Shown here: positions 1 to 64,000 of the stretch, piece by piece
Layout: each line of letters begins with the position of its first letter
Numbering within the stretch: position 1 is the stretch's first letter
NCBI RefSeq assembly: GCF_021129305.1
Contig: NZ_JAJOMB010000007.1
Location: 310,001-374,000, forward strand
Direction of reading: 5' to 3'
Length of the DNA: 64,000 nucleotides
Source: Kineosporia babensis
GTDB lineage: Bacteria; Actinomycetota; Actinomycetes; Actinomycetales; Kineosporiaceae
The notes under the pieces: model-generated
Databases searched by the model: none
Told to the model about the DNA's origin: nothing
Seen by the model: the letters and a program-made list of their open reading frames with translations, nothing else
Program-made: the position numbers and the translations under genes

Positions 1-2
1 AC

Positions 3-248
3 ATGCAGCAATTTCTGGTCAGAGGTGGGTCCGACCTCGGCGCTGCGGTCGCCGAATCGCGCCTCATCCGTGGCCTGACCCAAGAACAGCTCTCCGAAGA
101 GACCGGCATCGAGCGCACCTACCTCGCTCGGCTCGAGGCCGGAGCCTCAGTGCAACTCCTGGATCGGGCCCTGTTCCTGCTGCGAAGGCTTGGCGCCGAG
201 GTGACGGTGACACTGCCAGAAGAACCGGCACCGACGACCAAGGCCTGA
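3..248 (+). CDS. Orphan HipB-like XRE-family regulator
   Basis: An 81-residue protein that is almost entirely one Cro/C1-type helix-turn-helix. The segment around residues 12-60 (LTQEQLSEETGIERTYLARL) has the spacing and hydrophobic pattern of the XRE family. The short strand-forming tail (AEVTVTLP) is like that of HipB antitoxins. It resembles the HipB encoded at 3098-3334, but no HipA follows it. What follows is 230 bases without an ORF I can support and then an unknown gene cluster. The ATG is only two bases into the window, so a longer protein starting further left cannot be excluded. Likely role: DNA-binding autoregulator or an orphaned antitoxin. Confidence 0.7.
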   Translation: MQQFLVRGGSDLGAAVAESRLIRGLTQEQLSEETGIERTYLARLEAGASVQLLDRALFLLRRLGAEVTVTLPEEPAPTTKA

Positions 249-478
249 GCCTGGCGATAGATCGCCCGCACGGAACCGGGACGAGCCAGTCGGTGCGAGC
301 TGGTCGTCAGCCCGGAAACGCCCGACTGTCCATGGAACCGACACCGCACCCCAATCGTCATTTTGCCAATTGGGGTGCCCATTGACCGTATCTTCATGCA
401 GGTGCGCCAGCTTCGCTCCGGTTCTCCTACCGTCTCCGCGTCTCACCAATACTGGGCTGCCTCGCTCCGGACCTGGGT

Positions 479-1234
479 ATGAGGCCTCGGGGACGTCGAG
501 AGCGCCACGGTCCTGCCGAACTCGAGAAGTTCATCGACAGGGCGCTCACCCAGAGCCGACACGATGCCCCGTTTGTCCACGCGGTGCTCGACCGTCTCGG
601 TCAAGGGCAGCGCCACCCGCGGACGAGTGGCTCGGGTCGCGCACTCGCCTCGCCTTCCCTGCCCAGCCCGGGGGTCGTCCCCAGTTCAGAACTCGCCACA
701 GGCGTGCGGCCGTCGGTGGTCTTCGCAGCGGCAGCCGCGGTGGTCCACCAGCGGAACCGCGCCGTTGCACACTACGTCGCCGACGAGCAGAGTGCGCCGC
801 ATCTGACGGGTGAACAAGATCCACTCATTACCCGGAAACTGTTACGGCGCATCGTTGGCCTGGGCCCCTCGTCCTCCATCGAACTCGATGCCCCGCTCGT
901 GCAGCGAACGACCGCCACCGCGTTCGCGCTGGCGGTGGACCTCCGGTTCGGGACGCATGCGACACACGATCAGGTACAGCGGTTCGTCACCCAGATTCGG
1001 GGGCCTCGCGTGGCGCCGGAAGCGCTCAATCCGGTTCTGGCCGAGCAGGTTCTGGAAGCGATGTACCGGGAGCACAGCCTGCTGGGCAGCACCTCTCCTA
1101 CCGAGGTGCTCAGTGCCCAGAACCTGATGACGTACGCGCTCGTCCACGAGACCAACCTCTTCGGTGGGCTTCCGGAACAGTTCGTCCGGGAGGCGGCGGA
1201 GCTAATCGGCAACCATGGGACGAGGGCGGGGTGA
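479..1234 (+). CDS. Unknown protein, paralogous to C-terminal half of the next gene
   Basis: A 251-residue soluble protein of a family I do not recognise. From about residue 112 on it aligns with the C-terminal half of the product of 1231-2106. Both contain PE(A/S)LNPVLAE, preceded by a helical block (FALAVDLRF against FLLAVERRF) and followed by a similar block ending in an acidic helix. The first 90 residues are Arg/Pro/Ser-rich and have no counterpart in the neighbour, so the true start may lie downstream of the ATG at 479. The stop overlaps the GTG of the next gene (GTGA), which indicates translational coupling. The two to three hundred bases upstream show no clear promoter. Confidence 0.6.
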   Translation: MRPRGRRERHGPAELEKFIDRALTQSRHDAPFVHAVLDRLGQGQRHPRTSGSGRALASPSLPSPGVVPSSELATGVRPSVVFAAAAAVVHQRNRAVAHYVADEQSAPHLTGEQDPLITRKLLRRIVGLGPSSSIELDAPLVQRTTATAFALAVDLRFGTHATHDQVQRFVTQIRGPRVAPEALNPVLAEQVLEAMYREHSLLGSTSPTEVLSAQNLMTYALVHETNLFGGLPEQFVREAAELIGNHGTRAG

Positions 1235-2106
1235 CCGCCCGCTCTCCCGAGCCGTCTCTACTCAAGCTGGTTCTGGGATTTCTTCCCATCGAACAGGAAT
1301 CGGCCGAGGCCGCCTTCGGAACAACGGACGAGAACCAGACGTACGTTGTGGCCGCGTCGCTGGGAGCCTTCACCGCTGCGGTCCTTTCCCTGTTGGAACG
1401 GCTGGATGCGGCCGAACGTGAGCAGTTCTGCCACCGGCTCGCGGCCCGGTCCGCCGGCGACGTCCAGCCCTGGATGGTTGAGGCTGCGCTGCGCGGAACG
1501 CAGGGCGATGCCGATGCCGTCGTCGGTGCCGATTCCACGGTGATGAGCGCGATCCACATGCACGGGCTCTACCTGATCAGGGACGAGTACCTGAGCGCCA
1601 CCGAGAGCCGCAAGCTGCAGGCGTCCGCGCTTGTTCACGCCCTGGAGTACCGACGCCGATGGGACGGTCCGCTTCCGAGCGACCTCAGCCAGCAGTTCAG
1701 AGATCTCGTCCGTGCGATGGTGAGCGGGCAGAACTTTGAGAAGGTGCGGGTCTCCGAGATCGGTTCCTTCACCTTTCACCGTCTCGCCTATTGCGCCTTT
1801 CTTCTTGCTGTCGAGCGACGATTCAGCGAGACAGCGAGCGTCGAGGAGGTACGAGAGTTCGTGGTCCGCGCGCGGACCCGGTGGATTCGGCCCGAATCCC
1901 TCAACCCGGTCCTGGCCGAATGGTCCCTGCTGGACGCCATCGTTGAGAACGGATCAGTGGACGATCTCTCGTTGGACGAGACCCTCCGAGTCCAGATCGT
2001 CCTCACCCGCGCCCTGATCAGCGACCTCGACCTGACCGGCGAGGCACTGGACGACTTCGTGGCCGAGGTGGTCGAGCAGTTCGATCAGGTGGACGATGAA
2101 TCCTGA
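1231..2106 (+). CDS. Unknown two-module protein, parent of both flanking paralogues
   Basis: A 291-residue, mostly helical, acidic soluble protein. Its N-terminal module (residues about 45-140, with WMVEAALRGTQ and HGLYLIRDEYL) matches the product of 2096-2599. Its C-terminal module (residues about 150-285, with RPESLNPVLAEW) matches the product of 479-1234. The three genes therefore look like one two-module family broken into half-copies around a full copy. The GTG start at 1231 overlaps the previous stop by four bases, and the last 11 bases overlap the next gene, so all three are probably made from one transcript. No signal peptide, membrane segment or enzymatic motif is visible. Confidence 0.65.
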   Translation: MTARSPEPSLLKLVLGFLPIEQESAEAAFGTTDENQTYVVAASLGAFTAAVLSLLERLDAAEREQFCHRLAARSAGDVQPWMVEAALRGTQGDADAVVGADSTVMSAIHMHGLYLIRDEYLSATESRKLQASALVHALEYRRRWDGPLPSDLSQQFRDLVRAMVSGQNFEKVRVSEIGSFTFHRLAYCAFLLAVERRFSETASVEEVREFVVRARTRWIRPESLNPVLAEWSLLDAIVENGSVDDLSLDETLRVQIVLTRALISDLDLTGEALDDFVAEVVEQFDQVDDES

Positions 2107-2599
2107 GGTGAAGGGTTTTGCCTTGATGCACACCGACTTTGCCCGCGTGGTACCGCTCCTCCTGCCGGTGGACGAAGCATTCGAGCCCTTGATCGAGGAA
2201 CTTCCAGAGGATGATCTGATCACCGCGATGGTGGCCGCCTTCAGTTCGGCCGCACGCCATCAGCAACCCCGATGGGACCAGGCCGCCCGCATGGCTTTCT
2301 GCCGGAAACTTCTGGAACGGTGCGAGTCCGACGCCAAACTCTGGATGGTCGAAGCTTCTCTGCGGGCAGCCGAGACCGACGCCGCCGACTTCGTCATCGG
2401 CATTCCCGGCGACGTTCTCGGCGAGATCCAGATCGCCGGCCTCTGGCTCCTGACCCACGAGCATCTGACCCGGCCAGAATGCGAGGCGCTGCGTGAAGGA
2501 GCGATCGATCAGGCCCGCGTGCTGGCTCCGGAGATCAGGCGCGGCCGGAGCGAGAAAGCGGCTCAGGACGCCGGCACCCGAAGCATCAACCCGACGTAA
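2096..2599 (+). CDS. Unknown protein, paralogous to N-terminal half of the previous gene
   Basis: A 167-residue protein that aligns over residues about 40-150 with the first half of the product of 1231-2106. Shared blocks are LWMVEASLRAAETDA against QPWMVEAALRGTQGDA and AGLWLLTHEHLT against HGLYLIRDEYLS. The ATG lies inside the end of the preceding gene, so translation is coupled. Its 3' end overlaps by 14 bases the 3' end of the convergent gene at 2586-2903. The function is unknown; the conserved Trp-Met-Val-Glu segment suggests a common protein-interaction surface rather than an enzyme. Confidence 0.65.
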   Translation: MNPEVKGFALMHTDFARVVPLLLPVDEAFEPLIEELPEDDLITAMVAAFSSAARHQQPRWDQAARMAFCRKLLERCESDAKLWMVEASLRAAETDAADFVIGIPGDVLGEIQIAGLWLLTHEHLTRPECEALREGAIDQARVLAPEIRRGRSEKAAQDAGTRSINPT

Positions 2600-2903
2600 C
2601 GCCGCTCTCGGGCGTGCCAAGACCAGCGAACCAGATGGTCAGGGCCCTGGCGATGGCGTCTGGGTCGTCTTGCGTAGTGATCTCGTGGAGTCCGACGCCA
2701 GGATCTGAGCGCTCAACCTGGTACTTGCTTCCCTTGAGCAGCGTGACACTGGCGTGCCAGTCAGCGCCGTCGGTCGGGACGATCTTGACGAAGGTGTTCC
2801 GGCGCGACTCCAGGTCCTCCAGAAGCATGAAGAGACCGTCTTCCGACGGGTCTTCCATCTCGTCGCCGTTCTCGGTCCGGGCCAAGTAGTAGTCCGCAGC
2901 CAT
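2586..2903 (-). CDS. Small acidic hypothetical protein
   Basis: A 105-residue acidic protein with alternating strand-like segments (NTFVKIVPTDG, WHASVTLLKG, YQVERSD) and a helical end (AIARALTIWFAGLG). Small alpha/beta proteins of this kind occur in actinobacteria and resemble toxin-immunity proteins in size, charge and layout. I cannot name the family, so immunity is only a guess. No toxin gene is adjacent. It stands alone on the minus strand, convergent with the three-gene cluster and divergent from hipBA. Confidence 0.55.
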   Translation of the reverse strand: MAADYYLARTENGDEMEDPSEDGLFMLLEDLESRRNTFVKIVPTDGADWHASVTLLKGSKYQVERSDPGVGLHEITTQDDPDAIARALTIWFAGLGTPESGVTSG

Positions 2904-3013
2904 GGCGTCACCCTCTCACGAGCCCTGGACGACGGGCGCTGAGTCTCCGGCTCTCAACGGAGCATCTGCGCCGCACCCAGACGGTGCCGCGCATCCCGCT
3001 TGGCCGAGGCCCC

Positions 3014-3084
3014 GCGTATCAATATCTGCACATACCGTTGGTGTATCATTATTGATGCACGGACGGTGTGATCGAATATTGACA
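3014..3084. promoter_or_regulatory. Putative HipB operator sites upstream of hipBA
   Basis: An AT-rich stretch just before hipB contains three related sites: ATCAATATCTGCAC (from 3018), GTGTATCATTATTGATGCAC (3041-3060) and ATCGAATATTGACAC (from 3071). The middle one is a near-perfect inverted repeat of GTGTATCA around TTAT. HipB-type antitoxins repress their own operon by binding such repeated palindromes, so this is the likely autoregulatory region. The assignment is inferred from position and symmetry. Confidence 0.5.
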
Positions 3085-3097
3085 CGGAGGTTCAGCG

Positions 3098-3334
3098 ATG
3101 CCCCAGAAGAGCGATGCACCATGGGCACGTATCGGCGGTCCGGGCGATCTGGGTACTTTCCTCCGCGAAATACGGCTGCAGGCTGACCTCACCCAGGAAG
3201 ACCTGGCCGAGAGCATCGGAGCGGATCGCCGGTTCGTCCATCAGGTCGAGACAGGCCAGAGCCCGCTGTACACCATGCGTCTCTTCGCCCTCCTGCGTGA
3301 GCTCGGAGTCGAACTGCAGGTCCACGTCCGATGA
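3098..3334 (+). CDS. hipB: HipB-type antitoxin, XRE family
   Basis: A 78-residue helix-turn-helix protein (LTQEDLAESIGADRRFVHQV at about residues 31-50) ending in the short strand LGVELQVHVR typical of HipB. It should bind and neutralise the HipA kinase encoded next and repress the operon through the AT-rich repeats just upstream. Its stop overlaps the hipA ATG (ATGA), the usual arrangement for this toxin-antitoxin pair. It resembles the orphan regulator at the left end of the window, so one may be a duplicate of the other. Confidence 0.8.
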   Translation: MPQKSDAPWARIGGPGDLGTFLREIRLQADLTQEDLAESIGADRRFVHQVETGQSPLYTMRLFALLRELGVELQVHVR

Positions 3335-4677
3335 CCGACCTCGACGCCTGGCTGTATGGCACGCGCGTCGCGGTCATCCGCCGCACCAAGGCCGGGCGAC
3401 TCAGCCTTCAGTACACCGAAGACGCCCATCGCCGATGGGGCCTGGGTGCGCGAATGATCTCTGTACAACTGCCTCTGCTCACGAACAGTCCTCCTTCCGT
3501 CGTCATCGAGGCCTGGCTACGTGGTCTTCTACCCGAAGGGCGAGCCCGCGCCCGCCTGGCCGAACGCGCCTGTGTGGACCCGAACGATGTCCTCGGATTC
3601 CTCGCCCGCTACGGTCGCGACACCGCCGGGGCCCTCGTCCTGGTTCCGGAAGGAGACGACCCCGGACAGCCCGATCGCCCCCTGCACGACCTGTCCGAGC
3701 AAGAGATCGCCGACCAGCTCGCCTTGGCGGACATGAACGGAGCGGCCGATCAGGCCAGCTCGCTCGCGGGCCTTGAGACCAAGATCGTTCTCACCCGCAC
3801 CGCCACGGGCTGGTCCATGCCCACCCCGAAGGCTCCGTCCACCCACATCGTCAAGCTCTCACGCCCCGAGGGCAGCCGAACCATGGACCTCATAGACACC
3901 GAGGCCGCGGCCCTCGAGCTCGCTTGCCGCGCCGGGATCAGCAACGTGCAGGCCCACCTGCAGACCTTCGCCGGCAAGCGGGCCATCGTCGTCACCCGGT
4001 ACGACCGCGTTGCCGACCTCGAGACCGCGACGGTCCAGCGTCTGCACCAAGAAGACGCGGCTCAGATGCTGGGCCTCAACACCGACGACCCGCTGCGCAA
4101 ATTCCAGTACGGAGGAGCACTCCCCTCCTTGGCCGCCATCGCGACCAAGCTCTCGGACATCGGCGTCGCTCTCGATCCGCTGCTGGCTCTGACCACACTC
4201 AATCTGGCCATCGGAAACGTCGACGCCCACGCCAAGAACATCTCCGTGCTGCACGGTCCAGAGGGCCGTCACCAGCTGGCCCCTGCCTATGACATCGCCA
4301 TGCACCTGCATCAGAACACCGGTGAGCACCGGTTCGCGATGGACGTGGCCGGTGAGCGCGACATGAACATCCTCGGCGCAGCGCACCTGATCGAAGAGGC
4401 GCTCAGTTGGCGGATCTCCCGTCGGCGGGCGGTCAGCATCGTCCGTGACACGCTAGAACGGCTGGAGGCCGCATCCAGCGCCATCGACCGCGATCGGCAT
4501 CCGGGCGTAGGCGAAGCCGCCTGGGCAATCGTCGATTCGAAAATTGCCAGACTGAATGACGAGCTCCATAAGTCTTTTGCACCACCAGTCGCCAAGTCAC
4601 GAGCAAAGGCGAGGGCCCCACAGGCGCGGATGCCGAAGGGCCACCCGTCCGGCGGCCGGTTCTCCGGGGAGCTCTGA
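3331..4677 (+). CDS. hipA: HipA-type serine/threonine kinase toxin
   Basis: A 448-residue protein of normal HipA length. In E. coli, HipA phosphorylates glutamyl-tRNA synthetase, which blocks charging and induces dormancy. Family motifs seen: an N-terminal beta domain (DAWLYGTRVAVIRRT), the RYDR block near residue 220, HQEDAAQMLG, the catalytic loop GNVDAHAKN (Asp298 and Lys/Asn following) and the metal-binding LAPAYD (Asp321). All expected kinase residues are present, so the toxin appears active. The C-terminal 60 residues are basic and Pro-rich, ending PKGHPSGGRFSGEL. It is coupled to hipB by a four-base overlap. Confidence 0.88.
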   Translation: MTDLDAWLYGTRVAVIRRTKAGRLSLQYTEDAHRRWGLGARMISVQLPLLTNSPPSVVIEAWLRGLLPEGRARARLAERACVDPNDVLGFLARYGRDTAGALVLVPEGDDPGQPDRPLHDLSEQEIADQLALADMNGAADQASSLAGLETKIVLTRTATGWSMPTPKAPSTHIVKLSRPEGSRTMDLIDTEAAALELACRAGISNVQAHLQTFAGKRAIVVTRYDRVADLETATVQRLHQEDAAQMLGLNTDDPLRKFQYGGALPSLAAIATKLSDIGVALDPLLALTTLNLAIGNVDAHAKNISVLHGPEGRHQLAPAYDIAMHLHQNTGEHRFAMDVAGERDMNILGAAHLIEEALSWRISRRRAVSIVRDTLERLEAASSAIDRDRHPGVGEAAWAIVDSKIARLNDELHKSFAPPVAKSRAKARAPQARMPKGHPSGGRFSGEL

Positions 4678-4764
4678 AGCGAACGCCCCGCGAGGATGGT
4701 TGAACGATGCGATGGCGCGGGAACAGACCCGAAAGTCCGGTTCATTTTCCTACGCTGATTACTG

Positions 4765-4785
4765 CATACAGGGTATGTTTGCCGC
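4765..4785 (+). promoter_or_regulatory. Leaderless promoter with inverted repeat before the Wadjet operon
   Basis: CATAC (4765-4769) and GTATG (4773-4777) form a perfect inverted repeat around AGG. TATGTT at 4774-4779 fits a -10 box and would place transcription start on or next to the ATG at 4786. No ribosome-binding site precedes that ATG. A repressor bound to the repeat would cover the promoter; the HTH-ImmA/IrrE protein of the same operon is the obvious candidate. I see no good -35 box. Confidence 0.4.
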
Positions 4786-5571
4786 ATGCTGGGGGAAAAT
4801 GAGGTCGTCGGTACGCTGCGCAGGGCGGGCCTGCTGAAGGCCGTGCAGTGGGCCTTCGACTCGGCGGTGCGCCGGTCGCTCGACGACTACGTGCCCAGGG
4901 CCGGGTACGACGAGCAGTGGCTCGGCCAGACGCGCTATGTGCTCCTCCGCGACCGCCTAGACCGGGTCTTCGGCTGCGAGCACTACGACGTCGGCCCGGG
5001 AGAGGAACATCTCGGCGAGGACGAGCTCTTCGCTGAACTGTCGCCCCTTGACCGCACGAGCATGCCTCGGTTACCGGCGGGCACGGTTCGCCGCGACAAT
5101 CTGAACAGCAGCCCCGGCTGGACGTTCGCGACCTGGCGGCTGCTGTTGACGTCGGGTGAGCTCGGCCAGTTGGAGCGCATCCCCTGGTCGCAGAAGAGCC
5201 CGACCAAACAGGCGGTGGCCCGGCAGTCGGGCCGGGTCGACCCTCGCCAGGGCGCGCTGTTCGACGCGGAAGCGCTCATGCGCCGACCTGATTCCGAGGT
5301 CGAGCTCGACAAGCACACGTTCGTGATCGCCCATGCCTTGGACGCGGTGGCTTCTGCGTCAGAGCTCGCCGTCGGCCTGCCTCGGCAAGGGTTCAGGGGC
5401 GAGAAAGCCTGGCACTGGCTTCATTTTCTTCCCACCGGCTTGGACGGGAACGGTGTGGGAGATACCGTCCTCGATCCAGCGGGTCCGGCTGCCCCAACCG
5501 GCGATCCGCTCGTCAAGAGGCGGCCCCAAATCGGCGAGGACGATGCTCGTCGTGCTAGTGATGACCGGTGA
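4786..5571 (+). CDS. Unknown 261-aa protein, first gene of the Wadjet operon
   Basis: A soluble, tryptophan-containing protein of no family I recognise. The first 60 residues are helical (LLKAVQWAFDSAVRRSLDDYV). The middle is rich in Arg/Leu and holds RYVLLRDRLDRVFGC and WTFATWRLLLTSGEL. Residues 195-230 hold FVIAHALDAVASASELAVGLP. Its stop shares bases with the GTG of the HTH-ImmA/IrrE gene, and that gene sits 13 bases before jetA, so this protein is probably co-expressed with the whole defence system. It could be the cleavage target or partner of the metalloprotease, but nothing in the sequence proves that. Codon use is like its neighbours. Confidence 0.7.
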   Translation: MLGENEVVGTLRRAGLLKAVQWAFDSAVRRSLDDYVPRAGYDEQWLGQTRYVLLRDRLDRVFGCEHYDVGPGEEHLGEDELFAELSPLDRTSMPRLPAGTVRRDNLNSSPGWTFATWRLLLTSGELGQLERIPWSQKSPTKQAVARQSGRVDPRQGALFDAEALMRRPDSEVELDKHTFVIAHALDAVASASELAVGLPRQGFRGEKAWHWLHFLPTGLDGNGVGDTVLDPAGPAAPTGDPLVKRRPQIGEDDARRASDDR

Positions 5572-6719
5572 ACTCACGCAAGTCTCCCCCAGATCGTGCT
5601 GCAGACGTCGCCCCTCGCTTCGACGGAGCGCGGCTGACCCTGGCCCGGCAGCTGGCGGGTCTGCGCAAGAGCGACCTGGCCGAGGTTCTGGCCAAGACAC
5701 CGACCGCGGTAGCCGGCTGGGAGTCCGGCGCGAAACGGCCTGCCGCGGCAACAGTGGCCCAGCTGGCGCTGCGGCTTTCGGTCGATCCGGGGTTCTTCGC
5801 TGTCCGGGGCGACGACATCGCAGCGCTCAGCAGCACCCCGCACTTCCGCTCGTTGCGTTCCACCCCCCAGCTCGCCCGGGACCAGGCGTTCGCCTACGGG
5901 CAGTTGGCGGTCGAGATCACCAGCAGCCTGGAGCGGCACGTCGTGTTCCCGGACCCTGATGTTCCCTGTTTCCCGGTGAGTGGCACCGAAGGCGAGGGAC
6001 CCGAACGAGCCGCGCAACTCGTCCGTAAGCAGTGGGGGCTCGGTGGCGATCCCGTCGGCCATCTCGTTCGCTTGCTGGAGGTTCACGGAATTCTGGTGGT
6101 TTTCAGTCCTGAGCAGGCGGCCTCGGTCGATGCCTACTCGTTCTCCAGCGCGTTACGGCCGATCGTGGTGCTCAACCCGATCAAGCGTGACTACTACCGG
6201 CAGCGCTTCGACGTCGCTCACGAGCTCGGCCATCTGGTCATGCACAACGATGCCGAGCCCGGCGGCCGGATCGTCGAGGAGCAGGCCAACCGTTTCGCCG
6301 AAGAGCTGCTCATGCCGGCCCGGACGATCCGGGAGGCCCTCCCGTCCAGGACGGGCGCTCAGGCCTGGGCAGACCTGGCGCGGCTGAAGGAACACTGGGG
6401 TGTGAGCATCCAGGCTCTGCTGTACCGGGCCCGGCGGCTGGGACGGCTCAGCGATGTGTCGTACCGCAACGCCATGAACACCGTCACGAACCGGGGCTGG
6501 CGTCGCAAGGAGCCCGGTCTGCTCAGCATCGTCGAGCAGCCCTCGCTGCTGTCCAGGGCCATCGCCATGCTGGCGGCCGAGGGCATCCAGGAAGAACAAC
6601 TGATCGGGCAGTGCCGGGTTCCCCAAGGGCTGTTTCGGGTGGTGACCTCACCGACGCCGTTCGTCATGACCCCGGTATCCGAAACGACCCCGCAGCACGG
6701 CGTCGTCTCGCTGCTGTGA
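5568..6719 (+). CDS. HTH - ImmA/IrrE metalloprotease regulator
   Basis: A 383-residue fusion. Residues about 20-75 are an XRE helix-turn-helix (LRKSDLAEVLAKTPTAVAGW). Residues about 150-290 are the ImmA/IrrE (COG2856) peptidase domain, with the zinc motif HELGH at 218-222 and the downstream EEQANRFAEELLMP that supplies the third ligand. Such proteins cleave or relieve repressors in response to DNA damage or foreign DNA (ImmA of ICEBs1, IrrE/PprI of Deinococcus). It lies between an unknown gene and jetA, coupled to the former and 13 bases from the latter, so it probably controls the Wadjet genes. The C-terminal 90 residues have no assigned role. Confidence 0.85.
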   Translation: MNSRKSPPDRAADVAPRFDGARLTLARQLAGLRKSDLAEVLAKTPTAVAGWESGAKRPAAATVAQLALRLSVDPGFFAVRGDDIAALSSTPHFRSLRSTPQLARDQAFAYGQLAVEITSSLERHVVFPDPDVPCFPVSGTEGEGPERAAQLVRKQWGLGGDPVGHLVRLLEVHGILVVFSPEQAASVDAYSFSSALRPIVVLNPIKRDYYRQRFDVAHELGHLVMHNDAEPGGRIVEEQANRFAEELLMPARTIREALPSRTGAQAWADLARLKEHWGVSIQALLYRARRLGRLSDVSYRNAMNTVTNRGWRRKEPGLLSIVEQPSLLSRAIAMLAAEGIQEEQLIGQCRVPQGLFRVVTSPTPFVMTPVSETTPQHGVVSLL

Positions 6720-6732
6720 ACCGGGAGGGCGA

Positions 6733-8190
6733 ATGGACTACGACCAGATCGAGCAGCTACGCACCCATCACCCGGCCTGGCGGCTGCTGAAAGCTGACAA
6801 CGCCGCGCTGATCCTGGCTTTTCTCGGGCAGGTGTTCGTCCAGGAGAACGTCCGATCGATCGAGCGCAGCGCGCTGGAGGCCCGGCTCGACGATCTGCTC
6901 TTCGCCCTGCGTGAGCAGCTCGGCGACAACGCCTTCCCGAAGAGCTCGCGAGCCTATCTCGACGACTGGGCCGCGCCCGGTAACGCGTGGCTGCGCAAGT
7001 ACTACCCGGCCGGGTCGGAGTCGGTGCACTTCGACGCCAGCGCCGACCTGGAGAAGGCCGTGGCCTGGGTTCACAACCTGCCGGCCCGCAGCTTCGTGGG
7101 CACCGAGTCCAGGCTGAACACGGTGTTCGAGTTGCTGCGGCAGATGGTTCACGGTGCCGAGACCGATCCGCAGACCCGCTTGGCTGAACTGAAGGCCCGG
7201 CGCGCGGAGATCGATGTGGAGATCGCCCAGGTCGAGGCCGGTGACCTGCCCATGATGGAGCCGGCCGGCCTGCGCGATCGCTACCAGCAGCTGTCCACCA
7301 CCGCCCGGGAGCTGCTGTCGGACTTCCGGCAGGTCGAGACGAACTTCCGCCAGCTCGACCGGCAACTGCGCGAACAGATCGCCACCTGGTCGGGCACCAA
7401 GGCCGGTCTGCTGGACGAGGTGCTCGGCAGCCGCACCAGTATCACCGAATCCGACCAGGGGCGTAGCTTTCACGCCTTCTACGACTTCCTGCTCTCCCCC
7501 GCCCGCCAGGAACAGTTCGTGCAGATGCTGGCCCGGGTGCAGGAGATGGCCGAGATCGGTGAGCACGACCCCCGCCTACGGCACATCCACCACGACTGGC
7601 TGGCCGCCGGTGAGCGGACTCAGTCGACGGTGCGGCAGCTGTCGGAGCAGTTGCGGCGGTTTCTGGACGATCGGGTCTGGTTGGAGAACCGGCGGGTGGT
7701 CGATCTGCTGCACGGCATCGAGTCCGTCGCCCTGCAGTTGCGCGAGCACGCACCGATCACCTTCGAGAGCGAGATCGACGGCAGCGCGCCTCAGATCGCG
7801 CTGCCGATGGAGCGTCCGCTGTACAAGCCGGCCGCGCGGTCGGCCATCGTCAGCGATCAGGTACATGAGGCCGACGACGAGGTGGACGCCTCGGTGCTCT
7901 ACGACCAGGTCAGGGTGGACACGCAGGAGCTGGCCTCGGGGGTGCGGCAGATGATGCAGGGCCGTGAGCGGGTGCCGTTGAACGAGGTTCTGCTGGCCCG
8001 GCCGCTCGAGCAGGGGCTGGCTGAGCTGGTCGGATATCTTTCGCTGAACGATCCGGGCTTCGACGTGCGCTTCGACGAGACCCGCAAGGAACACGTCCGG
8101 TGGGAGGACGACGGGGTGACCAGACAAGCGACTCTTCCCTCGGTCACCTACGTGCGGGCCGTCGGCGAATCGAGCGAGGAGGAAAAGTGA
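6733..8190 (+). CDS. jetA: Wadjet JetA, MukF/MksF-like kleisin (DUF3375)
   Basis: A 485-residue, highly helical protein beginning HHPAWRLLKADNAALILAFL, the characteristic start of DUF3375. JetA is the kleisin that bridges the JetC heads and holds JetB. A long coiled region spans residues about 150-225 (ELKARRAEIDVEIAQVEAG and on), and the C-terminal winged-helix region holds VPLNEVLLARPLEQGLAELVGYL. A good ribosome-binding site (GGGAGGG) precedes the ATG. Its stop overlaps the jetB GTG by four bases. Length and order match complete Wadjet loci and the mycobacterial MksBEFG/Ept cluster. Confidence 0.9.
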   Translation: MDYDQIEQLRTHHPAWRLLKADNAALILAFLGQVFVQENVRSIERSALEARLDDLLFALREQLGDNAFPKSSRAYLDDWAAPGNAWLRKYYPAGSESVHFDASADLEKAVAWVHNLPARSFVGTESRLNTVFELLRQMVHGAETDPQTRLAELKARRAEIDVEIAQVEAGDLPMMEPAGLRDRYQQLSTTARELLSDFRQVETNFRQLDRQLREQIATWSGTKAGLLDEVLGSRTSITESDQGRSFHAFYDFLLSPARQEQFVQMLARVQEMAEIGEHDPRLRHIHHDWLAAGERTQSTVRQLSEQLRRFLDDRVWLENRRVVDLLHGIESVALQLREHAPITFESEIDGSAPQIALPMERPLYKPAARSAIVSDQVHEADDEVDASVLYDQVRVDTQELASGVRQMMQGRERVPLNEVLLARPLEQGLAELVGYLSLNDPGFDVRFDETRKEHVRWEDDGVTRQATLPSVTYVRAVGESSEEEK

Positions 8191-8816
8191 GCGCAGCCCC
8201 GGTCCCCCGCAGCGAACTCAACTTGCCTCTGGCCATCACCTCTTTGATGAAGGGGGTGGTGTACGAGGATCTACATCCGCAGGTCTGGCGGCATCTGGTT
8301 CCACTGCAGCCGCAGATCCGCGACCACGTGGCGGTGATCGGCCTGACCCTGGTCGTGGACCCGTCCGAAGGTTATGCGTTTCTGCGGCAGTTGCCGGACG
8401 ACGAGAACGCCGAGGGCGCTGCGGTGCCGCGGCTGATTCCCCGACGGCAGCTGACTTTTCATCAGAGCATCCTGCTGGCCCTGTTGCGCAAACGGCTGGC
8501 CGAGTCGGACGCTGCCGACGGCGACACGCGGTGTGTGCTCACCCGCGAGCAGATCCTCGAGATGATCACGCTGTTCCTTCCGGCGGGGAGCACCGAGGCA
8601 CGGATGACCGACCAGGTGGACGCCCTGATCGGCAAGGTGGTCGAACTCGGGTTTCTGCGGCGGCTGAAGGACCAGGACGACTCGTACGAGGTTCGCCGCA
8701 TCCTGAAAGCGTTCGTCGATGCGCAGTGGCTGGCCGGGGTCCAGGAAGGGCTGCAGCGTTACGCGGCCGAGCTGGGTGTTCCGACAGCGCAGGGAGAAAC
8801 CGATGGTCGATCTTGA
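8187..8816 (+). CDS. jetB: Wadjet JetB, MukE/MksE-like KITE subunit (DUF4194)
   Basis: A 209-residue protein of the DUF4194 type, built of tandem winged helices that dimerise on the JetA kleisin. Visible landmarks are LPLAITSLMKGVVYEDLHPQVW at the start, the LLALLRKRL helix, LTREQILEMITLFLP and the ending DSYEVRRILKAFVDAQWL. The GTG at 8187 was chosen because it makes the usual four-base overlap with jetA and gives the normal length. The open frame runs further left to 8100, but only through Arg/Gly-rich sequence inside jetA. The 3' end overlaps jetC by 14 bases. Confidence 0.88.
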   Translation: MSAAPVPRSELNLPLAITSLMKGVVYEDLHPQVWRHLVPLQPQIRDHVAVIGLTLVVDPSEGYAFLRQLPDDENAEGAAVPRLIPRRQLTFHQSILLALLRKRLAESDAADGDTRCVLTREQILEMITLFLPAGSTEARMTDQVDALIGKVVELGFLRRLKDQDDSYEVRRILKAFVDAQWLAGVQEGLQRYAAELGVPTAQGETDGRS

Positions 8817-11800
8817 GAACCCGTCCTCTTCGTCGGGATTCAGGCTGCGCCGCCTGGAGGTCTGGAACTGGGGCACCTTCCACCACAAGGTCTGGTCGCT
8901 GGAGATCGCCGGCGGGCACGCCCTGGTCACCGGCGACATCGGCTCGGGCAAGTCCACGCTGGTCGACGCGGTGACCACGCTTCTGCTGCCCGCCAACCGG
9001 ATCTCCTACAACAAGGCCGCCGGTGCGCAGAACCGCGAGCGTGACCTGCGCTCATATGTTCTGGGGCATCACAAGTTCGAGCGCAACGAGCTCACCGGCA
9101 ACACCAGGCCGGTCCCGTTGCGCAGCCCGGGCCAGGACTACTCGGCGCTGGTGGCCGTGTTCGCCTCCGACGAGGCGGTGGTGAGTCTGGCTCAGGTGTA
9201 CTGGCTGAAGGAGGGACAGGCCGGTCAGCCGGAGCGGATGTTCGTGGTCGCCGATCACGAACTGTCGATCAGTGGGGACCTGGCCGGTTTCGGTTCGGAG
9301 ATCGCCGCGCTCAAGCGACGGTTGAAGAAGCAGCCGGGCACCGGCGTCCATGATTCTTTCCCGCCTTACGGCAACGATTTCCGCCGGCGGATGGGCATTG
9401 CCTCGGATCAGGCGATGGAGCTTTTCCATCAGACGGTCTCGATGAAGTCGGTCAGCAATCTCAACGACTTCGTGCGCACCCACATGCTGGAGCCGTTCGA
9501 CGCCGACCGTTGGATCAACCAGATTCTGCTGCACTTCGAGGACCTGACCCAAGCCCACGATGCGGTGGTGCGCGCCCGCCGCCAGCTCGATGCTCTGAGC
9601 CCGATTCTGGAGGAGGGCTCCAGGTACGACGCCCTGAGCGCCCAGCAGGCCCGGCTCGCCGAGGTCAGAGCGCATCTGCCGTACTTCACGGCGGCTCGCC
9701 GGCTGGATGCCTTCGCCGCCGACACAGAAGCGAGCGAGAAACGTATTGACGCTCTGCTCCAGGAGTCGTCGCAACTCACCGAGCGTTCGGGGGAACTCGG
9801 CAGCAAGCGGGAACAGCTTCAGCTGCAGCGCGCCGGGCTGGGTGGTGATCGGCTGCACGTCCTGGAAGAAAGCATTGCCCGGGCGATGACCGAGCGCGAA
9901 CGTCGCCGGGTGACTGCCGAAAAGGTGAACGACCTGCTGGGGCGCCTCGAGCTGACGCCGGTCACCGGCGCGCCGGGGTTCGTCCAGATGCGCGAGGCTC
10001 TGGACGGGGTCCGGCCCGGGTTGGAGGCAGCCGGCGCCGAGATCGACAACCGGCTGACCGACATCGCCGTCGAGCAGAAGGAGATCAAGACCGACAGCGA
10101 CGAGATCCGCGACGAACTCGCCAGCCTTCAGCAGCGGCGCAGCAACATCCCCCGACGCAGTCTGCAGTTGCGCGAGGAGCTGTGCGAGCACCTCGGAGTA
10201 GGCACCGAGACGCTGCCGTTCGCCGGAGAGCTGATCCAGGTCCGCGAGGACGCGGCTGCCTGGGAAGGCGCCGCCGAACGCGTCCTTCATGGTTTCGGTC
10301 TGTCGTTACTCGTGCCGAACAGCCACTACGGGTCGGTGGCGGCCTGGATCAACGATCGTCATCTGGGGGTCCGGCTGGTCTACTACCGGGTGCCCGCCAC
10401 CCTGGCCTCCACCAATCGTCATCAGGTTCCCGGACCGGAAACGCTCTTCCACCGGTTGGAGATCAAGGCCGACAGCGAGTTCTACGGCTGGATCGAACGC
10501 GAACTGTCCTCCCGAGCCTCACACGTCTGTGCTGTCTCGATGGACGTGTTCCGGCAGGAAGAACGCGCGGTCACGGTCACCGGACAGATCAAGGAGTCCC
10601 GCCGGCACGTCAAGGACGACTCCAAAGCGATCGACGATCGCCGGAACTACGTGCTGGGCTGGAGCAACCAGGCCAAGGTCGACGCCCTGCTGGCCCAGGC
10701 CCTCGAGCTCAACGAGCGCCGCCAGCTTCTGGCCAGTGAGCAGAAGAGCCTTCTGGGCCAGCGCGAGGAACTGCGCCGCAAGGGCACCGCGCTGGACCAG
10801 CTCGACGTCTACCAGACGTATGACGACCTGGATCACGAGTCGGTCGGCCGGCAGATCGCGCGGGATCAGGCCGAGAAGGATGATATCGAGCGTTCTTCCA
10901 AGGATCTGGAACGCATCACTGAGGAGCTGAAAGCTGTCGCCGACGAGATCCAGGCGCTGGCCGGCCGGATCGCTCAGACCAGCGAGAATCTGGGGCGGGC
11001 TCGCGGCGACCTCGAACGCGCTCAGGCCGGGCAACTCGAGTGCCGGGCCGTTCTGAAGGCCGCCGAGCAGGTTCCGGCTCCGGAGGCGATGAGCTCTTAC
11101 GTACCCGATCCAGCTCCGGTCACGGCCGATGCCTGGCAGAACTGGCAACGCACCACCAGCGACACGGTCAACAGCGAGATCGACCGGCGCCAGAAGCTCT
11201 TGCGCACCTGTGAAAGTACATTGGTCAGGCTGATCAGCGCCTTCCGTGAGGCGAACCGGACCGAGACCGTCGACATGGACGCCTCGGTGGAGGCCTTGCC
11301 CGACTACCGGGCCATGCACCACCGGCTTCTGCAGGACGACCTGCCCCGGTTCGAGGCCGAGTTCAAGAATTTCCTCAACACCAACACCATCCGCGACATC
11401 GCGATGTTCCGCTCGAAACTGGCTCAGGAGGAGGAGTTGATCCGCGAGCGGGTAGGCCGGATCAACATGTCCCTGGCCGACATCGACTACAATCCGGGCC
11501 GGTACATCACCCTCGAGACCACCCGCACCCCGAACATCGAGATCCGCGACTTCCGTTCCGAACTGCACGCCTGTACCGACGAGGCGCTGGGCGGAGACGG
11601 CGAGCAGTACTCCGAGCAGAAGTTCCTGCAGGTCCAGAAGCTCGTCGAGCGCTTCCGGGGCCGGGCCGGCCAGGTCGATGCGGACAAGGCCTGGACCAAG
11701 CGGGTCACCGACGTGCGTAACTGGTTCGTCTTCTCAGCTTCGGAACGGCACCGGGACGACGACAGCGAGTTCGAGACGTACACGGACTCGGCCGGTAAGT

Positions 11801-12165
11801 CCGGTGGTCAGAAGGAAAAACTGGCCTACACGATCCTCGCCGCCTCGCTGGCCTACCAGTTCCAGCTCGACGGCGAGCAGGAGAAGACCTTCCGCTTCGT
11901 GGTGATCGACGAGGCCTTCGGACGCGGCTCGGACGAGTCCACCCGGTTCGCGCTGACCTTGTTCCGCCGGATCGGCCTGCAACTGCTCATCGTGACACCG
12001 CTGCAGAAGATCCACGTCATCGAACCGTACGTCGACGCCGTGGGTTTCGTGGAGAACAAGACCGGCAGCAACTCCCGGCTGCAGACGCTGACCATCGAGG
12101 AGTTCCGGGCCCGGCGCGAACGGCACCGGATGGTGGACGTCGTCAAGGTCGAGACGGTCTCGTGA
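8803..12165 (+). CDS. jetC: Wadjet JetC, MukB/MksB-like SMC ATPase
   Basis: A 1120-residue SMC-type ATPase, the motor that extrudes DNA loops so that JetABCD can size and cleave small circular plasmids. The N-terminal head has FHHKVWSLEIAGGHALVTG followed by the Walker A GDIGSGKST (from residue 44). Two long coiled-coil stretches (about 250-420 and 600-820) flank a hinge-like region. The C-terminal head has the signature SGGQKEK (from residue 1000) and the Walker B FVVIDEAFG (from 1032) followed by GRGSDEST. All ATPase motifs are intact. The ATG at 8803 was preferred to the upstream GTG because conserved sequence starts there and it overlaps jetB by 14 bases. Confidence 0.92.
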   Translation: MVDLENPSSSSGFRLRRLEVWNWGTFHHKVWSLEIAGGHALVTGDIGSGKSTLVDAVTTLLLPANRISYNKAAGAQNRERDLRSYVLGHHKFERNELTGNTRPVPLRSPGQDYSALVAVFASDEAVVSLAQVYWLKEGQAGQPERMFVVADHELSISGDLAGFGSEIAALKRRLKKQPGTGVHDSFPPYGNDFRRRMGIASDQAMELFHQTVSMKSVSNLNDFVRTHMLEPFDADRWINQILLHFEDLTQAHDAVVRARRQLDALSPILEEGSRYDALSAQQARLAEVRAHLPYFTAARRLDAFAADTEASEKRIDALLQESSQLTERSGELGSKREQLQLQRAGLGGDRLHVLEESIARAMTERERRRVTAEKVNDLLGRLELTPVTGAPGFVQMREALDGVRPGLEAAGAEIDNRLTDIAVEQKEIKTDSDEIRDELASLQQRRSNIPRRSLQLREELCEHLGVGTETLPFAGELIQVREDAAAWEGAAERVLHGFGLSLLVPNSHYGSVAAWINDRHLGVRLVYYRVPATLASTNRHQVPGPETLFHRLEIKADSEFYGWIERELSSRASHVCAVSMDVFRQEERAVTVTGQIKESRRHVKDDSKAIDDRRNYVLGWSNQAKVDALLAQALELNERRQLLASEQKSLLGQREELRRKGTALDQLDVYQTYDDLDHESVGRQIARDQAEKDDIERSSKDLERITEELKAVADEIQALAGRIAQTSENLGRARGDLERAQAGQLECRAVLKAAEQVPAPEAMSSYVPDPAPVTADAWQNWQRTTSDTVNSEIDRRQKLLRTCESTLVRLISAFREANRTETVDMDASVEALPDYRAMHHRLLQDDLPRFEAEFKNFLNTNTIRDIAMFRSKLAQEEELIRERVGRINMSLADIDYNPGRYITLETTRTPNIEIRDFRSELHACTDEALGGDGEQYSEQKFLQVQKLVERFRGRAGQVDADKAWTKRVTDVRNWFVFSASERHRDDDSEFETYTDSAGKSGGQKEKLAYTILAASLAYQFQLDGEQEKTFRFVVIDEAFGRGSDESTRFALTLFRRIGLQLLIVTPLQKIHVIEPYVDAVGFVENKTGSNSRLQTLTIEEFRARRERHRMVDVVKVETVS

Positions 12166-13343
12166 GGACACTGTCGCTGCCCCGAGGAACGCGCTGGGCC
12201 ACCAGCGATGACGTCCTCAGCCTCCTGCGCAGGCGGTGGTCAGCTGGTACTGACCTCAGCGAACTGGCTCTCGGCGAAGCGTGGGAACCACTGGTCATCG
12301 GCCTGCGCCCGCCTTCGGCGGCCCAGTACGCCAACGACTTCGACGCGGTCCAGGCCTGGGCAGGCCGCTGGCGTGCCCGGCTTCCGGCCGGGCTTCGCGT
12401 GGAGTGGCAGGCTGTCGGGGGTCGGCGCTCCGGCGTCGTTCAGCTTCCGGTCCGGGTTGTGGTCGAATCCCGCGGCGACCTCTGGCGGCTGCTGCAGGTC
12501 GCTCAGCAGGTCCACGTGTTCGAGAACATCCTTGATGACGTCGGTAGCCGGCTTCCGGACGCCCGCGACTGGGTCAGTCGTCATCCCCAGCGTGTCCTCG
12601 CCGAGGCTGCGCACTGGCCATCGTTCATCGCGGTCGTCAACTGGATTCGCGATGCCATGCCTGCCGATGCCTGGGTTCGCCAGGTCGACGTCCCCGGGGT
12701 GGACACCAAGTTCGTCGAGGTCCACCGCGAGACCCTCGCCGCGTTGCTCGAGGTGTGCCTCCCTCCGGAACGTCTTCACACCGGCAACTCGTTCGCGCAG
12801 CGCTACGGCTTCGCCGTCAAACCCGCCTATGCGCGTGTGCGCCGCCCCGATGGAACCGCCCTGCTGCCGGGTGTTTCGGAAATGACGGTGCGGGTTTCCG
12901 AACTCGACGCCCTGGACTTGCCCGGGCACGTCTTCGTCGTCGAGAACGAGGTCACCTACCACGCGTTCCCGCCTGCCCCGAATGCCCTGCTGTTCCTCGG
13001 GGCCGGCTACGGGGTCTCCCGGCTCATTGCCGTCAACTGGCTGGCGGACCGGCCGGTGACCTACTGGGGAGATCTGGACACTCACGGCTTCGTCATGCTG
13101 GACCGACTGCGGGCGCGATTCCCGCAGGTACGCTCCATGCTGATGGACCGGGCAACCTTGCTGGAGCACGAGGCTCACTGGGGCGTGGAGGATTCACCGG
13201 TGAATGTCGACTTGGAGCATCTGAGCGTCGACGAGGCGGCCCTGTACGTCGATTTGGTCGAGGACCGGTATGCCGTGGGGCTGCGACTGGAGCAGGAACG
13301 GATCCGTTTCGGCCGGGTGCTGGCTGCGACAGCGCTGGGCTGA
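12162..13343 (+). CDS. jetD: Wadjet JetD, TOPRIM nuclease (DUF3322-DUF2220)
   Basis: A 393-residue protein with the N-terminal DUF3322 and C-terminal DUF2220 layout of JetD, the toprim endonuclease related to Spo11/topoisomerase VI A that cuts plasmid DNA once JetABC stalls. Toprim acidic residues are visible: the Glu of VENE at 261-263 and the Asp pair of GDLDTHG at 304 and 306. The N-terminal part includes LGEAWEPLVIGLRPPSAAQ and the arm VFENILDDVGSRLPDARDWV. The GTG start overlaps the jetC stop by four bases, completing the coupled operon. The nuclease appears intact. Confidence 0.9.
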   Translation: MRTLSLPRGTRWATSDDVLSLLRRRWSAGTDLSELALGEAWEPLVIGLRPPSAAQYANDFDAVQAWAGRWRARLPAGLRVEWQAVGGRRSGVVQLPVRVVVESRGDLWRLLQVAQQVHVFENILDDVGSRLPDARDWVSRHPQRVLAEAAHWPSFIAVVNWIRDAMPADAWVRQVDVPGVDTKFVEVHRETLAALLEVCLPPERLHTGNSFAQRYGFAVKPAYARVRRPDGTALLPGVSEMTVRVSELDALDLPGHVFVVENEVTYHAFPPAPNALLFLGAGYGVSRLIAVNWLADRPVTYWGDLDTHGFVMLDRLRARFPQVRSMLMDRATLLEHEAHWGVEDSPVNVDLEHLSVDEAALYVDLVEDRYAVGLRLEQERIRFGRVLAATALG

Positions 13344-13666
13344 TCTCCTCATGGCCCAGTCTGCACGCCGCGATCGTCGCTCTGGTGGTAGCCCTGGTGT
13401 ACGAGCCCGCCACCTCGTTGACCGGAGGAACCGTGGGCAAGCGACTGATGCGTGTCGAGGCGATCTCAGTGTGGGAATCGCGGCCGCTCTCCATGCAGGA
13501 ACTCGTTGTCCGGGCGGCCCTGATAGATCTGCAGATCGTGCTGTTTCCCCTGGCCATCCGTACCGCGGCCTGGGTTCTCTGGGCCCCGGCCCGGCAAGGA
13601 CTTGCCGATCGCCTGGCCCGCTCCGTGGTGATCCAGGGTCGCTCGCCGAACGCTCACAAGGTGTAA
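13343..13666 (+). pseudogene. RDD-family membrane protein remnant
   Basis: The open frame directly after jetD encodes a membrane segment (AAIVALVVALVYEPA), then TGGTVGKRLMRVEA, which is the central motif of RDD-domain membrane proteins. A second hydrophobic stretch follows, and the usual ending is LADRLARSVVIQ. The first transmembrane helix with the Arg-Asp-Asp motif is missing, and no ATG is available in frame, only GTG codons at 13385 and 13397. It is therefore most likely the 3' end of a truncated gene left beside the defence operon. Its stop overlaps the convergent gene at 13654-14046. Confidence 0.45.
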
Positions 13667-14046
13667 TTGCCTAACAGACGCGGGTTCTTGCAGTTCGGAT
13701 GGTGCATGCAGCCCAGGTATGAACGGCCGGAGTCGCGATGCCGGGCATAGACCCGCGGGTACCCGCACCTGTCGCACTGCCGTCGCGCAATCAGGCTCTT
13801 CCCGCCCAGTAGACCCATGATCCGGGATCCAACCGGGCGCCCATGGTGCTGACAACTGCCGGCGAAACCGTAGACCCAGAACCAGCAGCCACGAAAGGGC
13901 GCCGGACCCTTCGGGTGATTGCACTGCAGCGGTACACCAAAGGTCAGCAGAAGGAACACGAAACCGCTGATCGAGGCGATGCTCTTCGGATCTGAAAGAG
14001 CCTCCCACATCACATTGCTCCCCCGTTCGGCTCGCCGAAGAACCAA
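13654..14046 (-). CDS. Membrane protein with topoisomerase-type zinc ribbon
   Basis: A 130-residue protein with one clear membrane helix near residues 24-40 (IASISGFVFLLLTFGVPL). A C-terminal four-cysteine ribbon, CDRCGYPRVYARHRDSGRSY then LGCMHHPNC, is the pattern of the zinc finger found at the end of type IA topoisomerases and in some restriction-related proteins. A separate cluster (CNHPKGPAPFRGCWFW) lies between them. The ribbon suggests binding to nucleic acid at the membrane. Translation could also begin at the internal Met of MWEALSDPKS. No partner gene is evident; the RDD remnant is convergent. Confidence 0.55.
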   Translation of the reverse strand: MVLRRAERGSNVMWEALSDPKSIASISGFVFLLLTFGVPLQCNHPKGPAPFRGCWFWVYGFAGSCQHHGRPVGSRIMGLLGGKSLIARRQCDRCGYPRVYARHRDSGRSYLGCMHHPNCKNPRLLGNYTL

Positions 14047-14216
14047 GAATCAGAGCCCAATTGAAGACGATAGCCGCTTCCTCGGGCATCGAGGAGTGCA
14101 GCAAGCGTTCGGCGGAGGTCGTTTACACCACGGTGCCGAATCAGAGGGGGTACCTTCTCGCCGAACTCTGTGCCTACCGTGATCCGCCGCGCACTTCTCG
14201 AAGCGTTGGGAGACCC

Positions 14217-14915
14217 ATGGCCAGCAGAACCTGCGGAGTGCTCAACACGAAGGGCAAGCCCTGCGGCTGTCGCGTTGCCGGGCACCGGACGTTTTGCCGC
14301 CATCATCCTGAAGGCCGGAGCAAGTACAAGCCACCGCAAAGACCCATTGCCCAAGGGAGATCCAACCGCCCCTGGGCGGCTGGAGCGACGCCACCTACCA
14401 AGGCCAAGCAGCGCAACCGGCGGGATCGCCTCCGTAAACGTGCTGGCAAGGCCGAGGCTCGATGCAAGCGTGACTGGTCCGACGGCGTCCTCCATCAGGC
14501 GATCCAGCGAACGAAGACCAGCGGAACGCTGGAACTTGCCGCCGCCGACTGTCAGGAAATCGCGGATGCAGTAGCCCTCCTTCTCATGGAAGGCTATACC
14601 AGAAAGCCTGATTCGCAGGGGTGGGGGTTCCTGTGGGAGCTCTTCGGCGGACCCAGCGCAATAGAAGAGATTGCTACCGCAACGTCATCATCGCTCGCCG
14701 CGCAGAGCAGCGAGGCGGATCTGGCGGCGGCCCGTGCCCTGCAGATGCTCGGCATCGCCCTCTGCCAGCGGGCTGGCATCCCCCTCAGCGAGTGCCCGTG
14801 CTTTGTGCTTTCCGCGACCTGGGAATTGGAGCGCGTGTTGTTCCTTCTCTTGCGAATGGCCTTGGGCGACTGGACCGGTCTGGCGATCCCGTTCACCCCG
14901 CTGAGCGCACCCTGA
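14217..14915 (+). CDS. Hypothetical protein with N-terminal Cys/His cluster
   Basis: A 232-residue protein. The first 25 residues, TCGVLNTKGKPCGCRV then FCRHH, form a small zinc-binding cluster seen at the N-termini of assorted actinobacterial and phage proteins. It is followed by a very basic linker (about 35-85) and then a helical domain (about 90-230) that includes CQEIADAVALLLMEGYT and ALQMLGIALCQRAGIPL. The frame is open from 14061, but the ATG at 14217 has a GGGAG site at proper distance and marks the start of the conserved-looking sequence. The function is unknown. Confidence 0.55.
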   Translation: MASRTCGVLNTKGKPCGCRVAGHRTFCRHHPEGRSKYKPPQRPIAQGRSNRPWAAGATPPTKAKQRNRRDRLRKRAGKAEARCKRDWSDGVLHQAIQRTKTSGTLELAAADCQEIADAVALLLMEGYTRKPDSQGWGFLWELFGGPSAIEEIATATSSSLAAQSSEADLAAARALQMLGIALCQRAGIPLSECPCFVLSATWELERVLFLLLRMALGDWTGLAIPFTPLSAP

Positions 14916-15248
14916 GGCGTCAGCTTCGGGGCTGCCCGGCCGGGAACAGGTCGTCGGGCCCGAAAGTGGCCTGCAGACCAGTCACGCTGGATCGCATCTA
15001 GCTACTCATCAGCAACTACCCCGGTTACTCACCCGAGCAAGGGCTCTCCTCGACCCCTTAACCCGTTTCACAACCGATCCAGCGAAATTCCAGACCCGCC
15101 GCACCTGATGAAGCGCCGAACGGCCGGCCGGCCCGGGACGTTCAGCTGAGTCAGGTCTCTGACCGGTTACGTTCTGGGGTATTAGCCCCGCGTCCCGATT
15201 TATTCCTCCTAACCTTGCCATCACACCAGACACGGGGAGCACAGGACG
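14916..15248. other. Intergenic region before the lipoprotein gene
   Basis: No gene is supported here. A short hairpin, GGGG-TATTAG-CCCC at 15176-15189, lies about 60 bases before the lipoprotein start and may be part of its leader. The last 40 bases are relatively AT-rich and include a possible ribosome-binding GGGGAGC. I see no convincing promoter boxes. Confidence 0.3.
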
Positions 15249-16253
15249 ATGGCAGGTTGGGTTTCGGGTTCACGTTCGTCTTCGCCTTGGCGGGTGGCTC
15301 TGCTGGTCTTCGCCGTGATCGGCGTGGCGAGCGGCTGCAGCGACGTTCCCGGCGCGGACGAGCCTCCCGCGTCGATGCCCAAGGTCGTCGGCCTGGTATT
15401 CGACGAGGCTCAGGACCGGCTCGACGACCTCGATCTGCGCGGTGAGGACATCGATGCTTCCACGCTGGACCGCAGTGTCTGGGACAGAGGCAACTGGACG
15501 GTCATCGACCAGGTACCTGCTGCTGGCGAGCAGGTCAGCGAATCCGACGAGATCATGCTCTACGTCTTGAAGAACTCCGAGGCCCAGTGGTTCGCGAAGC
15601 ACGCCGAGATGCCCAAAGTTGAGGGCAAGGTGCAGTCCGCGTCGGACCTCACCCGAGACGGCGGGTCGTTCGCCGGCGTGGACGAACTGGTCGAGTTCTA
15701 CTACGCCAAGGGCCGCCAGCCCGCCTACCTGCGGGGACAGAAACCTCGTCAGGCGGACCCGTCGCCGGTGCCAGCGCTGCTGCCGAACGCACCCAAGGCC
15801 ATGGCCAAGCGCCACGCCCAGCTGAAACCTCCGGCTCTGCATGAGGCTGCAGGTGACGACCCGGTCGCCGGGACCTGGCCCCGGGCCGGGGCCACCCTCG
15901 TTCCCGGCCAGGGCCTGTACATCCTGACCAAGGAGGTGCCCACCGGTATCTCTGCCCTGGATGAACCCGAACCGCAGGCTGCAGCCGAGCCCGAAACGAA
16001 GTCGAAGGCGGCACCAACCGCAGACCCGGAGCCAAAGCCGGTCAAGACCCGGGAGGAGCGTAAACCCCAGCAGGAGAACAGTTCCTGCGACCCCAACTAC
16101 ACGGGCGCCTGCGTCCCGATCGCCAGCGACGTGGACTGCGCCGGTGGGAGCGGTGACGGTCCGGCCTACCTCTCCGAGCCGGCCGAGATCGTCGGCTCGG
16201 ACATCTATGACCTGGACGCCGACGGAGACGGCTGGGGCTGCGAACCCTGGTGA
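15249..16253 (+). CDS. Lipoprotein with PASTA-like and excalibur-like domains
   Basis: A 334-residue exported lipoprotein. A signal peptide (residues about 14-28) ends in the lipobox VASGC, so Cys30 would be lipidated. A PASTA-like module follows (MPKVVGLVFDEAQDRL then WTVIDQVPAAGEQV). A second degenerate copy begins at MPKVEGKVQSASDLT and ends GATLVPGQGLYIL. After a Pro/Glu/Lys-rich linker (about 240-275), the C-terminus holds DPNYTGACVPI and DLDADGDGWGCE, the acidic cysteine pattern of excalibur-type calcium-binding domains. A role at the cell wall is likely, since PASTA modules bind peptidoglycan. Confidence 0.7.
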   Translation: MAGWVSGSRSSSPWRVALLVFAVIGVASGCSDVPGADEPPASMPKVVGLVFDEAQDRLDDLDLRGEDIDASTLDRSVWDRGNWTVIDQVPAAGEQVSESDEIMLYVLKNSEAQWFAKHAEMPKVEGKVQSASDLTRDGGSFAGVDELVEFYYAKGRQPAYLRGQKPRQADPSPVPALLPNAPKAMAKRHAQLKPPALHEAAGDDPVAGTWPRAGATLVPGQGLYILTKEVPTGISALDEPEPQAAAEPETKSKAAPTADPEPKPVKTREERKPQQENSSCDPNYTGACVPIASDVDCAGGSGDGPAYLSEPAEIVGSDIYDLDADGDGWGCEPW

Positions 16254-16270
16254 GCTGAGACGCTCCTCAA

Positions 16271-16296
16271 CCACGAGGCACCAACCGTGGACGCCG
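16271..16296. repeat. 26-bp direct repeat, left copy flanking the AlbA-like gene
   Basis: This 26-base segment matches 18366-18391 at 24 positions. Both copies contain CCACG and CGTGG arms ten bases apart. The two copies enclose the AlbA-like gene and its promoter, a 2.1-kb unit. The right copy lies at the end of a small minus-strand ORF; at the left copy only that sequence fragment is present. Confidence 0.6.
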
Positions 16297-16584
16297 ACGA
16301 GGTCACCGCCCTCACCCAGACAGACCGCAAGCCGGCCCACCCAGAACGCGCGTCCCATGGTGGAGGCCCTACTTTCTGATGCACGGTGTGCTGGGCCGGC
16401 GACCAGATGCTCATAGAACGGCAATACAGGTTCAGCTGACGTCGCACCCCTGCGTTCGCAACCCTCAGGATAGAAGTGCCTCAGCGCAGTAGGCACGGTG
16501 CCAGCGGTCCGGGCGAGCTTGCTCTGCGTCGTCAGGAAGGCGATGACGTCCCCGAGAGGGCCACCTCTACAACCCCGCAGCTCT

Positions 16585-16608
16585 ACAATTTTTGTGTATA
16601 TTTATTTT
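16585..16608 (+). promoter_or_regulatory. AT-rich leaderless promoter of the AlbA-like gene
   Basis: TATATT at 16597-16602 fits a -10 box and puts the start of transcription at the GTG at 16609, with no ribosome-binding site in between. ACAA and TTGT arms (16585-16595) form a small inverted repeat over the promoter. The base composition is unlike everything around it, which supports a regulated or acquired promoter. Confidence 0.4.
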
Positions 16609-18351
16609 GTGCAGCTTGCTGAACTCGCAGTCCTGGTCGCCGACCTTCGACAAGAGGGCAGCGACACACCCGCAGTCGAGGTCAAGCGGGCGTCGAACGG
16701 CTTTCCCGAAAGCCTGTCGCCTACGATGTCCGCTTTCGCCAACACGCCAGGCGGCGGAACGGTTCTCTTCGGCTTGGACGAAAAGGCCGGTTTTGCCGCC
16801 GTAGGCGTCTACGACACCGCTGCTTGCAAATCCGCGCTTGCTGCGAAATCTCGTCAGGCACTCGACCCGCCAGTCACCTTCGAGTCCTGGGATCTGACAT
16901 TCGAAGGTGCCGCTGTCCTGGTGGTGAAGATCCATGAGCAGCCCGCTCATGGCAAGCCGTGCCGAGTCATCGCGTCGGGCAAGGCGTACCTGCGAGCCTA
17001 CGACGGCGACTACGAGCTCTCCCAGGTCGAAGAACAAGCGTTCATCGCCAACCGCAGTACGCCCGGCTTCGACCGACAACCCGTTTCCGGAACCACGACA
17101 GACGACCTGCGCCCAGACCTCCTGTCCGGGTACCTCGCTTCCTGCCGGGCGTCCTCCACTGCCTTGGCCGCTATGCCCGATGAGGAGATTCTTTTCCGCA
17201 CGGGCGTAACCACCGACCCCGACCGAATCCCCAGCCTCGCCGGCCTGCTCGCCCTGGGCACCTACCCCCAGCAGCACCTTCCCAATTGCGTGATCCAGGC
17301 CTCTGTAGCCCCTCGCGACAGCGACCCGTCGGGAACCAGAGCCGCCGACGTGCGCCGCTTCGACGGACCGATCCCCTTGATGCTCGACGAGGCTCTGCGC
17401 TGGGTGCAGCGCAATACCCGCACCCGGGTCCGATTCGGGGTTGACGGCCAAGGCCGCGACGAACCCGAATTCCCCGTCGAAGCAGTGCGTGAACTGCTGT
17501 CCAATGCCCTGATCCACCGAGATCTCGGCCCCCATACCCTTACTCAGGCCATCACCTTGCGGCTCGACGACAAACAACTGGTGCTGTCCAACCCCGGTGG
17601 CTTGTGGGGGATCACCGTCGACCGGCTAGGAAAGACCGGCACCACCTCGGCGCGGAACGGCCACCTCCTGAGAATCTGCCAGAACGTGCGCAGCCAGGAA
17701 GGTAGTCGCGTGGTCGAAGCCCTCGCCTCCGGCATCCCCACCGTCCTGTCCAGCTTGCGCAACGCAGGCATGGTGCCGCCCCTCTTCCGCGACCAGGGCA
17801 TCAGCTTCACCGTCGTTGTGCCCAACCACGCGCTTCTCGCAGTAGACGATCTGGCCTGGCTAGGTTCTCTCCCCGCCGCCGCGAGTCTCAGCGACCAGCA
17901 ACGGCACGCCCTGGTGGCCATGCGGCACGGCCAGACCTGGACCAACCAGAGCTTCCGCGAGACCTTCCCGATGGATTCTCGCCAAGCCCGCGCCGAACTC
18001 GCCGGGCTTGTAGAAGCGGGCGTCGCCACCGCCGATGGCGAACGCGGCGGACGCGTCTACCGAATCGCACCTGCCCCGGCCAGCCGACGCCGGTCGTCCC
18101 CTCCCGCTTCGGTGCCTGCAGGCTTCCCTGTCTCAGTGCCTTCAGGCCGTGGATCGGGTAGACACCAGAACTGGGAGCCCATCCAGCAACAACTGCAGAC
18201 CGGCGAGAAGTCAGCCTCAGAACTGGCCGAGGCCACGGGCCTGAGCGCCCGGCAGATCCAGTACGCCCTTCAGCAGATGAGAGACGCCGGACTGGTCACC
18301 TTGATCGGCAGCCCTGGCCGACGCGAGAGCCGCTATCGGGCAACCCAGTGA
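16609..18351 (+). CDS. AlbA_2/Schlafen-like ATP-binding transcriptional regulator
   Basis: A 580-residue protein with the COG2865 layout. The N-terminal AlbA_2 (Schlafen AAA_4) domain holds VEVKRASNGFPESLSPTMSA and the glycine-rich NTPGGGTVLFGLDEK (residues about 20-60). A GHKL-type ATPase-like helix, VEAVRELLSNALIHRDL, lies in the middle. Winged-helix DNA-binding segments are at the C-terminus ([16 protein letters not shown] and SARQIQYALQQMRDAGLV). Proteins of this type occur in defence islands and as regulators. The GTG at 16609 follows a -10 box directly, so I prefer it to the upstream in-frame GTG at 16498. The gene stands alone between two 26-bp direct repeats. Confidence 0.75.
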   Translation: MQLAELAVLVADLRQEGSDTPAVEVKRASNGFPESLSPTMSAFANTPGGGTVLFGLDEKAGFAAVGVYDTAACKSALAAKSRQALDPPVTFESWDLTFEGAAVLVVKIHEQPAHGKPCRVIASGKAYLRAYDGDYELSQVEEQAFIANRSTPGFDRQPVSGTTTDDLRPDLLSGYLASCRASSTALAAMPDEEILFRTGVTTDPDRIPSLAGLLALGTYPQQHLPNCVIQASVAPRDSDPSGTRAADVRRFDGPIPLMLDEALRWVQRNTRTRVRFGVDGQGRDEPEFPVEAVRELLSNALIHRDLGPHTLTQAITLRLDDKQLVLSNPGGLWGITVDRLGKTGTTSARNGHLLRICQNVRSQEGSRVVEALASGIPTVLSSLRNAGMVPPLFRDQGISFTVVVPNHALLAVDDLAWLGSLPAAASLSDQQRHALVAMRHGQTWTNQSFRETFPMDSRQARAELAGLVEAGVATADGERGGRVYRIAPAPASRRRSSPPASVPAGFPVSVPSGRGSGRHQNWEPIQQQLQTGEKSASELAEATGLSARQIQYALQQMRDAGLVTLIGSPGRRESRYRATQ

Positions 18352-18361
18352 CTCGGTCGAT

Positions 18362-18652
18362 TCAGCCACGAAGCACCAACCGTGGACGTCGCGAGAAGCC
18401 CAGGGTTTCCACGAAGTCCGCCGCCTCGACCAGGCGCCCGGTGATCTCCCGCACCCGGACGTCGTCAATTTCGTAATCGCCCAGAGTGATCCGCGGCGGG
18501 TACGGCAACTGCTCGATCGGGTCGGCCAGCAGGATGAAGGCAATCCGCTGCGCAACGCGGATCAGCAAGGCCTCGTTCGCCAAGGCGATCCGCGCGATCG
18601 GGCGTTCGTGATCCACGGCCTCGGTATCGACGACCGTACTCGTGCCCCACAA
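18362..18652 (-). CDS. Small hypothetical protein
   Basis: A 96-residue protein with a helical first half (IALANEALLIRVAQRIAFILL) and a strand-like second half (RITLGDYEIDDVRVREITG). It has good codon use and no motif I recognise. It is convergent with the AlbA-like gene and ends 10 bases after it. Its last codons overlap the right copy of the 26-bp direct repeat. Confidence 0.5.
   Translation of the reverse strand: MWGTSTVVDTEAVDHERPIARIALANEALLIRVAQRIAFILLADPIEQLPYPPRITLGDYEIDDVRVREITGRLVEAADFVETLGFSRRPRLVLRG
18366..18391. repeat. 26-bp direct repeat, right copy flanking the AlbA-like gene
   Basis: Same orientation as the copy at 16271-16296 with two mismatches. It lies 15 bases after the AlbA-like stop codon and inside the 3' end of the small minus-strand ORF. 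It could be a site-specific recombination scar, a duplication product or a hairpin-forming terminator. Confidence 0.6.
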
Positions 18653-18772
18653 ACCATCGGTGCCGTACTGAATCTGCCGCCTGGGCTCTAACCTTGGGAC
18701 GGTCCCTCGCTCTCGGCCTGTTCCTGGAGATCTTCGGTGCAGGCTGGTCCGTTTGTGAAACGTCTTGGATCT

Positions 18773-19010
18773 ATGGGGGAATATGAGTTCGAACCGGATC
18801 CGCCACAGTGGTACATGGCCGGACGACCCGTGCAGCTGATGCTCCCGATCAACGGCAGCACGGCGACTGTCGCCCGTCCAGTGGGTCGTTGGAATGGTGT
18901 TCAGTCAGCTGCTGCTCGAACCGGCCGACAGCCTGGTCCTGACCGGCGATGTCGATGCGGACAAGCAGACGATCGCGCTGCTTCTGAAGCGGCGGCGTAG
19001 GACGTTTGGT
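18773..19010 (+). pseudogene. Possible frameshifted gene fragment
   Basis: From an ATG at 18773 the frame reads MGEYEFEPDPPQWYMAGRP and looks like genuine protein for about 40 codons. At about 18890 the plausible continuation switches to another frame (FSQLLLEPADSLVLTGDVDA then KQTIALLLKRRRR). This fits a single frameshift in a small gene, now overlapped by the end of a minus-strand remnant. Evidence is only protein-likeness; I recognise no family. Confidence 0.22.
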
Positions 19011-19307
19011 GCATTGAGCCGGAGCGGTCCAGTGCACCGCAGAGTCAGCCAGCCGCTGTGCTTCACTCAGAAGCACAGCGTCCGCAGCACCCTTGCCGTC
19101 GCCGGCCACGAGCAGCCTGAGGCCACGCTCGCGCAGAACTTCCGTGATTCGGCGCTGATCCGGCTTCCTGCGCAGGCAGCAACCATCTGGGCCTGCGGGT
19201 CGGCGTAGGCCCAGCAGAGCCTCCATCTTGGATGCCAGAACGCTGGATCGGGCCTTCTGCCCGACCCTGCTTTCGAGATCGATCAGCAGAACGGCCTGCT
19301 GGCTCAC
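18849..19307 (-). pseudogene. NYN-domain nuclease remnant
   Basis: The first 90 residues have the outline of an NYN/PIN-like RNase: a hydrophobic strand with acidic end (AVLLIDLESRVG), a variable middle, RGLRLLVAGDGKGAADAVLL with the conserved Ala-Asp, and a helix. The expected later strand with Ser-x-Asp-x-Asp is missing, and the remaining 60 residues are low in protein character, so the gene appears cut short. It begins 24 bases after the DUF262 gene on the same strand and may once have been the third gene of that operon. Confidence 0.4.
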
Positions 19308-19331
19308 CCCCGTACGGTGGCTCCTCCACTT

Positions 19332-21566
19332 TCAGGCCGAACCCGGACGCCGCTGAGCGTAGCGCGATCTCAGGTATCGCTCCCGCACCGTCTCCAGCCG
19401 CTCGCCGTTGGACTCGACCTGCCAGATCTTCCAGCCCCGGGACGACGTCGTTTCCCACAACTGCTGTTCGGCAGTGCTGAGGGAGGTGTAGGTCTTGAGC
19501 TCAGTCTGGATGTGACCATTGGCCAAGAGCGTCACGCGGTGTTTCTGGCCTGAACGGTTGCCCAGCAGTGACTCGTTCGGCAGCAGCAGCCCGGTGCGAA
19601 TCAGGTCGGACAACCGCACGCCGCGGGCGCCGGAAGCGACCGGCTCGGAGGTAGCAGAGGCCGGGCCAGCGGGGGTTTTGCCGACAATGAACCCCAGCGA
19701 TGAAGGCGACCAGATGCGACGGGCCATTTCCTCGTACAGGCGGGATCGTTCTTCCACCAGGGCCCCGAGCGACTGTCCCGACTCGTACGGTTTGAAGTGC
19801 GCTTCCAGACCGCTCTTTTTGCGGAACTGCCGGAATCTGGTGACACCACGGCCCTCATACTTGCTAGGTGCCAGCGAGGCTGCCAGCCAGTTGTATGGTG
19901 CGTAACGTTCGACCTTCTCGATCAGGCTCAACGGACCGAAACTGGCGTTCTCGCTGCCGTCCAGCAGAACCAGACCACCGATCTGGCTCCGCAGTCGCTT
20001 GATCTCGAACGCGTTCATCCCGTTGTCCAGGTATACACCGGGCTTCTGGGTGACGAGGTGCTCGATCTCGACCGGACGGCGTCCGTCAGGACGGGCGAGC
20101 AGATCGGCGACGGAACCTCGTTCCGCCACATGCTGTTCCAGCCATGCGGTGATCCGAGCCAGGAAGTACAGGACGAAGGGACGATTGGCCTGACCGTAGA
20201 GGAGCGTTCTTACTTCGTCGAGACTCGCGAACCAGGGCTGGGAAGCCGATCCCAGTTCTCGAGCCACGTCCTTGACGTCCTTGGCCTGCCTCAGCCGGGG
20301 CAGCATCCGGTCCACTTCTGCATCCAGTTCGGCTTGGGAGTACGACTGGCCCAGCAAGCCCTGCTTCAGCACGAAGAGGTCGATGAAGTTGGCCACCAGA
20401 TTGGTCTTCTTCTCCACCGCGGTCCGGCTCTCGCCTGGAACCATCGCGGCCAGCGTGAGGTCGAACTGCTGCAGCAGACCGTTGCGCTGATTGAGCCACA
20501 AGGTCGGGAAGTCGGCGTTGAAAACTTTGGCGTGATCCAGCATCCGGCTGTACCACTCGTGCCTTGGCAGAATCTGGCTCTTGAACAGTAGGTAACGATC
20601 GCCGTGCTTGGGCCTCGGCCATATCTCTGACTGGTTCTCGACCAGCCAATCGTGCGGTGACTCATCCAGCATCTTGCGGGCCCGTTCGCGCTCCGACGAC
20701 TTCTGCGGGACATCCGAGTACTGCGAGCGCAGAATACTTCTGATGAACGTCATCGGCTCGTTGGCGTCCCTGTATCCCAAGCGGTCCGTCATGGCTTTCC
20801 ACTGAGGATCGAAGTCGTCTCGCTCCCGTGCCGGAATGTCGCTGCGTAGGTAGTCCTTGAGGTGATCGACCGGGGACAGACGCACGCCGCGATCGTTGAT
20901 CCGGTTGAAGAGCTCGTTCCCGCGCTGCGAGTCACCGGCGTCGATCTCCACCAGCGAGACGCGGTCCAGCAACCAGTTCACGAAGTGGGGCAGCGCCTCA
21001 CCCGTGATAGTTGCGGGCAGGTGCGCAGCCATCTGCTCACCGGCATCCCAGATCATCCGCGTGGCAAGGGTATCCGGGTTGTACGGGTGCCGCTGCAGCA
21101 GGCTTCTGAAGGCCGGCTCGTACTCTGCCACTTTAACCGCGAAGTCCGATCGGGATTCGCCCCGGATGGTGCCTCCGAGCCGGGAGACCTCGTGCTGTGC
21201 ATCCCCGTGTTCCTGGGCGAGGTCGTACAGAATGATCAGCAGAAGCAGCAGGGTGGTGATCCGCTGTTGGCCGTCCGCCAGGTAGATCCTGGTACCTTCC
21301 CGGTACACGACGATCGAGCCCAGACAGTACGTGGGAAAACTGCGGTACGCCTCGTCGTCGTGGGTTGGCTGCCAATCCCTTTCGAACTTCTTCCGCAGGT
21401 CATCGATGAGCTTTTCAACCTGCGCCTGCTGCCAGACGTAGCTTCGCTGGTAGCTCTCCAGATAGTAGGCCCGGTCCTCGAATGCCTGCCCCACCGTGAT
21501 GCCTCGGGCAGAGACAATCTGCTCAGGCTGCGACGCCCCCGTCAATGCGGCCCCCTCATCACGCAT
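19332..21566 (-). CDS. DUF262-DUF1524-RAMA modification-dependent restriction-like protein
   Basis: A 744-residue protein related to GmrSD, BrxU and SspE enzymes, which cleave modified phage DNA. The N-terminal DUF262 holds YQRSYVW (39-45) and the nucleotide-binding/hydrolysing motif DGQQRITTL (98-106), plus ELFNRINDRGVRLSPVDHLK. The DUF1524 HNH region holds EHLVTQ (502-507) and GLVLLDGSEN (531-540), but the usual Asn of IGNL is Gly here, so catalysis is uncertain. Residues 652-720 match a RAMA domain (LSDLIRTGLLLPNESL and SLSTAEQQLWETTSSRGWKI), predicted to sense modified DNA. It lies 24 bases after the GrpE-like gene and likely shares its promoter. Confidence 0.82.
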   Translation of the reverse strand: MRDEGAALTGASQPEQIVSARGITVGQAFEDRAYYLESYQRSYVWQQAQVEKLIDDLRKKFERDWQPTHDDEAYRSFPTYCLGSIVVYREGTRIYLADGQQRITTLLLLLIILYDLAQEHGDAQHEVSRLGGTIRGESRSDFAVKVAEYEPAFRSLLQRHPYNPDTLATRMIWDAGEQMAAHLPATITGEALPHFVNWLLDRVSLVEIDAGDSQRGNELFNRINDRGVRLSPVDHLKDYLRSDIPARERDDFDPQWKAMTDRLGYRDANEPMTFIRSILRSQYSDVPQKSSERERARKMLDESPHDWLVENQSEIWPRPKHGDRYLLFKSQILPRHEWYSRMLDHAKVFNADFPTLWLNQRNGLLQQFDLTLAAMVPGESRTAVEKKTNLVANFIDLFVLKQGLLGQSYSQAELDAEVDRMLPRLRQAKDVKDVARELGSASQPWFASLDEVRTLLYGQANRPFVLYFLARITAWLEQHVAERGSVADLLARPDGRRPVEIEHLVTQKPGVYLDNGMNAFEIKRLRSQIGGLVLLDGSENASFGPLSLIEKVERYAPYNWLAASLAPSKYEGRGVTRFRQFRKKSGLEAHFKPYESGQSLGALVEERSRLYEEMARRIWSPSSLGFIVGKTPAGPASATSEPVASGARGVRLSDLIRTGLLLPNESLLGNRSGQKHRVTLLANGHIQTELKTYTSLSTAEQQLWETTSSRGWKIWQVESNGERLETVRERYLRSRYAQRRPGSA

Positions 21567-21590
21567 CCGGATCAGCGAGCAGAACTCCGG

Positions 21591-22289
21591 TCAGCTCTCC
21601 TCGACCAGCGCTCTGACCACGACGACACGCTCCGGACCGGCTCCTGACCAGGCATAACCCGCGCGCACCACCCGTACGGCCTGACCGGGGCGGGGCCTGG
21701 CTGCTCCCACTGGCTCGTGCAGCTCTCGATCGAACTCGGCCTTCTCGCCGGAACGGCCCAACGGAGTGAGGCGCTGGTTTCGCGCCTGCTGCGTGAGCCA
21801 CTCGAGAATACTCGCGCTGGAGCTTCCGTCAGACGTCAGCGCATCCACCGATGCGACAACCTCGGCCAGCAAGGTCGCTTTCTCTCGCTCTCGCTGCTGG
21901 GACCATGAAATTTGAGCCCCAGAACCGCTTTTCTCAACCTGGGCGAGGGTGTCGGCAATGTTGTCGGTGAACGCCTCGACCAGCCAAGCACGACCGGCCG
22001 AGCGCTTGCCGGCCAGAGCACTCAGCTTCTCCAGCGAGTCGTGCGACAACTCGGTGCTGAGCGACCACTCATACACCCCAGGCCGGGGGCAGGTGATTCG
22101 CGGATGTTCCTTGAAGAGCGGCTGAAGCTTCTTCCACCAGCGATCCACCTCGGCCTTCGCCGCACCGGCCTCGATGATCTCGGCCTTGATCTCCTGGGTC
22201 CGGACGGGATCGCCGGTGCGTCGGATCACCTCGATGAATGCCAGGCCCGCATCGTCCTTGAACTGCTTCACCAGCACTCGATCGCGCAT
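21591..22289 (-). CDS. Winged-helix protein with GrpE-like C-terminal domain
   Basis: A 232-residue protein. Residues 1-80 look like a winged helix (IEVIRRTGDPVRTQEIKAEI then KLQPLFKEHPRI and GVYEWS). Residues 140-232 hold a helix followed by FDRELHEPVG, GQAVRVVRAGYAW and ERVVVVRALVEE. This resembles the beta domain of the Hsp70 nucleotide-exchange factor GrpE, which has the HE-VG and GY blocks at the same spacing. GrpE-like proteins occur in some defence loci, but no DnaK is nearby. It is the first gene of the putative restriction operon, with a strong GGAGGGG ribosome-binding site. Confidence 0.6.
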   Translation of the reverse strand: MRDRVLVKQFKDDAGLAFIEVIRRTGDPVRTQEIKAEIIEAGAAKAEVDRWWKKLQPLFKEHPRITCPRPGVYEWSLSTELSHDSLEKLSALAGKRSAGRAWLVEAFTDNIADTLAQVEKSGSGAQISWSQQREREKATLLAEVVASVDALTSDGSSSASILEWLTQQARNQRLTPLGRSGEKAEFDRELHEPVGAARPRPGQAVRVVRAGYAWSGAGPERVVVVRALVEES

Positions 22290-22325
22290 TCGGCACCCCT
22301 CGCCCCTCCGACATCTGTCGACGGA

Positions 22326-22353
22326 AAGATACCCCTTATGAGCATATTGTCAC
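22326..22353 (-). promoter_or_regulatory. Promoter of the GrpE-like/DUF262 operon
   Basis: On the minus strand, GTGACA (22353-22348) and TATCTT (22331-22326) are 16 bases apart and fit -35 and -10 boxes. They place transcription start about 30 bases before the ATG at 22289. A ten-base palindrome, TATGAGCATA (22337-22346), lies in the spacer, where a repressor would block polymerase. Confidence 0.45.
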
Positions 22354-22396
22354 TAGAGGCTGAGGGCCGTTCTGCGGTTCCGGGGCGGCATCAAGC

Positions 22397-22753
22397 TCAC
22401 GCACCCGGGTTGCGGCTGGAAATGACCGAGCGATGAACCATGGGACGGGTGCTGGAGCCGTCGCGTTCCAGGACGCCGGCTTGCTCGAGTTCATCTGTGG
22501 TGTCTGTTGATTCGTCTGCAAGTGGGGCACCACTCAGCGCGGCGAGGATGCTTCCCGCATTGTGCTGGGCCACTGGGTCTGAGACGACCGATTTTGCCTG
22601 AGGAGCGAATTCGGACGGCAAAGAAGGATGGGTCAGGGCGACGAGGAACGACCAGGCAGCCTCGGACAGAAGCAGTCGGCGGGCCGGAGGGACCGGCGCC
22701 CGCTCGTTGAAGCGGACTTGGGGCTGCGGCGCTGCGACGGATGCATCGGTCAT
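22397..22753 (-). CDS. Hypothetical protein, second of a coupled pair
   Basis: A 118-residue protein without a known family. Its start shares four bases (ATGA) with the stop of the preceding gene at 22750-23199, so the two are co-translated. The centre (LLLSEAAWSFLVALTHPSLP) is hydrophobic-helical and the end is Ser/Arg-rich. No membrane segment is certain. Confidence 0.5.
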   Translation of the reverse strand: MTDASVAAPQPQVRFNERAPVPPARRLLLSEAAWSFLVALTHPSLPSEFAPQAKSVVSDPVAQHNAGSILAALSGAPLADESTDTTDELEQAGVLERDGSSTRPMVHRSVISSRNPGA

Positions 22754-23199
22754 CGGGACAGCCAGGGGAAGGGTAGTGCGGAACCGGGCCAGGGACCGCT
22801 GACGGTGGTGGGAAGGCTGAGCCAGTCCAGGTGCCCGGGCAGCGGTAGTCCTGCGGAGTACTTGTTCACTTCGACCAGGTGCTTCGTGGCCTCAACAGCC
22901 ATGTCTTCCGAGGCGTTGCGAAGATCGGTGCCTAGATCTGACAGCCAGCCGGTGACGCGGCGCTCGGCGGCTGCGATCATCTCGATGCGGTCGCGGCAGG
23001 CCTGGGCGTAGGCATCGAAGGTGTCAGCGGCGTCGTTCAGCTTCTGAGCGGGGGCCACCGGACATGTCGCTCCACCCCACGCCATCCTGATCGGTGCGTC
23101 AGCATAGCCATCCGCAGACCTTGGCCGCTGCATCCGGAACACGTGACGAGCGTCGCCAAATGACTCTAGGCTCGCCCATCTGGGTGACATAAGCAGCAT
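22750..23199 (-). CDS. Hypothetical helical protein, first of a coupled pair
   Basis: A 149-residue protein whose centre (residues about 50-115, AADTFDAYAQACRDRIEMIA then WLSDLGTDLRNASEDM) is a long amphipathic helical hairpin. This is reminiscent of small ESX-type secreted or partner proteins, but no WXG motif is present. Translation may begin at the first ATG or at the ATG nine bases later, which is better spaced from AAGGA. It is coupled by ATGA overlap to the 118-aa gene. Confidence 0.5.
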   Translation of the reverse strand: MLLMSPRWASLESFGDARHVFRMQRPRSADGYADAPIRMAWGGATCPVAPAQKLNDAADTFDAYAQACRDRIEMIAAAERRVTGWLSDLGTDLRNASEDMAVEATKHLVEVNKYSAGLPLPGHLDWLSLPTTVSGPWPGSALPFPWLSR

Positions 23200-23381
23200 T
23201 CCTTATGCAGATGGCTGCGACTCGCATCGTCACAGGTTCAGAGAGTGGTTCCTGTGCAGCTCGCGCAGTGGATCACTCGTTCACCCACCGTCACGTCAAG
23301 CAGCTGCACGCGCTCTTGCGAGTCATCCTGGTCGCGCCGGTGTCCGGAGCTCGGGCCTGCCCCAAAGATGAACCAGGTCGA

Positions 23382-24794
23382 TCAATCTCGATCTTTCGCA
23401 AAGATCCCCTTTTCAGCCTGCGCAAGATCGATGACTTCCCACTCAATGCCCTCGCCCTCCTCGTCGTAGTACCTGTCACTCGGGGGTATGCCACTCCCAC
23501 CGATCCTGCGCGGGTACTGGACTTCCGGATCAGGCGGGAACGTCGCCTCCAAGTCGATCACGACCAAGAACGGCCTGTCGTTTCCATGGAGGCACAGGAG
23601 CCGACCACCGGTCCGCCGAAGCATCGAGGAAAGCGTGGTGTAGGAGAGGCGACCCGCAGGGAACTCCTCCACCACCTCACCACCGGCTTCGATCGTTTCG
23701 GCGAAGGCGAAACTCTCTCCTTCCCAGCCGAACTGATCGGCGACGACCTCGTGCACCCGCTCCAGCGTGGCATCACTCCCGAGCTCGACCTGGCACCAGA
23801 CCGGTGACTGTGTTCCGAATATCGCCAGCCGCAGGCGATATCCCTGTTCCTGCAGGGTCTCGCTCCGGCCGTGCTGGACAATGTCATCGAGGATCAGGTC
23901 GTGACACAGCTCCACCTCGGTCTCCCCCAAGGCCTGGGCCAGCTGTGACCCACGCAGGCGCAGGAGGTAGGACCGGATCCGGAATTCGGTCCCCCCGCTC
24001 TCCGGCCTCACGGGCTCGGCCTCCAGCAGATACCGGATCTCGTTCAGGACTTGACGCTCGTCCAGGCTCTGATGGCGGGTCAGCGGCGGACCTGCCGCGC
24101 GCTCGTTCAACTGGACGCGGGTTTCGTCGATACTGTCCGGCACCTGGAGCCACAGCTGTCGCAATTGATGCACCTCGGAATAGTTGCCCACCGAAGAGGC
24201 AAGAAAGGCGTGCTCGCGGTGGCCGTACGCGAACACCATCCCCAGGATCTGCTCGTCCGGGCCGATGTCCTCGTAACTCCACGCCCGCAGAACTTTGAGC
24301 GGCTGCGCTGCCGCCCACCGGGGCAGCTCCAGCCCACCCACCCGTAGTTGCCGCGCTGCCTCGCGGGCCATCTGCCGACTCGGCGCAGGCCCCAAGTCAC
24401 CCACAATCGTCAGGACTCCGAGGACGGTGGAGCTCGGACTCAACACCAGGCGCTCGATCACCAGCATCGTCAGGTTGGCGATGTTCAGATCACGCCTGGT
24501 GTCGCTGAAGTCAGTAGGCATTCCTTCGTCCAGCGCCTCGAAGAAGGCCAGCAGAGCAAGCTCCGCGTCGTAGCGGTGCCGGCTCTCATGCATCTGGTTC
24601 AGCAGCCCGGCGGCGATCTCCGGGACCGCGGCACCGAACTCCGGGGGCAATTGATCAGCCGGCATCAGCACCGGTACCTGACTCAGGTCCAATTCCGGGA
24701 CAGTCCCTGACAGGGTACCGACTGCGGGTTGTGACGCGGACGTCGTTCCCCGTGTAGCTGTCCGGTGTGGCCGCCGCTTCTTTCGATTCCCCAT
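23382..24794 (-). CDS. Protein with C-terminal pRiA4b ORF-3-like domain
   Basis: A 470-residue protein. After a basic N-terminus (GNRKKRRPHRT) there is a long helical region (about 50-300, with LLNQMHESRHRYDAELALLA and TMLVIERLVLSPSSTVLGVL). From about 355 follows a domain like the pRiA4b ORF-3/IS1096 passenger family (YRLRLAIFGTQSPVWCQVEL, TLERVHEVVADQFGW). It ends in an acidic tail. Such domains occur in proteins carried by plasmids and transposons. The ATG at 24794 was chosen because the open frame further upstream is low in protein character. It appears monocistronic. Confidence 0.6.
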   Translation of the reverse strand: MGNRKKRRPHRTATRGTTSASQPAVGTLSGTVPELDLSQVPVLMPADQLPPEFGAAVPEIAAGLLNQMHESRHRYDAELALLAFFEALDEGMPTDFSDTRRDLNIANLTMLVIERLVLSPSSTVLGVLTIVGDLGPAPSRQMAREAARQLRVGGLELPRWAAAQPLKVLRAWSYEDIGPDEQILGMVFAYGHREHAFLASSVGNYSEVHQLRQLWLQVPDSIDETRVQLNERAAGPPLTRHQSLDERQVLNEIRYLLEAEPVRPESGGTEFRIRSYLLRLRGSQLAQALGETEVELCHDLILDDIVQHGRSETLQEQGYRLRLAIFGTQSPVWCQVELGSDATLERVHEVVADQFGWEGESFAFAETIEAGGEVVEEFPAGRLSYTTLSSMLRRTGGRLLCLHGNDRPFLVVIDLEATFPPDPEVQYPRRIGGSGIPPSDRYYDEEGEGIEWEVIDLAQAEKGIFAKDRD

Positions 24795-25213
24795 GCCGGA
24801 CAGATTGACAGCCCTCCTGCGTGAAGCGAATTCCGAAAATGAACTCCACAGTCCTGATCCGGGCTTCGTCCCTGCGGGGATCTGGGCTACTACGGAGACC
24901 ACCTCGGTGACGTCAGTAGAGGTGGAGCGGCTGGGCTGATCATCCCCTGCCTCACCGGCACACGTCCCTGTGACCGGGCACTCACACATTCGCCCAAGCG
25001 GCTTACCTGACCGAATATTTCGGGCCAATGCGGTCCCGATGACGATCTGAGCGCTACTGGATGTACGACGCTGCGCCCCTACGAGACGACTTGCCCTTCT
25101 CGGTCGGCTCATCCGCTTACTGGCCGTAACGCAACCCCCTTCTCACGTCCTCTGGGTCCACGCCGACGGACAGGCCACTGCCCTGCCGACCGAGCGACCA
25201 AAGGCGATGATCG
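24795..25213. other. Divergent intergenic region
   Basis: This separates the pRiA4b-like gene from the RTX-like gene. The minus-strand frame stays open to 25112, but I see no protein-like sequence in it. A 7-bp inverted repeat, CCACCTC (24899-24905) and GAGGTGG (24919-24925), could be an operator. No promoter boxes are convincing. Confidence 0.3.
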
Positions 25214-27367
25214 ATGTCCACGTTCCGACACATTTCTGCTCCGCTACGTCGTACCGGCGGGATGGGCCTGGCCTTGGTGGCGACCTTCGGCCTGATCCAG
25301 GGCCTGGGTGCCTACCCCGCTCAGGCAGGCGCGCTTCGCGCCGCAAATGGCCAGACCTGTACGGTCATTGGGACCAAGGGCGATGACCGATTGGTCGCCA
25401 AGCGCATTGGGGACGTCCTGTGCGGCTTGGGCGGTAACGATGTCTTGCTCGGTTCCGCCGGCAAGGACACTCTGGACGGTGGTGCGGGGGACGACATCCT
25501 GAACGGCGGCCTCGGCGCCGACGTCCTCATCGGGGGCTCCGGAACCGACACCCTCTCGTATGCCGACCGAACCACGCCCGTCACCGTCGACCTGAGCAGC
25601 AAGGCCGGGGTTGGCGGCAAGAACGAGAACGACCGGATCTTCGCGGGTATCGAGGACGTTCTCGGCGGAACCGGCAATGACCGGATCACCGGGAATGCTC
25701 TGGCGAACCTGCTGACCGGGGGTGCCGGCAACGACCTACTGATCGGCGCGGCCGCCGGTGACACCCTCAGCGGTGGCGCGGGCAACGACAAGCTGCTCGG
25801 GGGTGACGGCAACGACAAGCTACTCGGCGGAGCCGGCAAGGACACCATCGACGGCGGTAAGGGAACCAACCGCACCGATGCTCAGGCCGGCATCGACATC
25901 GTCCTTCCCGGTCTCGGCGTCAACATCTGCCTGGGAGGCTCCGGCAGCATCCTGAACGGCGAGATCTGCATCGGTACACCCGCTCCGACCCCCACCACAC
26001 CTGTCCCCACCACACCGGCTACACCGACGACGCCCCCGACGACTCCGGTCGTCCCCACGACGCCCCCAACCCCGACGGTCCAGCCGACGACGCCGGCTCC
26101 GGGTCCGACGACCCCGCCGGTCACGATTCCTCCCACCCCCACGACACAACCCACCGCACCCGCTCCCGCCCAGGATCTGCGCTACCCGGCTGCGGACATG
26201 AACTCACTGACCTGGGTGACAACGCCGACGGTCGACAACAGCCAGGACCGTCAGATCAAGGTTCGGGTTCGAGCGACGGACGATGTGAGCGGCGTAGTCT
26301 ACGTGGGTGTGCGGCTGCGCAGCCCGGATCCGGCCGCCCCGATTCTGACCATGGGATTCAGTAGTCAGCGACTGGTTTCCGGAACACTCACCGACGGCGT
26401 GTGGGAAGTGAGCGGCGAACTGCCCGCGCAGTCCGCCACCGGCTCCTGGACTGTGAGTGAGGTCTACGTCCAGGACCGGGCCAAGGGCTACACCCGCTAC
26501 ACGGTGCAGCCGGACGGGACCTACACCGGTAGCGAGTACGGCTATCAGGGCAAGATCGGTCTCCCTCCGCTGGTCGTCACCGGCACTTCTGACGTCACAG
26601 CACCTCAGGCGAACACTGCTGCTGCCGAGTGGATCTCGTCGACCGCCTTGACCAACGAGGATGAACGTTCGGTCAGCTTCCGGATCCCGGTCACCGACGA
26701 CTACAGCGGCGTCACCGGGGTCAAGGCGACACTGGAGACCGGCAACGACGACTTCGAGGTGCCCCTCAGCCGAGGAGTGCTGTCATCTGGTTCCTCCACC
26801 AACGGCATCTGGACCGTGTCCGGAACCCTGCCCAAGTACCTGCCGGTCGGCGACTGGAAAGTCACGGACATCACCGCCACTGACCGGGTCGGCCACACGA
26901 CAACCGTCACGCCGGATCCGAAAACTCTCGTTCCCCTGATGATCACGGGCACGAAGTCGGACCTGCAGCCGCCCACGGTCGACATGTCCTACGGCGAGAT
27001 GGTGGGCGCGACCTCGGGCGACAACAGCACCGACCGCCCCGTCCAGATCAAACTGCGCGTCAGCGACGACGTCAGCGGTGTCTCCCATGTGGCGATCAAC
27101 TTCATCACGACCGGTGGAGGCGCCCGCCTGGACTCCAACGCTCCGGGCACCGCGGACGGCCTCTGGACCGTCTACGGACGCATCCCGGCCACCGCTGCCA
27201 CTGGCAAGTACTACGTCAGCGGGATCTATGTCTGGGACGAGATGGGCCGTAAGCGGGACTACTACGTCCAGAAGGACGGCACGTACACCGTCTACAAGAG
27301 CCCGGTGACCGGCACGAGCAACATGCCGGTGTACACCTTGCTGCCGGTGGCCAAGTCCACCACCTGA
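25214..27367 (+). CDS. Secreted RTX-like calcium-binding protein with three Ig-like repeats
   Basis: A 717-residue exported protein. A signal peptide (residues 1-38, ending YPAQAGA) is followed by hemolysin-type nonapeptide repeats (about 60-225) of the GGAGNDxLxG form, which bind calcium. A 75-residue Pro/Thr linker follows. Then come three tandem modules of about 120 residues, starting near 334, 465 and 585 and recognised by TDDVSGV, TDDYSGV and SDDVSGV. Each module ends in a VTGTSD-type segment. The modules look beta-rich and adhesin-like. No catalytic domain is seen, so an adhesive or matrix role is likelier than a toxin. A terminator follows the stop. Confidence 0.75.
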   Translation: MSTFRHISAPLRRTGGMGLALVATFGLIQGLGAYPAQAGALRAANGQTCTVIGTKGDDRLVAKRIGDVLCGLGGNDVLLGSAGKDTLDGGAGDDILNGGLGADVLIGGSGTDTLSYADRTTPVTVDLSSKAGVGGKNENDRIFAGIEDVLGGTGNDRITGNALANLLTGGAGNDLLIGAAAGDTLSGGAGNDKLLGGDGNDKLLGGAGKDTIDGGKGTNRTDAQAGIDIVLPGLGVNICLGGSGSILNGEICIGTPAPTPTTPVPTTPATPTTPPTTPVVPTTPPTPTVQPTTPAPGPTTPPVTIPPTPTTQPTAPAPAQDLRYPAADMNSLTWVTTPTVDNSQDRQIKVRVRATDDVSGVVYVGVRLRSPDPAAPILTMGFSSQRLVSGTLTDGVWEVSGELPAQSATGSWTVSEVYVQDRAKGYTRYTVQPDGTYTGSEYGYQGKIGLPPLVVTGTSDVTAPQANTAAAEWISSTALTNEDERSVSFRIPVTDDYSGVTGVKATLETGNDDFEVPLSRGVLSSGSSTNGIWTVSGTLPKYLPVGDWKVTDITATDRVGHTTTVTPDPKTLVPLMITGTKSDLQPPTVDMSYGEMVGATSGDNSTDRPVQIKLRVSDDVSGVSHVAINFITTGGGARLDSNAPGTADGLWTVYGRIPATAATGKYYVSGIYVWDEMGRKRDYYVQKDGTYTVYKSPVTGTSNMPVYTLLPVAKSTT

Positions 27368-27386
27368 TTGCACGAGGCGGCAGTCG

Positions 27387-27421
27387 GACGGCGACGGGAA
27401 CACACTGGGCCCGTCGCCGTC
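27387..27421. terminator. Bidirectional terminator between RTX-like and Uma2 genes
   Basis: A perfect 12-bp stem, GACGGCGACGGG (27387-27398) with CCCGTCGCCGTC (27410-27421), around an 11-base loop. It lies between two convergent genes and can serve both. Confidence 0.7.
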
Positions 27422-27434
27422 AGCCCGAGCAGGT

Positions 27435-27962
27435 TCAGAGAAGGTTCTCGGCCCACTGCGGCAAATCCCCGAAGATCCGGATCTCCCACGGATCCGGTTC
27501 ACGGTCGACGAAAATGAACGGAACGCCCCACCGCTCGTAGAGCGCGCGCTTGTCGATCAAGTCATGACGGCGGGTGGACGGCGAGCTGACCTCGATCGCC
27601 AGAAGCATTCCCGGCGGGGCGATACCGAGATCGCCGTGCACGAGAAAGGCCGGATCCACCACCATCACATCCGGTGCCACGATCGTCTCGTCGTTCTCGA
27701 TGACGTTGCCGCCGGGCCAGATCTGAAGCCCAGACGGCAGGCCGCTGCCCGGATCGGCCGCCCGCAACTTGAGCTGGAAGGTCAGGTCGCCGACCACCTG
27801 CTGGTGCGGCCCGTCTGCCATCAGTGGGACCACGAACAATTCCCCGTCGATCAGCCCGAAGCGGGGACCTTCGGCAGGAAGGTCATGGACGGTCAGCGGC
27901 CGTTGAGCGTTCAGAGCCAACAGCCGGGTCAGCTCGTCCGGACGACCTGGGTCAGCAGCCAT
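27435..27962 (-). CDS. Uma2-family PD-(D/E)xK nuclease-like protein
   Basis: A 175-residue protein of the Uma2 (DUF820) family. It has LIDGELFVV near the start, APDVMVVDP with the catalytic Asp, and LAIEVSSPSTRRHDLIDKRA with the Glu and Lys of the restriction-endonuclease fold, then YERWGVPFIFVDREP. The role of the family is unsettled; it is abundant in actinobacteria and cyanobacteria and often linked to mobile DNA. The ATG at 27962 has a GGAGGAG site. The longer open frame upstream has no conserved sequence. Confidence 0.8.
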   Translation of the reverse strand: MAADPGRPDELTRLLALNAQRPLTVHDLPAEGPRFGLIDGELFVVPLMADGPHQQVVGDLTFQLKLRAADPGSGLPSGLQIWPGGNVIENDETIVAPDVMVVDPAFLVHGDLGIAPPGMLLAIEVSSPSTRRHDLIDKRALYERWGVPFIFVDREPDPWEIRIFGDLPQWAENLL

Positions 27963-28215
27963 GATCGCTCCTCCACGGATAGTACGTACGAACCGTCGCC
28001 GTCTCACGGCCGGCGCAACCGTGCGATGCCCGAGATGATGATACGGATTATCCGTTGCTGCGACGCTTTTACCGTCCTTTTGGAGCCTATCCCAGCACCT
28101 AGCCTCAACCCCGGTCTGAAGTACTCCTACCTCGACGGCAAGACCAGGAACCGGGCCCAGGCCGTCGACCGGGCGCACCGCCGACGACATCCGCAATCTG
28201 CTGGACTGAGACCGA

Positions 28216-29150
28216 TCAATCCTGCGTAGCCCGCCAGGCAGCCAAGATCTCAGGTCGCAGTCTCCCCCGGTCCGGCACCTCTATCCCCTGTGCCCGGGCC
28301 CAGGCCCGCAACTCCTTGGTCGAGGGCTCGCCGGCTGGAACCTCCGGCGGCATCTCCAGCTCGTTCTCAGCCCACACCTGCGCAGCCGCGAGCCAGCGAT
28401 ACGTCCATTCTTCAGCCATCTTCCGGTTGTCGCAGAACACGATCGGGATGGACGGCCAGGCCACCTGCACTTCCGCCAGGCCGTCGGCGACCAGGGCCGG
28501 ACGCACCCGCTCCTGCGCGAAGATCTTGGAGTACGGCTCCTCGACCACGACTGCAGCCCGCGGCAGCGTGGCCATCTCGGCCAGGGCGTACCGCAGCCGG
28601 CCGCTGGTCAGAGAACCCACGAAATCGGCCATCGACTTGCGTTCCACAGACGCCACCACCCGCGTTCCCAACGCCACCGCGTAATCCCCAGCCGCAAGCG
28701 TCCTTTTGTTGGTGGTGACCGCCTGCTGAGGAAACTTGTAGGGGTACTTCTCCTGAGCGTCTACCAGGATTCCAGTTCCCGGAGGCCCGCCGCCCTGGCG
28801 GTGGGCGTACTGACCTGCGGACGCGACTGCTTACGGGTGCGGGGAGACTGCCAGAAGATCATCTGACGTCCGCGCGCCTGCGTGTAGACGATCTGTGAGC
28901 GGTGTTCCCGGGACCGATCGGCCACGACGTCGATCGCGGCTCCCCGCTTGGTGCACGCTCGCAGGGAGATCCGTTCGACCTCCTGGGCGTCGATCGGCCA
29001 CGCGTCCAGCGGGAGCGGATGACAGTACAGACCCGTGGTGCGGGGCCAGACGTCCTTCGTCGCGAAGACAAGCCCCTCCCCCAGCGGCAGCCGCAGCAGG
29101 TAGGGCAGGCGGCTGTCCGGGTCGGGGTTACGGGCGATCACCAGCTCCAT
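28216..29150 (-). pseudogene. ERCC4-family nuclease gene split by a frameshift
   Basis: Two adjacent minus-strand frames form one gene. The first (29150 to 28761) starts MELVIARNPDPDSRLPYLLR and ends RAAGLRELESW-stop. The second frame contains ILVDAQEKYPYKF, RTLAAGDYAV and VVASVERKSMADFVGSLTSG, the ERCC4 nuclease core. It ends TKELRAWARAQGIEVPDRGR, an Lsr2-like DNA-binding tail. No start codon precedes the nuclease core in its own frame until after conserved sequence has been lost. Adding one base near 28770 would join LRELE directly to ILVDAQEKY. This is either a real one-base deletion or a sequencing error. The intact protein would be about 311 residues. Confidence 0.7.
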
Positions 29151-29367
29151 TCGGCCTACGGTAGCCGTTCAGCAGGGCAACAAACTGGGGACGCCTCGCC
29201 GCTCCGGCGCGGACACCGTCCCTCGCTCTGGGCTCGTGCTCGGACCGCGGGACTGTGTGGGCCAGACCGTAAACACGGAAGAACAGACGGACAATGCCCC
29301 ATTGCCGCCCAGGGTCCGCTATGCCATCTTCTGTACCTTATGGCGACTCGAAGATGAGGGGTCTTTC

Positions 29368-30519
29368 GTGTCTGACGTGACGATCGTGGGCGCCGGGGCG
29401 GCCGGCCTGGCCGTGGCCGCGCAGCTGAAGAGCCGCGGGGTGGACAGCGTCGTCCTGGAACGTGGGGACGGCGTCGGGGCCAGTTGGCGGGGCCGATACG
29501 ACCGTCTGCGCCTGCACACCACCCGACGGCTGTCGGCCTTGCCTGGGCTGGCAATTCCTCGTGAGTACGGGCGGTGGGTTCGCCGGAACGACCTGGTCAG
29601 CTACCTCCAGGACTACGCCGAGAAGTTCGAGCTTGATGTGCGGACCGGGGCGTCGGTTCAGCGGATTGAGGCGGCGCCTGATGGCGGCTGGTCGCTGCAG
29701 CTGGCGGACGGCACCACCCGCAGCACTGGCACTCTGATCGTCGCCATCGGGTACCTGCACACCCCATTCATTCCTGCGTGGCCTGGTCGGGAATCCTGGT
29801 CCGAAAGGATTATTCACTCGGCTCAGTACCGCAATGCGAAACCGTTTCAGGGCCAGGACGTAGTGGTCGTCGGAACCGGCAACAGCGGCGCCGAGATCGC
29901 CAGTGATCTTGCCGAGGGCGGCGCTGCGTCGGTAAGTCTGGCGGTGCGTACGCCGCCGCACATCGTTCCTCGCGCGGTGGCGGGCTGGCCTGCACAGATG
30001 AACGGTATCCTGCTGGGCGGTCTGCCGGAGCGGATCTTTGACCCGATAGCGGCCGGCCTGATGAAGGTTCAGATGCCAGACTTGCGGCCGTACGGCCTGG
30101 CCCGACCGTCCGAAGGTCTGAAGAAGCGCCTTCGGACCAGGCGTTATGTGCCTCTGCAGGACGTCGGGATCGTCACGGACATTCGGCAGCGGCGAGTGCA
30201 GCCCGTTGCTGCCGTGCAGAGCTTTTCGGCCGATTCCGTAGAGCTTGAGGACGGAACGAGGCTGCAGCCGGATGTCTTGATCGCGGCTACCGGTTACGCC
30301 ACGGGACTACGTGAGCTCTTGGCCGATCCGACTTTGATCAACAGCGACGGGATTCCGGTGGTTCATGCGGGTGATCCGGTCCGACCCGGGCTGTATTTCG
30401 TCGGCTACGACGTGACATTGGGCGGGATGCTGCGTCAGGTCGGGATCGAGGCGAAGCGGGTGGCCAAGCACATTGCCGATTCAGCCGATCACCGGGAGAC
30501 CGAGGCCTCGGCCGGCTGA
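29368..30519 (+). CDS. Flavin-containing monooxygenase
   Basis: A 383-residue FAD/NADPH enzyme. The N-terminal FAD fold is VTIVGAGAAGLAVAAQL. The NADPH fold near residue 165 is DVVVVGTGNSGAEIASDLA. ATGYATG is the conserved block before the C-terminal FAD contact. It should oxygenate a soft nucleophile or ketone; the substrate is unknown. The GTG at 29368 has GAGGGG upstream and begins the conserved fold. Its 3' end overlaps the convergent epimerase-like gene by 31 bases. Confidence 0.82.
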   Translation: MSDVTIVGAGAAGLAVAAQLKSRGVDSVVLERGDGVGASWRGRYDRLRLHTTRRLSALPGLAIPREYGRWVRRNDLVSYLQDYAEKFELDVRTGASVQRIEAAPDGGWSLQLADGTTRSTGTLIVAIGYLHTPFIPAWPGRESWSERIIHSAQYRNAKPFQGQDVVVVGTGNSGAEIASDLAEGGAASVSLAVRTPPHIVPRAVAGWPAQMNGILLGGLPERIFDPIAAGLMKVQMPDLRPYGLARPSEGLKKRLRTRRYVPLQDVGIVTDIRQRRVQPVAAVQSFSADSVELEDGTRLQPDVLIAATGYATGLRELLADPTLINSDGIPVVHAGDPVRPGLYFVGYDVTLGGMLRQVGIEAKRVAKHIADSADHRETEASAG

Positions 30520-31430
30520 ATGGAGCGTCGGCAAATCTCCTCCCACGGAGTCGGTTCCAGCCCGAAGTGCTGCCGAGCCGCCGAATCATCAAGAACATAT
30601 GGACGCGTCCACTGGTAACTCATGTCGGCCACCTCCCGCATCAGTGGGGAAACCAGGCCCAGTGTGCGCAGCAGAATCGGCGGCAGACCGCGAATTTTGA
30701 CTGGCGGACGTCCCGCAGTCGCAAGCAGGTCGGTGAGAGCCTGCCGCTGCGTTCGGGGCGCGTTGGACGGCACGTGCCACGATCGTCCGTAAGCGGTCGG
30801 GTCGGCTGCGGCAGCAGCCAAAGTGCGCGCCACGTCATTCACGTAGGTAAAAGTGTGGGGTTGGTCGGGCGAACCAATGACCGTTACGTTCTTGCCTTCC
30901 AAAGCCTTTGGCAACACGCGGGACAGATGCCCATTGGCACCCACACCCGGCCCGATGTAATCCGAGCCGCGCACCTGGACTGCGCGGATACGTCCATCAT
31001 TGTGAGCTTTTCGGGTTTGCGCCCAGAGTCGCGCACGGAGCGCACCTTTGGAATCGGTGGCAATCTCGGGAAGACCTTCGTGCATCGGCACGTCGACCGG
31101 CCCGTAAGCGTAAAGGTTTTCGGTGGCAGCATAGACGGCACCAGTACGTTCAGCAGCAACAATCATGGACGCGGCGAGCGGCGGCCACTCTCGGGCCCAC
31201 CGGGTGTAATCGGTTGGGTTTGCACAGTTGTACAGCACCGCAGCGCCTTTCGATTCAGACGTCAGCGCTTCGGCATCCGCAGCGTCGATCGCCACATGAT
31301 GCACGCCGTCGATACCGGTGTCGCGCCCGGATCGAGTGGCCACGACGACCTCGTGGCCGCGCTCGACGAGCAGGGCAGCCAGGTGCCGGCCGACGGGACC
31401 GGCGCCGACGATGAAATGAACCTCGGACAT
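30489..31430 (-). CDS. NAD-dependent epimerase/dehydratase-like SDR
   Basis: A 313-residue extended short-chain dehydrogenase. The Rossmann fold opens with HFIVGAGPVGRHLAALLVER. Conserved downstream blocks include ATENLYAYGPVDVPMHEG and FTYVNDVARTLAAAA. The usual catalytic YxxxK is not obvious, as in other atypical SDRs acting as NADP-binding reductases. It is transcribed away from the TetR gene, and three identical palindromes lie between them, so it is almost certainly the target of that regulator. Confidence 0.78.
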   Translation of the reverse strand: MSEVHFIVGAGPVGRHLAALLVERGHEVVVATRSGRDTGIDGVHHVAIDAADAEALTSESKGAAVLYNCANPTDYTRWAREWPPLAASMIVAAERTGAVYAATENLYAYGPVDVPMHEGLPEIATDSKGALRARLWAQTRKAHNDGRIRAVQVRGSDYIGPGVGANGHLSRVLPKALEGKNVTVIGSPDQPHTFTYVNDVARTLAAAAADPTAYGRSWHVPSNAPRTQRQALTDLLATAGRPPVKIRGLPPILLRTLGLVSPLMREVADMSYQWTRPYVLDDSAARQHFGLEPTPWEEICRRSIQPAEASVSR

Positions 31431-31450
31431 GACAGATCCTTCCGCTTTGA

Positions 31451-31535
31451 GAGAGCACCGCTCTCGCTTCCAGCAGCATGACGCTCCCTCGCTGCCAAAG
31501 CAAGAGCAGCGCTCTCTTTTGTGAGCATCGCTCTT
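31451..31535. promoter_or_regulatory. Three TetR operator copies
   Basis: GAGAGCACCGCTCTC (31451-31465), AAGAGCAGCGCTCTC (31502-31516) and GTGAGCATCGCTCTT (31521-31535) are copies of one 15-base palindrome, consensus RAGAGCANCGCTCTY. They fill the gap between the divergent SDR and TetR genes. Size and symmetry are those of TetR-family operators. Confidence 0.75.
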
Positions 31536-31553
31536 GAATGAGAGGGTGAGGAC

Positions 31554-32285
31554 ATGTCAGCCAAGGCCCCGACCGCCCGCGAACTGGCACGTGAGAGCGT
31601 CCGGGCGAACATCCTGCGCGCCGCCCGAGCCCGCCTGGCCGACGAAGGCCCAGCCCAGCTCAGCCTTCGCGCGGTCGCCCGCGACGTCGGGATGGTTTCT
31701 TCGGCCGTGTACCGCTACTTCCCCAGCCGCGACGACCTGCTCACCGCGCTGCTGGTCGAGGCGTACGACGAACTCGGTGCGGCCGCCGAACAAGGGGACG
31801 CGTCGCATCCCCGTGAGCAGGTCGGCGCACGTTGGGTGGCTGCCGGCCGGGCGATCCGGGCCTGGTCATTGGCGCATCCCAGCGACTTCGCCCTGTTGTT
31901 CGGCAGTCCTGTGCCCGGATACTCAGCGCCTCGAGACACGGTGACACCGGCAACGCGCGCGATCCTGGTGCTCATCGGGATCGTGATCGACGCGACGGGG
32001 ACCAGCGGTTGGCGATCCGAGGCAGCGGTGACGCCCGCGACGGCACCCGCGCCAGTCGCGTCCGTTGTTGGGGATGCTCTGGATTTTCTCGAAGCACGCG
32101 GGCAGAAGGACGCAGCGCCGCCCGAGATGGTGCTGCGCACGCTCAGTGCCTGGACGACCGTGTTCGGCACGGTGTCGTTCGAATTGTTCGGCCACTACAC
32201 CTATTCGGTGTCGGACCTGGCCGGGTACTTCGACCAGGTGCTGGCCCGACTGGCCGACGAATTGGGGTTCGACGCACAGTTCTGA
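31554..32285 (+). CDS. TetR-family transcriptional regulator
   Basis: A 243-residue regulator. The N-terminal helix-turn-helix (SLRAVARDVGMVSSAVYRYF, residues about 40-59) is a canonical TetR DNA-binding domain. The C-terminal ligand domain has the AWSLAHPSDFALLFGSPVPGY block of the WHG-type subgroup. It probably represses itself and the divergent SDR through the three palindromes just upstream. A GAGG site precedes the ATG. An aldo/keto reductase follows 72 bases later and may also be under its control. Confidence 0.88.
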   Translation: MSAKAPTARELARESVRANILRAARARLADEGPAQLSLRAVARDVGMVSSAVYRYFPSRDDLLTALLVEAYDELGAAAEQGDASHPREQVGARWVAAGRAIRAWSLAHPSDFALLFGSPVPGYSAPRDTVTPATRAILVLIGIVIDATGTSGWRSEAAVTPATAPAPVASVVGDALDFLEARGQKDAAPPEMVLRTLSAWTTVFGTVSFELFGHYTYSVSDLAGYFDQVLARLADELGFDAQF

Positions 32286-32357
32286 GGTACGGCTGACCGA
32301 GCGCGTAGCGGCGCAGGTGCCAGGATGGGGCGCGACCCATATCGAACAGGAGACCCC

Positions 32358-33293
32358 ATGAAGCTCGTCCCCCTCGGCCCGACCCAGCAGCAGGTGCCGA
32401 ACGTGGTGCTCGGCCTGATGCGGATCGCCGAACTCGACGACGACGCCATTCGCAAGCTGGTGGGGGCGGCCCGGGACGCCGGCATCGACTTCTTCGACCA
32501 CGCCGACGTCTACGGCCCCAGCCTGCACGAGTGCGAGCGGCGCTTCGCCCAGGCCATGCAGCTCAGCCCGGCCGATCGCGCGAACGTCACGGTGCAGACC
32601 AAAGCCGGGATCGTGCCGGACGGCCCGTACTTCGACTACTCCTACGAGCACCTGATCGAGGCGGCCGAAGGCTCGCTGCGGGCTCTGGAGACCGACTACA
32701 TCGACATCCTGCTGCTGCACCGGCCCGACGCCCTGGTCGAGCCGGACGAGGTGGCCCGGGCCTTCGATCATCTCGAAAGCTCCGGCAAGGTGCGCGCGTT
32801 CGGCGTCTCGAACCACACGCCGCGGCAGATCGACCTGCTGAAGAAGTCGGTGAAGCAGCCTCTGGTGGCCAACCAGCTGCAGCTGTCGATCACCCACGCC
32901 CCGATCATCGCCCAGGGGGTGGCCGCGAACATGGCCGACCTGCAGCAGTCGGTCACGATCGACGGCGGCGGCATCCTGGACTACTGCCGGCTGCACGACA
33001 TCACCGTTCAGGCCTGGTCGCCCTACCAGGCCGGGTTCTTCAACGGGGTGTTCCTCGGCTCGCCCGACTACCCCGAGCTGAACCAGGTCATCGATCGTCT
33101 CGCGGCCAAGTACGACGTCACCCCGACGGCCATCGCCACCGCCTGGATCACCCGCCACCCGGCCGGTATTCAGGTGATTCTGGGCACCACCAAGCCCGAG
33201 CGGGTCACCGCGGCGGCGGCCGGGTCGGACATCCCGCTGTCGCGGGCGGAGTGGTACGAGCTCTTCCGGGCTGCGGGTTACCGGGTTCCGTAG
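32358..33293 (+). CDS. Aldo/keto reductase
   Basis: A 311-residue NADPH-dependent oxidoreductase of the AKR superfamily. GIDFFDHADVYG (Asp and Tyr of the catalytic tetrad), DILLLHRPDALVE, KVRAFGVSNHTPRQI and ILGTTKPERV are the standard blocks of the YdhF-type group. The ATG at 32358 has AGGAG upstream; the frame runs a little further left with no conserved sequence. It carries no signal peptide. The cluster FMO-SDR-TetR-AKR suggests a small redox or detoxification module. Confidence 0.85.
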   Translation: MKLVPLGPTQQQVPNVVLGLMRIAELDDDAIRKLVGAARDAGIDFFDHADVYGPSLHECERRFAQAMQLSPADRANVTVQTKAGIVPDGPYFDYSYEHLIEAAEGSLRALETDYIDILLLHRPDALVEPDEVARAFDHLESSGKVRAFGVSNHTPRQIDLLKKSVKQPLVANQLQLSITHAPIIAQGVAANMADLQQSVTIDGGGILDYCRLHDITVQAWSPYQAGFFNGVFLGSPDYPELNQVIDRLAAKYDVTPTAIATAWITRHPAGIQVILGTTKPERVTAAAAGSDIPLSRAEWYELFRAAGYRVP

Positions 33294-33343
33294 AACGCAT
33301 CAAACCGTTGGCGTGGCACGGAGCACGTTGATAGACAATCCCG

Positions 33344-33883
33344 GTGGAAGAGTCCTTGGAGTTCTCTGACCTGCTGCGCCTGATCGAGGAGCGATCGAGC
33401 GCCTTCCGCGCCGCGATGGCGGCCGCGCCCGGTCTCGATGTGCAGGTGCCGACCTGCCCGGACTGGACGCTGTTCGATCTGGCGCAGCACATCGGGGTCG
33501 GGCGCCGCTCCTGGGCCGCCACTGTCGCCGCGGGTCCTGCTGCCACGGCGAAGGTCGCAGCGAAAGGCGACACGGTTGCGCCTCAGGAGCGGGAAGCCCT
33601 GCTGGCCTGGCTGGCGACCTCGACTCAGTTGCTCTTGGACGCTCTGCAGGAGGCCGGTCCGGATCGCAGGTGCTGGACGTGGTGGAGCCGGTCGCAGTCG
33701 CCGAGCACTTCGGGCGCGGTCGCCCGGCACCAGGTCCAGGAGATTGCGGTGCACACCTACGACGCCCAGCTCACCGTAGGTGCTGCCCAGCCGCTACCGG
33801 AGGAAGCGACCCTCGACGGCGCCGGAACGAACGTGGTTCCAGGCGGCCTCGCCGTCCCGTTCACTCCGCTGATCACGCCATGA
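33344..33883 (+). CDS. Shortened mycothiol-dependent maleylpyruvate isomerase-like protein
   Basis: A 179-residue protein with the DinB/mycothiol-dependent isomerase N-domain: VPTCPDWTLFDLAQHIG near residue 30, WTWWS near 110, HQVQEIAVHTYDAQLTVG near 130. The His residues of HxxQEIxxH are metal ligands in the family. Relatives continue for another 60-80 residues after the LPEEATLDG block, whereas this one ends 20 residues later in unrelated sequence, so the C-terminal domain is missing or shifted out of frame. Metal binding could survive. The start is GTG without a strong ribosome-binding site. Confidence 0.6.
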   Translation: MEESLEFSDLLRLIEERSSAFRAAMAAAPGLDVQVPTCPDWTLFDLAQHIGVGRRSWAATVAAGPAATAKVAAKGDTVAPQEREALLAWLATSTQLLLDALQEAGPDRRCWTWWSRSQSPSTSGAVARHQVQEIAVHTYDAQLTVGAAQPLPEEATLDGAGTNVVPGGLAVPFTPLITP

Positions 33884-33916
33884 GACGTGGATGCCGCACC
33901 TCCCGTGAAACTTTCC

Positions 33917-34177
33917 TCAGTAGTGCCCGCGGGCACTGATGACAAGCAAAGTATCGCCCTCGATCCGATAGACCAGCCGGTCCTCCTGCGTGATGCGGCG
34001 CGACAGCCAGCCCGCCAGAGGAGCTTTCAGTCGTTCAGGCTTGCCCAGACCAGGATTCTCCGGATCGCGCTGGATATCGGTGATCAGACGATGAATCTTC
34101 CGAAACGTACGATGTTCGCCGATAGTCACCCAGTGCAGCAGGTCGTCAAAAGCTTCGGGGCTGAACTGGATCTTCAT
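33917..34177 (-). CDS. yoeB: YoeB-type mRNA interferase toxin
   Basis: An 86-residue RelE-superfamily toxin. The catalytic set of YoeB is recognisable: Glu of GKPERLK (about 47), Arg of LSRRITQEDRLVYR, and the C-terminal His-Tyr of ISARGHY. YoeB cuts mRNA in the ribosomal A site. It starts on the last bases of the antitoxin gene (ATGA overlap), the usual order antitoxin then toxin. Confidence 0.9.
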   Translation of the reverse strand: MKIQFSPEAFDDLLHWVTIGEHRTFRKIHRLITDIQRDPENPGLGKPERLKAPLAGWLSRRITQEDRLVYRIEGDTLLVISARGHY

Positions 34178-34482
34178 GCGCTCTTCGGATTGCGAACCTC
34201 AGCCACGGCTACCGCTCGGTCGGCGAACTCGTTGAACTCCTCCAGGGTCATCGCGACACTTTCACCACGTTCCAGGTTGTCAAGGCTGTCGAGCAGGCGA
34301 CGGGCACCACGTCGGCTCGCCAGGAGATGCAGCGTCTCCTGCATGGCGGACAACTCGTCGTCGGGGACAAGGTGAACTCGCTTGCCATCGCGGGTGGTGA
34401 CGGTGACGATCTCCTGTTCTCGATCGACCTGCTCGATCAGCTTGTACAGGTTGGCTCGGGCTTCGGACGCGTTGATCTCCAT
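34174..34482 (-). CDS. yefM: YefM-type antitoxin (Phd/YefM family)
   Basis: A 102-residue antitoxin. EINASEARANLYKLIEQV is the Phd/YefM DNA-binding dimer segment; VTVTTRDGKRVHLVPDDELS and the acidic C-terminal helix (TLEEFNEFADRA) wrap the toxin. The ATG at 34482 follows a GAAGGGAAA site. A palindrome 17 bases upstream is the probable autoregulatory operator. Confidence 0.88.
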   Translation of the reverse strand: MEINASEARANLYKLIEQVDREQEIVTVTTRDGKRVHLVPDDELSAMQETLHLLASRRGARRLLDSLDNLERGESVAMTLEEFNEFADRAVAVAEVRNPKSA

Positions 34483-34498
34483 CAGTTTCCCTTCGAGG

Positions 34499-34516
34499 CG
34501 TACCGCTAAGCGTACG
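34499..34516. promoter_or_regulatory. Putative YefM operator
   Basis: CGTAC (34499-34503) and GTACG (34512-34516) form an inverted repeat directly before yefM. E. coli YefM-YoeB binds palindromes with a TGTACA core, so a GTAC-centred repeat at this place is a plausible operator. Confidence 0.4.
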
Positions 34517-34754
34517 ACTCGGCGACCACGTCGTCCATGAACAAGCCTGGACAATTTCCATCCCCCATCGGCTAATCCGTTCTTGAATCTCCTTATCCGA
34601 ATCATACCGGCCCTTCGGCGCTATTGCGGCCGACCCTCACGGCCTGGCTCGCCAAGCAGCCATCCGCTGTAACGGTGAACAGCGCTCCTGGTGGGGACGG
34701 CGACCGTCCCCACCAGGTGGCATGGGCCGAGAACCTCAGATCCCGAACGAACCG

Positions 34755-35996
34755 TCAGGATGCAGCGATGGCCTTCGCCACAGCGGTCTGCATCTGCTGC
34801 TGGTCGAGGAACTGCAGTTCCGGCGACGACGTCCGCTGAGTTGCGGTCCCCGACGGGACTGGCTTGCCGTGCATCTTGCAGATCGCCGTCATCTGGGCCT
34901 GCCCGAACGCGGCCGCGAAGTTCTGGAGCCGGGGGTCGGCCGGGTCCAGGCCGTACAGACGGGTGGTGGTGTCCAGCGCGAAAGAGCGCTTGCCGTCGGG
35001 GGTTGTGAACGTCATGCTCACGCTGCCGAAGGTGGCCCCGTCGTGGCCCCAGATCGTGCCGCACGGCGTCTCCAAGGAGTACACGCCGAGGCCGTAGCCC
35101 ATGCCTTCACTGACGTCGACGGTGGTGCGCATCTGCTTCAGTTGGGCCTTGGGCAGGAACTTTCCCGACAGCAAGGCCGAGTAGAACGTGCTCAGGTCGC
35201 GGGAGGTGGACACCAGCGCGCCGGCGGAACCGGCCCAGCTCAGCGACCAGTCGGCGGTGTCGATGTAGGTAGCGGGGTCGGTGCTTAGATCGCTGATGTA
35301 GGCGTGCGCGAATCCCGGACCAGTGTTCTTGGCGAAGGGGTCGGCCAAGTACGTGTCCCGCAGCCGCAGTGGCTTGGCGATGCGCTGCTGCAGGAGTTCG
35401 CCGACCGGCTTGCCCGTCACTTCCTGAAGCAACTCGCCCAGCACCACGTACCCGGTGTTCGAGTACGACCAGCCGGTGCCCGGGGCGAAGTCCGCCGGAT
35501 GCGAGAACGCGGTCTCCAGGATCTCTTCGACCGGGATCGGCTTGGTCGGCTCACCGAGCGCCCGAACGGCGAAGTCGCTGTCGTTGGTGTAGTTGAACAG
35601 TCCGCTGGTGTGCTGGAGCAGCATCCGCACGGTGATGTTCTTGCCGTTGGGAACTGTTCCGGGCAAGTAGCGTTCGATCGGGGCGTCGAGCGCGACCTTC
35701 TTTTCGGCGACCATCTGCAGGACCAACACGGCGACGAAGGTCTTGGTCTGGCTGCCGGCCTCGTACTGGTCCTTGTTCTTGAGCCGGCGCTGCGTGGCCT
35801 GGTCGGCAAGTCCGGCGGTGGCGGTGTGGACACCGTCCTTCGCGTTCACTCGGGCCAGGTATCCGACCGGGCCGGCGTCCACCACTGCCTGGGCCGTTCT
35901 TTGCAGGTCGTTGGGCGCGGCGGCAGCCGCGGAAGGGCCGGTGAGGGCGAGCCCGGCGACCACGGTCACCAGGGCCAGGATGCTGGGGCGCTTCAT
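34755..35996 (-). CDS. Secreted beta-lactamase-fold serine hydrolase
   Basis: A 413-residue exported hydrolase of the class C beta-lactamase/D-Ala-D-Ala carboxypeptidase family. The signal peptide is residues 1-27 (LALVTVVAGLALTG then AAAAAP). SQTK holds the nucleophilic Ser, YSNTGY is the Tyr-x-Asn motif, and GHDGATFG replaces the Lys-Thr-Gly triad as in esterase-like relatives. LLQHTSGL is also characteristic. It may trim peptidoglycan or hydrolyse esters. The ATG at 35996 was chosen for its GAGG site and signal peptide; the upstream frame extension is Arg-rich. Confidence 0.85.
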   Translation of the reverse strand: MKRPSILALVTVVAGLALTGPSAAAAAPNDLQRTAQAVVDAGPVGYLARVNAKDGVHTATAGLADQATQRRLKNKDQYEAGSQTKTFVAVLVLQMVAEKKVALDAPIERYLPGTVPNGKNITVRMLLQHTSGLFNYTNDSDFAVRALGEPTKPIPVEEILETAFSHPADFAPGTGWSYSNTGYVVLGELLQEVTGKPVGELLQQRIAKPLRLRDTYLADPFAKNTGPGFAHAYISDLSTDPATYIDTADWSLSWAGSAGALVSTSRDLSTFYSALLSGKFLPKAQLKQMRTTVDVSEGMGYGLGVYSLETPCGTIWGHDGATFGSVSMTFTTPDGKRSFALDTTTRLYGLDPADPRLQNFAAAFGQAQMTAICKMHGKPVPSGTATQRTSSPELQFLDQQQMQTAVAKAIAAS

Positions 35997-36218
35997 GAGG
36001 TGAGGTCCTCTCTCGGCAAAGGAACTAGCTGAGCGAAGACCGTTGCAGCGCCTTCGCCTCACCCCACGCTAGGGATCGGCCGGGCGGGCGTCGTCCATCC
36101 GCAGGGGGTCTGCGGAAATCCACCTCGCGGGGGATGCCGAGCCGGGCAGCGGCTCAAGAACGCTCAGCCAACCTCGTACTGATCTCGGATGAGCGTCTGA
36201 CGAAAGTGCCAAACGCAG

Positions 36219-36251
36219 AATGGCTGGGAGCTTTGAAAGCCCCCAGCCATT
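36219..36251 (-). terminator. Terminator of tRNA-Pro
   Basis: AATGGCTGGG (36219-36228) pairs perfectly with CCCAGCCATT (36242-36251), with an additional inner GCTTT/AAAGC pairing. It lies eight bases after the 3' end of the tRNA on the same strand. Confidence 0.65.
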
Positions 36252-36258
36252 CGAACGA

Positions 36259-36335
36259 TGGTCGGGCTGACAGGATTTGAACCTGCGACCCCCTGACCCC
36301 CAGTCAGGTGCGCTACCAAGCTGCGCTACAGCCCG
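36259..36335 (-). tRNA. tRNA-Pro(GGG)
   Basis: The minus strand folds as a complete tRNA. The acceptor stem is CGGGCTG (from 36335) with CAGCCCG, the anticodon stem CCTGA/TCAGG encloses CTGGGGG, giving anticodon GGG, and the T-loop is GTTCAAATC. The discriminator A and the CCA end are encoded. The 3' end points toward the accessory half of the window. Confidence 0.93.
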
Positions 36336-36384
36336 AACCGCTCCTCAGGCCCTTTTCAGTGCCTCAGAACGCTCCGCTAGCTTA

Positions 36385-36424
36385 GCGCACTCCGGACCAT
36401 GCTCGTGCACGGCCCGGAGTGCGC
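36385..36424. terminator. Terminator after leuS
   Basis: GCGCACTCCGG (36385-36395) pairs perfectly with CCGGAGTGCGC (36414-36424) around an 18-base loop, six bases after the leuS stop codon. Confidence 0.6.
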
Positions 36425-36429
36425 CCGCG

Positions 36430-38943
<2,514 letters not shown>

Positions 38944-39136
38944 CTACGCGAAACCGGAGGGTTGACCTTCCAAGCCTAGTGGACTAAAAGCATCGGCTGC
39001 TCGGATCACAACCCGAGCGCTCCCAGGGAACTCCCAGAGATCTTGGAGATCGGCCGCAGACCCTCCACAGCAGATCGATAGCTGCCGTTGGTGTGCTGGG
39101 GACCGTTCAAGAAGCCAGCACACTTCAGGAGCCGAT

Positions 39137-40144
39137 GTGAGCACCGACCAGCAGATTCCCGACCCGGTCACGGACAACGCCGCCTATGTGCGGGCCGTGC
39201 ACGACAAGGGGCTCGGCTTCGACCTGCGCACCATGTCGCGGCGCAACATGCTCGGCGGTCTGGGCTCGGTGTTCCTGCTCGCCGCCTGCGGCGGTACCTC
39301 GGACAGCTCCGACGCGAGCAGCACCACCAGCAGCGGGATCACCGAGATCGAGTCCGAGACCAACGGCCCCTACCCGGCCGACGGCACCAACGGCATCGAC
39401 GTGCGCACCGAGTCGGGCATCGTGCGCAGCGACATCACCTCCTCGTTCGGCGACTCCACCAAGACCGCCGAAGGCGTGCCCCTGACCATCGAGTTCACCA
39501 TCACCGACCTCACCGGCGCGGCGTTGTCCGGCGCGGCCGTGTACGTCTGGCACTGCGACCGCGAGGGCCTGTACTCGCTGTACTCCGAGGGCATCACCGA
39601 GGAGAACTACCTGCGCGGCATCCAGGAGACCGACGCCAACGGCGTGGTCAGCTTCACCAGCATCTTCCCGGCCTGTTACACCGGCCGGTGGCCGCACATC
39701 CACTTCGAGGTCTACGACTCGCTGGCCGACGCCACCAGTGGCGAGGGGACGATCCGCAAGACCTCGCAGATGGCGTTGCCGGAAGAGATCAACGACGTGG
39801 TCTACGCCGAGGACGGTTACAGCGCGAGCGTCAGCAATATGAGCCAGGTGACGCTGGAGGACGACAACGTCTTTGGGGACGACGATGCGGCCACCGAGAT
39901 GGGAACTGTCACCGGAAGCGTCTCCGCGGGGTACGTGGCCAAGCTGACCGCCGCAATCGATCCGACGGGTACGGACGACGAAATTCAGATGGGTGGCGGT
40001 GGCGGCGCCCCCGGCGGCGAGGGCGGTACCCCTCCGAGCGGTGGTCCCGGTGAGGGCGGCACTCCCCCGAGCGGCGCGCCCTCCGGCGAGATGGGTACCC
40101 CGCCCAGCGGCGCTCCGCAGCCGACGGCAAGTGCCAGTAGCTGA
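39137..40144 (+). CDS. Exported intradiol ring-cleavage dioxygenase-like lipoprotein
   Basis: A 335-residue protein. A twin-arginine motif (SRRNMLGG) and lipobox (LLAAC) lie after 33 unusually polar leading residues. The body is the intradiol dioxygenase fold, with the non-haem iron ligands in GLYSLY (Tyr), CYTGRWPHIHFEVY (Tyr and two His). NGPYPADG opens the domain. The last 50 residues are Gly/Pro-rich with repeated TPPSG units. Enzymes of this type cleave catechols; the substrate outside the cell is unknown. GTG start with AGGAG. A strong terminator follows. Confidence 0.8.
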   Translation: MSTDQQIPDPVTDNAAYVRAVHDKGLGFDLRTMSRRNMLGGLGSVFLLAACGGTSDSSDASSTTSSGITEIESETNGPYPADGTNGIDVRTESGIVRSDITSSFGDSTKTAEGVPLTIEFTITDLTGAALSGAAVYVWHCDREGLYSLYSEGITEENYLRGIQETDANGVVSFTSIFPACYTGRWPHIHFEVYDSLADATSGEGTIRKTSQMALPEEINDVVYAEDGYSASVSNMSQVTLEDDNVFGDDDAATEMGTVTGSVSAGYVAKLTAAIDPTGTDDEIQMGGGGGAPGGEGGTPPSGGPGEGGTPPSGAPSGEMGTPPSGAPQPTASASS

Positions 40145-40159
40145 AAACCCCAACAGCAC

Positions 40160-40205
40160 AATGAGGGACGCCCGCCAGCCCTACCGCTGGCGGGCGTCCC
40201 TCATT
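40160..40205. terminator. Strong 20-bp stem terminator
   Basis: A perfect 20-base stem (40160-40179 with 40186-40205) around the loop CCTACC, ending the dioxygenase transcript. The following lipoprotein gene has its own promoter. Confidence 0.8.
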
Positions 40206-40241
40206 GGTGGTCCAGTGGGCGAAAAGACCGTTTTACCCTAG

Positions 40242-40253
40242 TACACTCACTGT
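40242..40253 (+). promoter_or_regulatory. Leaderless promoter of the lipoprotein gene
   Basis: TACACT at 40242-40247 fits a -10 box seven bases before the GTG at 40254; no ribosome-binding site is present. No clear -35 box. Confidence 0.4.
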
Positions 40254-41093
40254 GTGTTCACCCGCACCGCCTGCCTTCTCGTGGTCTCCGCCCTCATCGC
40301 CGGCTGCTCGTCCAGCCCGAAAGCTGTCGAACCGGCGGCCGAGCGCCAGCCTGCTCGCACCGCTGACGAGCTCGGCGAGTTGCTGCTGCAGAGTCCGCAG
40401 AACGAGCCTCACTCAGCCCGCGTCTCCATGACCGAAGAGTCGGATACCGAAACCTTTTACACGTTCGACGCCTGGGCCACCTTTGAGGACGACGACACCA
40501 CGGGCCATTTCAGGACCAAGACGTTCGCCACCGAAGACACTCCGGCCCACCACGAGGAGTGGATCCGGACCGACTCCGCCGCGTTCAAGAAGGTGGACGA
40601 GAAGCCGGATCCGTGGCTGGAACACGAGTACTCACCCAATCCGCTGCTTGTTCCGGACGTGAACGGCTACGCCCGCAGCCTGCTCGAGCAGCCGCACGTC
40701 TCGATCCTGCCCGATCATCAGGAGGACGGAATCACCACGACCAGGATCTCCGGGCAGTTGGCGGTCGAGGCGATCGAGTACCTCGAGCCGCGCCTGTACG
40801 CAAGCCTGCGCAGCGGGGACTTCGACTACATCGAGACGATGGACGTCCAGATCTGCCTGGACTCCTCGGGCCGGGTCGTCCGGTTCGATCGCTGGCTCAT
40901 GGTGGACAGCGGCTTCTCCGCGGGCAGCAGTTCGGACGGGCAGTCGCGCTGGATCTACCCCGAGAGCAGCCACACCCTGCTCCGGATGTCGCACTTCGGC
41001 CTGCCGTTCGAGCAGGCCGCCCCCACCGACGACACGACGTTCCCCGAAAGCCTGGAAGGCGACCCACAAACCAGCGGACGCCCGGCAGCGTGA
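40254..41093 (+). CDS. Lipoprotein of unknown function
   Basis: A 279-residue lipoprotein. The short signal peptide ends in LIAGC (Cys18). The mature part is acidic with antiparallel-strand segments, for example TFYTFDAWATFEDDDTTGHF, EEWIRTDSAAFKKVDEK, ETMDVQICLDSSGRVVRFD. That layout resembles LppX/LprG-like or LolA-like lipoproteins that bind hydrophobic ligands in actinobacterial envelopes, but identity is not certain. It is convergent with der and shares a terminator. Confidence 0.65.
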   Translation: MFTRTACLLVVSALIAGCSSSPKAVEPAAERQPARTADELGELLLQSPQNEPHSARVSMTEESDTETFYTFDAWATFEDDDTTGHFRTKTFATEDTPAHHEEWIRTDSAAFKKVDEKPDPWLEHEYSPNPLLVPDVNGYARSLLEQPHVSILPDHQEDGITTTRISGQLAVEAIEYLEPRLYASLRSGDFDYIETMDVQICLDSSGRVVRFDRWLMVDSGFSAGSSSDGQSRWIYPESSHTLLRMSHFGLPFEQAAPTDDTTFPESLEGDPQTSGRPAA

Positions 41094-41109
41094 GGCTGTC
41101 GGGCGTCCG
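41075..41109. terminator. Shared terminator of lipoprotein gene and der
   Basis: CGGACGCCCGGCAGC (41075-41089) pairs with GCTGTCGGGCGTCCG (41095-41109), one G-U pair, loop of five bases. It covers the lipoprotein stop codon and faces the end of der. Confidence 0.7.
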
Positions 41110-41120
41110 TTGGTTCTGAC

Positions 41121-42641
41121 TTACTTCTTGCGGGAACGCTTTTCGCGGGGGCGCACCGAGACCTCGATTGGGGTGCCCTCGAACCCGAACGTCTCACGCA
41201 GCCGCCGCTCGATGAACCGGCGGTAGCCGGCCTCGAAGAAGCCGCTGGTGAACAGCACGAAGCGCGGCGGCTTGGTGGAGACCTGCGAGCCGTACAGGAT
41301 GCGCGGCTGCTTACCGCCACGCACCGGGTGCGGGTGGGACTGCATGATCTCGGCCAGCAGCGAGTTCAGCTTGCCGGTCGGCACCCGGGTCTCCCACGAC
41401 TCCAGCGCCGTGTCGAGCGCCGGGGTGAGCCGGTTGACGTGCCATTTCGTGCTCGCCGAGACGTTGATCCGGGGGGCCCACTGGATCTGCACGAGGTCGG
41501 TCTCGAACTCGCGCTCGAGGAACTTGCGGCGTTCCTCGTCCATCAGGTCCCACTTGTTGTACGCGATCACCATCGCCCGGCCGGACTCCTGGACCATCGA
41601 GATGATCCGCTGGTCCTGCTCGGACAGCGGCTCGCTGGAGTCCAGCAGGATAACCGCGACCTCGGCCTTCTCCAGCGCGGCGTGGGTGCGCAGGGAGGCG
41701 TAGAAGTCGGCGCCGCGGGTCAGGTGCACGCGGCGGCGGATGCCGGCGGTGTCCACGAACTGCCACTGCCGACCGTTGATGTCGATGATCTCGTCGACCG
41801 GGTCGCGGGTGGTGCCGGCGGTGGAGTCGACCACCACCCGGTTCTCCCCGGCCAGCGCATTCAGCAGGCTGGACTTACCCACGTTGGGCCGGCCCAGCAG
41901 GGCGACCCGGCGCAGGCCGGTGGCCCGCTCCTCGCCGACCGCCGAAACCTCGGGCAGCGCGGCCAGAACCGCGTCCAGCAGGTCACCGCTGCCCCGCCCG
42001 TGCAGCGCGGAGACCGGGTACGGCTCGCCCAGGCCGAGCGACCACAGCGACGCGGCCTCGAGCTCGCCGCGGGTGTCGTCGACCTTGTTGGCGGCCAGGA
42101 TCACCGGCTTCTTGGTCCGGCGCAGCAGCTTGACCACGGCCTCGTCGGTCGCAGTGGCGCCGACCTGGCCGTCGACCACGAACAGCACGGCGTCGGCCAG
42201 CTCGATCGCGATCTCGGCCTGCTCGGCCACCCGGCCGGCCAGGCCCTTGGCGTCGTGCTCCCAGCCACCGGTGTCGACCACGACGAAACGCCGCCCGGCC
42301 CACTCGGTCTCGTAGCGCACCCGGTCGCGGGTGACGCCGGGGACGTCCTCGACGACCGCTTCGCGGCGCCCGAGCACGCGGTTGACCAGCGTGGACTTGC
42401 CCACGTTGGGCCGTCCGACGATGGCCAGCACCGGCAGCGCCCCGGCGGAGGAGTCCTCGTCGAAGTCCTCGCCCTCGGCGTCAAGCAGCTTGAGGTCGGA
42501 CTCGGACAGGTCGTAGTCGGCCAGGCCCGCGCGCAGCGCGTGGTCCAGGCCGGGGGTCTCAGGTTCTTCGGCTCCGTAGCCCGCGGCGATGTCGTGGACG
42601 ACAGTCGGTTCGGCGAACTCGGAGGGGTCTTGCGTGGACAT
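41121..42641 (-). CDS. der: Ribosome-assembly GTPase Der (EngA)
   Basis: A 506-residue protein with two tandem GTPase domains, both with intact P-loops: [13 protein letters not shown] (near 74) and [13 protein letters not shown] (near 250). Each is followed by a DTGGW/DTAG switch II and by NKVD/NKWD. The C-terminal KH-like domain ends in a Lys/Arg tail. Der assists 50S maturation. An acidic N-terminal extension of about 65 residues is usual in actinobacteria. Its ATG overlaps the cmk stop by one base. Confidence 0.95.
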
Positions 42642-43420
42642 CAGGAAACGGCACCAGCCCTGGCATTTTCGTCGAGGTCGGCGACGGAGCCGGTACCGGT
42701 GACGGTCCGGGCGATGGCGGTCAGCACGGCATCGACGGTCTGCTCGAAGTCGAGCGCCGAGGAGTCCAGGTGCAGCACGCCGTCCGCGGCGACCTCGAAG
42801 TTGGAAACGGTGGAGTCGTCGGAGTCCCGGCGCACGATCTGGTCGCGGGTGGCCTCGACGGAGGCGGCGTCGGCCGTGCCGTGCAGCTCCTTGGCCCGCC
42901 GGGCCAGGCGCGCGGCCTCGCTGGCGGTGAGCAGGATGCGCACATCGGCGTCGGGGGCGACGACGGTGGTGATGTCCCGGCCCTCGGCCACCACGCCCGC
43001 GTGCGGGCCGGCCGCGGCGGCCGCGATCAGGTCACGCTGACGCTTGAGCATGTTGGCCCGCACGTCGAGGTTGGTGGCGACCTTGGAGACGATGGTCGAG
43101 ATCCGGGTCTCGCGGATGGCGGCGTTGACGTCGTGACCGGCCACCCAGGCCCCGGGAGCAGACGGGTCGGTGGCCATGGTCAGGTCGAACCCGGCCACGT
43201 GCCCGGCCACCGCCGGGGCGTCGGCCAGGTCGATCCCGGACTCCACGACCGACCAGGTGGCCGCGCGGTACATCGCGCCGGTGTCCAGGTACTCCAGGCC
43301 CAGCCGGCGCGCCACCTCACGCGAGACGCTGGACTTGCCGGACCCGGACGGGCCGTCCACGGCGATCACCAGGGGTCGCGCTTCGATCAGGTCTGCGATC
43401 CGGTCGGACTGCGCGGACAC
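42641..43420 (-). CDS. cmk: Cytidylate kinase
   Basis: A 259-residue kinase that phosphorylates CMP and dCMP. Its P-loop is [16 protein letters not shown] (from about 21), followed by [36 protein letters not shown] and [10 protein letters not shown], all typical of Cmk. It lies upstream of der in a short operon, the usual pairing. The final 20 residues extend beyond the common length and overlap der by one base. Confidence 0.94.
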
Positions 43421-43587
43421 GGTGATACCTCCGTGGACTGGTTCGGCTTTGACGGCATGGCCGGGCTACCGGCGACGGTGGTGAACAACGCCTGGCAGAC
43501 CCGTGACCTTCCTAGGTTAGTCGAGTCGCGGGCCACATCCGACATCGCGCCGATCAGGCCACCCTTACGGCTCGCCCGATCTGCCGG

Positions 43588-44679
43588 TTACGCCACGTTC
43601 CAGCCCTTGGCCCGCAGCGCGGTCTCCAGCTCCTCGCGCACCGCGGGCAGCACCGAGACGCTGCCCAGACCCACCCGGGCCCCCGGCGAGTGCTCCAGGC
43701 TGAACTCCTCGACGTTGATCCCGGCCGCGCCGATGTCCTCGAACAGCCGGGCCAGCTGACCGGGCCGGTCCGGCAGCAGCGCGGTGACCACGGCGTACCG
43801 GGTGGGCGGCTGGCCGTGCTTGCCGGGGATGCGCTCGCGGCCTTCGCGGCCGTTGTGGATGACCTGGGCCACCGCCGCCCGGGCGCCCACCGCGTCGTCG
43901 GTGCCGAGGGCGTCCAGGGCGGCGATCAGGCCGATCAGGTCCTGCTGCACGTCCTTCAGCACCTCGGCCACCTGCGGGGCGTTGGCCGAGAGGATCTGGG
44001 CCCACAGCATCGGGTCGCTGTCGGCGATGCGGGTGACGTCGCGCAGCCCCTGCCCGGCCAGGCCCACGGCCGGATCGGCGGCCTTGACCAGCCGGGAGGC
44101 GACCAGGCTGGCCGCCAGCTGGGGCACGTGCGAGATCAGCGCCACCGCTTCGTCGTGCTCGGCCGCGGGCATGAACACCGGTGAGGCGCCCAGCGAGATC
44201 GCCAGCATCCGGACCGGCTCGGTGTAGCGCCGCTCGGTGCCGCACACCACCCACGGCCGGCCCAGGAAGAGATCGGCCCGCGCCGCGGTGGGGCCGGATC
44301 GCTCCCGACCCGCCATCGGGTGGCCACCGGTGTAGCGTTCGGCGCCCACGACGTCCTTGATCGACGCCGTGATCCCGCCCTTGACGCTGGCCACGTCGGT
44401 GACCACGGCCTCCGGGTGCGCCTGGAGCTCGGCCGCCACCACCTCGGCGGTCACGTCCGGCGGCGCCCCGACCACGACCAGCTGCACCGGCACACCACCG
44501 GGGTCCGGCTCGCCCGCCCCGACATCGCGAGCCAGGGCCAGCGCGGTGGGCGACGGGTCGTGCAGCAGCACCCGCACACCCATGCTGCGCAGGCCCAGCC
44601 CGATGCTGGTGCCGAGCAGGCCGGTGCCGACGATGCGGACGGTGCCGAGTTCGGCCGCGGCCGCCGGATCGAGACTCAT
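43588..44679 (-). CDS. tyrA: Prephenate dehydrogenase
   Basis: A 363-residue enzyme of tyrosine synthesis. The Rossmann motif is VRIVGTGLLGTSIGLGL. GGHPMAGRERSG contains the catalytic His. ISHVPQLAASLVASRL is the conserved helix of the dimerisation domain. A C-terminal ACT domain (YAVVTALLPDRPGQLARLFE then GINVEEFSLEH) implies feedback control by an amino acid, probably tyrosine. It starts six bases after rluB ends, so it belongs to the scp-rluB transcript. Confidence 0.93.
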   Translation of the reverse strand: MSLDPAAAAELGTVRIVGTGLLGTSIGLGLRSMGVRVLLHDPSPTALALARDVGAGEPDPGGVPVQLVVVGAPPDVTAEVVAAELQAHPEAVVTDVASVKGGITASIKDVVGAERYTGGHPMAGRERSGPTAARADLFLGRPWVVCGTERRYTEPVRMLAISLGASPVFMPAAEHDEAVALISHVPQLAASLVASRLVKAADPAVGLAGQGLRDVTRIADSDPMLWAQILSANAPQVAEVLKDVQQDLIGLIAALDALGTDDAVGARAAVAQVIHNGREGRERIPGKHGQPPTRYAVVTALLPDRPGQLARLFEDIGAAGINVEEFSLEHSPGARVGLGSVSVLPAVREELETALRAKGWNVA

Positions 44680-44685
44680 CGCCGG

Positions 44686-45585
44686 TTACAGGTCCACTGC
44701 GTCGAACAGCTTGCTGAGTTCCTCGCCGTGGATCGCCCGGGTGCGGCCCGAACGCAGGCCGCCCATCACCACCGGGCCGATCTGGATCCGGCACAGCTGC
44801 AGCACCGGGTAGCCGACCTCGGCGAGCATCCGCCGGACGATGTGGTTGCGGCCCTCGTGCAGGGTGATCTCCAGCAGCGCCTTGCCCGGGCGGGAGTCGA
44901 CCATCCGGAAGGAGTCGGCCTTGACCGGGCCGTCCTCCAGCTCGATCCCCGAGCGCAGCTTCTTGCCGATGTCCTTGGCCACCGGCCCGGCCACCTCGGC
45001 CAGGTAGGTCTTGGGCACCTCGTGCGAGGGGTGGGTCAGCCGGTGCGCCAGGTTGCCGTCGTTGGTCAGGATCAGCAGGCCCTCGGTGGCGGTGTCCAGC
45101 CGGCCGACGTGGAACAGCCGCTCGTCCAGGGCGTTGGGCCGCTGCGAGAGGATGTCGCCGACGCAGGGCCGGCCCTCCGGGTCGCTCATCGTGGTGACCA
45201 CGCCCGGGGGCTTGTTCAGCGCCAGGTAGATCAGCGACTGGTCGAGCTGCAGCCGGACCCCGTCGACGTGCACGATCGACTTGGCCGGGTCGATCCGGAC
45301 CCCGAGCTCACGCACGGTGGCGCCGTCGACCTGCACCCGGCCGGCCTCGATCAGGTCCTCGCTGGCGCGCCGGGACGCGACGCCGGCCTGGGCCAGCACC
45401 TTCTGCAGACGCACGCCGTCCGGGTCGTGCACGTCCTTGGCCGGTTCCTTGGGGGCACGCGCGACCGGCTTGGAGCCGAAGGCGGCGCCACTGCGGTCAC
45501 GCCCGCCACGAATGGCGTTACGGGCACCGGGAACCTTGGGGCTCTGGCCGCGGTGCGCGGATTTACGGGGCTTGGGGGGAGTCAT
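44686..45585 (-). CDS. rluB: 23S rRNA pseudouridine synthase RluB family
   Basis: A 299-residue enzyme. After a 50-residue basic tail there is an S4 RNA-binding domain (RLQKVLAQAGVASRRASEDL). The RsuA/RluB catalytic domain follows, with catalytic Asp in GRLDTATEGLLILTNDG, and GRNHIVRRMLAEVGYPVLQL. RluB modifies U2605 of 23S rRNA in E. coli. The start shares the ATGA overlap with scpB, as in most actinobacteria. Confidence 0.92.
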   Translation of the reverse strand: MTPPKPRKSAHRGQSPKVPGARNAIRGGRDRSGAAFGSKPVARAPKEPAKDVHDPDGVRLQKVLAQAGVASRRASEDLIEAGRVQVDGATVRELGVRIDPAKSIVHVDGVRLQLDQSLIYLALNKPPGVVTTMSDPEGRPCVGDILSQRPNALDERLFHVGRLDTATEGLLILTNDGNLAHRLTHPSHEVPKTYLAEVAGPVAKDIGKKLRSGIELEDGPVKADSFRMVDSRPGKALLEITLHEGRNHIVRRMLAEVGYPVLQLCRIQIGPVVMGGLRSGRTRAIHGEELSKLFDAVDL

Positions 45586-46226
45586 GAAACACCTGCCGGG
45601 AAGTCGTCGAGGGCGTCGATCTCGGGCAGGAACGGCGCCAGGGAAGGCAGCGCGTCCAGCGAGGTCAGGCCCAGTTTGTGCAAGAAGGTCTGGGTGGTTG
45701 CGTACAAGGTGGCGCCGGTCTCCGGATCGTTGCCGGCGTCTTCGACCAGGCCGCGGGTGACCAGCGTGCGCATCACCGCGTCCACGTTCACGCCCCGGAC
45801 GGCGGAGACTCGGGCGCGGCTGACCGGCTGGCGGTAGGCCACGATCGCCAGAGTCTCCAGGGCGGCCTGGCTGAGCTTGGAGGTCTGCCCGTCCAGGACG
45901 AAGCGTTCCAGCACCGGCGAGAATTCCGGACGGCTGTAGATCCGCCAGCCCCCGGCCACCCGCCGCAGCTCGAAACCGCGGGCATCGTTGTCGTAGTCCG
46001 CCACCAGGCCGGCCAGCAGCTCGGTGACGTGCTCGACGGTGACGTCCAGCGCCGAGGCCAGCTGCACCTCGTCCACCGGGTTCTCGACCACCATGAGCAC
46101 GGCCTCCAGCGCGGCACGGGCGCCGCCGGGAAGGTCGTCGAGGTCGGGGACGTCACCGGCCGCGGGGTCTTCGCCCTCGGCCTCGCTGTTCCCGTTGCCC
46201 ACCTCGGGCGGTTCCTCGTCGCTCAC
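45582..46226 (-). CDS. scpB: Condensin subunit ScpB
   Basis: A 214-residue winged-helix protein that dimerises on the kleisin ScpA in the Smc condensin. Conserved blocks: AALEAVLMVVENPVDEVQLA at the start, RGFELRRVAGGWRIYSRPEF, and the diagnostic LSQAALETLAIVAYRQPVSR then VRGVNVDAVMRTLVTRGLV. Acidic residues precede the domain. It is coupled to rluB, and 37 bases separate it from scpA. Confidence 0.95.
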   Translation of the reverse strand: MSDEEPPEVGNGNSEAEGEDPAAGDVPDLDDLPGGARAALEAVLMVVENPVDEVQLASALDVTVEHVTELLAGLVADYDNDARGFELRRVAGGWRIYSRPEFSPVLERFVLDGQTSKLSQAALETLAIVAYRQPVSRARVSAVRGVNVDAVMRTLVTRGLVEDAGNDPETGATLYATTQTFLHKLGLTSLDALPSLAPFLPEIDALDDFPAGVS

Positions 46227-46263
46227 CGCTCTATCATGCCTTGTCCAGCGGCGAGCTCTGACA

Positions 46264-47322
46264 TCACGAGAGGGCCCGGAGGTCTTCCTCGGTCACGATG
46301 CCGTCGGGGTCGGGGCCCGGCTCCTCGGTGACGGCCTCGATGCCCTCGAACTCGTCCACGTCGATCTCGCCCAGGTCGGCGCCGGTCCAGCGCACGGTCA
46401 GCTCGCCCAGCGGGGAGACCTGGTCGAACGCGACGGCGGCCTCGCGGAACAGCTCCAGCAGGGCCAGGAACCGGGCGATCACCACCAGCTTGCCGTCGGC
46501 ATCAGTGACCAGTTGGCGGAAGCTGGCGGTCCCGGCCCGGCGCAGCCGGTCCACGATCAGGGCGGCCTGCTCACGCACGCTGACCGCCGGATTGTGCAGG
46601 TGGTCGAGCTTGACCTTGGGTGGTTCCTTGGGGGTGAGCGCCTTGGCCGCGAGCTCGGCGAACTGCAGCGGGGTCAGGCCCAGCACCAGTTCGGGCAGGA
46701 GCTTGGTGAGCTGCTCCTCCATCGGCACGTCGCGCGGGGCGCGGCGGTTCTCGGCCTCGATCCGGCCGGAGAGGGTCTTGGCCACGTCCTTGAACGCGCG
46801 GTACTGCAGCAGCCGGGCGAAGAGCAGGTCGCGGGCCTCGAGCAGGGCTAGGTCCTCGTCGTCCTCGACCTCGGCGGCGGGCAGCAGGCGGGCCGCCTTG
46901 AGGTCGAGCAAGGTGGCCGCGACCAGCAGGAACTCGCTCACCTCGCCGAGGTCCCAGTCCGCCCCGAGGGCTTTGACGTAGGCCAGGAAGTCGTCGGTGA
47001 CCTGGGCGATCGCGATCTCGGTGACGTCCAGCTTGTGCTTGGAGATCAGGCCGAGCAGCAGGTCGAAGGGGCCGTCGAAGTTGTCGAGGTGCACCTCGAA
47101 GCCGGAACTACGGCCGGGCAGAACTCCCCCGGGTGTGGTTTCGGAACTGGAGACGCTCTCGGGCCTTTGCGTCTCACCGTCACCTGGCGCTGCGGTTGCG
47201 TCCGGATCAGGGACGTCGTCGAGCGTTTGCGTCCGCGCTCCACCCGACCCCGAAGCGAAGTCTCCTTCCGAGACTTCCGCGCGGGGGGCGTCCGTTGCTG
47301 GTTCTTGTTCTTCGCTGTTCAA
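46264..47322 (-). CDS. scpA: Condensin kleisin ScpA
   Basis: About 352 residues. The family start FEVHLDNFDGPFDLLLGLI is followed by ISKHKLDVTEIAIAQVTDDF and, at the C-terminus, SFRQLVTDADGKLVVIARFL. The core is preceded by about 75 acidic, Ser/Thr-rich residues. In frame there is no ATG; TTG at 47322 is the only start giving the acidic extension, and a GTG at 47094 inside the conserved block is the other option. The coding region begins 17 bases after the parA stop, so the two are cotranscribed. Confidence 0.88.
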   Translation of the reverse strand: MNSEEQEPATDAPRAEVSEGDFASGSGGARTQTLDDVPDPDATAAPGDGETQRPESVSSSETTPGGVLPGRSSGFEVHLDNFDGPFDLLLGLISKHKLDVTEIAIAQVTDDFLAYVKALGADWDLGEVSEFLLVAATLLDLKAARLLPAAEVEDDEDLALLEARDLLFARLLQYRAFKDVAKTLSGRIEAENRRAPRDVPMEEQLTKLLPELVLGLTPLQFAELAAKALTPKEPPKVKLDHLHNPAVSVREQAALIVDRLRRAGTASFRQLVTDADGKLVVIARFLALLELFREAAVAFDQVSPLGELTVRWTGADLGEIDVDEFEGIEAVTEEPGPDPDGIVTEEDLRALS

Positions 47323-47339
47323 GTCAGGGTTGGCAGGTC

Positions 47340-48269
47340 TCAGGCGGCGTCGCCGCGCGCGATCAGCTCGCGGGCCAGCAGGCGATAGGCGTATGCGCCG
47401 GCGTGCGAGGACGCGTAGGTGGTGATCGGCTCGGCGGCCACCGAGGCGTCCGGGAACTTCACGGTCCGGCCGATCACGGTGTGGAAGACCCGCTCGCCGA
47501 AGGCCTCGACCACCCGGGCCACCACCTCCCGGCTGTGCAGGGTGCGCGGGTCGTACATGGTGGCCAGGATGCCGTCGACCTCCAGGCCCGGGTTCAGCCG
47601 GTCCTTGACCTTCTCGATCGTCTCGACCAGCAGGGCCACACCGCGCAACGCGAAGAACTCGCACTCCAGCGGGATCACCACACCGTGGGCGGCGGTGAGC
47701 GCGTTGATCGTGAGCAGGCCGAGCGAGGGCTGGCAGTCGATCAGCACCACGTCGTACTCGTCCAGCACCGGCCGCAGCGCCCGGCTCAGCACCGTCTCCC
47801 GGGCCACCTCGCTGACCAGCTGCACCTCGGCCGCGGACAGGTCGATGTTGGCCGGCAGCAGGTCCAGGTTCTCGTACTCGGTCGGCCGGATCACCTCACC
47901 GACCTCGGTGGAACGGTCCATCAGCACGTTGTAGACGGTGTGGTCCAGCTCGTGCGGGTTGATCCCCAGGCCGACCGACAGCGCGCCCTGCGGGTCGAAG
48001 TCCACCAGCAGCACCTTGCGCCCGTACTCCGCCAGCGCCGCCCCCAGGTTGATGGTCGAGGTGGTCTTGCCGACCCCGCCCTTCTGGTTGCACATCGCAA
48101 TGATCCGCGCGGGTCCGTGCGCGGTGAGCGGATGCGGGTCGGGGAAGGCCGGCATCGGCCGACCGGTCGGGCCGTCACCACCGGAACTCACCAGCAGCAG
48201 GCCGTCGCCGCCGCCCCGCTCGACGGCTATGTTCGTCGACACAGCCGCAGCGGTCGTGTTGTTCGTCAC
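47340..48269 (-). CDS. parA: ParA/Soj-family ATPase
   Basis: A 309-residue Walker-type ATPase. The deviant P-loop is CNQKGGVGKTTSTINLGAAL, followed by LLVDFDPQGALSVGLG, ENLDLLPANIDLSAAEVQL and DYDVVLIDCQPSLGLLTINA-type sequence. No parB is adjacent; this is the second ParA-like protein that sits before scpAB in actinobacteria rather than the origin-proximal pair. The GTG at 48269 with AGGAG was chosen; the upstream open frame is not conserved. The first 75 residues are a disordered extension. Confidence 0.92.
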   Translation of the reverse strand: MTNNTTAAAVSTNIAVERGGGDGLLLVSSGGDGPTGRPMPAFPDPHPLTAHGPARIIAMCNQKGGVGKTTSTINLGAALAEYGRKVLLVDFDPQGALSVGLGINPHELDHTVYNVLMDRSTEVGEVIRPTEYENLDLLPANIDLSAAEVQLVSEVARETVLSRALRPVLDEYDVVLIDCQPSLGLLTINALTAAHGVVIPLECEFFALRGVALLVETIEKVKDRLNPGLEVDGILATMYDPRTLHSREVVARVVEAFGERVFHTVIGRTVKFPDASVAAEPITTYASSHAGAYAYRLLARELIARGDAA

Positions 48270-48429
48270 GTCGTCTCCTCGGTAGCGCTTGTCGACGCCT
48301 GTCCGACATCGGGACATGACACCGGGCGTTTCGTCGATGTCCATCCTCGCGCGTCGCCGGTCGGGACCTGGCGAGGCTAGTCGGCGCGTCGCCTGGTACT
48401 CAAGCCGACTTCCGCGCTATGAGCGGATG

Positions 48430-49536
48430 TCAGGCCTGTAGGGCCCGGGGATGGGCCGCTACATACACCTCACGCAGCGTATCCGCGGTGACACGGGTGT
48501 AGAGCTGGGTGGTGGTCACCGAGGCGTGGCCGAGCAGTTCCTGAACCACCCGGACGTCGGCCCCGCCCTCCAGAAGATGGGTGGCGAAGGAGTGCCGGAG
48601 GGTGTGCGGAGACACTTTGCCGGACAGCTCGGCCCGGTCCGCGGCCCCGGCCAGAACTGCCCATGCACTCTGCCGGGACAGCGGTCCTCCCCTGGCGTTG
48701 AGGAACACCGCAGGTGACCCCCGTCCTTTCTCGGCCAGGCTCTTGCGGCCCCGGACGAGGTAGGCCTCGAGCGCGGCCACGGCGTAGCTGCCGACCGGGA
48801 CGATGCGTTCCTTGTCGCCCTTGCCCTTGAGCCGGATCAGGCCGGACTGCAGATCCAGGTCGTCGATGGCGCAGCCCACCGCCTCGCTGATCCGGGCGCC
48901 GCAGCCGTAGAGCAGCTCCAGCAGTGCCCGATCGCGCAGACCCGTGGCGGTCTCGGGCGGGCCTGCTGCGGCGAGCACTCGTTCCACTGCGTCCAGGCTG
49001 ATCGCCTTGGGCAGGCGCTTGGGTGGGGACGGGGGCTGGACCTGACCGGCCGGGTCGATGGCGGTGCGGCCCTCGAGCAGCAGGAACCGGTGGAACCCTC
49101 TTACCGCAACGACATGCCGGGCGGCGGAGCTGGCGGAAAGGGCTGCGGCCCCGTCCTCGCCGGTGCGGATGGCGGCCAGGAAACTGGTGACGTCTCGCTC
49201 CGCGACTTTCGCCGGATCGTCCAGGCCCAGGGACAAGAGGAAGTCGACGTAACGGCGCAGATCCCGGCGATAGGCCCCGAGCGTGTTCGCCGCGAGGCCG
49301 CGTTCGACCGCGAGATGGTCCAGGTAGCCGGTCAGTGCCTCGTCCAGCGGGGTTCGGCGGACGGGCGGTTCGGCGCGCGCCTGGCCGGCTCGCGCCGGTT
49401 CGCCGCCTGGTCCTTCTACCCGCGGCTCGTCGGCCCGCGGCCTCTCGGCCGTGCTGCTGCGGCTGCGCGTGGCTTCAGCCCGGCCACGCTCGTCGGCCAC
49501 AGCCCTTACCTGGTCCCGCCCGCCGGCCACTTTCAC
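48430..49536 (-). CDS. xerD: Tyrosine recombinase XerD
   Basis: The core from [20 protein letters not shown] (49347) to the stop is 305 residues, normal for XerD, which resolves chromosome dimers. Catalytic residues are present: Arg of [11 protein letters not shown], Lys of [14 protein letters not shown], His-x-x-Arg of [11 protein letters not shown], His of LLGHASV and Tyr of TTQLYTRV. The start is uncertain: GTG at 49536 is a conservative choice, giving a 60-residue Arg/Ala/Gly-rich leader. The same frame remains open much further left, through a decapeptide repeat array, so a far longer N-terminus is possible. Confidence 0.88.
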
Positions 49537-49559
49537 TTTCCGATCCCGCTCAACACCCG

Positions 49560-49950
49560 CGCTCGCCGTTTGAACCCGCCCACCAGCTACGTCCCCTGTC
49601 CCAGCCCGCCCAGCACCCACGTCCTCCAACCCAGCCGACCGGGCATCCACGTCTTCGAACCCAGCCGACCGGGCGCCTACGCCTTCGAACCCGGTCAGCC
49701 GAACCCCCACGTCCTCCAACCCAGCCGACCGGGCACCCACGTCCTCGAACCCGGTCAGCCGAACACCCACGTCCTCAAGGTGATCTGACCGAGCACCCTT
49801 GTTCCCGGCCGGATCCCGCCCGGCACCCACGTTTTCAAGCTGCTCTCGGTGAGCAACCACGTCCTCAATCTGATCCGGCCGAGCGACGCCGTCGCTCGCC
49901 TGTTCTCGCCGAACACCCTTGTCCGCAACCTGATCCCGGCGAGCGCCACT
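49560..49950 (-). repeat. 30-bp tandem repeat array upstream of xerD
   Basis: Some 13 imperfect copies of a 30-base unit. In the xerD frame they encode decapeptides near the consensus [10 protein letters not shown] / [10 protein letters not shown], and the left-hand units are more diverged ([10 protein letters not shown]). Unit length is a multiple of three, and the frame stays open throughout. The array lies between ald and the xerD core. It may be translated as an XerD extension or be an intergenic minisatellite. Spacer-less tandem copies exclude CRISPR. Confidence 0.75.
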
Positions 49951-50021
49951 CTCCCCTCGTAGCTGCCGAGCCGTCCCCTGCTTCGACCCCCGCGCCCCCG
50001 GGGCGGACGTCGGGGTCGCCG

Positions 50022-51137
50022 TCAGGCCAGCACCTCGGTCAGGGCCACGTACGGCATCTCGTGCGCCGCGGCGACCGGGGCGTTGACCACTGCTCCGTCG
50101 TACGTGTTCAGTCCCAGGGCCAACGGCGGATCGGCCTTGAGCGCCTCGCGCCAGCCGCGGTTGGCCAACTCGACGGCATACGGCAGCGTGACGTTGGTCA
50201 GGGCGTACGTGCTGGTGTGGGGCACCGCGCCGGGCATGTTGGCCACGCAATAAAAGACCGACTCGTGCACCTGGTACGTCGGGTCGGCGTGCGTGGTGGG
50301 CCGGGAGTCCTCGAAGCAGCCGCCCTGGTCGATCGAGATGTCGACCAGCACGCTGCCCGGGCGCATGGTGGCCACCTGCTCGTTGGTGACCAGCTTGGGC
50401 GCCTTGGCCCCGGCCACCAGCACTGCGCCGATCACCAGGTCGGCGTCGCGGATGGCGGTCTCGATCTCCAGCGAGTTGGACGCCACCGTCTGCAGGTGCC
50501 CCTGATAGATCCGGTCCATCTCGCGCAGCCGCTCGATGTTGCGATCGAGCAGCACCACCTCGGCCTGCATGCCCAGCGCGATCGCGGCCGCGTTGGCCCC
50601 GGCCACGCCCGCGCCGATGATGACCACCTTGGCCGCGTAGACCCCCGACACACCGCCGAGCAGGATGCCCCGCCCGCCCTGGGCCCGCATCAGCGTGTGC
50701 GCACCGACCTGGGGTGCGAGCCGGCCGGCCACCTCACTCATCGGGGCCAGCAACGGCAGCGAACGGTCCGGCAGTTGCACCGTCTCGTAGGCGATCGCGG
50801 TGACCTGGCGTTTGATCAGCTCTTCGGTGAGCGGCCGGTCGGCGGCCAGGTGCAGGTACGTGAAGAGCACCTGCCCCGGGCGCATCCGCTGGTACTCCGC
50901 CGGGATCGGCTCCTTGACCTTGAGCACCAGCTCGGCGCCGGCCCAGACCTCGTCGGCGCTGGGCAGGATGCGGGCTCCGGCCGAGACGTAGTCAGCGTCG
51001 GAGATGGACGAGCCCTCCCCCGCGGACTGCTCGATCGCGACCTCGTGCCCGGCTCTGACCAGCTCGTGCACCCCGGCCGGGGTGATCGCGACCCGGTACT
51101 CGTGATTCTTGATCTCGCGCGGAACCCCGACCCTCAC
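50022..51137 (-). CDS. ald: Alanine dehydrogenase
   Basis: A 371-residue enzyme that interconverts alanine with pyruvate and ammonia using [23 protein letters not shown] holds Arg15; KVKEP has the substrate Lys near 75, LHLAAD the catalytic His, [20 protein letters not shown] the Rossmann fold and SIDQGGCFE the Asp near 269. All catalytic residues are in place. The start is GTG. Its location between xerD and the pyrG group is common in actinobacteria. Confidence 0.95.
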
Positions 51138-51309
51138 TCGATCAGCCGCCTCTCGTCAGCAGACCCGGTCAATGATCGCTTCGAGGCCCACTCTAGGACG
51201 GACGTCCGACAGTCACCGCGTGACGCGACGCGGCGGAGGCGGCAAACCGGCCGCGGGCCGCCCCGGCGGGCTTCTGAACCGGAAAGTGTCGGTGCGTTGT
51301 GATCTGATC

Positions 51310-51924
51310 ATGAGCATGAGCGGTCGGTTCGTTCCCTACGCGGCCACCCCCGGTCGCGCTCTCGTGCAGGTCGTCGCCGACATCAGCGTGCTGCTGTGGG
51401 TGGTGCTCTGGTACTACGTCGCCAAGGCCGTGCATGCGGCGCTGTCGGCCATCGCCCAGGTCGGCGCCAACGTGCAGAACGGCGCCAACGGCATCTCCAG
51501 CAACCTCAACGGCGCCGGAGACAGCGCGGGCAACATCCCCTTGGCCGGAGACACCCTGGCCAAGCCGCTGAACGCCGCGGCCGGGGCGGCGCAGGAGATC
51601 GCCGGGGCCGGGCAGGGGCTCGACGAGAAGGCCACGCTCCTGGCCATCCTGCTGGCCCTTGCAGTTTCCGTCCCGCCGATCCTGGCCCTGGTGCTGCCCT
51701 GGCTGCTGCTGCGGCTGCGGTTCGCCCGGCGGGCCGGGGCCACCATTGCGCTGGCCAGGAGCGAGGGTGGTGAAAACCTGCTGGCCCTGCGAGCGCTGGC
51801 CAACCGGCCGATGCCCAAGCTGCTGGGGGTCTCGGCAGATCCGCTGGAGGGGTGGCGCACGGGCGATCAGGAAGTGGTCAAACGGCTGGCCGCGCTGGAA
51901 TTGCGATCAGCCGGCCTGAAATAG
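51310..51924 (+). CDS. Membrane protein with two transmembrane helices
   Basis: A 204-residue protein. Helix one is at about 20-45 (VVADISVLLWVVLWYYVAKAV). An external Ala/Gly/Asn-rich loop follows (LPLAGDTLAKPLNAAAGAAQ). Helix two is at about 110-135 (LLAILLALAVSVPPILALVL), followed by a basic cytoplasmic tail. Actinobacterial proteins of this shape are common near xerD-ald; the function is not known. The frame is open from 51109, but the ATG at 51310 begins the conserved-looking protein. Divergent from ald. Confidence 0.7.
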   Translation: MSMSGRFVPYAATPGRALVQVVADISVLLWVVLWYYVAKAVHAALSAIAQVGANVQNGANGISSNLNGAGDSAGNIPLAGDTLAKPLNAAAGAAQEIAGAGQGLDEKATLLAILLALAVSVPPILALVLPWLLLRLRFARRAGATIALARSEGGENLLALRALANRPMPKLLGVSADPLEGWRTGDQEVVKRLAALELRSAGLK

Positions 51925-51960
51925 CACCAGCGGTGCCGAACAGACCACGCCCGAAACAGG

Positions 51961-52839
51961 TCAGGGCTGGTGCCTGAGCGGCTTGCTCCGCGGGGGCGAC
52001 TTCGGCGGGGCACCGTCGGCGCTGCGGACCCGGGCGATGACGGCTCGGGCTACGTCTTCGGGATGGGTTTCGGGCAGCCAGTGGCCGGTGTCCAGTTCGA
52101 TGAAGGTGTAGTCGGGGCGGTGGCTGGTGGCGACGAATTCTTCGGAGAGTTCGGCGGCGGCCCGGCCCAGGAAGGCGTCTTGAGAGCCCCAGATGTAGGT
52201 GAGCGGCAGCTTGGCGCGGCCGATCGGGCCCGTGAACGGAATGCCGCGGTACCAGTTCAGGGCGCCGGTCGCGGCGTGCGGCTGGCGCAGGCGGCCGGCG
52301 TCTCGCTCGGCCATCGCCTCGGGCAGGCCGGTGCGCATCAGGTTTCGCTTGAAAGCCTTGTCGCGCACCAGTAACTCGGGCAGGCCGGGGATCTGGTTGA
52401 CGGCCATGTACCAGGACTTGAGGGCCTGGGTGCTGGTGCGGAAGGCTTTGGTCAGGGCGGCCGGGTGCGGGGTAGAGAGCACGGTGGCGGAGCGGAATCG
52501 GTCGGGATGCTGGCCGGCCAGGCCCCAGACCACGGCGCCACCCCAGTCGTGGCCTACGACGTGGGCGCTCTTGTGGCCGATCGCGTCGAGGAGGGCTACG
52601 ACGTCGGCCGTCAGTTCGGTCATGGCGTAGGCGCGGCGGGCGAGAGGTCGGGCGGCGGGTGAGTAGCCGCGCTGGTCGGGGGCGATGGTGCGGATGCCGG
52701 CCGAGTGCAGCAGGGGTTCGACCTTGCTCCAGCTGGTGGAGGTCTGGGGGAACCCGTGCAGGAGGATCACCGGGATGCCGTTGTCCGGGCCACTGTCACG
52801 GACGTCGAAGTTCAGGCCGTCGCGCGTGTATCGCCGCAT
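51961..52839 (-). CDS. Alpha/beta hydrolase, epoxide hydrolase-like
   Basis: A 292-residue hydrolase. HGFPQTSTSW is the oxyanion HGxP motif of epoxide hydrolases, GHDWGGAVVWG contains the nucleophilic Asp, and DTGHWLPETHPEDV the catalytic His. A cap domain lies between. The start at 52839 was chosen since MRRYTRDGLNFDVRDSG is the normal beginning. No operon partner is evident. Confidence 0.85.
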   Translation of the reverse strand: MRRYTRDGLNFDVRDSGPDNGIPVILLHGFPQTSTSWSKVEPLLHSAGIRTIAPDQRGYSPAARPLARRAYAMTELTADVVALLDAIGHKSAHVVGHDWGGAVVWGLAGQHPDRFRSATVLSTPHPAALTKAFRTSTQALKSWYMAVNQIPGLPELLVRDKAFKRNLMRTGLPEAMAERDAGRLRQPHAATGALNWYRGIPFTGPIGRAKLPLTYIWGSQDAFLGRAAAELSEEFVATSHRPDYTFIELDTGHWLPETHPEDVARAVIARVRSADGAPPKSPPRSKPLRHQP

Positions 52840-53161
52840 AGCTGCACAGCGTAAGGCCCTGGTGACGCCGACGCGTGGGCGGTCCATCGCGCCGGTGGCA
52901 ATATTTGCCGAGGTTGTGGCCAAGAGCCACAGAGAAAATGGGGGACGGCGTACGCACCGGAGAAGTGACAGTCACCAGAGCTGGGTGGCTGGGCCGGGCA
53001 GGAAACGGCTCCCAGGAGATTGCTGAACAATCCACTCCCGGTGAGCCAACGCAAGCCGCTGACCTGAGCTTTACGGAGCGATCAGCAGGAGGGTCGCTTT
53101 TTGTTAAGCGCCCCAGGGTCCCGGCCAGGTTCTCCGGCCGGGACCCTGGGGTCCTCAAGCG
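52840..53161. other. Intergenic region between hydrolase and Nudix genes
   Basis: No gene is supported here. The right end carries a strong terminator hairpin (53111-53151) for the pyrG-Nudix transcript. The remainder includes a short AT-rich patch at 52900-52945 that may be the promoter of the alpha/beta hydrolase gene; boxes are not convincing. Confidence 0.35.
53111..53151 (-). terminator. Terminator after the Nudix gene
   Basis: CCCCAGGGTCCCGGCC (53111-53126) pairs perfectly with GGCCGGGACCCTGGGG (53136-53151), loop of nine bases, ten bases after the Nudix stop codon. Confidence 0.75.
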
Positions 53162-53800
53162 CTAGCGATAGTGCCGGTGCGCGGGCCACGGTGCGTCGGC
53201 CGGACGCAGGGTGGACCAGCCCGCCGCCTTGGAGGCCACGGCCGCCAGGATGCCGATCACGGCGCCCGGGTTGTGGATCTTGCCGGCCAGGACCGCGTCA
53301 CGGGCCTCGTCCAGCGGGATCCAGCGGGTGGGCATGTTCAGCTCTTCCTCGCCGCGCTGGTACCGCTCGGCCTCGGGCACCTCGGAGACGCCGCGGGCCA
53401 GGTAGACCCGCAGGGCCTCGTTGCTGCCCCCGGGCGAGTTGAACCATTCACCCAGCAGGTCCCACTGCGAGGCCCTCAGGTCGGCCTCTTCCAGCAGTTC
53501 GCGCTTGGCCGCCTCGACCGGGTTCTCCCCCGGCACGTCGAGCAGGCCGGCGGGCAGTTCCCACAGTTCCATCTGCACCGGGTGGCGGTACTGACGGATC
53601 ATCAGGATCCGGTCGGACTCGTCCAGGGCCAGCACGGTGACCGCCCCGGGATGGTCCATCAGCTCGCGGGTGACCTGGCCGCCCTCACCGAGGTCGACCT
53701 TCTCCGAGACGATGTTCCAGACCTTGCCCTGGTGGATCAGGTCGTGGGAGAGCACCGGCCGCGGGGCCAGGAAGTCCTCGAACTCCGGGACGGAACTCAC
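53162..53800 (-). CDS. Nudix hydrolase, ADP-ribose pyrophosphatase type
   Basis: A 212-residue enzyme. The Nudix box is [20 protein letters not shown] followed by EADL, in which the usual Gly after Glu-Glu is Asp. The metal-binding Glu residues are intact. [16 protein letters not shown] is the lead-in typical of ADP-ribose pyrophosphatases. The start overlaps the pyrG stop by four bases, the standard arrangement in actinobacteria. Confidence 0.9.
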
Positions 53801-55509
53801 GCCGTCACCGGGGCGGCGTCCTGAGCCACCGGCTCGGCGGAACGCGGGGCCTCGACCTCGACCAGACGCTCGGCGCGCTGACGGTCCACGGCCGCACCGA
53901 TCAGACCGGAGAACAGCGGGTGCGCCTTGTCGGGGCGGGACTTGAACTCCGGGTGGGCCTGGGTGGCCACGTAGTACGGGTGCACCTCGCGCGGCAGCTC
54001 CACGAACTCGACCAGGGACCGGTCGGGAGACATCCCGGAGAACGAGAGTCCAGCGTCCTCAAGCTGCTTGAGGTACTTGTTGTTGACCTCGTAGCGGTGC
54101 CGGTGACGCTCGGAGACCTTCGCGGCGCCGTAGACGTCCCGCACGATGCTGCCCTCGGCAAGCACCGCGGGGTAGGCGCCCAGGCGCATGGTGCCGCCCA
54201 TGTCGCCCTCGCCCGAGACGATGTGCTTCTGCTCGTCCATGGTGGCGATGACCGGGTGCTTGGCCTTCGGCTCGAACTCGGTGCTGCTGGCGTCCTTGAG
54301 GCCGGCGACGTTGCGCGCGTACTCGATCACCATGCACTGCAGGCCGAGACACAGCCCCAGGGTGGGGATCTGGTTCTCGCGGCCGTAGCGCAGGGCGCCC
54401 AGCTTGCCCTCGATACCCCGCACACCGAAGCCACCGGGAACGCAGATCGCGTCTACCCCGCGCAGCGCCTTGGCGGCGCCTTCCGGCGTGTCACAGGTGT
54501 CGGAGGCGACCCAGCGGATGTTGACCTTGGCGTCCTGGGCGAAACCACCGGCGCGCAGCGCCTCGGTCACCGACAGGTAGGCGTCCGGCAGGTCGATGTA
54601 CTTGCCGACCAGGGCCAGCTCGACCTTGTGGGCCGGCTCGTGCACCCGGCGCAGCAGGTCGTTCCAGCTGTCCCACTCCACGTCGCGGAACGACAGACCC
54701 AGGCGGCGCACCACGTAGGCGTCCAGGCCCTCGGAGTGCAGCACCTTCGGGATGTCGTAGATCGAGGGCGCGTCGACCGCATTGACCACCGCTTCGACAT
54801 CCACGTCGCAGGTCAGCGCGATCTTGCGCTTCATGCTCTCGGGGATCTCGCGGTCGGAGCGGCAGATCAGCGCGTCCGGCTGGATGCCGATGTTGCGCAG
54901 CGCCGCGACCGAGTGCTGGGTCGGCTTGGTCTTCAGTTCACCGCTGGGTGCCAGGTAGGGCACCAGCGAGACGTGGATGAACAACACGTTGTCGCGGCCC
55001 ACGTCGCGCCGCACCTGCCGGGCGGCCTCGAGGAAGGGCAGCGACTCGATGTCACCGACCGTGCCGCCGATCTCGGTGATGATCACGTCGGCCACGCTGG
55101 CCTGGGCCCGCATCCGGGCCTTGATCTCGTCGGTGATGTGCGGGATGACCTGCACGGTGTCACCGAGGTACTCGCCGCGCCGTTCCTTGGCGATGACGGC
55201 CGAGTAGACCTGGCCGGTGGTGACGTTGGCCGATTCACCGAACTCCACGTCCAGGAAGCGCTCGTAGTGACCGATGTCGAGATCGGTCTCGGCGCCGTCG
55301 TCGGTCACGAAGACCTCGCCGTGCTGGAACGGGTTCATCGTGCCGGGGTCGACATTGAGGTACGGGTCGAGCTTCTGCATCGCTACCCGAAGGCCACGGG
55401 CCCGGAGAAGGTGACCCAGGCTGGACGCCGACAGGCCTTTACCGAGAGAGGAGGCGACGCCACCCGTGACGAAGATCTGCTTAGTGCGTTCTGGTATCCG
55501 CTGAGCCAC
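53797..55509 (-). CDS. pyrG: CTP synthase
   Basis: A 570-residue enzyme that aminates UTP to CTP. The synthetase domain opens [20 protein letters not shown] and includes [20 protein letters not shown]. The glutaminase domain has the catalytic Cys in GLCLGLQC and a His-x-Glu near the C-terminus (HPEFKSRP region). All motifs are complete. The start is GTG. It is the first gene of the pair with the Nudix hydrolase; 81 bases separate it from the glycosyltransferase upstream. Confidence 0.96.
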
Positions 55510-55590
55510 GGGCTTTCACGTTATCAGGGTCTGCAGTTCACCGAGACATCACCCGCCCGGTATGCCCAAGAGGGCGACGGAAGTCCCCTT

Positions 55591-56691
55591 TTACCGGCCT
55601 CGAACGGCCGCCGCCACCAACCGCCGGTAGCGATCGTGCCAACCCTGAGTGACATCACCCTCGCTGGGGAAAGTGGCGACCCGGGCGCGCGCCCGTTCGG
55701 CCATTTCGCCGGCCCGGGCCGGATCGGTCAGCAGATCGCGGACCGCAGCCGCCAGTGCCGGCGCGGATCCGGGCCCGACAAGGACACCCGCGTCGCCCAG
55801 TAGGTCGGCCACTCCACCGACCCGGGTGGCGACCACCGGTACCCCCGCCGTCATCGCCTCCTGGACGGCCAGCGGACGCGCCTCCCACTCACTGGCGAGC
55901 GCGAACACGTCGGCCTGGGCCAGCAGGGAGGCAACATCCTCGCGGCGGCCCAGAAACGTGACAGGGGCGTTCGCTCGGTTGCGTCGCACTTCCAGCCGGT
56001 CCAGAAGCTCCAGATCGCCGTCTCCGGCCACCACCCACTGCACCCCGAGGACGTCCGCGGCCACCAGGGCGGCGGCGTCGACAAGGACGTCCAGGCGCTT
56101 CTGCGGGGCGATCCGGGAGACGGTCAGCACCAGGGGTCCGCGGCGGGGCGGCAGTTCAGAGCCAATTTGAGACGCGTCAACGCTCGCCTGCGGGGGTTCG
56201 GCCGAGACGATCGTCAGCTCAGCCTGCTTCGCACCCAGCTCCTGCGCCCGGGCGACCAGGTCCGACGACGCGCCGGTGAGCAGGTCGGCGCGCTTGGCCT
56301 GGATCTGCTCCGCAACTCCGAGCGCGCGGCGCTTGGGCCCGGAGCCGAGCACGGCGTTGTGCCAGGTGACGATCACCGGGGGGCGCTGCTTCAGGGTGGC
56401 GGCCGCGAGCACGACCAGCAGGCCGGCCTGGTGCCCATGGGCGTGCACCACCCCGGCCTCGCCGATCATCCGGCGCAACGTCTTCATCGAGGCGAGAAGG
56501 TTGTGCCGCCCCGCCGGCCAGTTCGAGACGACCTCGACCCGGGCGTCGGTGACCCGGGTGGCCGTGATCGGGCTGGTGAAAACGCTTACGTCCCAGCCCA
56601 GCTCAGCCAGGCCGGAGGACAGCCCGGCGACGTGCCCGGCCACTCCCCCGGTGGCCGGTCCGGTCACCAGCAGCACACGATCCGCACTCAT
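55591..56691 (-). CDS. GT4-type glycosyltransferase
   Basis: A 366-residue GT-B enzyme. An N-terminal GPATGGVAGHVAGLSSGLAE glycine loop is followed by VVHAHGHQAGLL. The donor-binding C-domain has LVLTVSRIAPQKRLDVLVDA, then EWEARPLAVQEAMTAGVPVV (the Glu-x7-Glu motif) and ATRVGGVADLLG. It starts 2 bases before the murJ stop region and probably acts on an envelope glycan, with murJ and the MraY-like gene. The sugar is unknown. Confidence 0.85.
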   Translation of the reverse strand: MSADRVLLVTGPATGGVAGHVAGLSSGLAELGWDVSVFTSPITATRVTDARVEVVSNWPAGRHNLLASMKTLRRMIGEAGVVHAHGHQAGLLVVLAAATLKQRPPVIVTWHNAVLGSGPKRRALGVAEQIQAKRADLLTGASSDLVARAQELGAKQAELTIVSAEPPQASVDASQIGSELPPRRGPLVLTVSRIAPQKRLDVLVDAAALVAADVLGVQWVVAGDGDLELLDRLEVRRNRANAPVTFLGRREDVASLLAQADVFALASEWEARPLAVQEAMTAGVPVVATRVGGVADLLGDAGVLVGPGSAPALAAAVRDLLTDPARAGEMAERARARVATFPSEGDVTQGWHDRYRRLVAAAVRGR

Positions 56692-56693
56692 AC

Positions 56694-58304
56694 CTACGCC
56701 TTCCGGGTGATCCGTCCGATCAGCATGCCCAGGTTCTTGCGGTCCAGCACTGCGAGCAGCCCGGCGAAGACCACCGCCGAGACGGTTGCAGCAACCACAC
56801 CGGCGAACAGCGACAAGATCACGGTGGACTGCCGCCCGTCCAGCACCAGGTAGGAGATTTCTCGACCGGCGACCGCCGCGACCACCGTTGCTACCCCGGC
56901 CAGAAGCAGGAGCCGGGCCAGACCTGCGGTGGAAGCAGCGCCGGCCACCCGCCGCAGCGCCACGACGAGGAGCGCTGCGGCCACGACCATGCCGATGGTG
57001 TTACCCCACGCCAAACCCGTGACCGTAGGCGCCATCTGGACGCCTGCGATGGAGCCCACAATGACGGCCGCCCAGCCGAGCGACGTTGCCACTGCAGCCG
57101 CGCGGCCACGTTCCCGGGCGTAGAGCGCCCGGCCGATGTGCGCGATCAGTGCGAAACCCACGAGACCGGGTGCCATCACGGTGAGAGCGTTGCCCATCTC
57201 CCCAAGGCTCACCGATGCCTTCTTGGCCGCGTCGATGCCGGTGAAGAACTCCCCCACCGCGACGGCGACGCCGGCCAGTACCGCCGTGCCGAAGAGCGAG
57301 ACCAACACAACCACTCGGGTACTGGAGGCCGCGGTGGCCGCGAACCCCGCCTCGTCCCCTGTTGATGCACTCTCTGCCAGACGCGGGAAGGCGCTGGTGG
57401 CCAGAGGCACCGCGAGCACCGCGTAGGGAAGGAAGTAAACGGCCTGGGTGTACTGGAACACCACGAAAGCGCCGGTGTCCCCGCTGCGGCTGCCCAACAG
57501 CATTGCGGTGAGTAGCGCCGCCTGCTGCGCCAGAAGCGCCGCGATACCCGCGGAGGCGAGCGCCAGACCGCGCCTGGCTACCCCCGGCGGAAAAGTGAGC
57601 GTGGGGCGAATCCGAACTCCGGCGCGGTAGGCCGGCCACAACAAGGGCAAGGTCATCACCGCTACCCCCGCGGTTGTCCCCCAGGCGAGCCAGGCCTCCG
57701 CGGTCCCCGGCAGATTCTCCACCGTCCTCGCGCCCTGGTTAGTAGCTCCGAAGGCAAAGTAGGCGCCCACCACCACGATGCTGGACAGGAGCGGCGCGGC
57801 AGCCGGCCAGAAGAAACGGCGATGCGCGTTCAGCGTCCCGGTGAGGACCACCCCGATGCCGTAAAGCGCGATCTGCGGCGCGAACACGCTGATCATCCGG
57901 GCCACCAGTTCCTGCTGACCCCCACCGCAATCCGGGTTCTCGGTGATCAGGATCTTGGACAGCGGAACGGCCAGCAGCGCGAGCAGCACCGACAGCGGCA
58001 CCAGTACCACCAGCACCCAGCCGATCAGCGCCGAGACGATCTTGTCGATCTCCTCGCGGCTGCTCCGGGTCAGCGGGCCGGCCAGCAGCGGCACCACCGC
58101 GCTGGCCAGAGCTCCGCCGGCGACCACTTCGAACAGCAGGTTGGGCAGGAGGTTCGCCGCCGCGTAGGCACCACCGATGCACTCGGCGCCGACCTGGGTG
58201 GAAAAGACCAACCAGCGGCCGAATCCCACCACCCGGGCCACCGCGGTGACTGCGGCGATCAGGGCGGCCGAGGCAAGCAGGCCTCTGGCTACGGGAGTGC
58301 TCAC
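56694..58304 (-). CDS. murJ: MurJ/MviN-family lipid II flippase
   Basis: A 536-residue polytopic membrane protein with about 14 hydrophobic helices. Family blocks include VARVVGFGRWLVFSTQVG, the ANLLPNLLFEVVAGGALASA segment and QYTQAVYFLPYAVLAVPLAT. MurJ moves lipid-linked peptidoglycan precursors outward. Actinobacteria encode several paralogues, and this one sits with a glycosyltransferase and a MraY-like gene, so the cargo may be another undecaprenyl-linked glycan. It overlaps the MraY-like gene by four bases. Confidence 0.85.
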   Translation of the reverse strand: MSTPVARGLLASAALIAAVTAVARVVGFGRWLVFSTQVGAECIGGAYAAANLLPNLLFEVVAGGALASAVVPLLAGPLTRSSREEIDKIVSALIGWVLVVLVPLSVLLALLAVPLSKILITENPDCGGGQQELVARMISVFAPQIALYGIGVVLTGTLNAHRRFFWPAAAPLLSSIVVVGAYFAFGATNQGARTVENLPGTAEAWLAWGTTAGVAVMTLPLLWPAYRAGVRIRPTLTFPPGVARRGLALASAGIAALLAQQAALLTAMLLGSRSGDTGAFVVFQYTQAVYFLPYAVLAVPLATSAFPRLAESASTGDEAGFAATAASSTRVVVLVSLFGTAVLAGVAVAVGEFFTGIDAAKKASVSLGEMGNALTVMAPGLVGFALIAHIGRALYARERGRAAAVATSLGWAAVIVGSIAGVQMAPTVTGLAWGNTIGMVVAAALLVVALRRVAGAASTAGLARLLLLAGVATVVAAVAGREISYLVLDGRQSTVILSLFAGVVAATVSAVVFAGLLAVLDRKNLGMLIGRITRKA

Positions 58305-59170
58305 TGGGCCGGGCGGCGGCCCAGCTGGTCCAGCTCCCGCAGTACCGGCGTGTTCGCGATGACCTTGGTGAAGCTGATCTTCTCGCTGGCCAGGGTGAGA
58401 CCGCCGACCACCGCGAGTACCGCCAGCTGACCCTTACGGTCCAGCCCGCTCACCGCCGCCGTACCCAGCAGCGCACCGGCCGCGTTCGCCCCGGTGTCAC
58501 CGAGCATCGCCTTCTCGGCCAGGTCGTACGGCAGCAGCCCGGCCCCCGCACCGCAGACCACCGCGACCAGGTTGCCGGCCTTCTCCGGGGCCGCGACGGC
58601 GGGCGCGAAGAGCAGCATGACCTTGATCGCCCGGCCGGGGCGCAGGTCGAACAGGTTCATCAGGTTGGCCGAACCGGCCACCACCGCACCGGAGATCAGC
58701 GTGTCGGTGGTCCGGCTCAGACCGCGCACCACCGCCCCGGCATCGCCCAGCTCCCGCCGCGAGGGCACCAGCAGTGCCGCGACCAGGCCGGTCGCCCCGA
58801 TGCCGAGCACCTTCAGCCCACCGGTGGTCACGTGCCCACGCGCCAGTTCACCGAGGTGACCGCGCAGGCCCTTGCTCTTGCCGGTCTCGCGCAGGTCGTC
58901 GACCGCGCCGAACACCCCGCTGCCCAGCGTCGCCACCACCGCCGCAGCCTTGGTCCGGGCCGGAACCCCAGGCGCGATCAGCACCGCCGCCGCCGAACCC
59001 AGCGTGTACGCCGGGCCCTCCAGCAGGGTCAGCGTCTCGCCGCGGTGGTTCTGCCGCTCCCACAGCTCGGCGCCACCGGGCGGGTACTTCTTCAGAAGCT
59101 TCCAGGCGTCCCGGGCCGCGAAGGCGGCGCAGGCGGCCAGCGAGGCGGTCCCGATCAGACGACGGATCAC
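58301..59170 (-). CDS. MraY/WecA-like membrane phosphotransferase
   Basis: A 289-residue protein with about eight membrane segments. The three motifs of polyprenyl-phosphate GlcNAc/MurNAc-1-P transferases are recognisable though shortened: FGAVDDLRETGKSKGLRGHL (the Asp-Asp motif), NLMNLFDLRPGRAIK (the Asn-x-x-Asn-x-x-Asp motif) and AMLGDTGANAAG. It is smaller than MraY (about 350). It could transfer a phospho-sugar to a lipid carrier for the neighbouring flippase and glycosyltransferase. Its start overlaps the mctB stop by four bases. Confidence 0.75.
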   Translation of the reverse strand: MIRRLIGTASLAACAAFAARDAWKLLKKYPPGGAELWERQNHRGETLTLLEGPAYTLGSAAAVLIAPGVPARTKAAAVVATLGSGVFGAVDDLRETGKSKGLRGHLGELARGHVTTGGLKVLGIGATGLVAALLVPSRRELGDAGAVVRGLSRTTDTLISGAVVAGSANLMNLFDLRPGRAIKVMLLFAPAVAAPEKAGNLVAVVCGAGAGLLPYDLAEKAMLGDTGANAAGALLGTAAVSGLDRKGQLAVLAVVGGLTLASEKISFTKVIANTPVLRELDQLGRRPAQ

Positions 59171-60204
59171 TCGCCGTCCCCCTTCTTCGATGAGTTGGCG
59201 CTGCTACCGGACTCAGGCTCGGAAGTAGAGGTACGGGCGGTGATCGGCGGGGAGATCTCGTCGACCCCCTCGGCGAAACCGTAGGACCCGGAGCCGCCGG
59301 ACAGCTGTTCCTCCAGCGCCAGCACAGCAGTGATCACGCCCATCGCGGTGCTGCCGGTGTCCACCGTGGACACGTCGGAGCTCACCGCGTCGTCTTCCCG
59401 GATCGCCGTGAGCACGCCGCCGGAAGCCGCCGAGGAGGCCGGGCCGGTGATCACGGCGCCGCCGCCGGTCGAGTCCAGCCGGCCGGCCAGGGCCACGTAG
59501 GCCGAGGCAACCTCGCCGGTGACCGGAGCCGTGGCCTGCGCGGCCCCGGTGGCCTCGGGGTTGACCGGAGCGACCAGGAGAGCGCCGGAGGCCAGGCCGT
59601 TCAGATCGCCGTCCACCTCGATCAGCTCGGCGGTGGACAGGCCGTTCAGCGCCTTGGCGGCATCGGTCGAGCTGGTGCCGGTCAGCGTGGTCCCGGCCGA
59701 GGTGACCGTCGAGGTGGCCAGCACCTGGGCCAGCCGCTCGGCGGTGCTCCCGTCGGTGGGCACGTAGCCGCTGGGCAGTTCCCCGGTCAGGCTGCTCAGC
59801 GCGCCGGTGCGGTCGGCCTCCTTGTCGGCGGCCGTCCAGTTCTCGGTGATCCGGATCCGGCCGGTGACGCTGCCGCCCGCGGTGGCGATCGCCTCGGTCA
59901 GCGGCTCCACCACGTCCTGCTCGACCCCGGGCAGCTCGATCACCGCGACCGAGCGGCCGGTGAGCGTGCCGGAGACCAGGGCCGGGGTGGAGGCCAGGGT
60001 GAACTCGTCGCGGTGGGTGACCGCGGCGGTCGAGGTGGCCAGCTGCTCGCGCAGCTCGTCCCGGTCGGCCCGCAGCTGGTTGACCTGCTCGGTGAGCTGG
60101 GTGCCGATCGAGTTCTGCAACGGCCCGGCGCCCAGCACGATGCCGACCGCCAGGGCCAGGAACACCGAGATGAGCGAGACGAGGTGGTACCGGAAGTCGA
60201 TCAT
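59167..60204 (-). CDS. mctB: Copper transporter MctB family
   Basis: A 345-residue protein. It opens with the family-defining MIDFRYHLVSLISVFLALAV signal-anchor helix, followed by a coiled coil (LTEQVNQLRADRDELREQLA) and a large extracytoplasmic domain. In Mycobacterium tuberculosis MctB (Rv1698) prevents copper build-up and is needed at the envelope. The order recN-steA-mctB is conserved in actinobacteria. The last 30 residues are Ser-rich. It overlaps both neighbours by four bases. Confidence 0.88.
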   Translation of the reverse strand: MIDFRYHLVSLISVFLALAVGIVLGAGPLQNSIGTQLTEQVNQLRADRDELREQLATSTAAVTHRDEFTLASTPALVSGTLTGRSVAVIELPGVEQDVVEPLTEAIATAGGSVTGRIRITENWTAADKEADRTGALSSLTGELPSGYVPTDGSTAERLAQVLATSTVTSAGTTLTGTSSTDAAKALNGLSTAELIEVDGDLNGLASGALLVAPVNPEATGAAQATAPVTGEVASAYVALAGRLDSTGGGAVITGPASSAASGGVLTAIREDDAVSSDVSTVDTGSTAMGVITAVLALEEQLSGGSGSYGFAEGVDEISPPITARTSTSEPESGSSANSSKKGDGE

Positions 60205-61442
60205 GAGCTGAGGAATCCCCGCCAGTTCTGAGTCAGTGCCTCGGGGGCCGGGTCGGTGAACCAGCTCCGCACCCAGGCGGTCAGGTCGTCCCAGCGGGCC
60301 CCGATCAGGGAGTAGAAGGTCTGCCCGCCCTCGGTGGAGGCGAGCGCGACGCCGAGCGCGACCAGCCCGGCGATGGCCAGGACGGCCAGCTGCCAGTTGC
60401 TGATCCGCTGCCGGTACAGCCGGGACACGCCCTTGGCGTCGACGAGCTTGCTGCCCACCCGTAGCCGGGTGAGGAAGGTGCTGGCCATGCCGGCCCGGCC
60501 CTTGTCCAGGAACTCGACCAGGGTGACGTGGGTGCCGACCGCCACGATCAGCGAGGCCCCCTTGTCGTCGGCCAGCAGCATGGCCACGTCCTCGCTGGTC
60601 CCGGTGGCCGGGAAGACCACCGGGTCGACCCCGAGCTCGCGCACCCGCTGCAGTCCGGGTGCGTTGCCGTCCCGGTAGGCGTGCACGACGATCTCGGCGC
60701 CACAGGTCAGCGACTTGTCGGAGACCGAGTCCATGTCCCCGACGATCATGTCGGGGGTGTAGCCGGCCTCCAGGATGGCGTCGGCCCCACCGTCCACCCC
60801 GACCAGCACCGGGCGGTACTCGCGGATGTACGGGCGCAGCGTGGCCAGGTCTTCCTTGTAGTGGTAGCCGCGCACCACGATCAGCGTCTGCCGGCCCTCG
60901 AACGACGTGGTCACGTCGGGCACGCCGACGCCGTCCAGGAGCAGGTCGCGCTCCTTCTTGAGGTACTCCATGGTGTTCGCGGCGAACGACTCCAGCTGGA
61001 CGTTCAGTCCGGCCCGGGCGTCGTCCATCGCCGCCGACACCGTGGCCGCGTCCTGCTTGGTGCCCCGGGCCACCACCTTGTCGCCGACCCAGATCTCGTT
61101 GCCGTCGATCCGGACCGGGGTGCCCTCGGTGATCGTGGTCAGGACCGACTCGCCCACCCCGTCGATCAGCGGGACCCCGGCCGCGAGCAGGATCTGCGGG
61201 CCCAGGTTGGGGTAGCGGCCGGAGATGCTGGCCGCCGCGTTCACCACTGCGCCGGGTTTGGCCGCGACCAGCGCGTCGGCGGCCACCCGGTCGATGTCGG
61301 TGTGGTTGATCACCGCGATGTCGCCCGGCCGGATCCGCTTGGTCAGGTCCTTGGTGCGCCTGTCCACCTTGGCGATGCCGTGCAGGCCAGGGCCTTCGGC
61401 CGGTTCCGGACGGCGACCTCGAGACAGCGACGGCAACTTCAC
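60201..61442 (-). CDS. steA: SteA-like cytokinetic protein
   Basis: A 413-residue protein related to SteA, which with SteB supports septal peptidoglycan hydrolysis in Corynebacterium. HGIAKVDRRTKDLTKRIRPG begins the conserved part. A thiamine-pyrophosphokinase-like domain holds VGVDGGADAILEAGYTPDMI and VGDMDSVSDK. A C-terminal transmembrane helix (LAVLAIAGLVALGVALAS, about 350-370) is followed by an external tail. The GTG at 61442 starts the conserved sequence; the frame is open 74 codons further left. Coupled to mctB. Confidence 0.85.
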   Translation of the reverse strand: MKLPSLSRGRRPEPAEGPGLHGIAKVDRRTKDLTKRIRPGDIAVINHTDIDRVAADALVAAKPGAVVNAAASISGRYPNLGPQILLAAGVPLIDGVGESVLTTITEGTPVRIDGNEIWVGDKVVARGTKQDAATVSAAMDDARAGLNVQLESFAANTMEYLKKERDLLLDGVGVPDVTTSFEGRQTLIVVRGYHYKEDLATLRPYIREYRPVLVGVDGGADAILEAGYTPDMIVGDMDSVSDKSLTCGAEIVVHAYRDGNAPGLQRVRELGVDPVVFPATGTSEDVAMLLADDKGASLIVAVGTHVTLVEFLDKGRAGMASTFLTRLRVGSKLVDAKGVSRLYRQRISNWQLAVLAIAGLVALGVALASTEGGQTFYSLIGARWDDLTAWVRSWFTDPAPEALTQNWRGFLSS

Positions 61443-61560
61443 GGGAACGATCGTGCCATGTCCGCCCACGTGCCTCGGCCGGGGAAGGGCCCGGATGACA
61501 ACGATTCGGAACCGATCACCCAACTCCGAATCTGATTCGAACCCGAGTGCCGCAGCCGGA

Positions 61561-63360
61561 TCAGACCAGTTGCCGGTCCGCCTCGGCCATTTCCAGCAGC
61601 TCCTCGGCGTGCGCCTGGGCCGAGCCGGAGTCCTCCAGACCACCGAGCATGCGAGCAAGCTCACGGATCCGGCCCTCGGTGTCCAGGGTGTGCACCCCGC
61701 TGCTGGTGACCTCGCCGGAATGCGCCTTGCGGACCAGCAGGTGCTGATCGGCGAACGCCGCGACCTGTGGCAGGTGGGTCACCACCAGCACCTGGCTGTT
61801 GCGGGCGAGCCGGGCCAGGCGGCGGCCGATCCCCAGCGCGGCCTTACCGCCCACCCCGGAGTCGACCTCATCGAAGACGAACGTGGGCACCGGGTCGACC
61901 GCGCCGAGCACGACCTCCAGGCCGAGCATCACCCGGGAGAGCTCACCACCTGAGGCTCCCTTGCCCAGCGGCCGGGGCGAGGCGCCCGGGTGCGGGGCCA
62001 GCAGCATCTCGATCTCGTCGGCACCGTCCGGGCCGAACGCCACCGGCGGGCCCTCGCCGAGCATCGTGGACGTGTCTCCGGCCGGGTCGGTCAGGTCGAT
62101 CGTCCCCTCGCCGTCCAGGACCAGGCCGTCCTCGTCCGGGCGGTGGTTGACCTCGACGAACAACCGGGAGCCGACCATTGACAGCTCCTGCAGCTCCGAG
62201 GTGACGGCCTTGCCCAGCCGGGCCGCCGCCGCCCGCCGGGCCTTGGTCAGCACCAACGCCTGCTGGGCCAGCTTCTGCCGCCGCTCGGCGACCTGCGCGG
62301 CCAGCTCGTCCACGGCCTGCTCGTCGTTGTCCAGCTCGAGCAGCCGCACCGAGGCGGTCTGGGCCCAGGCCAGCGTGGCGTCCACGTCCTCGCCGTACCC
62401 GCGCACCAGATGACTGAGCGTGGCCCGGCGGTCCTCCACCGCGGCCAGCCGGACCGGATCGGCCTCGACCCCGGCCGCGTACGAGGCGCACTCGGTGGCC
62501 AGGTCATCGACCATGTAGCCGATCTCGGCGGCCCGCTTGCCCAGCTCACCCAGCGCCGGATCGTGCGCGGCCCCGCTCTCCAGGGCCCGCCGCACCGTGT
62601 TCATCAGCGAGGCGACCGCGAAGCCGCTGCCCTCGGAGTCCGACAGCGCCTGGTTGGCCGTGGCCGCCGCCTGCTGCAGTCCCTCGGCGTGCGAGAGGCG
62701 CTGCGACTCGGCCTTCAGCTCGTGGTCCTCCCCGGCCTGGGGAGCCACCTTCTCGATCTCCTCCAGCCCGGTCCGCAACCGCTCGGCCTCGGCCGCGCGC
62801 TCGGCGAACTGCTGGGTGATCTCCTGATGCTTCTTCTCGGCCTTGCGCAGCTCCGCGTACGTCTTGCGGTACGCCGCGAGGGCCTTGGACACGGCACCGC
62901 CACCGAACCGGTCCAGCGACTCGCGCTGGCGGGTGGTGGACTGCAGCCGGATCTGGTCGCTCTGCCCGTGCACCGCGACCAGGTCGCCGGACAGCTCGCC
63001 GAGGATCCCGACCGGAACGCCCCGGCCACCCAGGTGCGCCCGCGAGCGGCCACCCTCGGCCGCGACCGTCCGCGAGATCACCAGCGTGTCGCCGTCGTCC
63101 AGCTCGGCCCCCGCCTCCACCGCCTTCACGGCCGCGGGGCCCTCGGGGTCGAGCGTGAGCCGGCCCTCGACCAGCGCGCTCTGATAGCCCTCACGGACCG
63201 CGCCCGCATCCGAGCGGCCACCCATGAGCAGGCCTAGTCCGGTGACGACCATGGTCTTACCGGCGCCGGTCTCACCTGTCACGACGGTCAGGCCGGGTCC
63301 GAATTCCAGCACCGCATCGTCGATCACACCGAGACCGCGCAGGTGCATCTCCTGAAGCAC
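61561..63360 (-). CDS. recN: DNA repair protein RecN
   Basis: A 599-residue SMC-like ATPase that acts early at double-strand breaks. The N-terminal head has VTGETGAGKTMVVTGLGLLM. Two coiled-coil stretches cover about 160-260 and 300-380. The C-terminal head has GASGGELSRVMLGLEVVLG and PTFVFDEVDSGVGGKAAL, then HLPQVAAFADQHL. Start is either GTG at 63360 or ATG at 63348; the GTG keeps a few more residues. It begins 10 bases after the NAD kinase stop and shares its transcript. Confidence 0.94.
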   Translation of the reverse strand: MLQEMHLRGLGVIDDAVLEFGPGLTVVTGETGAGKTMVVTGLGLLMGGRSDAGAVREGYQSALVEGRLTLDPEGPAAVKAVEAGAELDDGDTLVISRTVAAEGGRSRAHLGGRGVPVGILGELSGDLVAVHGQSDQIRLQSTTRQRESLDRFGGGAVSKALAAYRKTYAELRKAEKKHQEITQQFAERAAEAERLRTGLEEIEKVAPQAGEDHELKAESQRLSHAEGLQQAAATANQALSDSEGSGFAVASLMNTVRRALESGAAHDPALGELGKRAAEIGYMVDDLATECASYAAGVEADPVRLAAVEDRRATLSHLVRGYGEDVDATLAWAQTASVRLLELDNDEQAVDELAAQVAERRQKLAQQALVLTKARRAAAARLGKAVTSELQELSMVGSRLFVEVNHRPDEDGLVLDGEGTIDLTDPAGDTSTMLGEGPPVAFGPDGADEIEMLLAPHPGASPRPLGKGASGGELSRVMLGLEVVLGAVDPVPTFVFDEVDSGVGGKAALGIGRRLARLARNSQVLVVTHLPQVAAFADQHLLVRKAHSGEVTSSGVHTLDTEGRIRELARMLGGLEDSGSAQAHAEELLEMAEADRQLV

Positions 63361-63370
63361 GTCGACGACT

Positions 63371-64000
63371 CTAGGGCAGTTTTCGGACGGGCGGCGAGAC
63401 GTGTGGCCCGGTTGTGCCCGGGTTCTTCCCGGATCCGCCGTTCGAAACGGTGTTCGAAGGATATTCCGGACCTTCTGCCTGACCTCGCGACGAATCGGAG
63501 TGGGCCACGGCACCCCACCCACTCACCGGCGCTTCCGGTCCGCGCAGCGCCCGCCCACGCCAGCCGTGCACCGGCAGGCCGAACTTGGCCACCAGGCGAT
63601 CGGTGAACGGGGGTCGGGCCAGACGAGCCAGACGCACCGGAATCGCCGAGCGCCGGACCTCGACGCGCGCTCCCGGGGGTAGATCCAGACTGCGACGACC
63701 GTCACACCACAGCATCGCCCGCCCGGGCGCGTCCGGGACCAGTTCCACCGCCGGCACCGAAGTCGGCGCCACCACCATCGGCCGGGCGAACAACGCGTGC
63801 GCGCTCAGCGGCGCCAGCAGAAGTGCCTCCACCTCGGGCCAGACGATCGGACCCCCGGCCGAGAACGCGTAGGCGGTGGAACCCGTGGGGGTAGCCATCA
63901 CCACCCCGTCGCACCCGAACTCGGTGACCGGGCGGCCGTCCACCTCGATCACCACTTCGATCATCCGCTCACGATTGGCCTTCTCAACCGACGCCTCGTT
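63371..64000 (-). CDS. nadK: NAD kinase, C-terminal part (runs off the window)
   Basis: The C-terminal 209 residues of an NAD kinase, continuing past the right edge (the frame is open at 64000 with NEASVEKANRERMIEVVIEV). GCDGVVMATPTGSTAYAFSA is the nucleotide-binding core, and PTSVPAVELVPDAPGRAML and the Arg-rich RVEVRRSAIPVRL match the family's end. About 60 extra residues, Ser/Gly/Pro-rich, follow where many homologues stop. It lies directly upstream of recN, the usual actinobacterial pairing. Confidence 0.9.
   Translation of the reverse strand, partial: NEASVEKANRERMIEVVIEVDGRPVTEFGCDGVVMATPTGSTAYAFSAGGPIVWPEVEALLLAPLSAHALFARPMVVAPTSVPAVELVPDAPGRAMLWCDGRRSLDLPPGARVEVRRSAIPVRLARLARPPFTDRLVAKFGLPVHGWRGRALRGPEAPVSGWGAVAHSDSSRGQAEGPEYPSNTVSNGGSGKNPGTTGPHVSPPVRKLP

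Follow-up and report, generated by a model that had tools for sequence, protein, structure and literature searches.

In a 64,000-nucleotide stretch of DNA from the soil bacterium Kineosporia babensis (the window), a small gene and a gene for an ImmA/IrrE-type protein run directly into a Wadjet operon, raising the question of whether these two genes belong to Wadjet or represent a separate defence system joined to it. The explanation favoured here, with moderate confidence, is that a RosmerTA operon and a complete type I Wadjet operon have been joined head-to-tail, with shared expression and probably with autoregulation by RmrA and addiction. Both systems are of known kinds and mostly occur apart; the joining of an anti-phage toxin-antitoxin and an anti-plasmid Wadjet into one unit is rare. 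In the titles and abstract openings of open-access journal papers covered by a literature search, no operon combining Wadjet with RosmerTA or with ImmA was mentioned.

Layout of the six-gene cassette

Six tightly packed genes occupy 4786–13343 (Table 1). The earlier note described them as intact and coupled, and this is borne out by their coordinates, by frames that are open throughout, by GTGA overlaps at three junctions (5568–5571, 8187–8190 and 12162–12165), by a 14-nt overlap between jetB and jetC and by a gap of 13 nt between rmrA and jetA. As suggested by the GTGA overlap and homology, jetB probably starts at GTG 8187 rather than with the mechanical open reading frame at 8100, and the start of jetC is taken to be ATG 8803 instead of 8719.

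Table 1. Features of the cassette and of the region directly upstream, in window positions.
Feature	Position	Strand	Description	Matches
hipB-like gene	3098..3334	+	HTH gene, part of a toxin-antitoxin pair hipBA; neighbour, outside cassette	HTH_31/HTH_3
hipA-like gene	3331..4677	+	neighbour, outside cassette	HipA_C, E 3.3e-39; Couple_hipA
Conserved promoter/operator element	4739..4764	+	GGTTCATTTT-n11-TACTG, upstream of rmrT	
-10-like hexamer	4774..4779	+	TATGTT, 6 nt upstream of rmrT start codon	
rmrT	4786..5571	+	RosmerTA toxin candidate, 261 aa	PADLOC PDLC03941, E 1.9e-5 (weak alone)
rmrA	5568..6719	+	HTH + ImmA/IrrE (M78) antitoxin candidate, 383 aa	PADLOC PDLC03955, E 2.7e-108; Pfam M78 (PF06114), E 1.3e-22; HTH_3
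jetA	6733..8190	+	kleisin, type I Wadjet	PADLOC PDLC00457, E 3.6e-203; Pfam DUF3375; solved JetA 8dk1, E 8.8e-21
jetB	8187..8816	+	KITE	PADLOC PDLC00474, E 4.8e-82; Pfam DUF4194/MksE; solved JetB 8dk1, E 2.1e-5
jetC	8803..12165	+	SMC ATPase	PADLOC PDLC00512, E 0; Pfam SbcC_Walker_B with AAA_29; solved JetC 8dk2, E 5.3e-67
jetD	12162..13343	+	Toprim nuclease	PADLOC PDLC00530, E 2.3e-121; Pfam DUF3322 with JetD_C; solved MksG 8b7f, E 9.9e-25; JetD 8q72, E 3e-20

The PADLOC models of type I rank first for JetA, JetB, JetC and JetD alike, and by their coordinates the genes stand in the order jetABCD. JetC contains GDIGSGKS at residue 44, SGGQ at 1000 and FVVIDE at 1032, and JetD contains VEN at 260 and GDLD at 303; in the alignment with the solved chain JetD(E248A), moreover, the JetD glutamate stands opposite its alanine. 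With both the SMC ATPase and the Toprim nuclease motifs intact, the operon is a type I Wadjet sharing its four subunits, their order and these motifs with MksBEFG of Corynebacterium glutamicum. It departs from the usual type I arrangement in that jetA closely follows rmrA instead of standing behind a leader of its own.

The RmrT-RmrA pair and its promoter

As judged from profiles and gene order, the pair at 4786–6719 is a RosmerTA-type toxin-antitoxin, with RmrT as the candidate toxin and RmrA as the candidate antitoxin. RmrA unites an HTH with an ImmA/IrrE (M78) domain and carries HELGH at residue 218. The 261-aa protein, regarded as unknown in the earlier note, has a named family, RmrT; its model match is weak alone, and RmrA is found beside rmrT in nearly all loci surveyed below. 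The same model matches 18 of 46 aligned family members at E ≤ 0.001, the protein studied here included (best E 1.4e-11), and the other 28 lack such a match. Pfam gave no match to RmrT at E ≤ 1 and none to any of the 46 members at E ≤ 0.01. Foldseek returned nothing at E ≤ 0.001 among solved and viral structures, so that the fold points to no activity in these collections, and the best profile match among solved sequences reached only E 0.19. There is a hint of a PD-(D/E)XK nuclease fold as a candidate.

The Kyte-Doolittle cut-off for membrane segments is usually near 1.6, and the highest 19-residue mean in RmrT is 1.43; on this scale a membrane segment is unlikely. RosmerTA of Gordonia phage Kita likewise has an HTH-ImmA (M78) antitoxin beside a small toxin without a Pfam family. 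According to PMC10440598, the Kita toxin is reported to depolarise membranes and has a predicted membrane C-terminus, whereas RmrT of K. babensis lacks a likely membrane segment, so that an activity other than that of the Kita toxin is likely. The K. babensis pair also differs in being followed by jetABCD. With ImmR/ImmA of ICEBs1, also described in PMC10440598, RmrA has the ImmA-type domain and the HTH in common, but both lie in one protein and its partner RmrT shows no repressor domain by Pfam.

A conserved element precedes rmrT. The pattern GGTT[CGT][AG] followed by TACTG (at least 4 of 5) was derived from the same rmrT upstream sequences in which it was then counted, and it occurs in 42 of 53 of them compared with a mean of 1.5 and a maximum of 6 in shuffles; the offset is 21 in 40 of these 42. 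The pattern is missed in 11 regions, including that of Kineosporia genome G005, where the first G is absent. The exact 26-nt element is present as a single copy in the 9.4-Mb genome, and the looser GGTTSA-n15-TACTG occurs at three sites (two besides rmrT) versus one for the reversed control. The element contains no clean palindrome, and its role as the RmrA operator is a guess. The palindrome CATACAGGGTATG just upstream of rmrT resembled an operator but was rejected as such, since it is not conserved in the two other Kineosporia genomes.

In three Kineosporia genomes, the aligned -10-like hexamers are TATGTT, TATGGT and TATCTT, and TAnnnT was seen by eye at a similar distance from the rmrT start in many relatives. 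The position of the hexamer suggests that the rmrT transcript is probably leaderless. Since the element precedes the whole six-gene unit, it should drive the Wadjet genes as well. No sigma-70-like site was detected in a consensus scan of 4500–14000, which gave 9 terminator-like sites against 4.2 ± 2.1 in shuffles; four of them, on the + strand, lie inside genes, namely rmrT, jetA (two overlapping) and jetC; none falls within 6700–6760, around the rmrA/jetA junction. The separation of 6719 from 6733 by a promoter and a terminator, named in the earlier note as an argument against coupling, is excluded because 13 nt leave no room for them, and a promoter may possibly lie inside rmrA.

Occurrence of the pair, of Wadjet and of their junction

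Positions 4736–13328 form one 8.6-kb block with 86.3% DNA identity (blastn) to Kineosporia rhizophila (genome G001). The block is bounded by the rmrT promoter at one end and the end of jetD at the other, and outside it blastn gave no further match in that K. rhizophila locus, the flanks being different. The rmrA stop and the jetA start are 12 nt apart in K. rhizophila. Amino acid identity of the six proteins is 82.8–95.2%, dS is similar across the genes (0.44–0.64), and dN/dS ranges from 0.05 to 0.17, the latter for rmrT; all six genes are under purifying selection. The downstream neighbour of the K. rhizophila block has a 72–74% counterpart on contig C26 of the K. babensis genome. For window gene 16474–18348, the K. 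rhizophila counterpart (81%) lies on contig C6, and contig C39, which carries the block, has none. The cassette thus sits at different loci in the two species and is co-inherited as one block. With nearly the same junction and the same block edges found again at a different locus of K. rhizophila, comparison of the two genomes supports the six genes being a unit beyond chance juxtaposition. In the jetA tree, the two Kineosporia copies pair, and RmrTA is absent upstream of jetA in the nearest rows after them.

Beyond these two genomes of one genus, which alone carry the rmrA-jetA junction, the pair was surveyed in 78 loci from titled genome records, with stretches of up to 10 kb on each side. 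RmrT and RmrA occur together in 77 of them (76 within 60 nt, one with a 109-nt gap). A Wadjet operon lies near rmrTA in one locus, that of K. rhizophila, and was not seen in the other 77, with five of the 78 loci (L087, L099, L108, L111 and L145) having less than 3 kb of contig after rmrA, where a downstream jet could escape. The link between the pair and jetABCD proposed in the earlier note is supported in part, as one unit recurring in K. rhizophila behind a conserved promoter element, whereas its view of the pair as an unknown gene and a regulator owned by Wadjet is not supported. An ImmA/IrrE gene with a homologue of the 261-aa protein, which that note proposed to look for at other jetA loci, appeared at a single one: when 82 jetA regions were searched directly, the pair stood in front of jetA in K. 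rhizophila, and no relative of RmrA or RmrT was present in the other 81, which rules out six genes as the general layout of Wadjet.

Proposed joint operon and alternative explanations

Defence-island stacking, in which RosmerTA and Wadjet would lie end to end by chance and act independently, perhaps with read-through, is possible though rather doubtful. It accords with the separate occurrence of each system in nearly all regions surveyed and with G005, which has the pair near hipBA and no jetA match anywhere; moreover, next to the block lie a candidate defence helicase (PDC-S37 model) in K. rhizophila and hipBA in K. babensis, and joint inheritance within a defence island does not require the genes of a cassette to be functionally coupled. 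Nevertheless, the junction is kept at 13 and 12 nt in two species, the shared block runs from the promoter to the last gene, and the six genes are found together at different loci. Besides, 80 other jetA upstream regions, that of G001 among them, contain 47 nearest same-strand ORFs, which lie at least 37 nt from jetA with two exceptions: that of G001 itself (12 nt) and a doubtful ORF of 59 aa, which overlaps by 19.

Under the favoured explanation of a joint operon, transcription would most likely begin at the conserved rmrT promoter, probably yielding a leaderless transcript, and proceed through jetD. RmrA would neutralise RmrT and, via its HTH, would most likely repress the rmrT promoter; the amounts of all four Jet proteins would thus depend on the state of RmrA. 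Infection that removes or occupies RmrA would release RmrT and derepress the operon, Wadjet included; RosmerTA would then arrest the cell against phage, and Wadjet would cut small circular plasmids. By making loss of the cassette costly, the toxin-antitoxin would stabilise Wadjet. The locus bears on whether toxin-antitoxins stabilise or guard other defences, and the conserved rmrT promoter element provides a direct handle on RosmerTA regulation across actinobacteria.

In a different arrangement, which appears improbable, RmrTA would guard Wadjet: RmrA or operator occupancy would read the state of the Jet complex, and RmrT would be released and kill the cell once a plasmid or phage product disables Wadjet or jet is lost. 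Anticodon nucleases are such a toxin fail-safe for restriction systems. If this were true, Wadjet would possess a toxin fail-safe, with genome G259 (L151) as a second instance. There, a PD-Lambda-2-like HigB/HTH-ImmA pair lies directly upstream of jetA on the same strand, at 86 nt by open frame. It differs in toxin family, in antitoxin subfamily and in a divergent jetA, and is an independent joining.

It is very unlikely that the ImmA-type protease is a regulator dedicated to Wadjet, one that DNA damage or foreign DNA would induce and that would cut either a repressor or one of the Jet subunits. The family assignment and the HELGH motif agree with such a role, and 3 of the 78 jetA-positive genomes searched have an M78 gene no more than 1.5 kb away from jetA, where about 0.08 would be expected under uniform placement. 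This enrichment, however, is attributed to the clustering of defence genes, and of the three cases one is RmrA of K. rhizophila itself and another, placed after a HigB-like gene, matches PD-Lambda-2_B. The constant partner of the RmrA family is RmrT rather than Jet, and the cassette contains no separate repressor gene. DNA-damage induction of Wadjet, as raised in the earlier note, is an extrapolation; neither it nor a protease switch acting on Jet proteins found support in the sequences analysed, and a dedicated regulator was rejected as the main reading since RmrTA stands alone nearly everywhere seen. Codirectional placement and co-inheritance with jet in two species might cast the 261-aa protein as an accessory subunit of Wadjet and not a toxin, but this is hardly credible given its RmrT profile match, its adjacency to RmrA and the scarcity of Jet at rmrT loci.

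Relatives of RmrT were absent from viral contigs and from 50,697 phage records, and a phage-borne origin of the pair was rejected on this ground; together with four matches in 72,556 plasmid records, all below 60% identity, these collections give no sign of a recent carrier. Counterparts of the downstream gene in other Kineosporia have no close hipA beside them, so no clean empty site is shown. In the genome of K. rhizophila, nothing matches the hipA-like gene. A hipB-hipA pair directly upstream of the cassette (3098–4677) was missed in the earlier note.

The six-gene cassette and its first two genes

Two extra genes, read in the earlier note as an ImmA/IrrE regulator and an unknown, had been linked to a Wadjet system, and this linkage is real: the six ORFs are intact, packed together and co-inherited in Kineosporia rhizophila. 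In the window, which lies on contig C67 of the 9.4-Mb K. babensis genome, all six reading frames are uninterrupted at their claimed coordinates (Table). GTGA overlaps occur at rmrT/rmrA, jetA/jetB and jetC/jetD, jetB and jetC overlap by 14 nt, and 13 nt containing GGGAGGG separate the rmrA stop from the jetA ATG; the six genes are a tightly packed single unit. The Jet proteins were assigned to type I by profile search and carry ATPase and Toprim motifs.

The nature of the linkage differs from that proposed, as the extra pair matches the profiles of RosmerTA, published as an anti-phage toxin–antitoxin family with an ImmA-type antitoxin (PMC10440598; PMC12322248). Among PADLOC models, the HTH-M78 protein (383 aa) hits RmrA (E 2.7e-108) and the 261-aa protein hits RmrT, the latter at E 1.9e-5, which is weak for a single protein. 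Of 46 aligned members of the 261-aa family, 18 reach E<=0.001 with this model (best 1.4e-11), whereas the remaining 28 miss that threshold. Comparing the RmrT alignment with titled genome records gave 135 pattern-matched stretches, 89 of which encode relatives; the best 80 of these 89 represent 78 distinct loci. RmrA lies within 60 nt of RmrT in 76 of the 78, follows after a 109-nt gap in one further locus (L134), and was not detected beside RmrT in another (L121). Jet genes occur in the fetched stretch of one of the 78, that of K. rhizophila, a count on which the five loci with <3 kb beyond rmrA bear.

Features located in the window and in compared loci
Feature	Location	Strand	Remarks
rmrT, rmrA, jetA, jetB, jetC, jetD	window 4786-5571, 5568-6719, 6733-8190, 8187-8816, 8803-12165, 12162-13343	+	cassette
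hipB-hipA toxin-antitoxin pair	window 3098-4677		directly upstream of cassette, 108 nt before rmrT
AlbA_2 gene	window 16474-18348		Schlafen AlbA_2 domain, RecG-like C-terminal domain, winged-helix matches
tRNA-Pro (ggg)	window 36259-36335	-	only tRNA found in window
DUF4011 helicase counterpart	L262 (K. babensis C26) 8425-15521		split by a stop into frames of 1548 and 452 codons
HigB-like toxin and HTH-M78 protein	L151 (G259) about 9,600-11,000	-	86 nt before divergent jetA
M78 gene	L152 (G418) 7146-8324	-	adjacent to and divergent from jetA; M78 sole Pfam domain
Second RmrT-like ORF	L074 (Paractinoplanes durhamensis) 7899-8762	-	opposite strand, ~1.2 kb from rmrTA pair

Co-inheritance in Kineosporia

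By blastn, the window matches the K. rhizophila locus in one block (4736-13328, 86.3% identity) bounded on one side by the rmrT promoter and on the other by the jetD end, with no other match at E<=1e-5; that locus stops at a contig end about 1 kb past its 343-aa upstream gene, and both genomes are draft. Downstream of the K. rhizophila block lies a DUF4011/DUF3320 helicase (a single frame of 1978 codons), which matches candidate defence model PDC-S37. The block is at a different genomic place in K. rhizophila, because this helicase has its counterpart (72-74%) on K. babensis contig C26, there followed by a transposase-like gene, the window's AlbA_2 gene has its counterpart (81%) on contig C6 of K. 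rhizophila but not on C39, the contig with the block, and no hipA match was found in the K. rhizophila genome. In a third Kineosporia genome, hipBA is followed ~4 kb on by a 343-aa-like gene and then rmrTA, and no jetA match was found in that genome.

At the protein level, the window and K. rhizophila share 82.8 (rmrT), 91.9 (rmrA), 93.6 (jetA), 95.2 (jetB), 88.1 (jetC) and 83.7% (jetD) identity. With dS of 0.44-0.64 and dN/dS of 0.05-0.17, all six genes have been kept and are alike in divergence. In a 43-row tree of jetA, from which 3 of 45 other loci were omitted as short or unmatched, the two Kineosporia copies group together with support 100/100; its deeper branches are partly unresolved, and long-branch warnings apply. 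The next-closest rows by path (G250, G113, G110, G075) have no RmrTA upstream.

Frequency of toxin–antitoxin and Wadjet joinings

Of 394 genomes from the class, 10 have RmrT-like matches, two of them marginal with E near 1e-3, and 68 have JetA (PF11855), 65 above cut-off; the numbers for 58 relatives are 4 and 23. Across both sets, RmrT and JetA are adjacent by coordinates only in K. babensis and K. rhizophila, and G248 and G126 carry both on separate contigs. Eighty jetA upstream regions were fetched, excluding fragments, one contig-start place, and L152 and L153, which were read in longer loci; with these two added, a direct search found RmrA/RmrT in 1 of 82 regions, that of K. rhizophila. 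With ORFs called from frame composition by a simple rule instead of taken from annotation, the nearest ORF upstream of jetA is same-strand in 47 of the 80, with gaps <37 nt only in K. rhizophila (12 nt) and L227 (a doubtful 59-aa ORF, 19-nt overlap). Ten of the close same-strand neighbours, classified with Pfam, comprise DUF4436, EF-G, CobB/CobQ type (2), Fic, HTH-M78, RDD, FtsX and two family-less proteins. In L229, L231 and L232 (three genomes, one family) a 367-aa ORF lies 57 nt upstream of jetA; the one scanned, from L229, is a Fic protein.

Among 78 jetA-positive genomes (7 others with fragments or sub-cut-off matches excluded), an M78 gene lies within 1.5 kb of jetA in three: K. rhizophila (RmrA itself), G418 (divergent) and G259 (same strand); in a fourth, G072, it is 5.3 kb away. 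With 136 M78 matches, about 406 Mb and 84 jetA places, uniform placement would put about 0.08 within 1.5 kb; the tendency of defence genes to cluster suffices to account for the excess. In G259, the toxin is HigB-like (PF05015, E 5.3e-8) and the HTH-M78 protein matches PD-Lambda-2_B (E 5.6e-30). This is an independent toxin–antitoxin/Wadjet joining, separate from the Kineosporia case, and leaves room for selection of such joinings.

Predicted expression and the element before rmrT

The cassette most likely places RosmerTA, as anti-phage toxin–antitoxin, and Wadjet, as anti-plasmid nuclease, under shared expression. RmrA would neutralise RmrT and probably act as autorepressor, and the pair would make cassette loss costly. 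The induction by DNA damage suggested earlier found no support in this analysis. Since the rmrA-jetA gap is only 13 nt, the rmrT promoter would be the natural source of jet transcription; alternatively, the jet genes may be transcribed from a promoter within rmrA. A consensus promoter scan, a weak tool in actinobacteria, found no site.

Of 53 regions upstream of rmrT, 42 contain GGTT[CGT][AG] and then TACTG (one mismatch allowed in its five bases); the offset is 21 in 40 of these. By comparison, 200 mononucleotide shuffles gave a mean of 1.5 and a maximum of 6 of 53, a generous control since the pattern was derived from the same sequences. The 53 comprise the window, the third Kineosporia genome and those 51 of the 78 loci that have a confidently placed start codon (27 excluded), and include near-identical regions (L082, L083, L086, L087; L102, L104). 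The pattern is absent from 11, among them the third Kineosporia genome, where the first base differs. A TAnnnT hexamer follows the element, in the window 6 nt upstream of the rmrT start codon, a spacing that points to a leaderless transcript. In the K. babensis genome, the 26-nt form GGTTCATTTT-n11-TACTG has one exact copy (window 4739-4764) and, at 2 mismatches, one site versus 3 for the reversed control; the looser GGTTSA-n15-TACTG has 3 sites versus 1.
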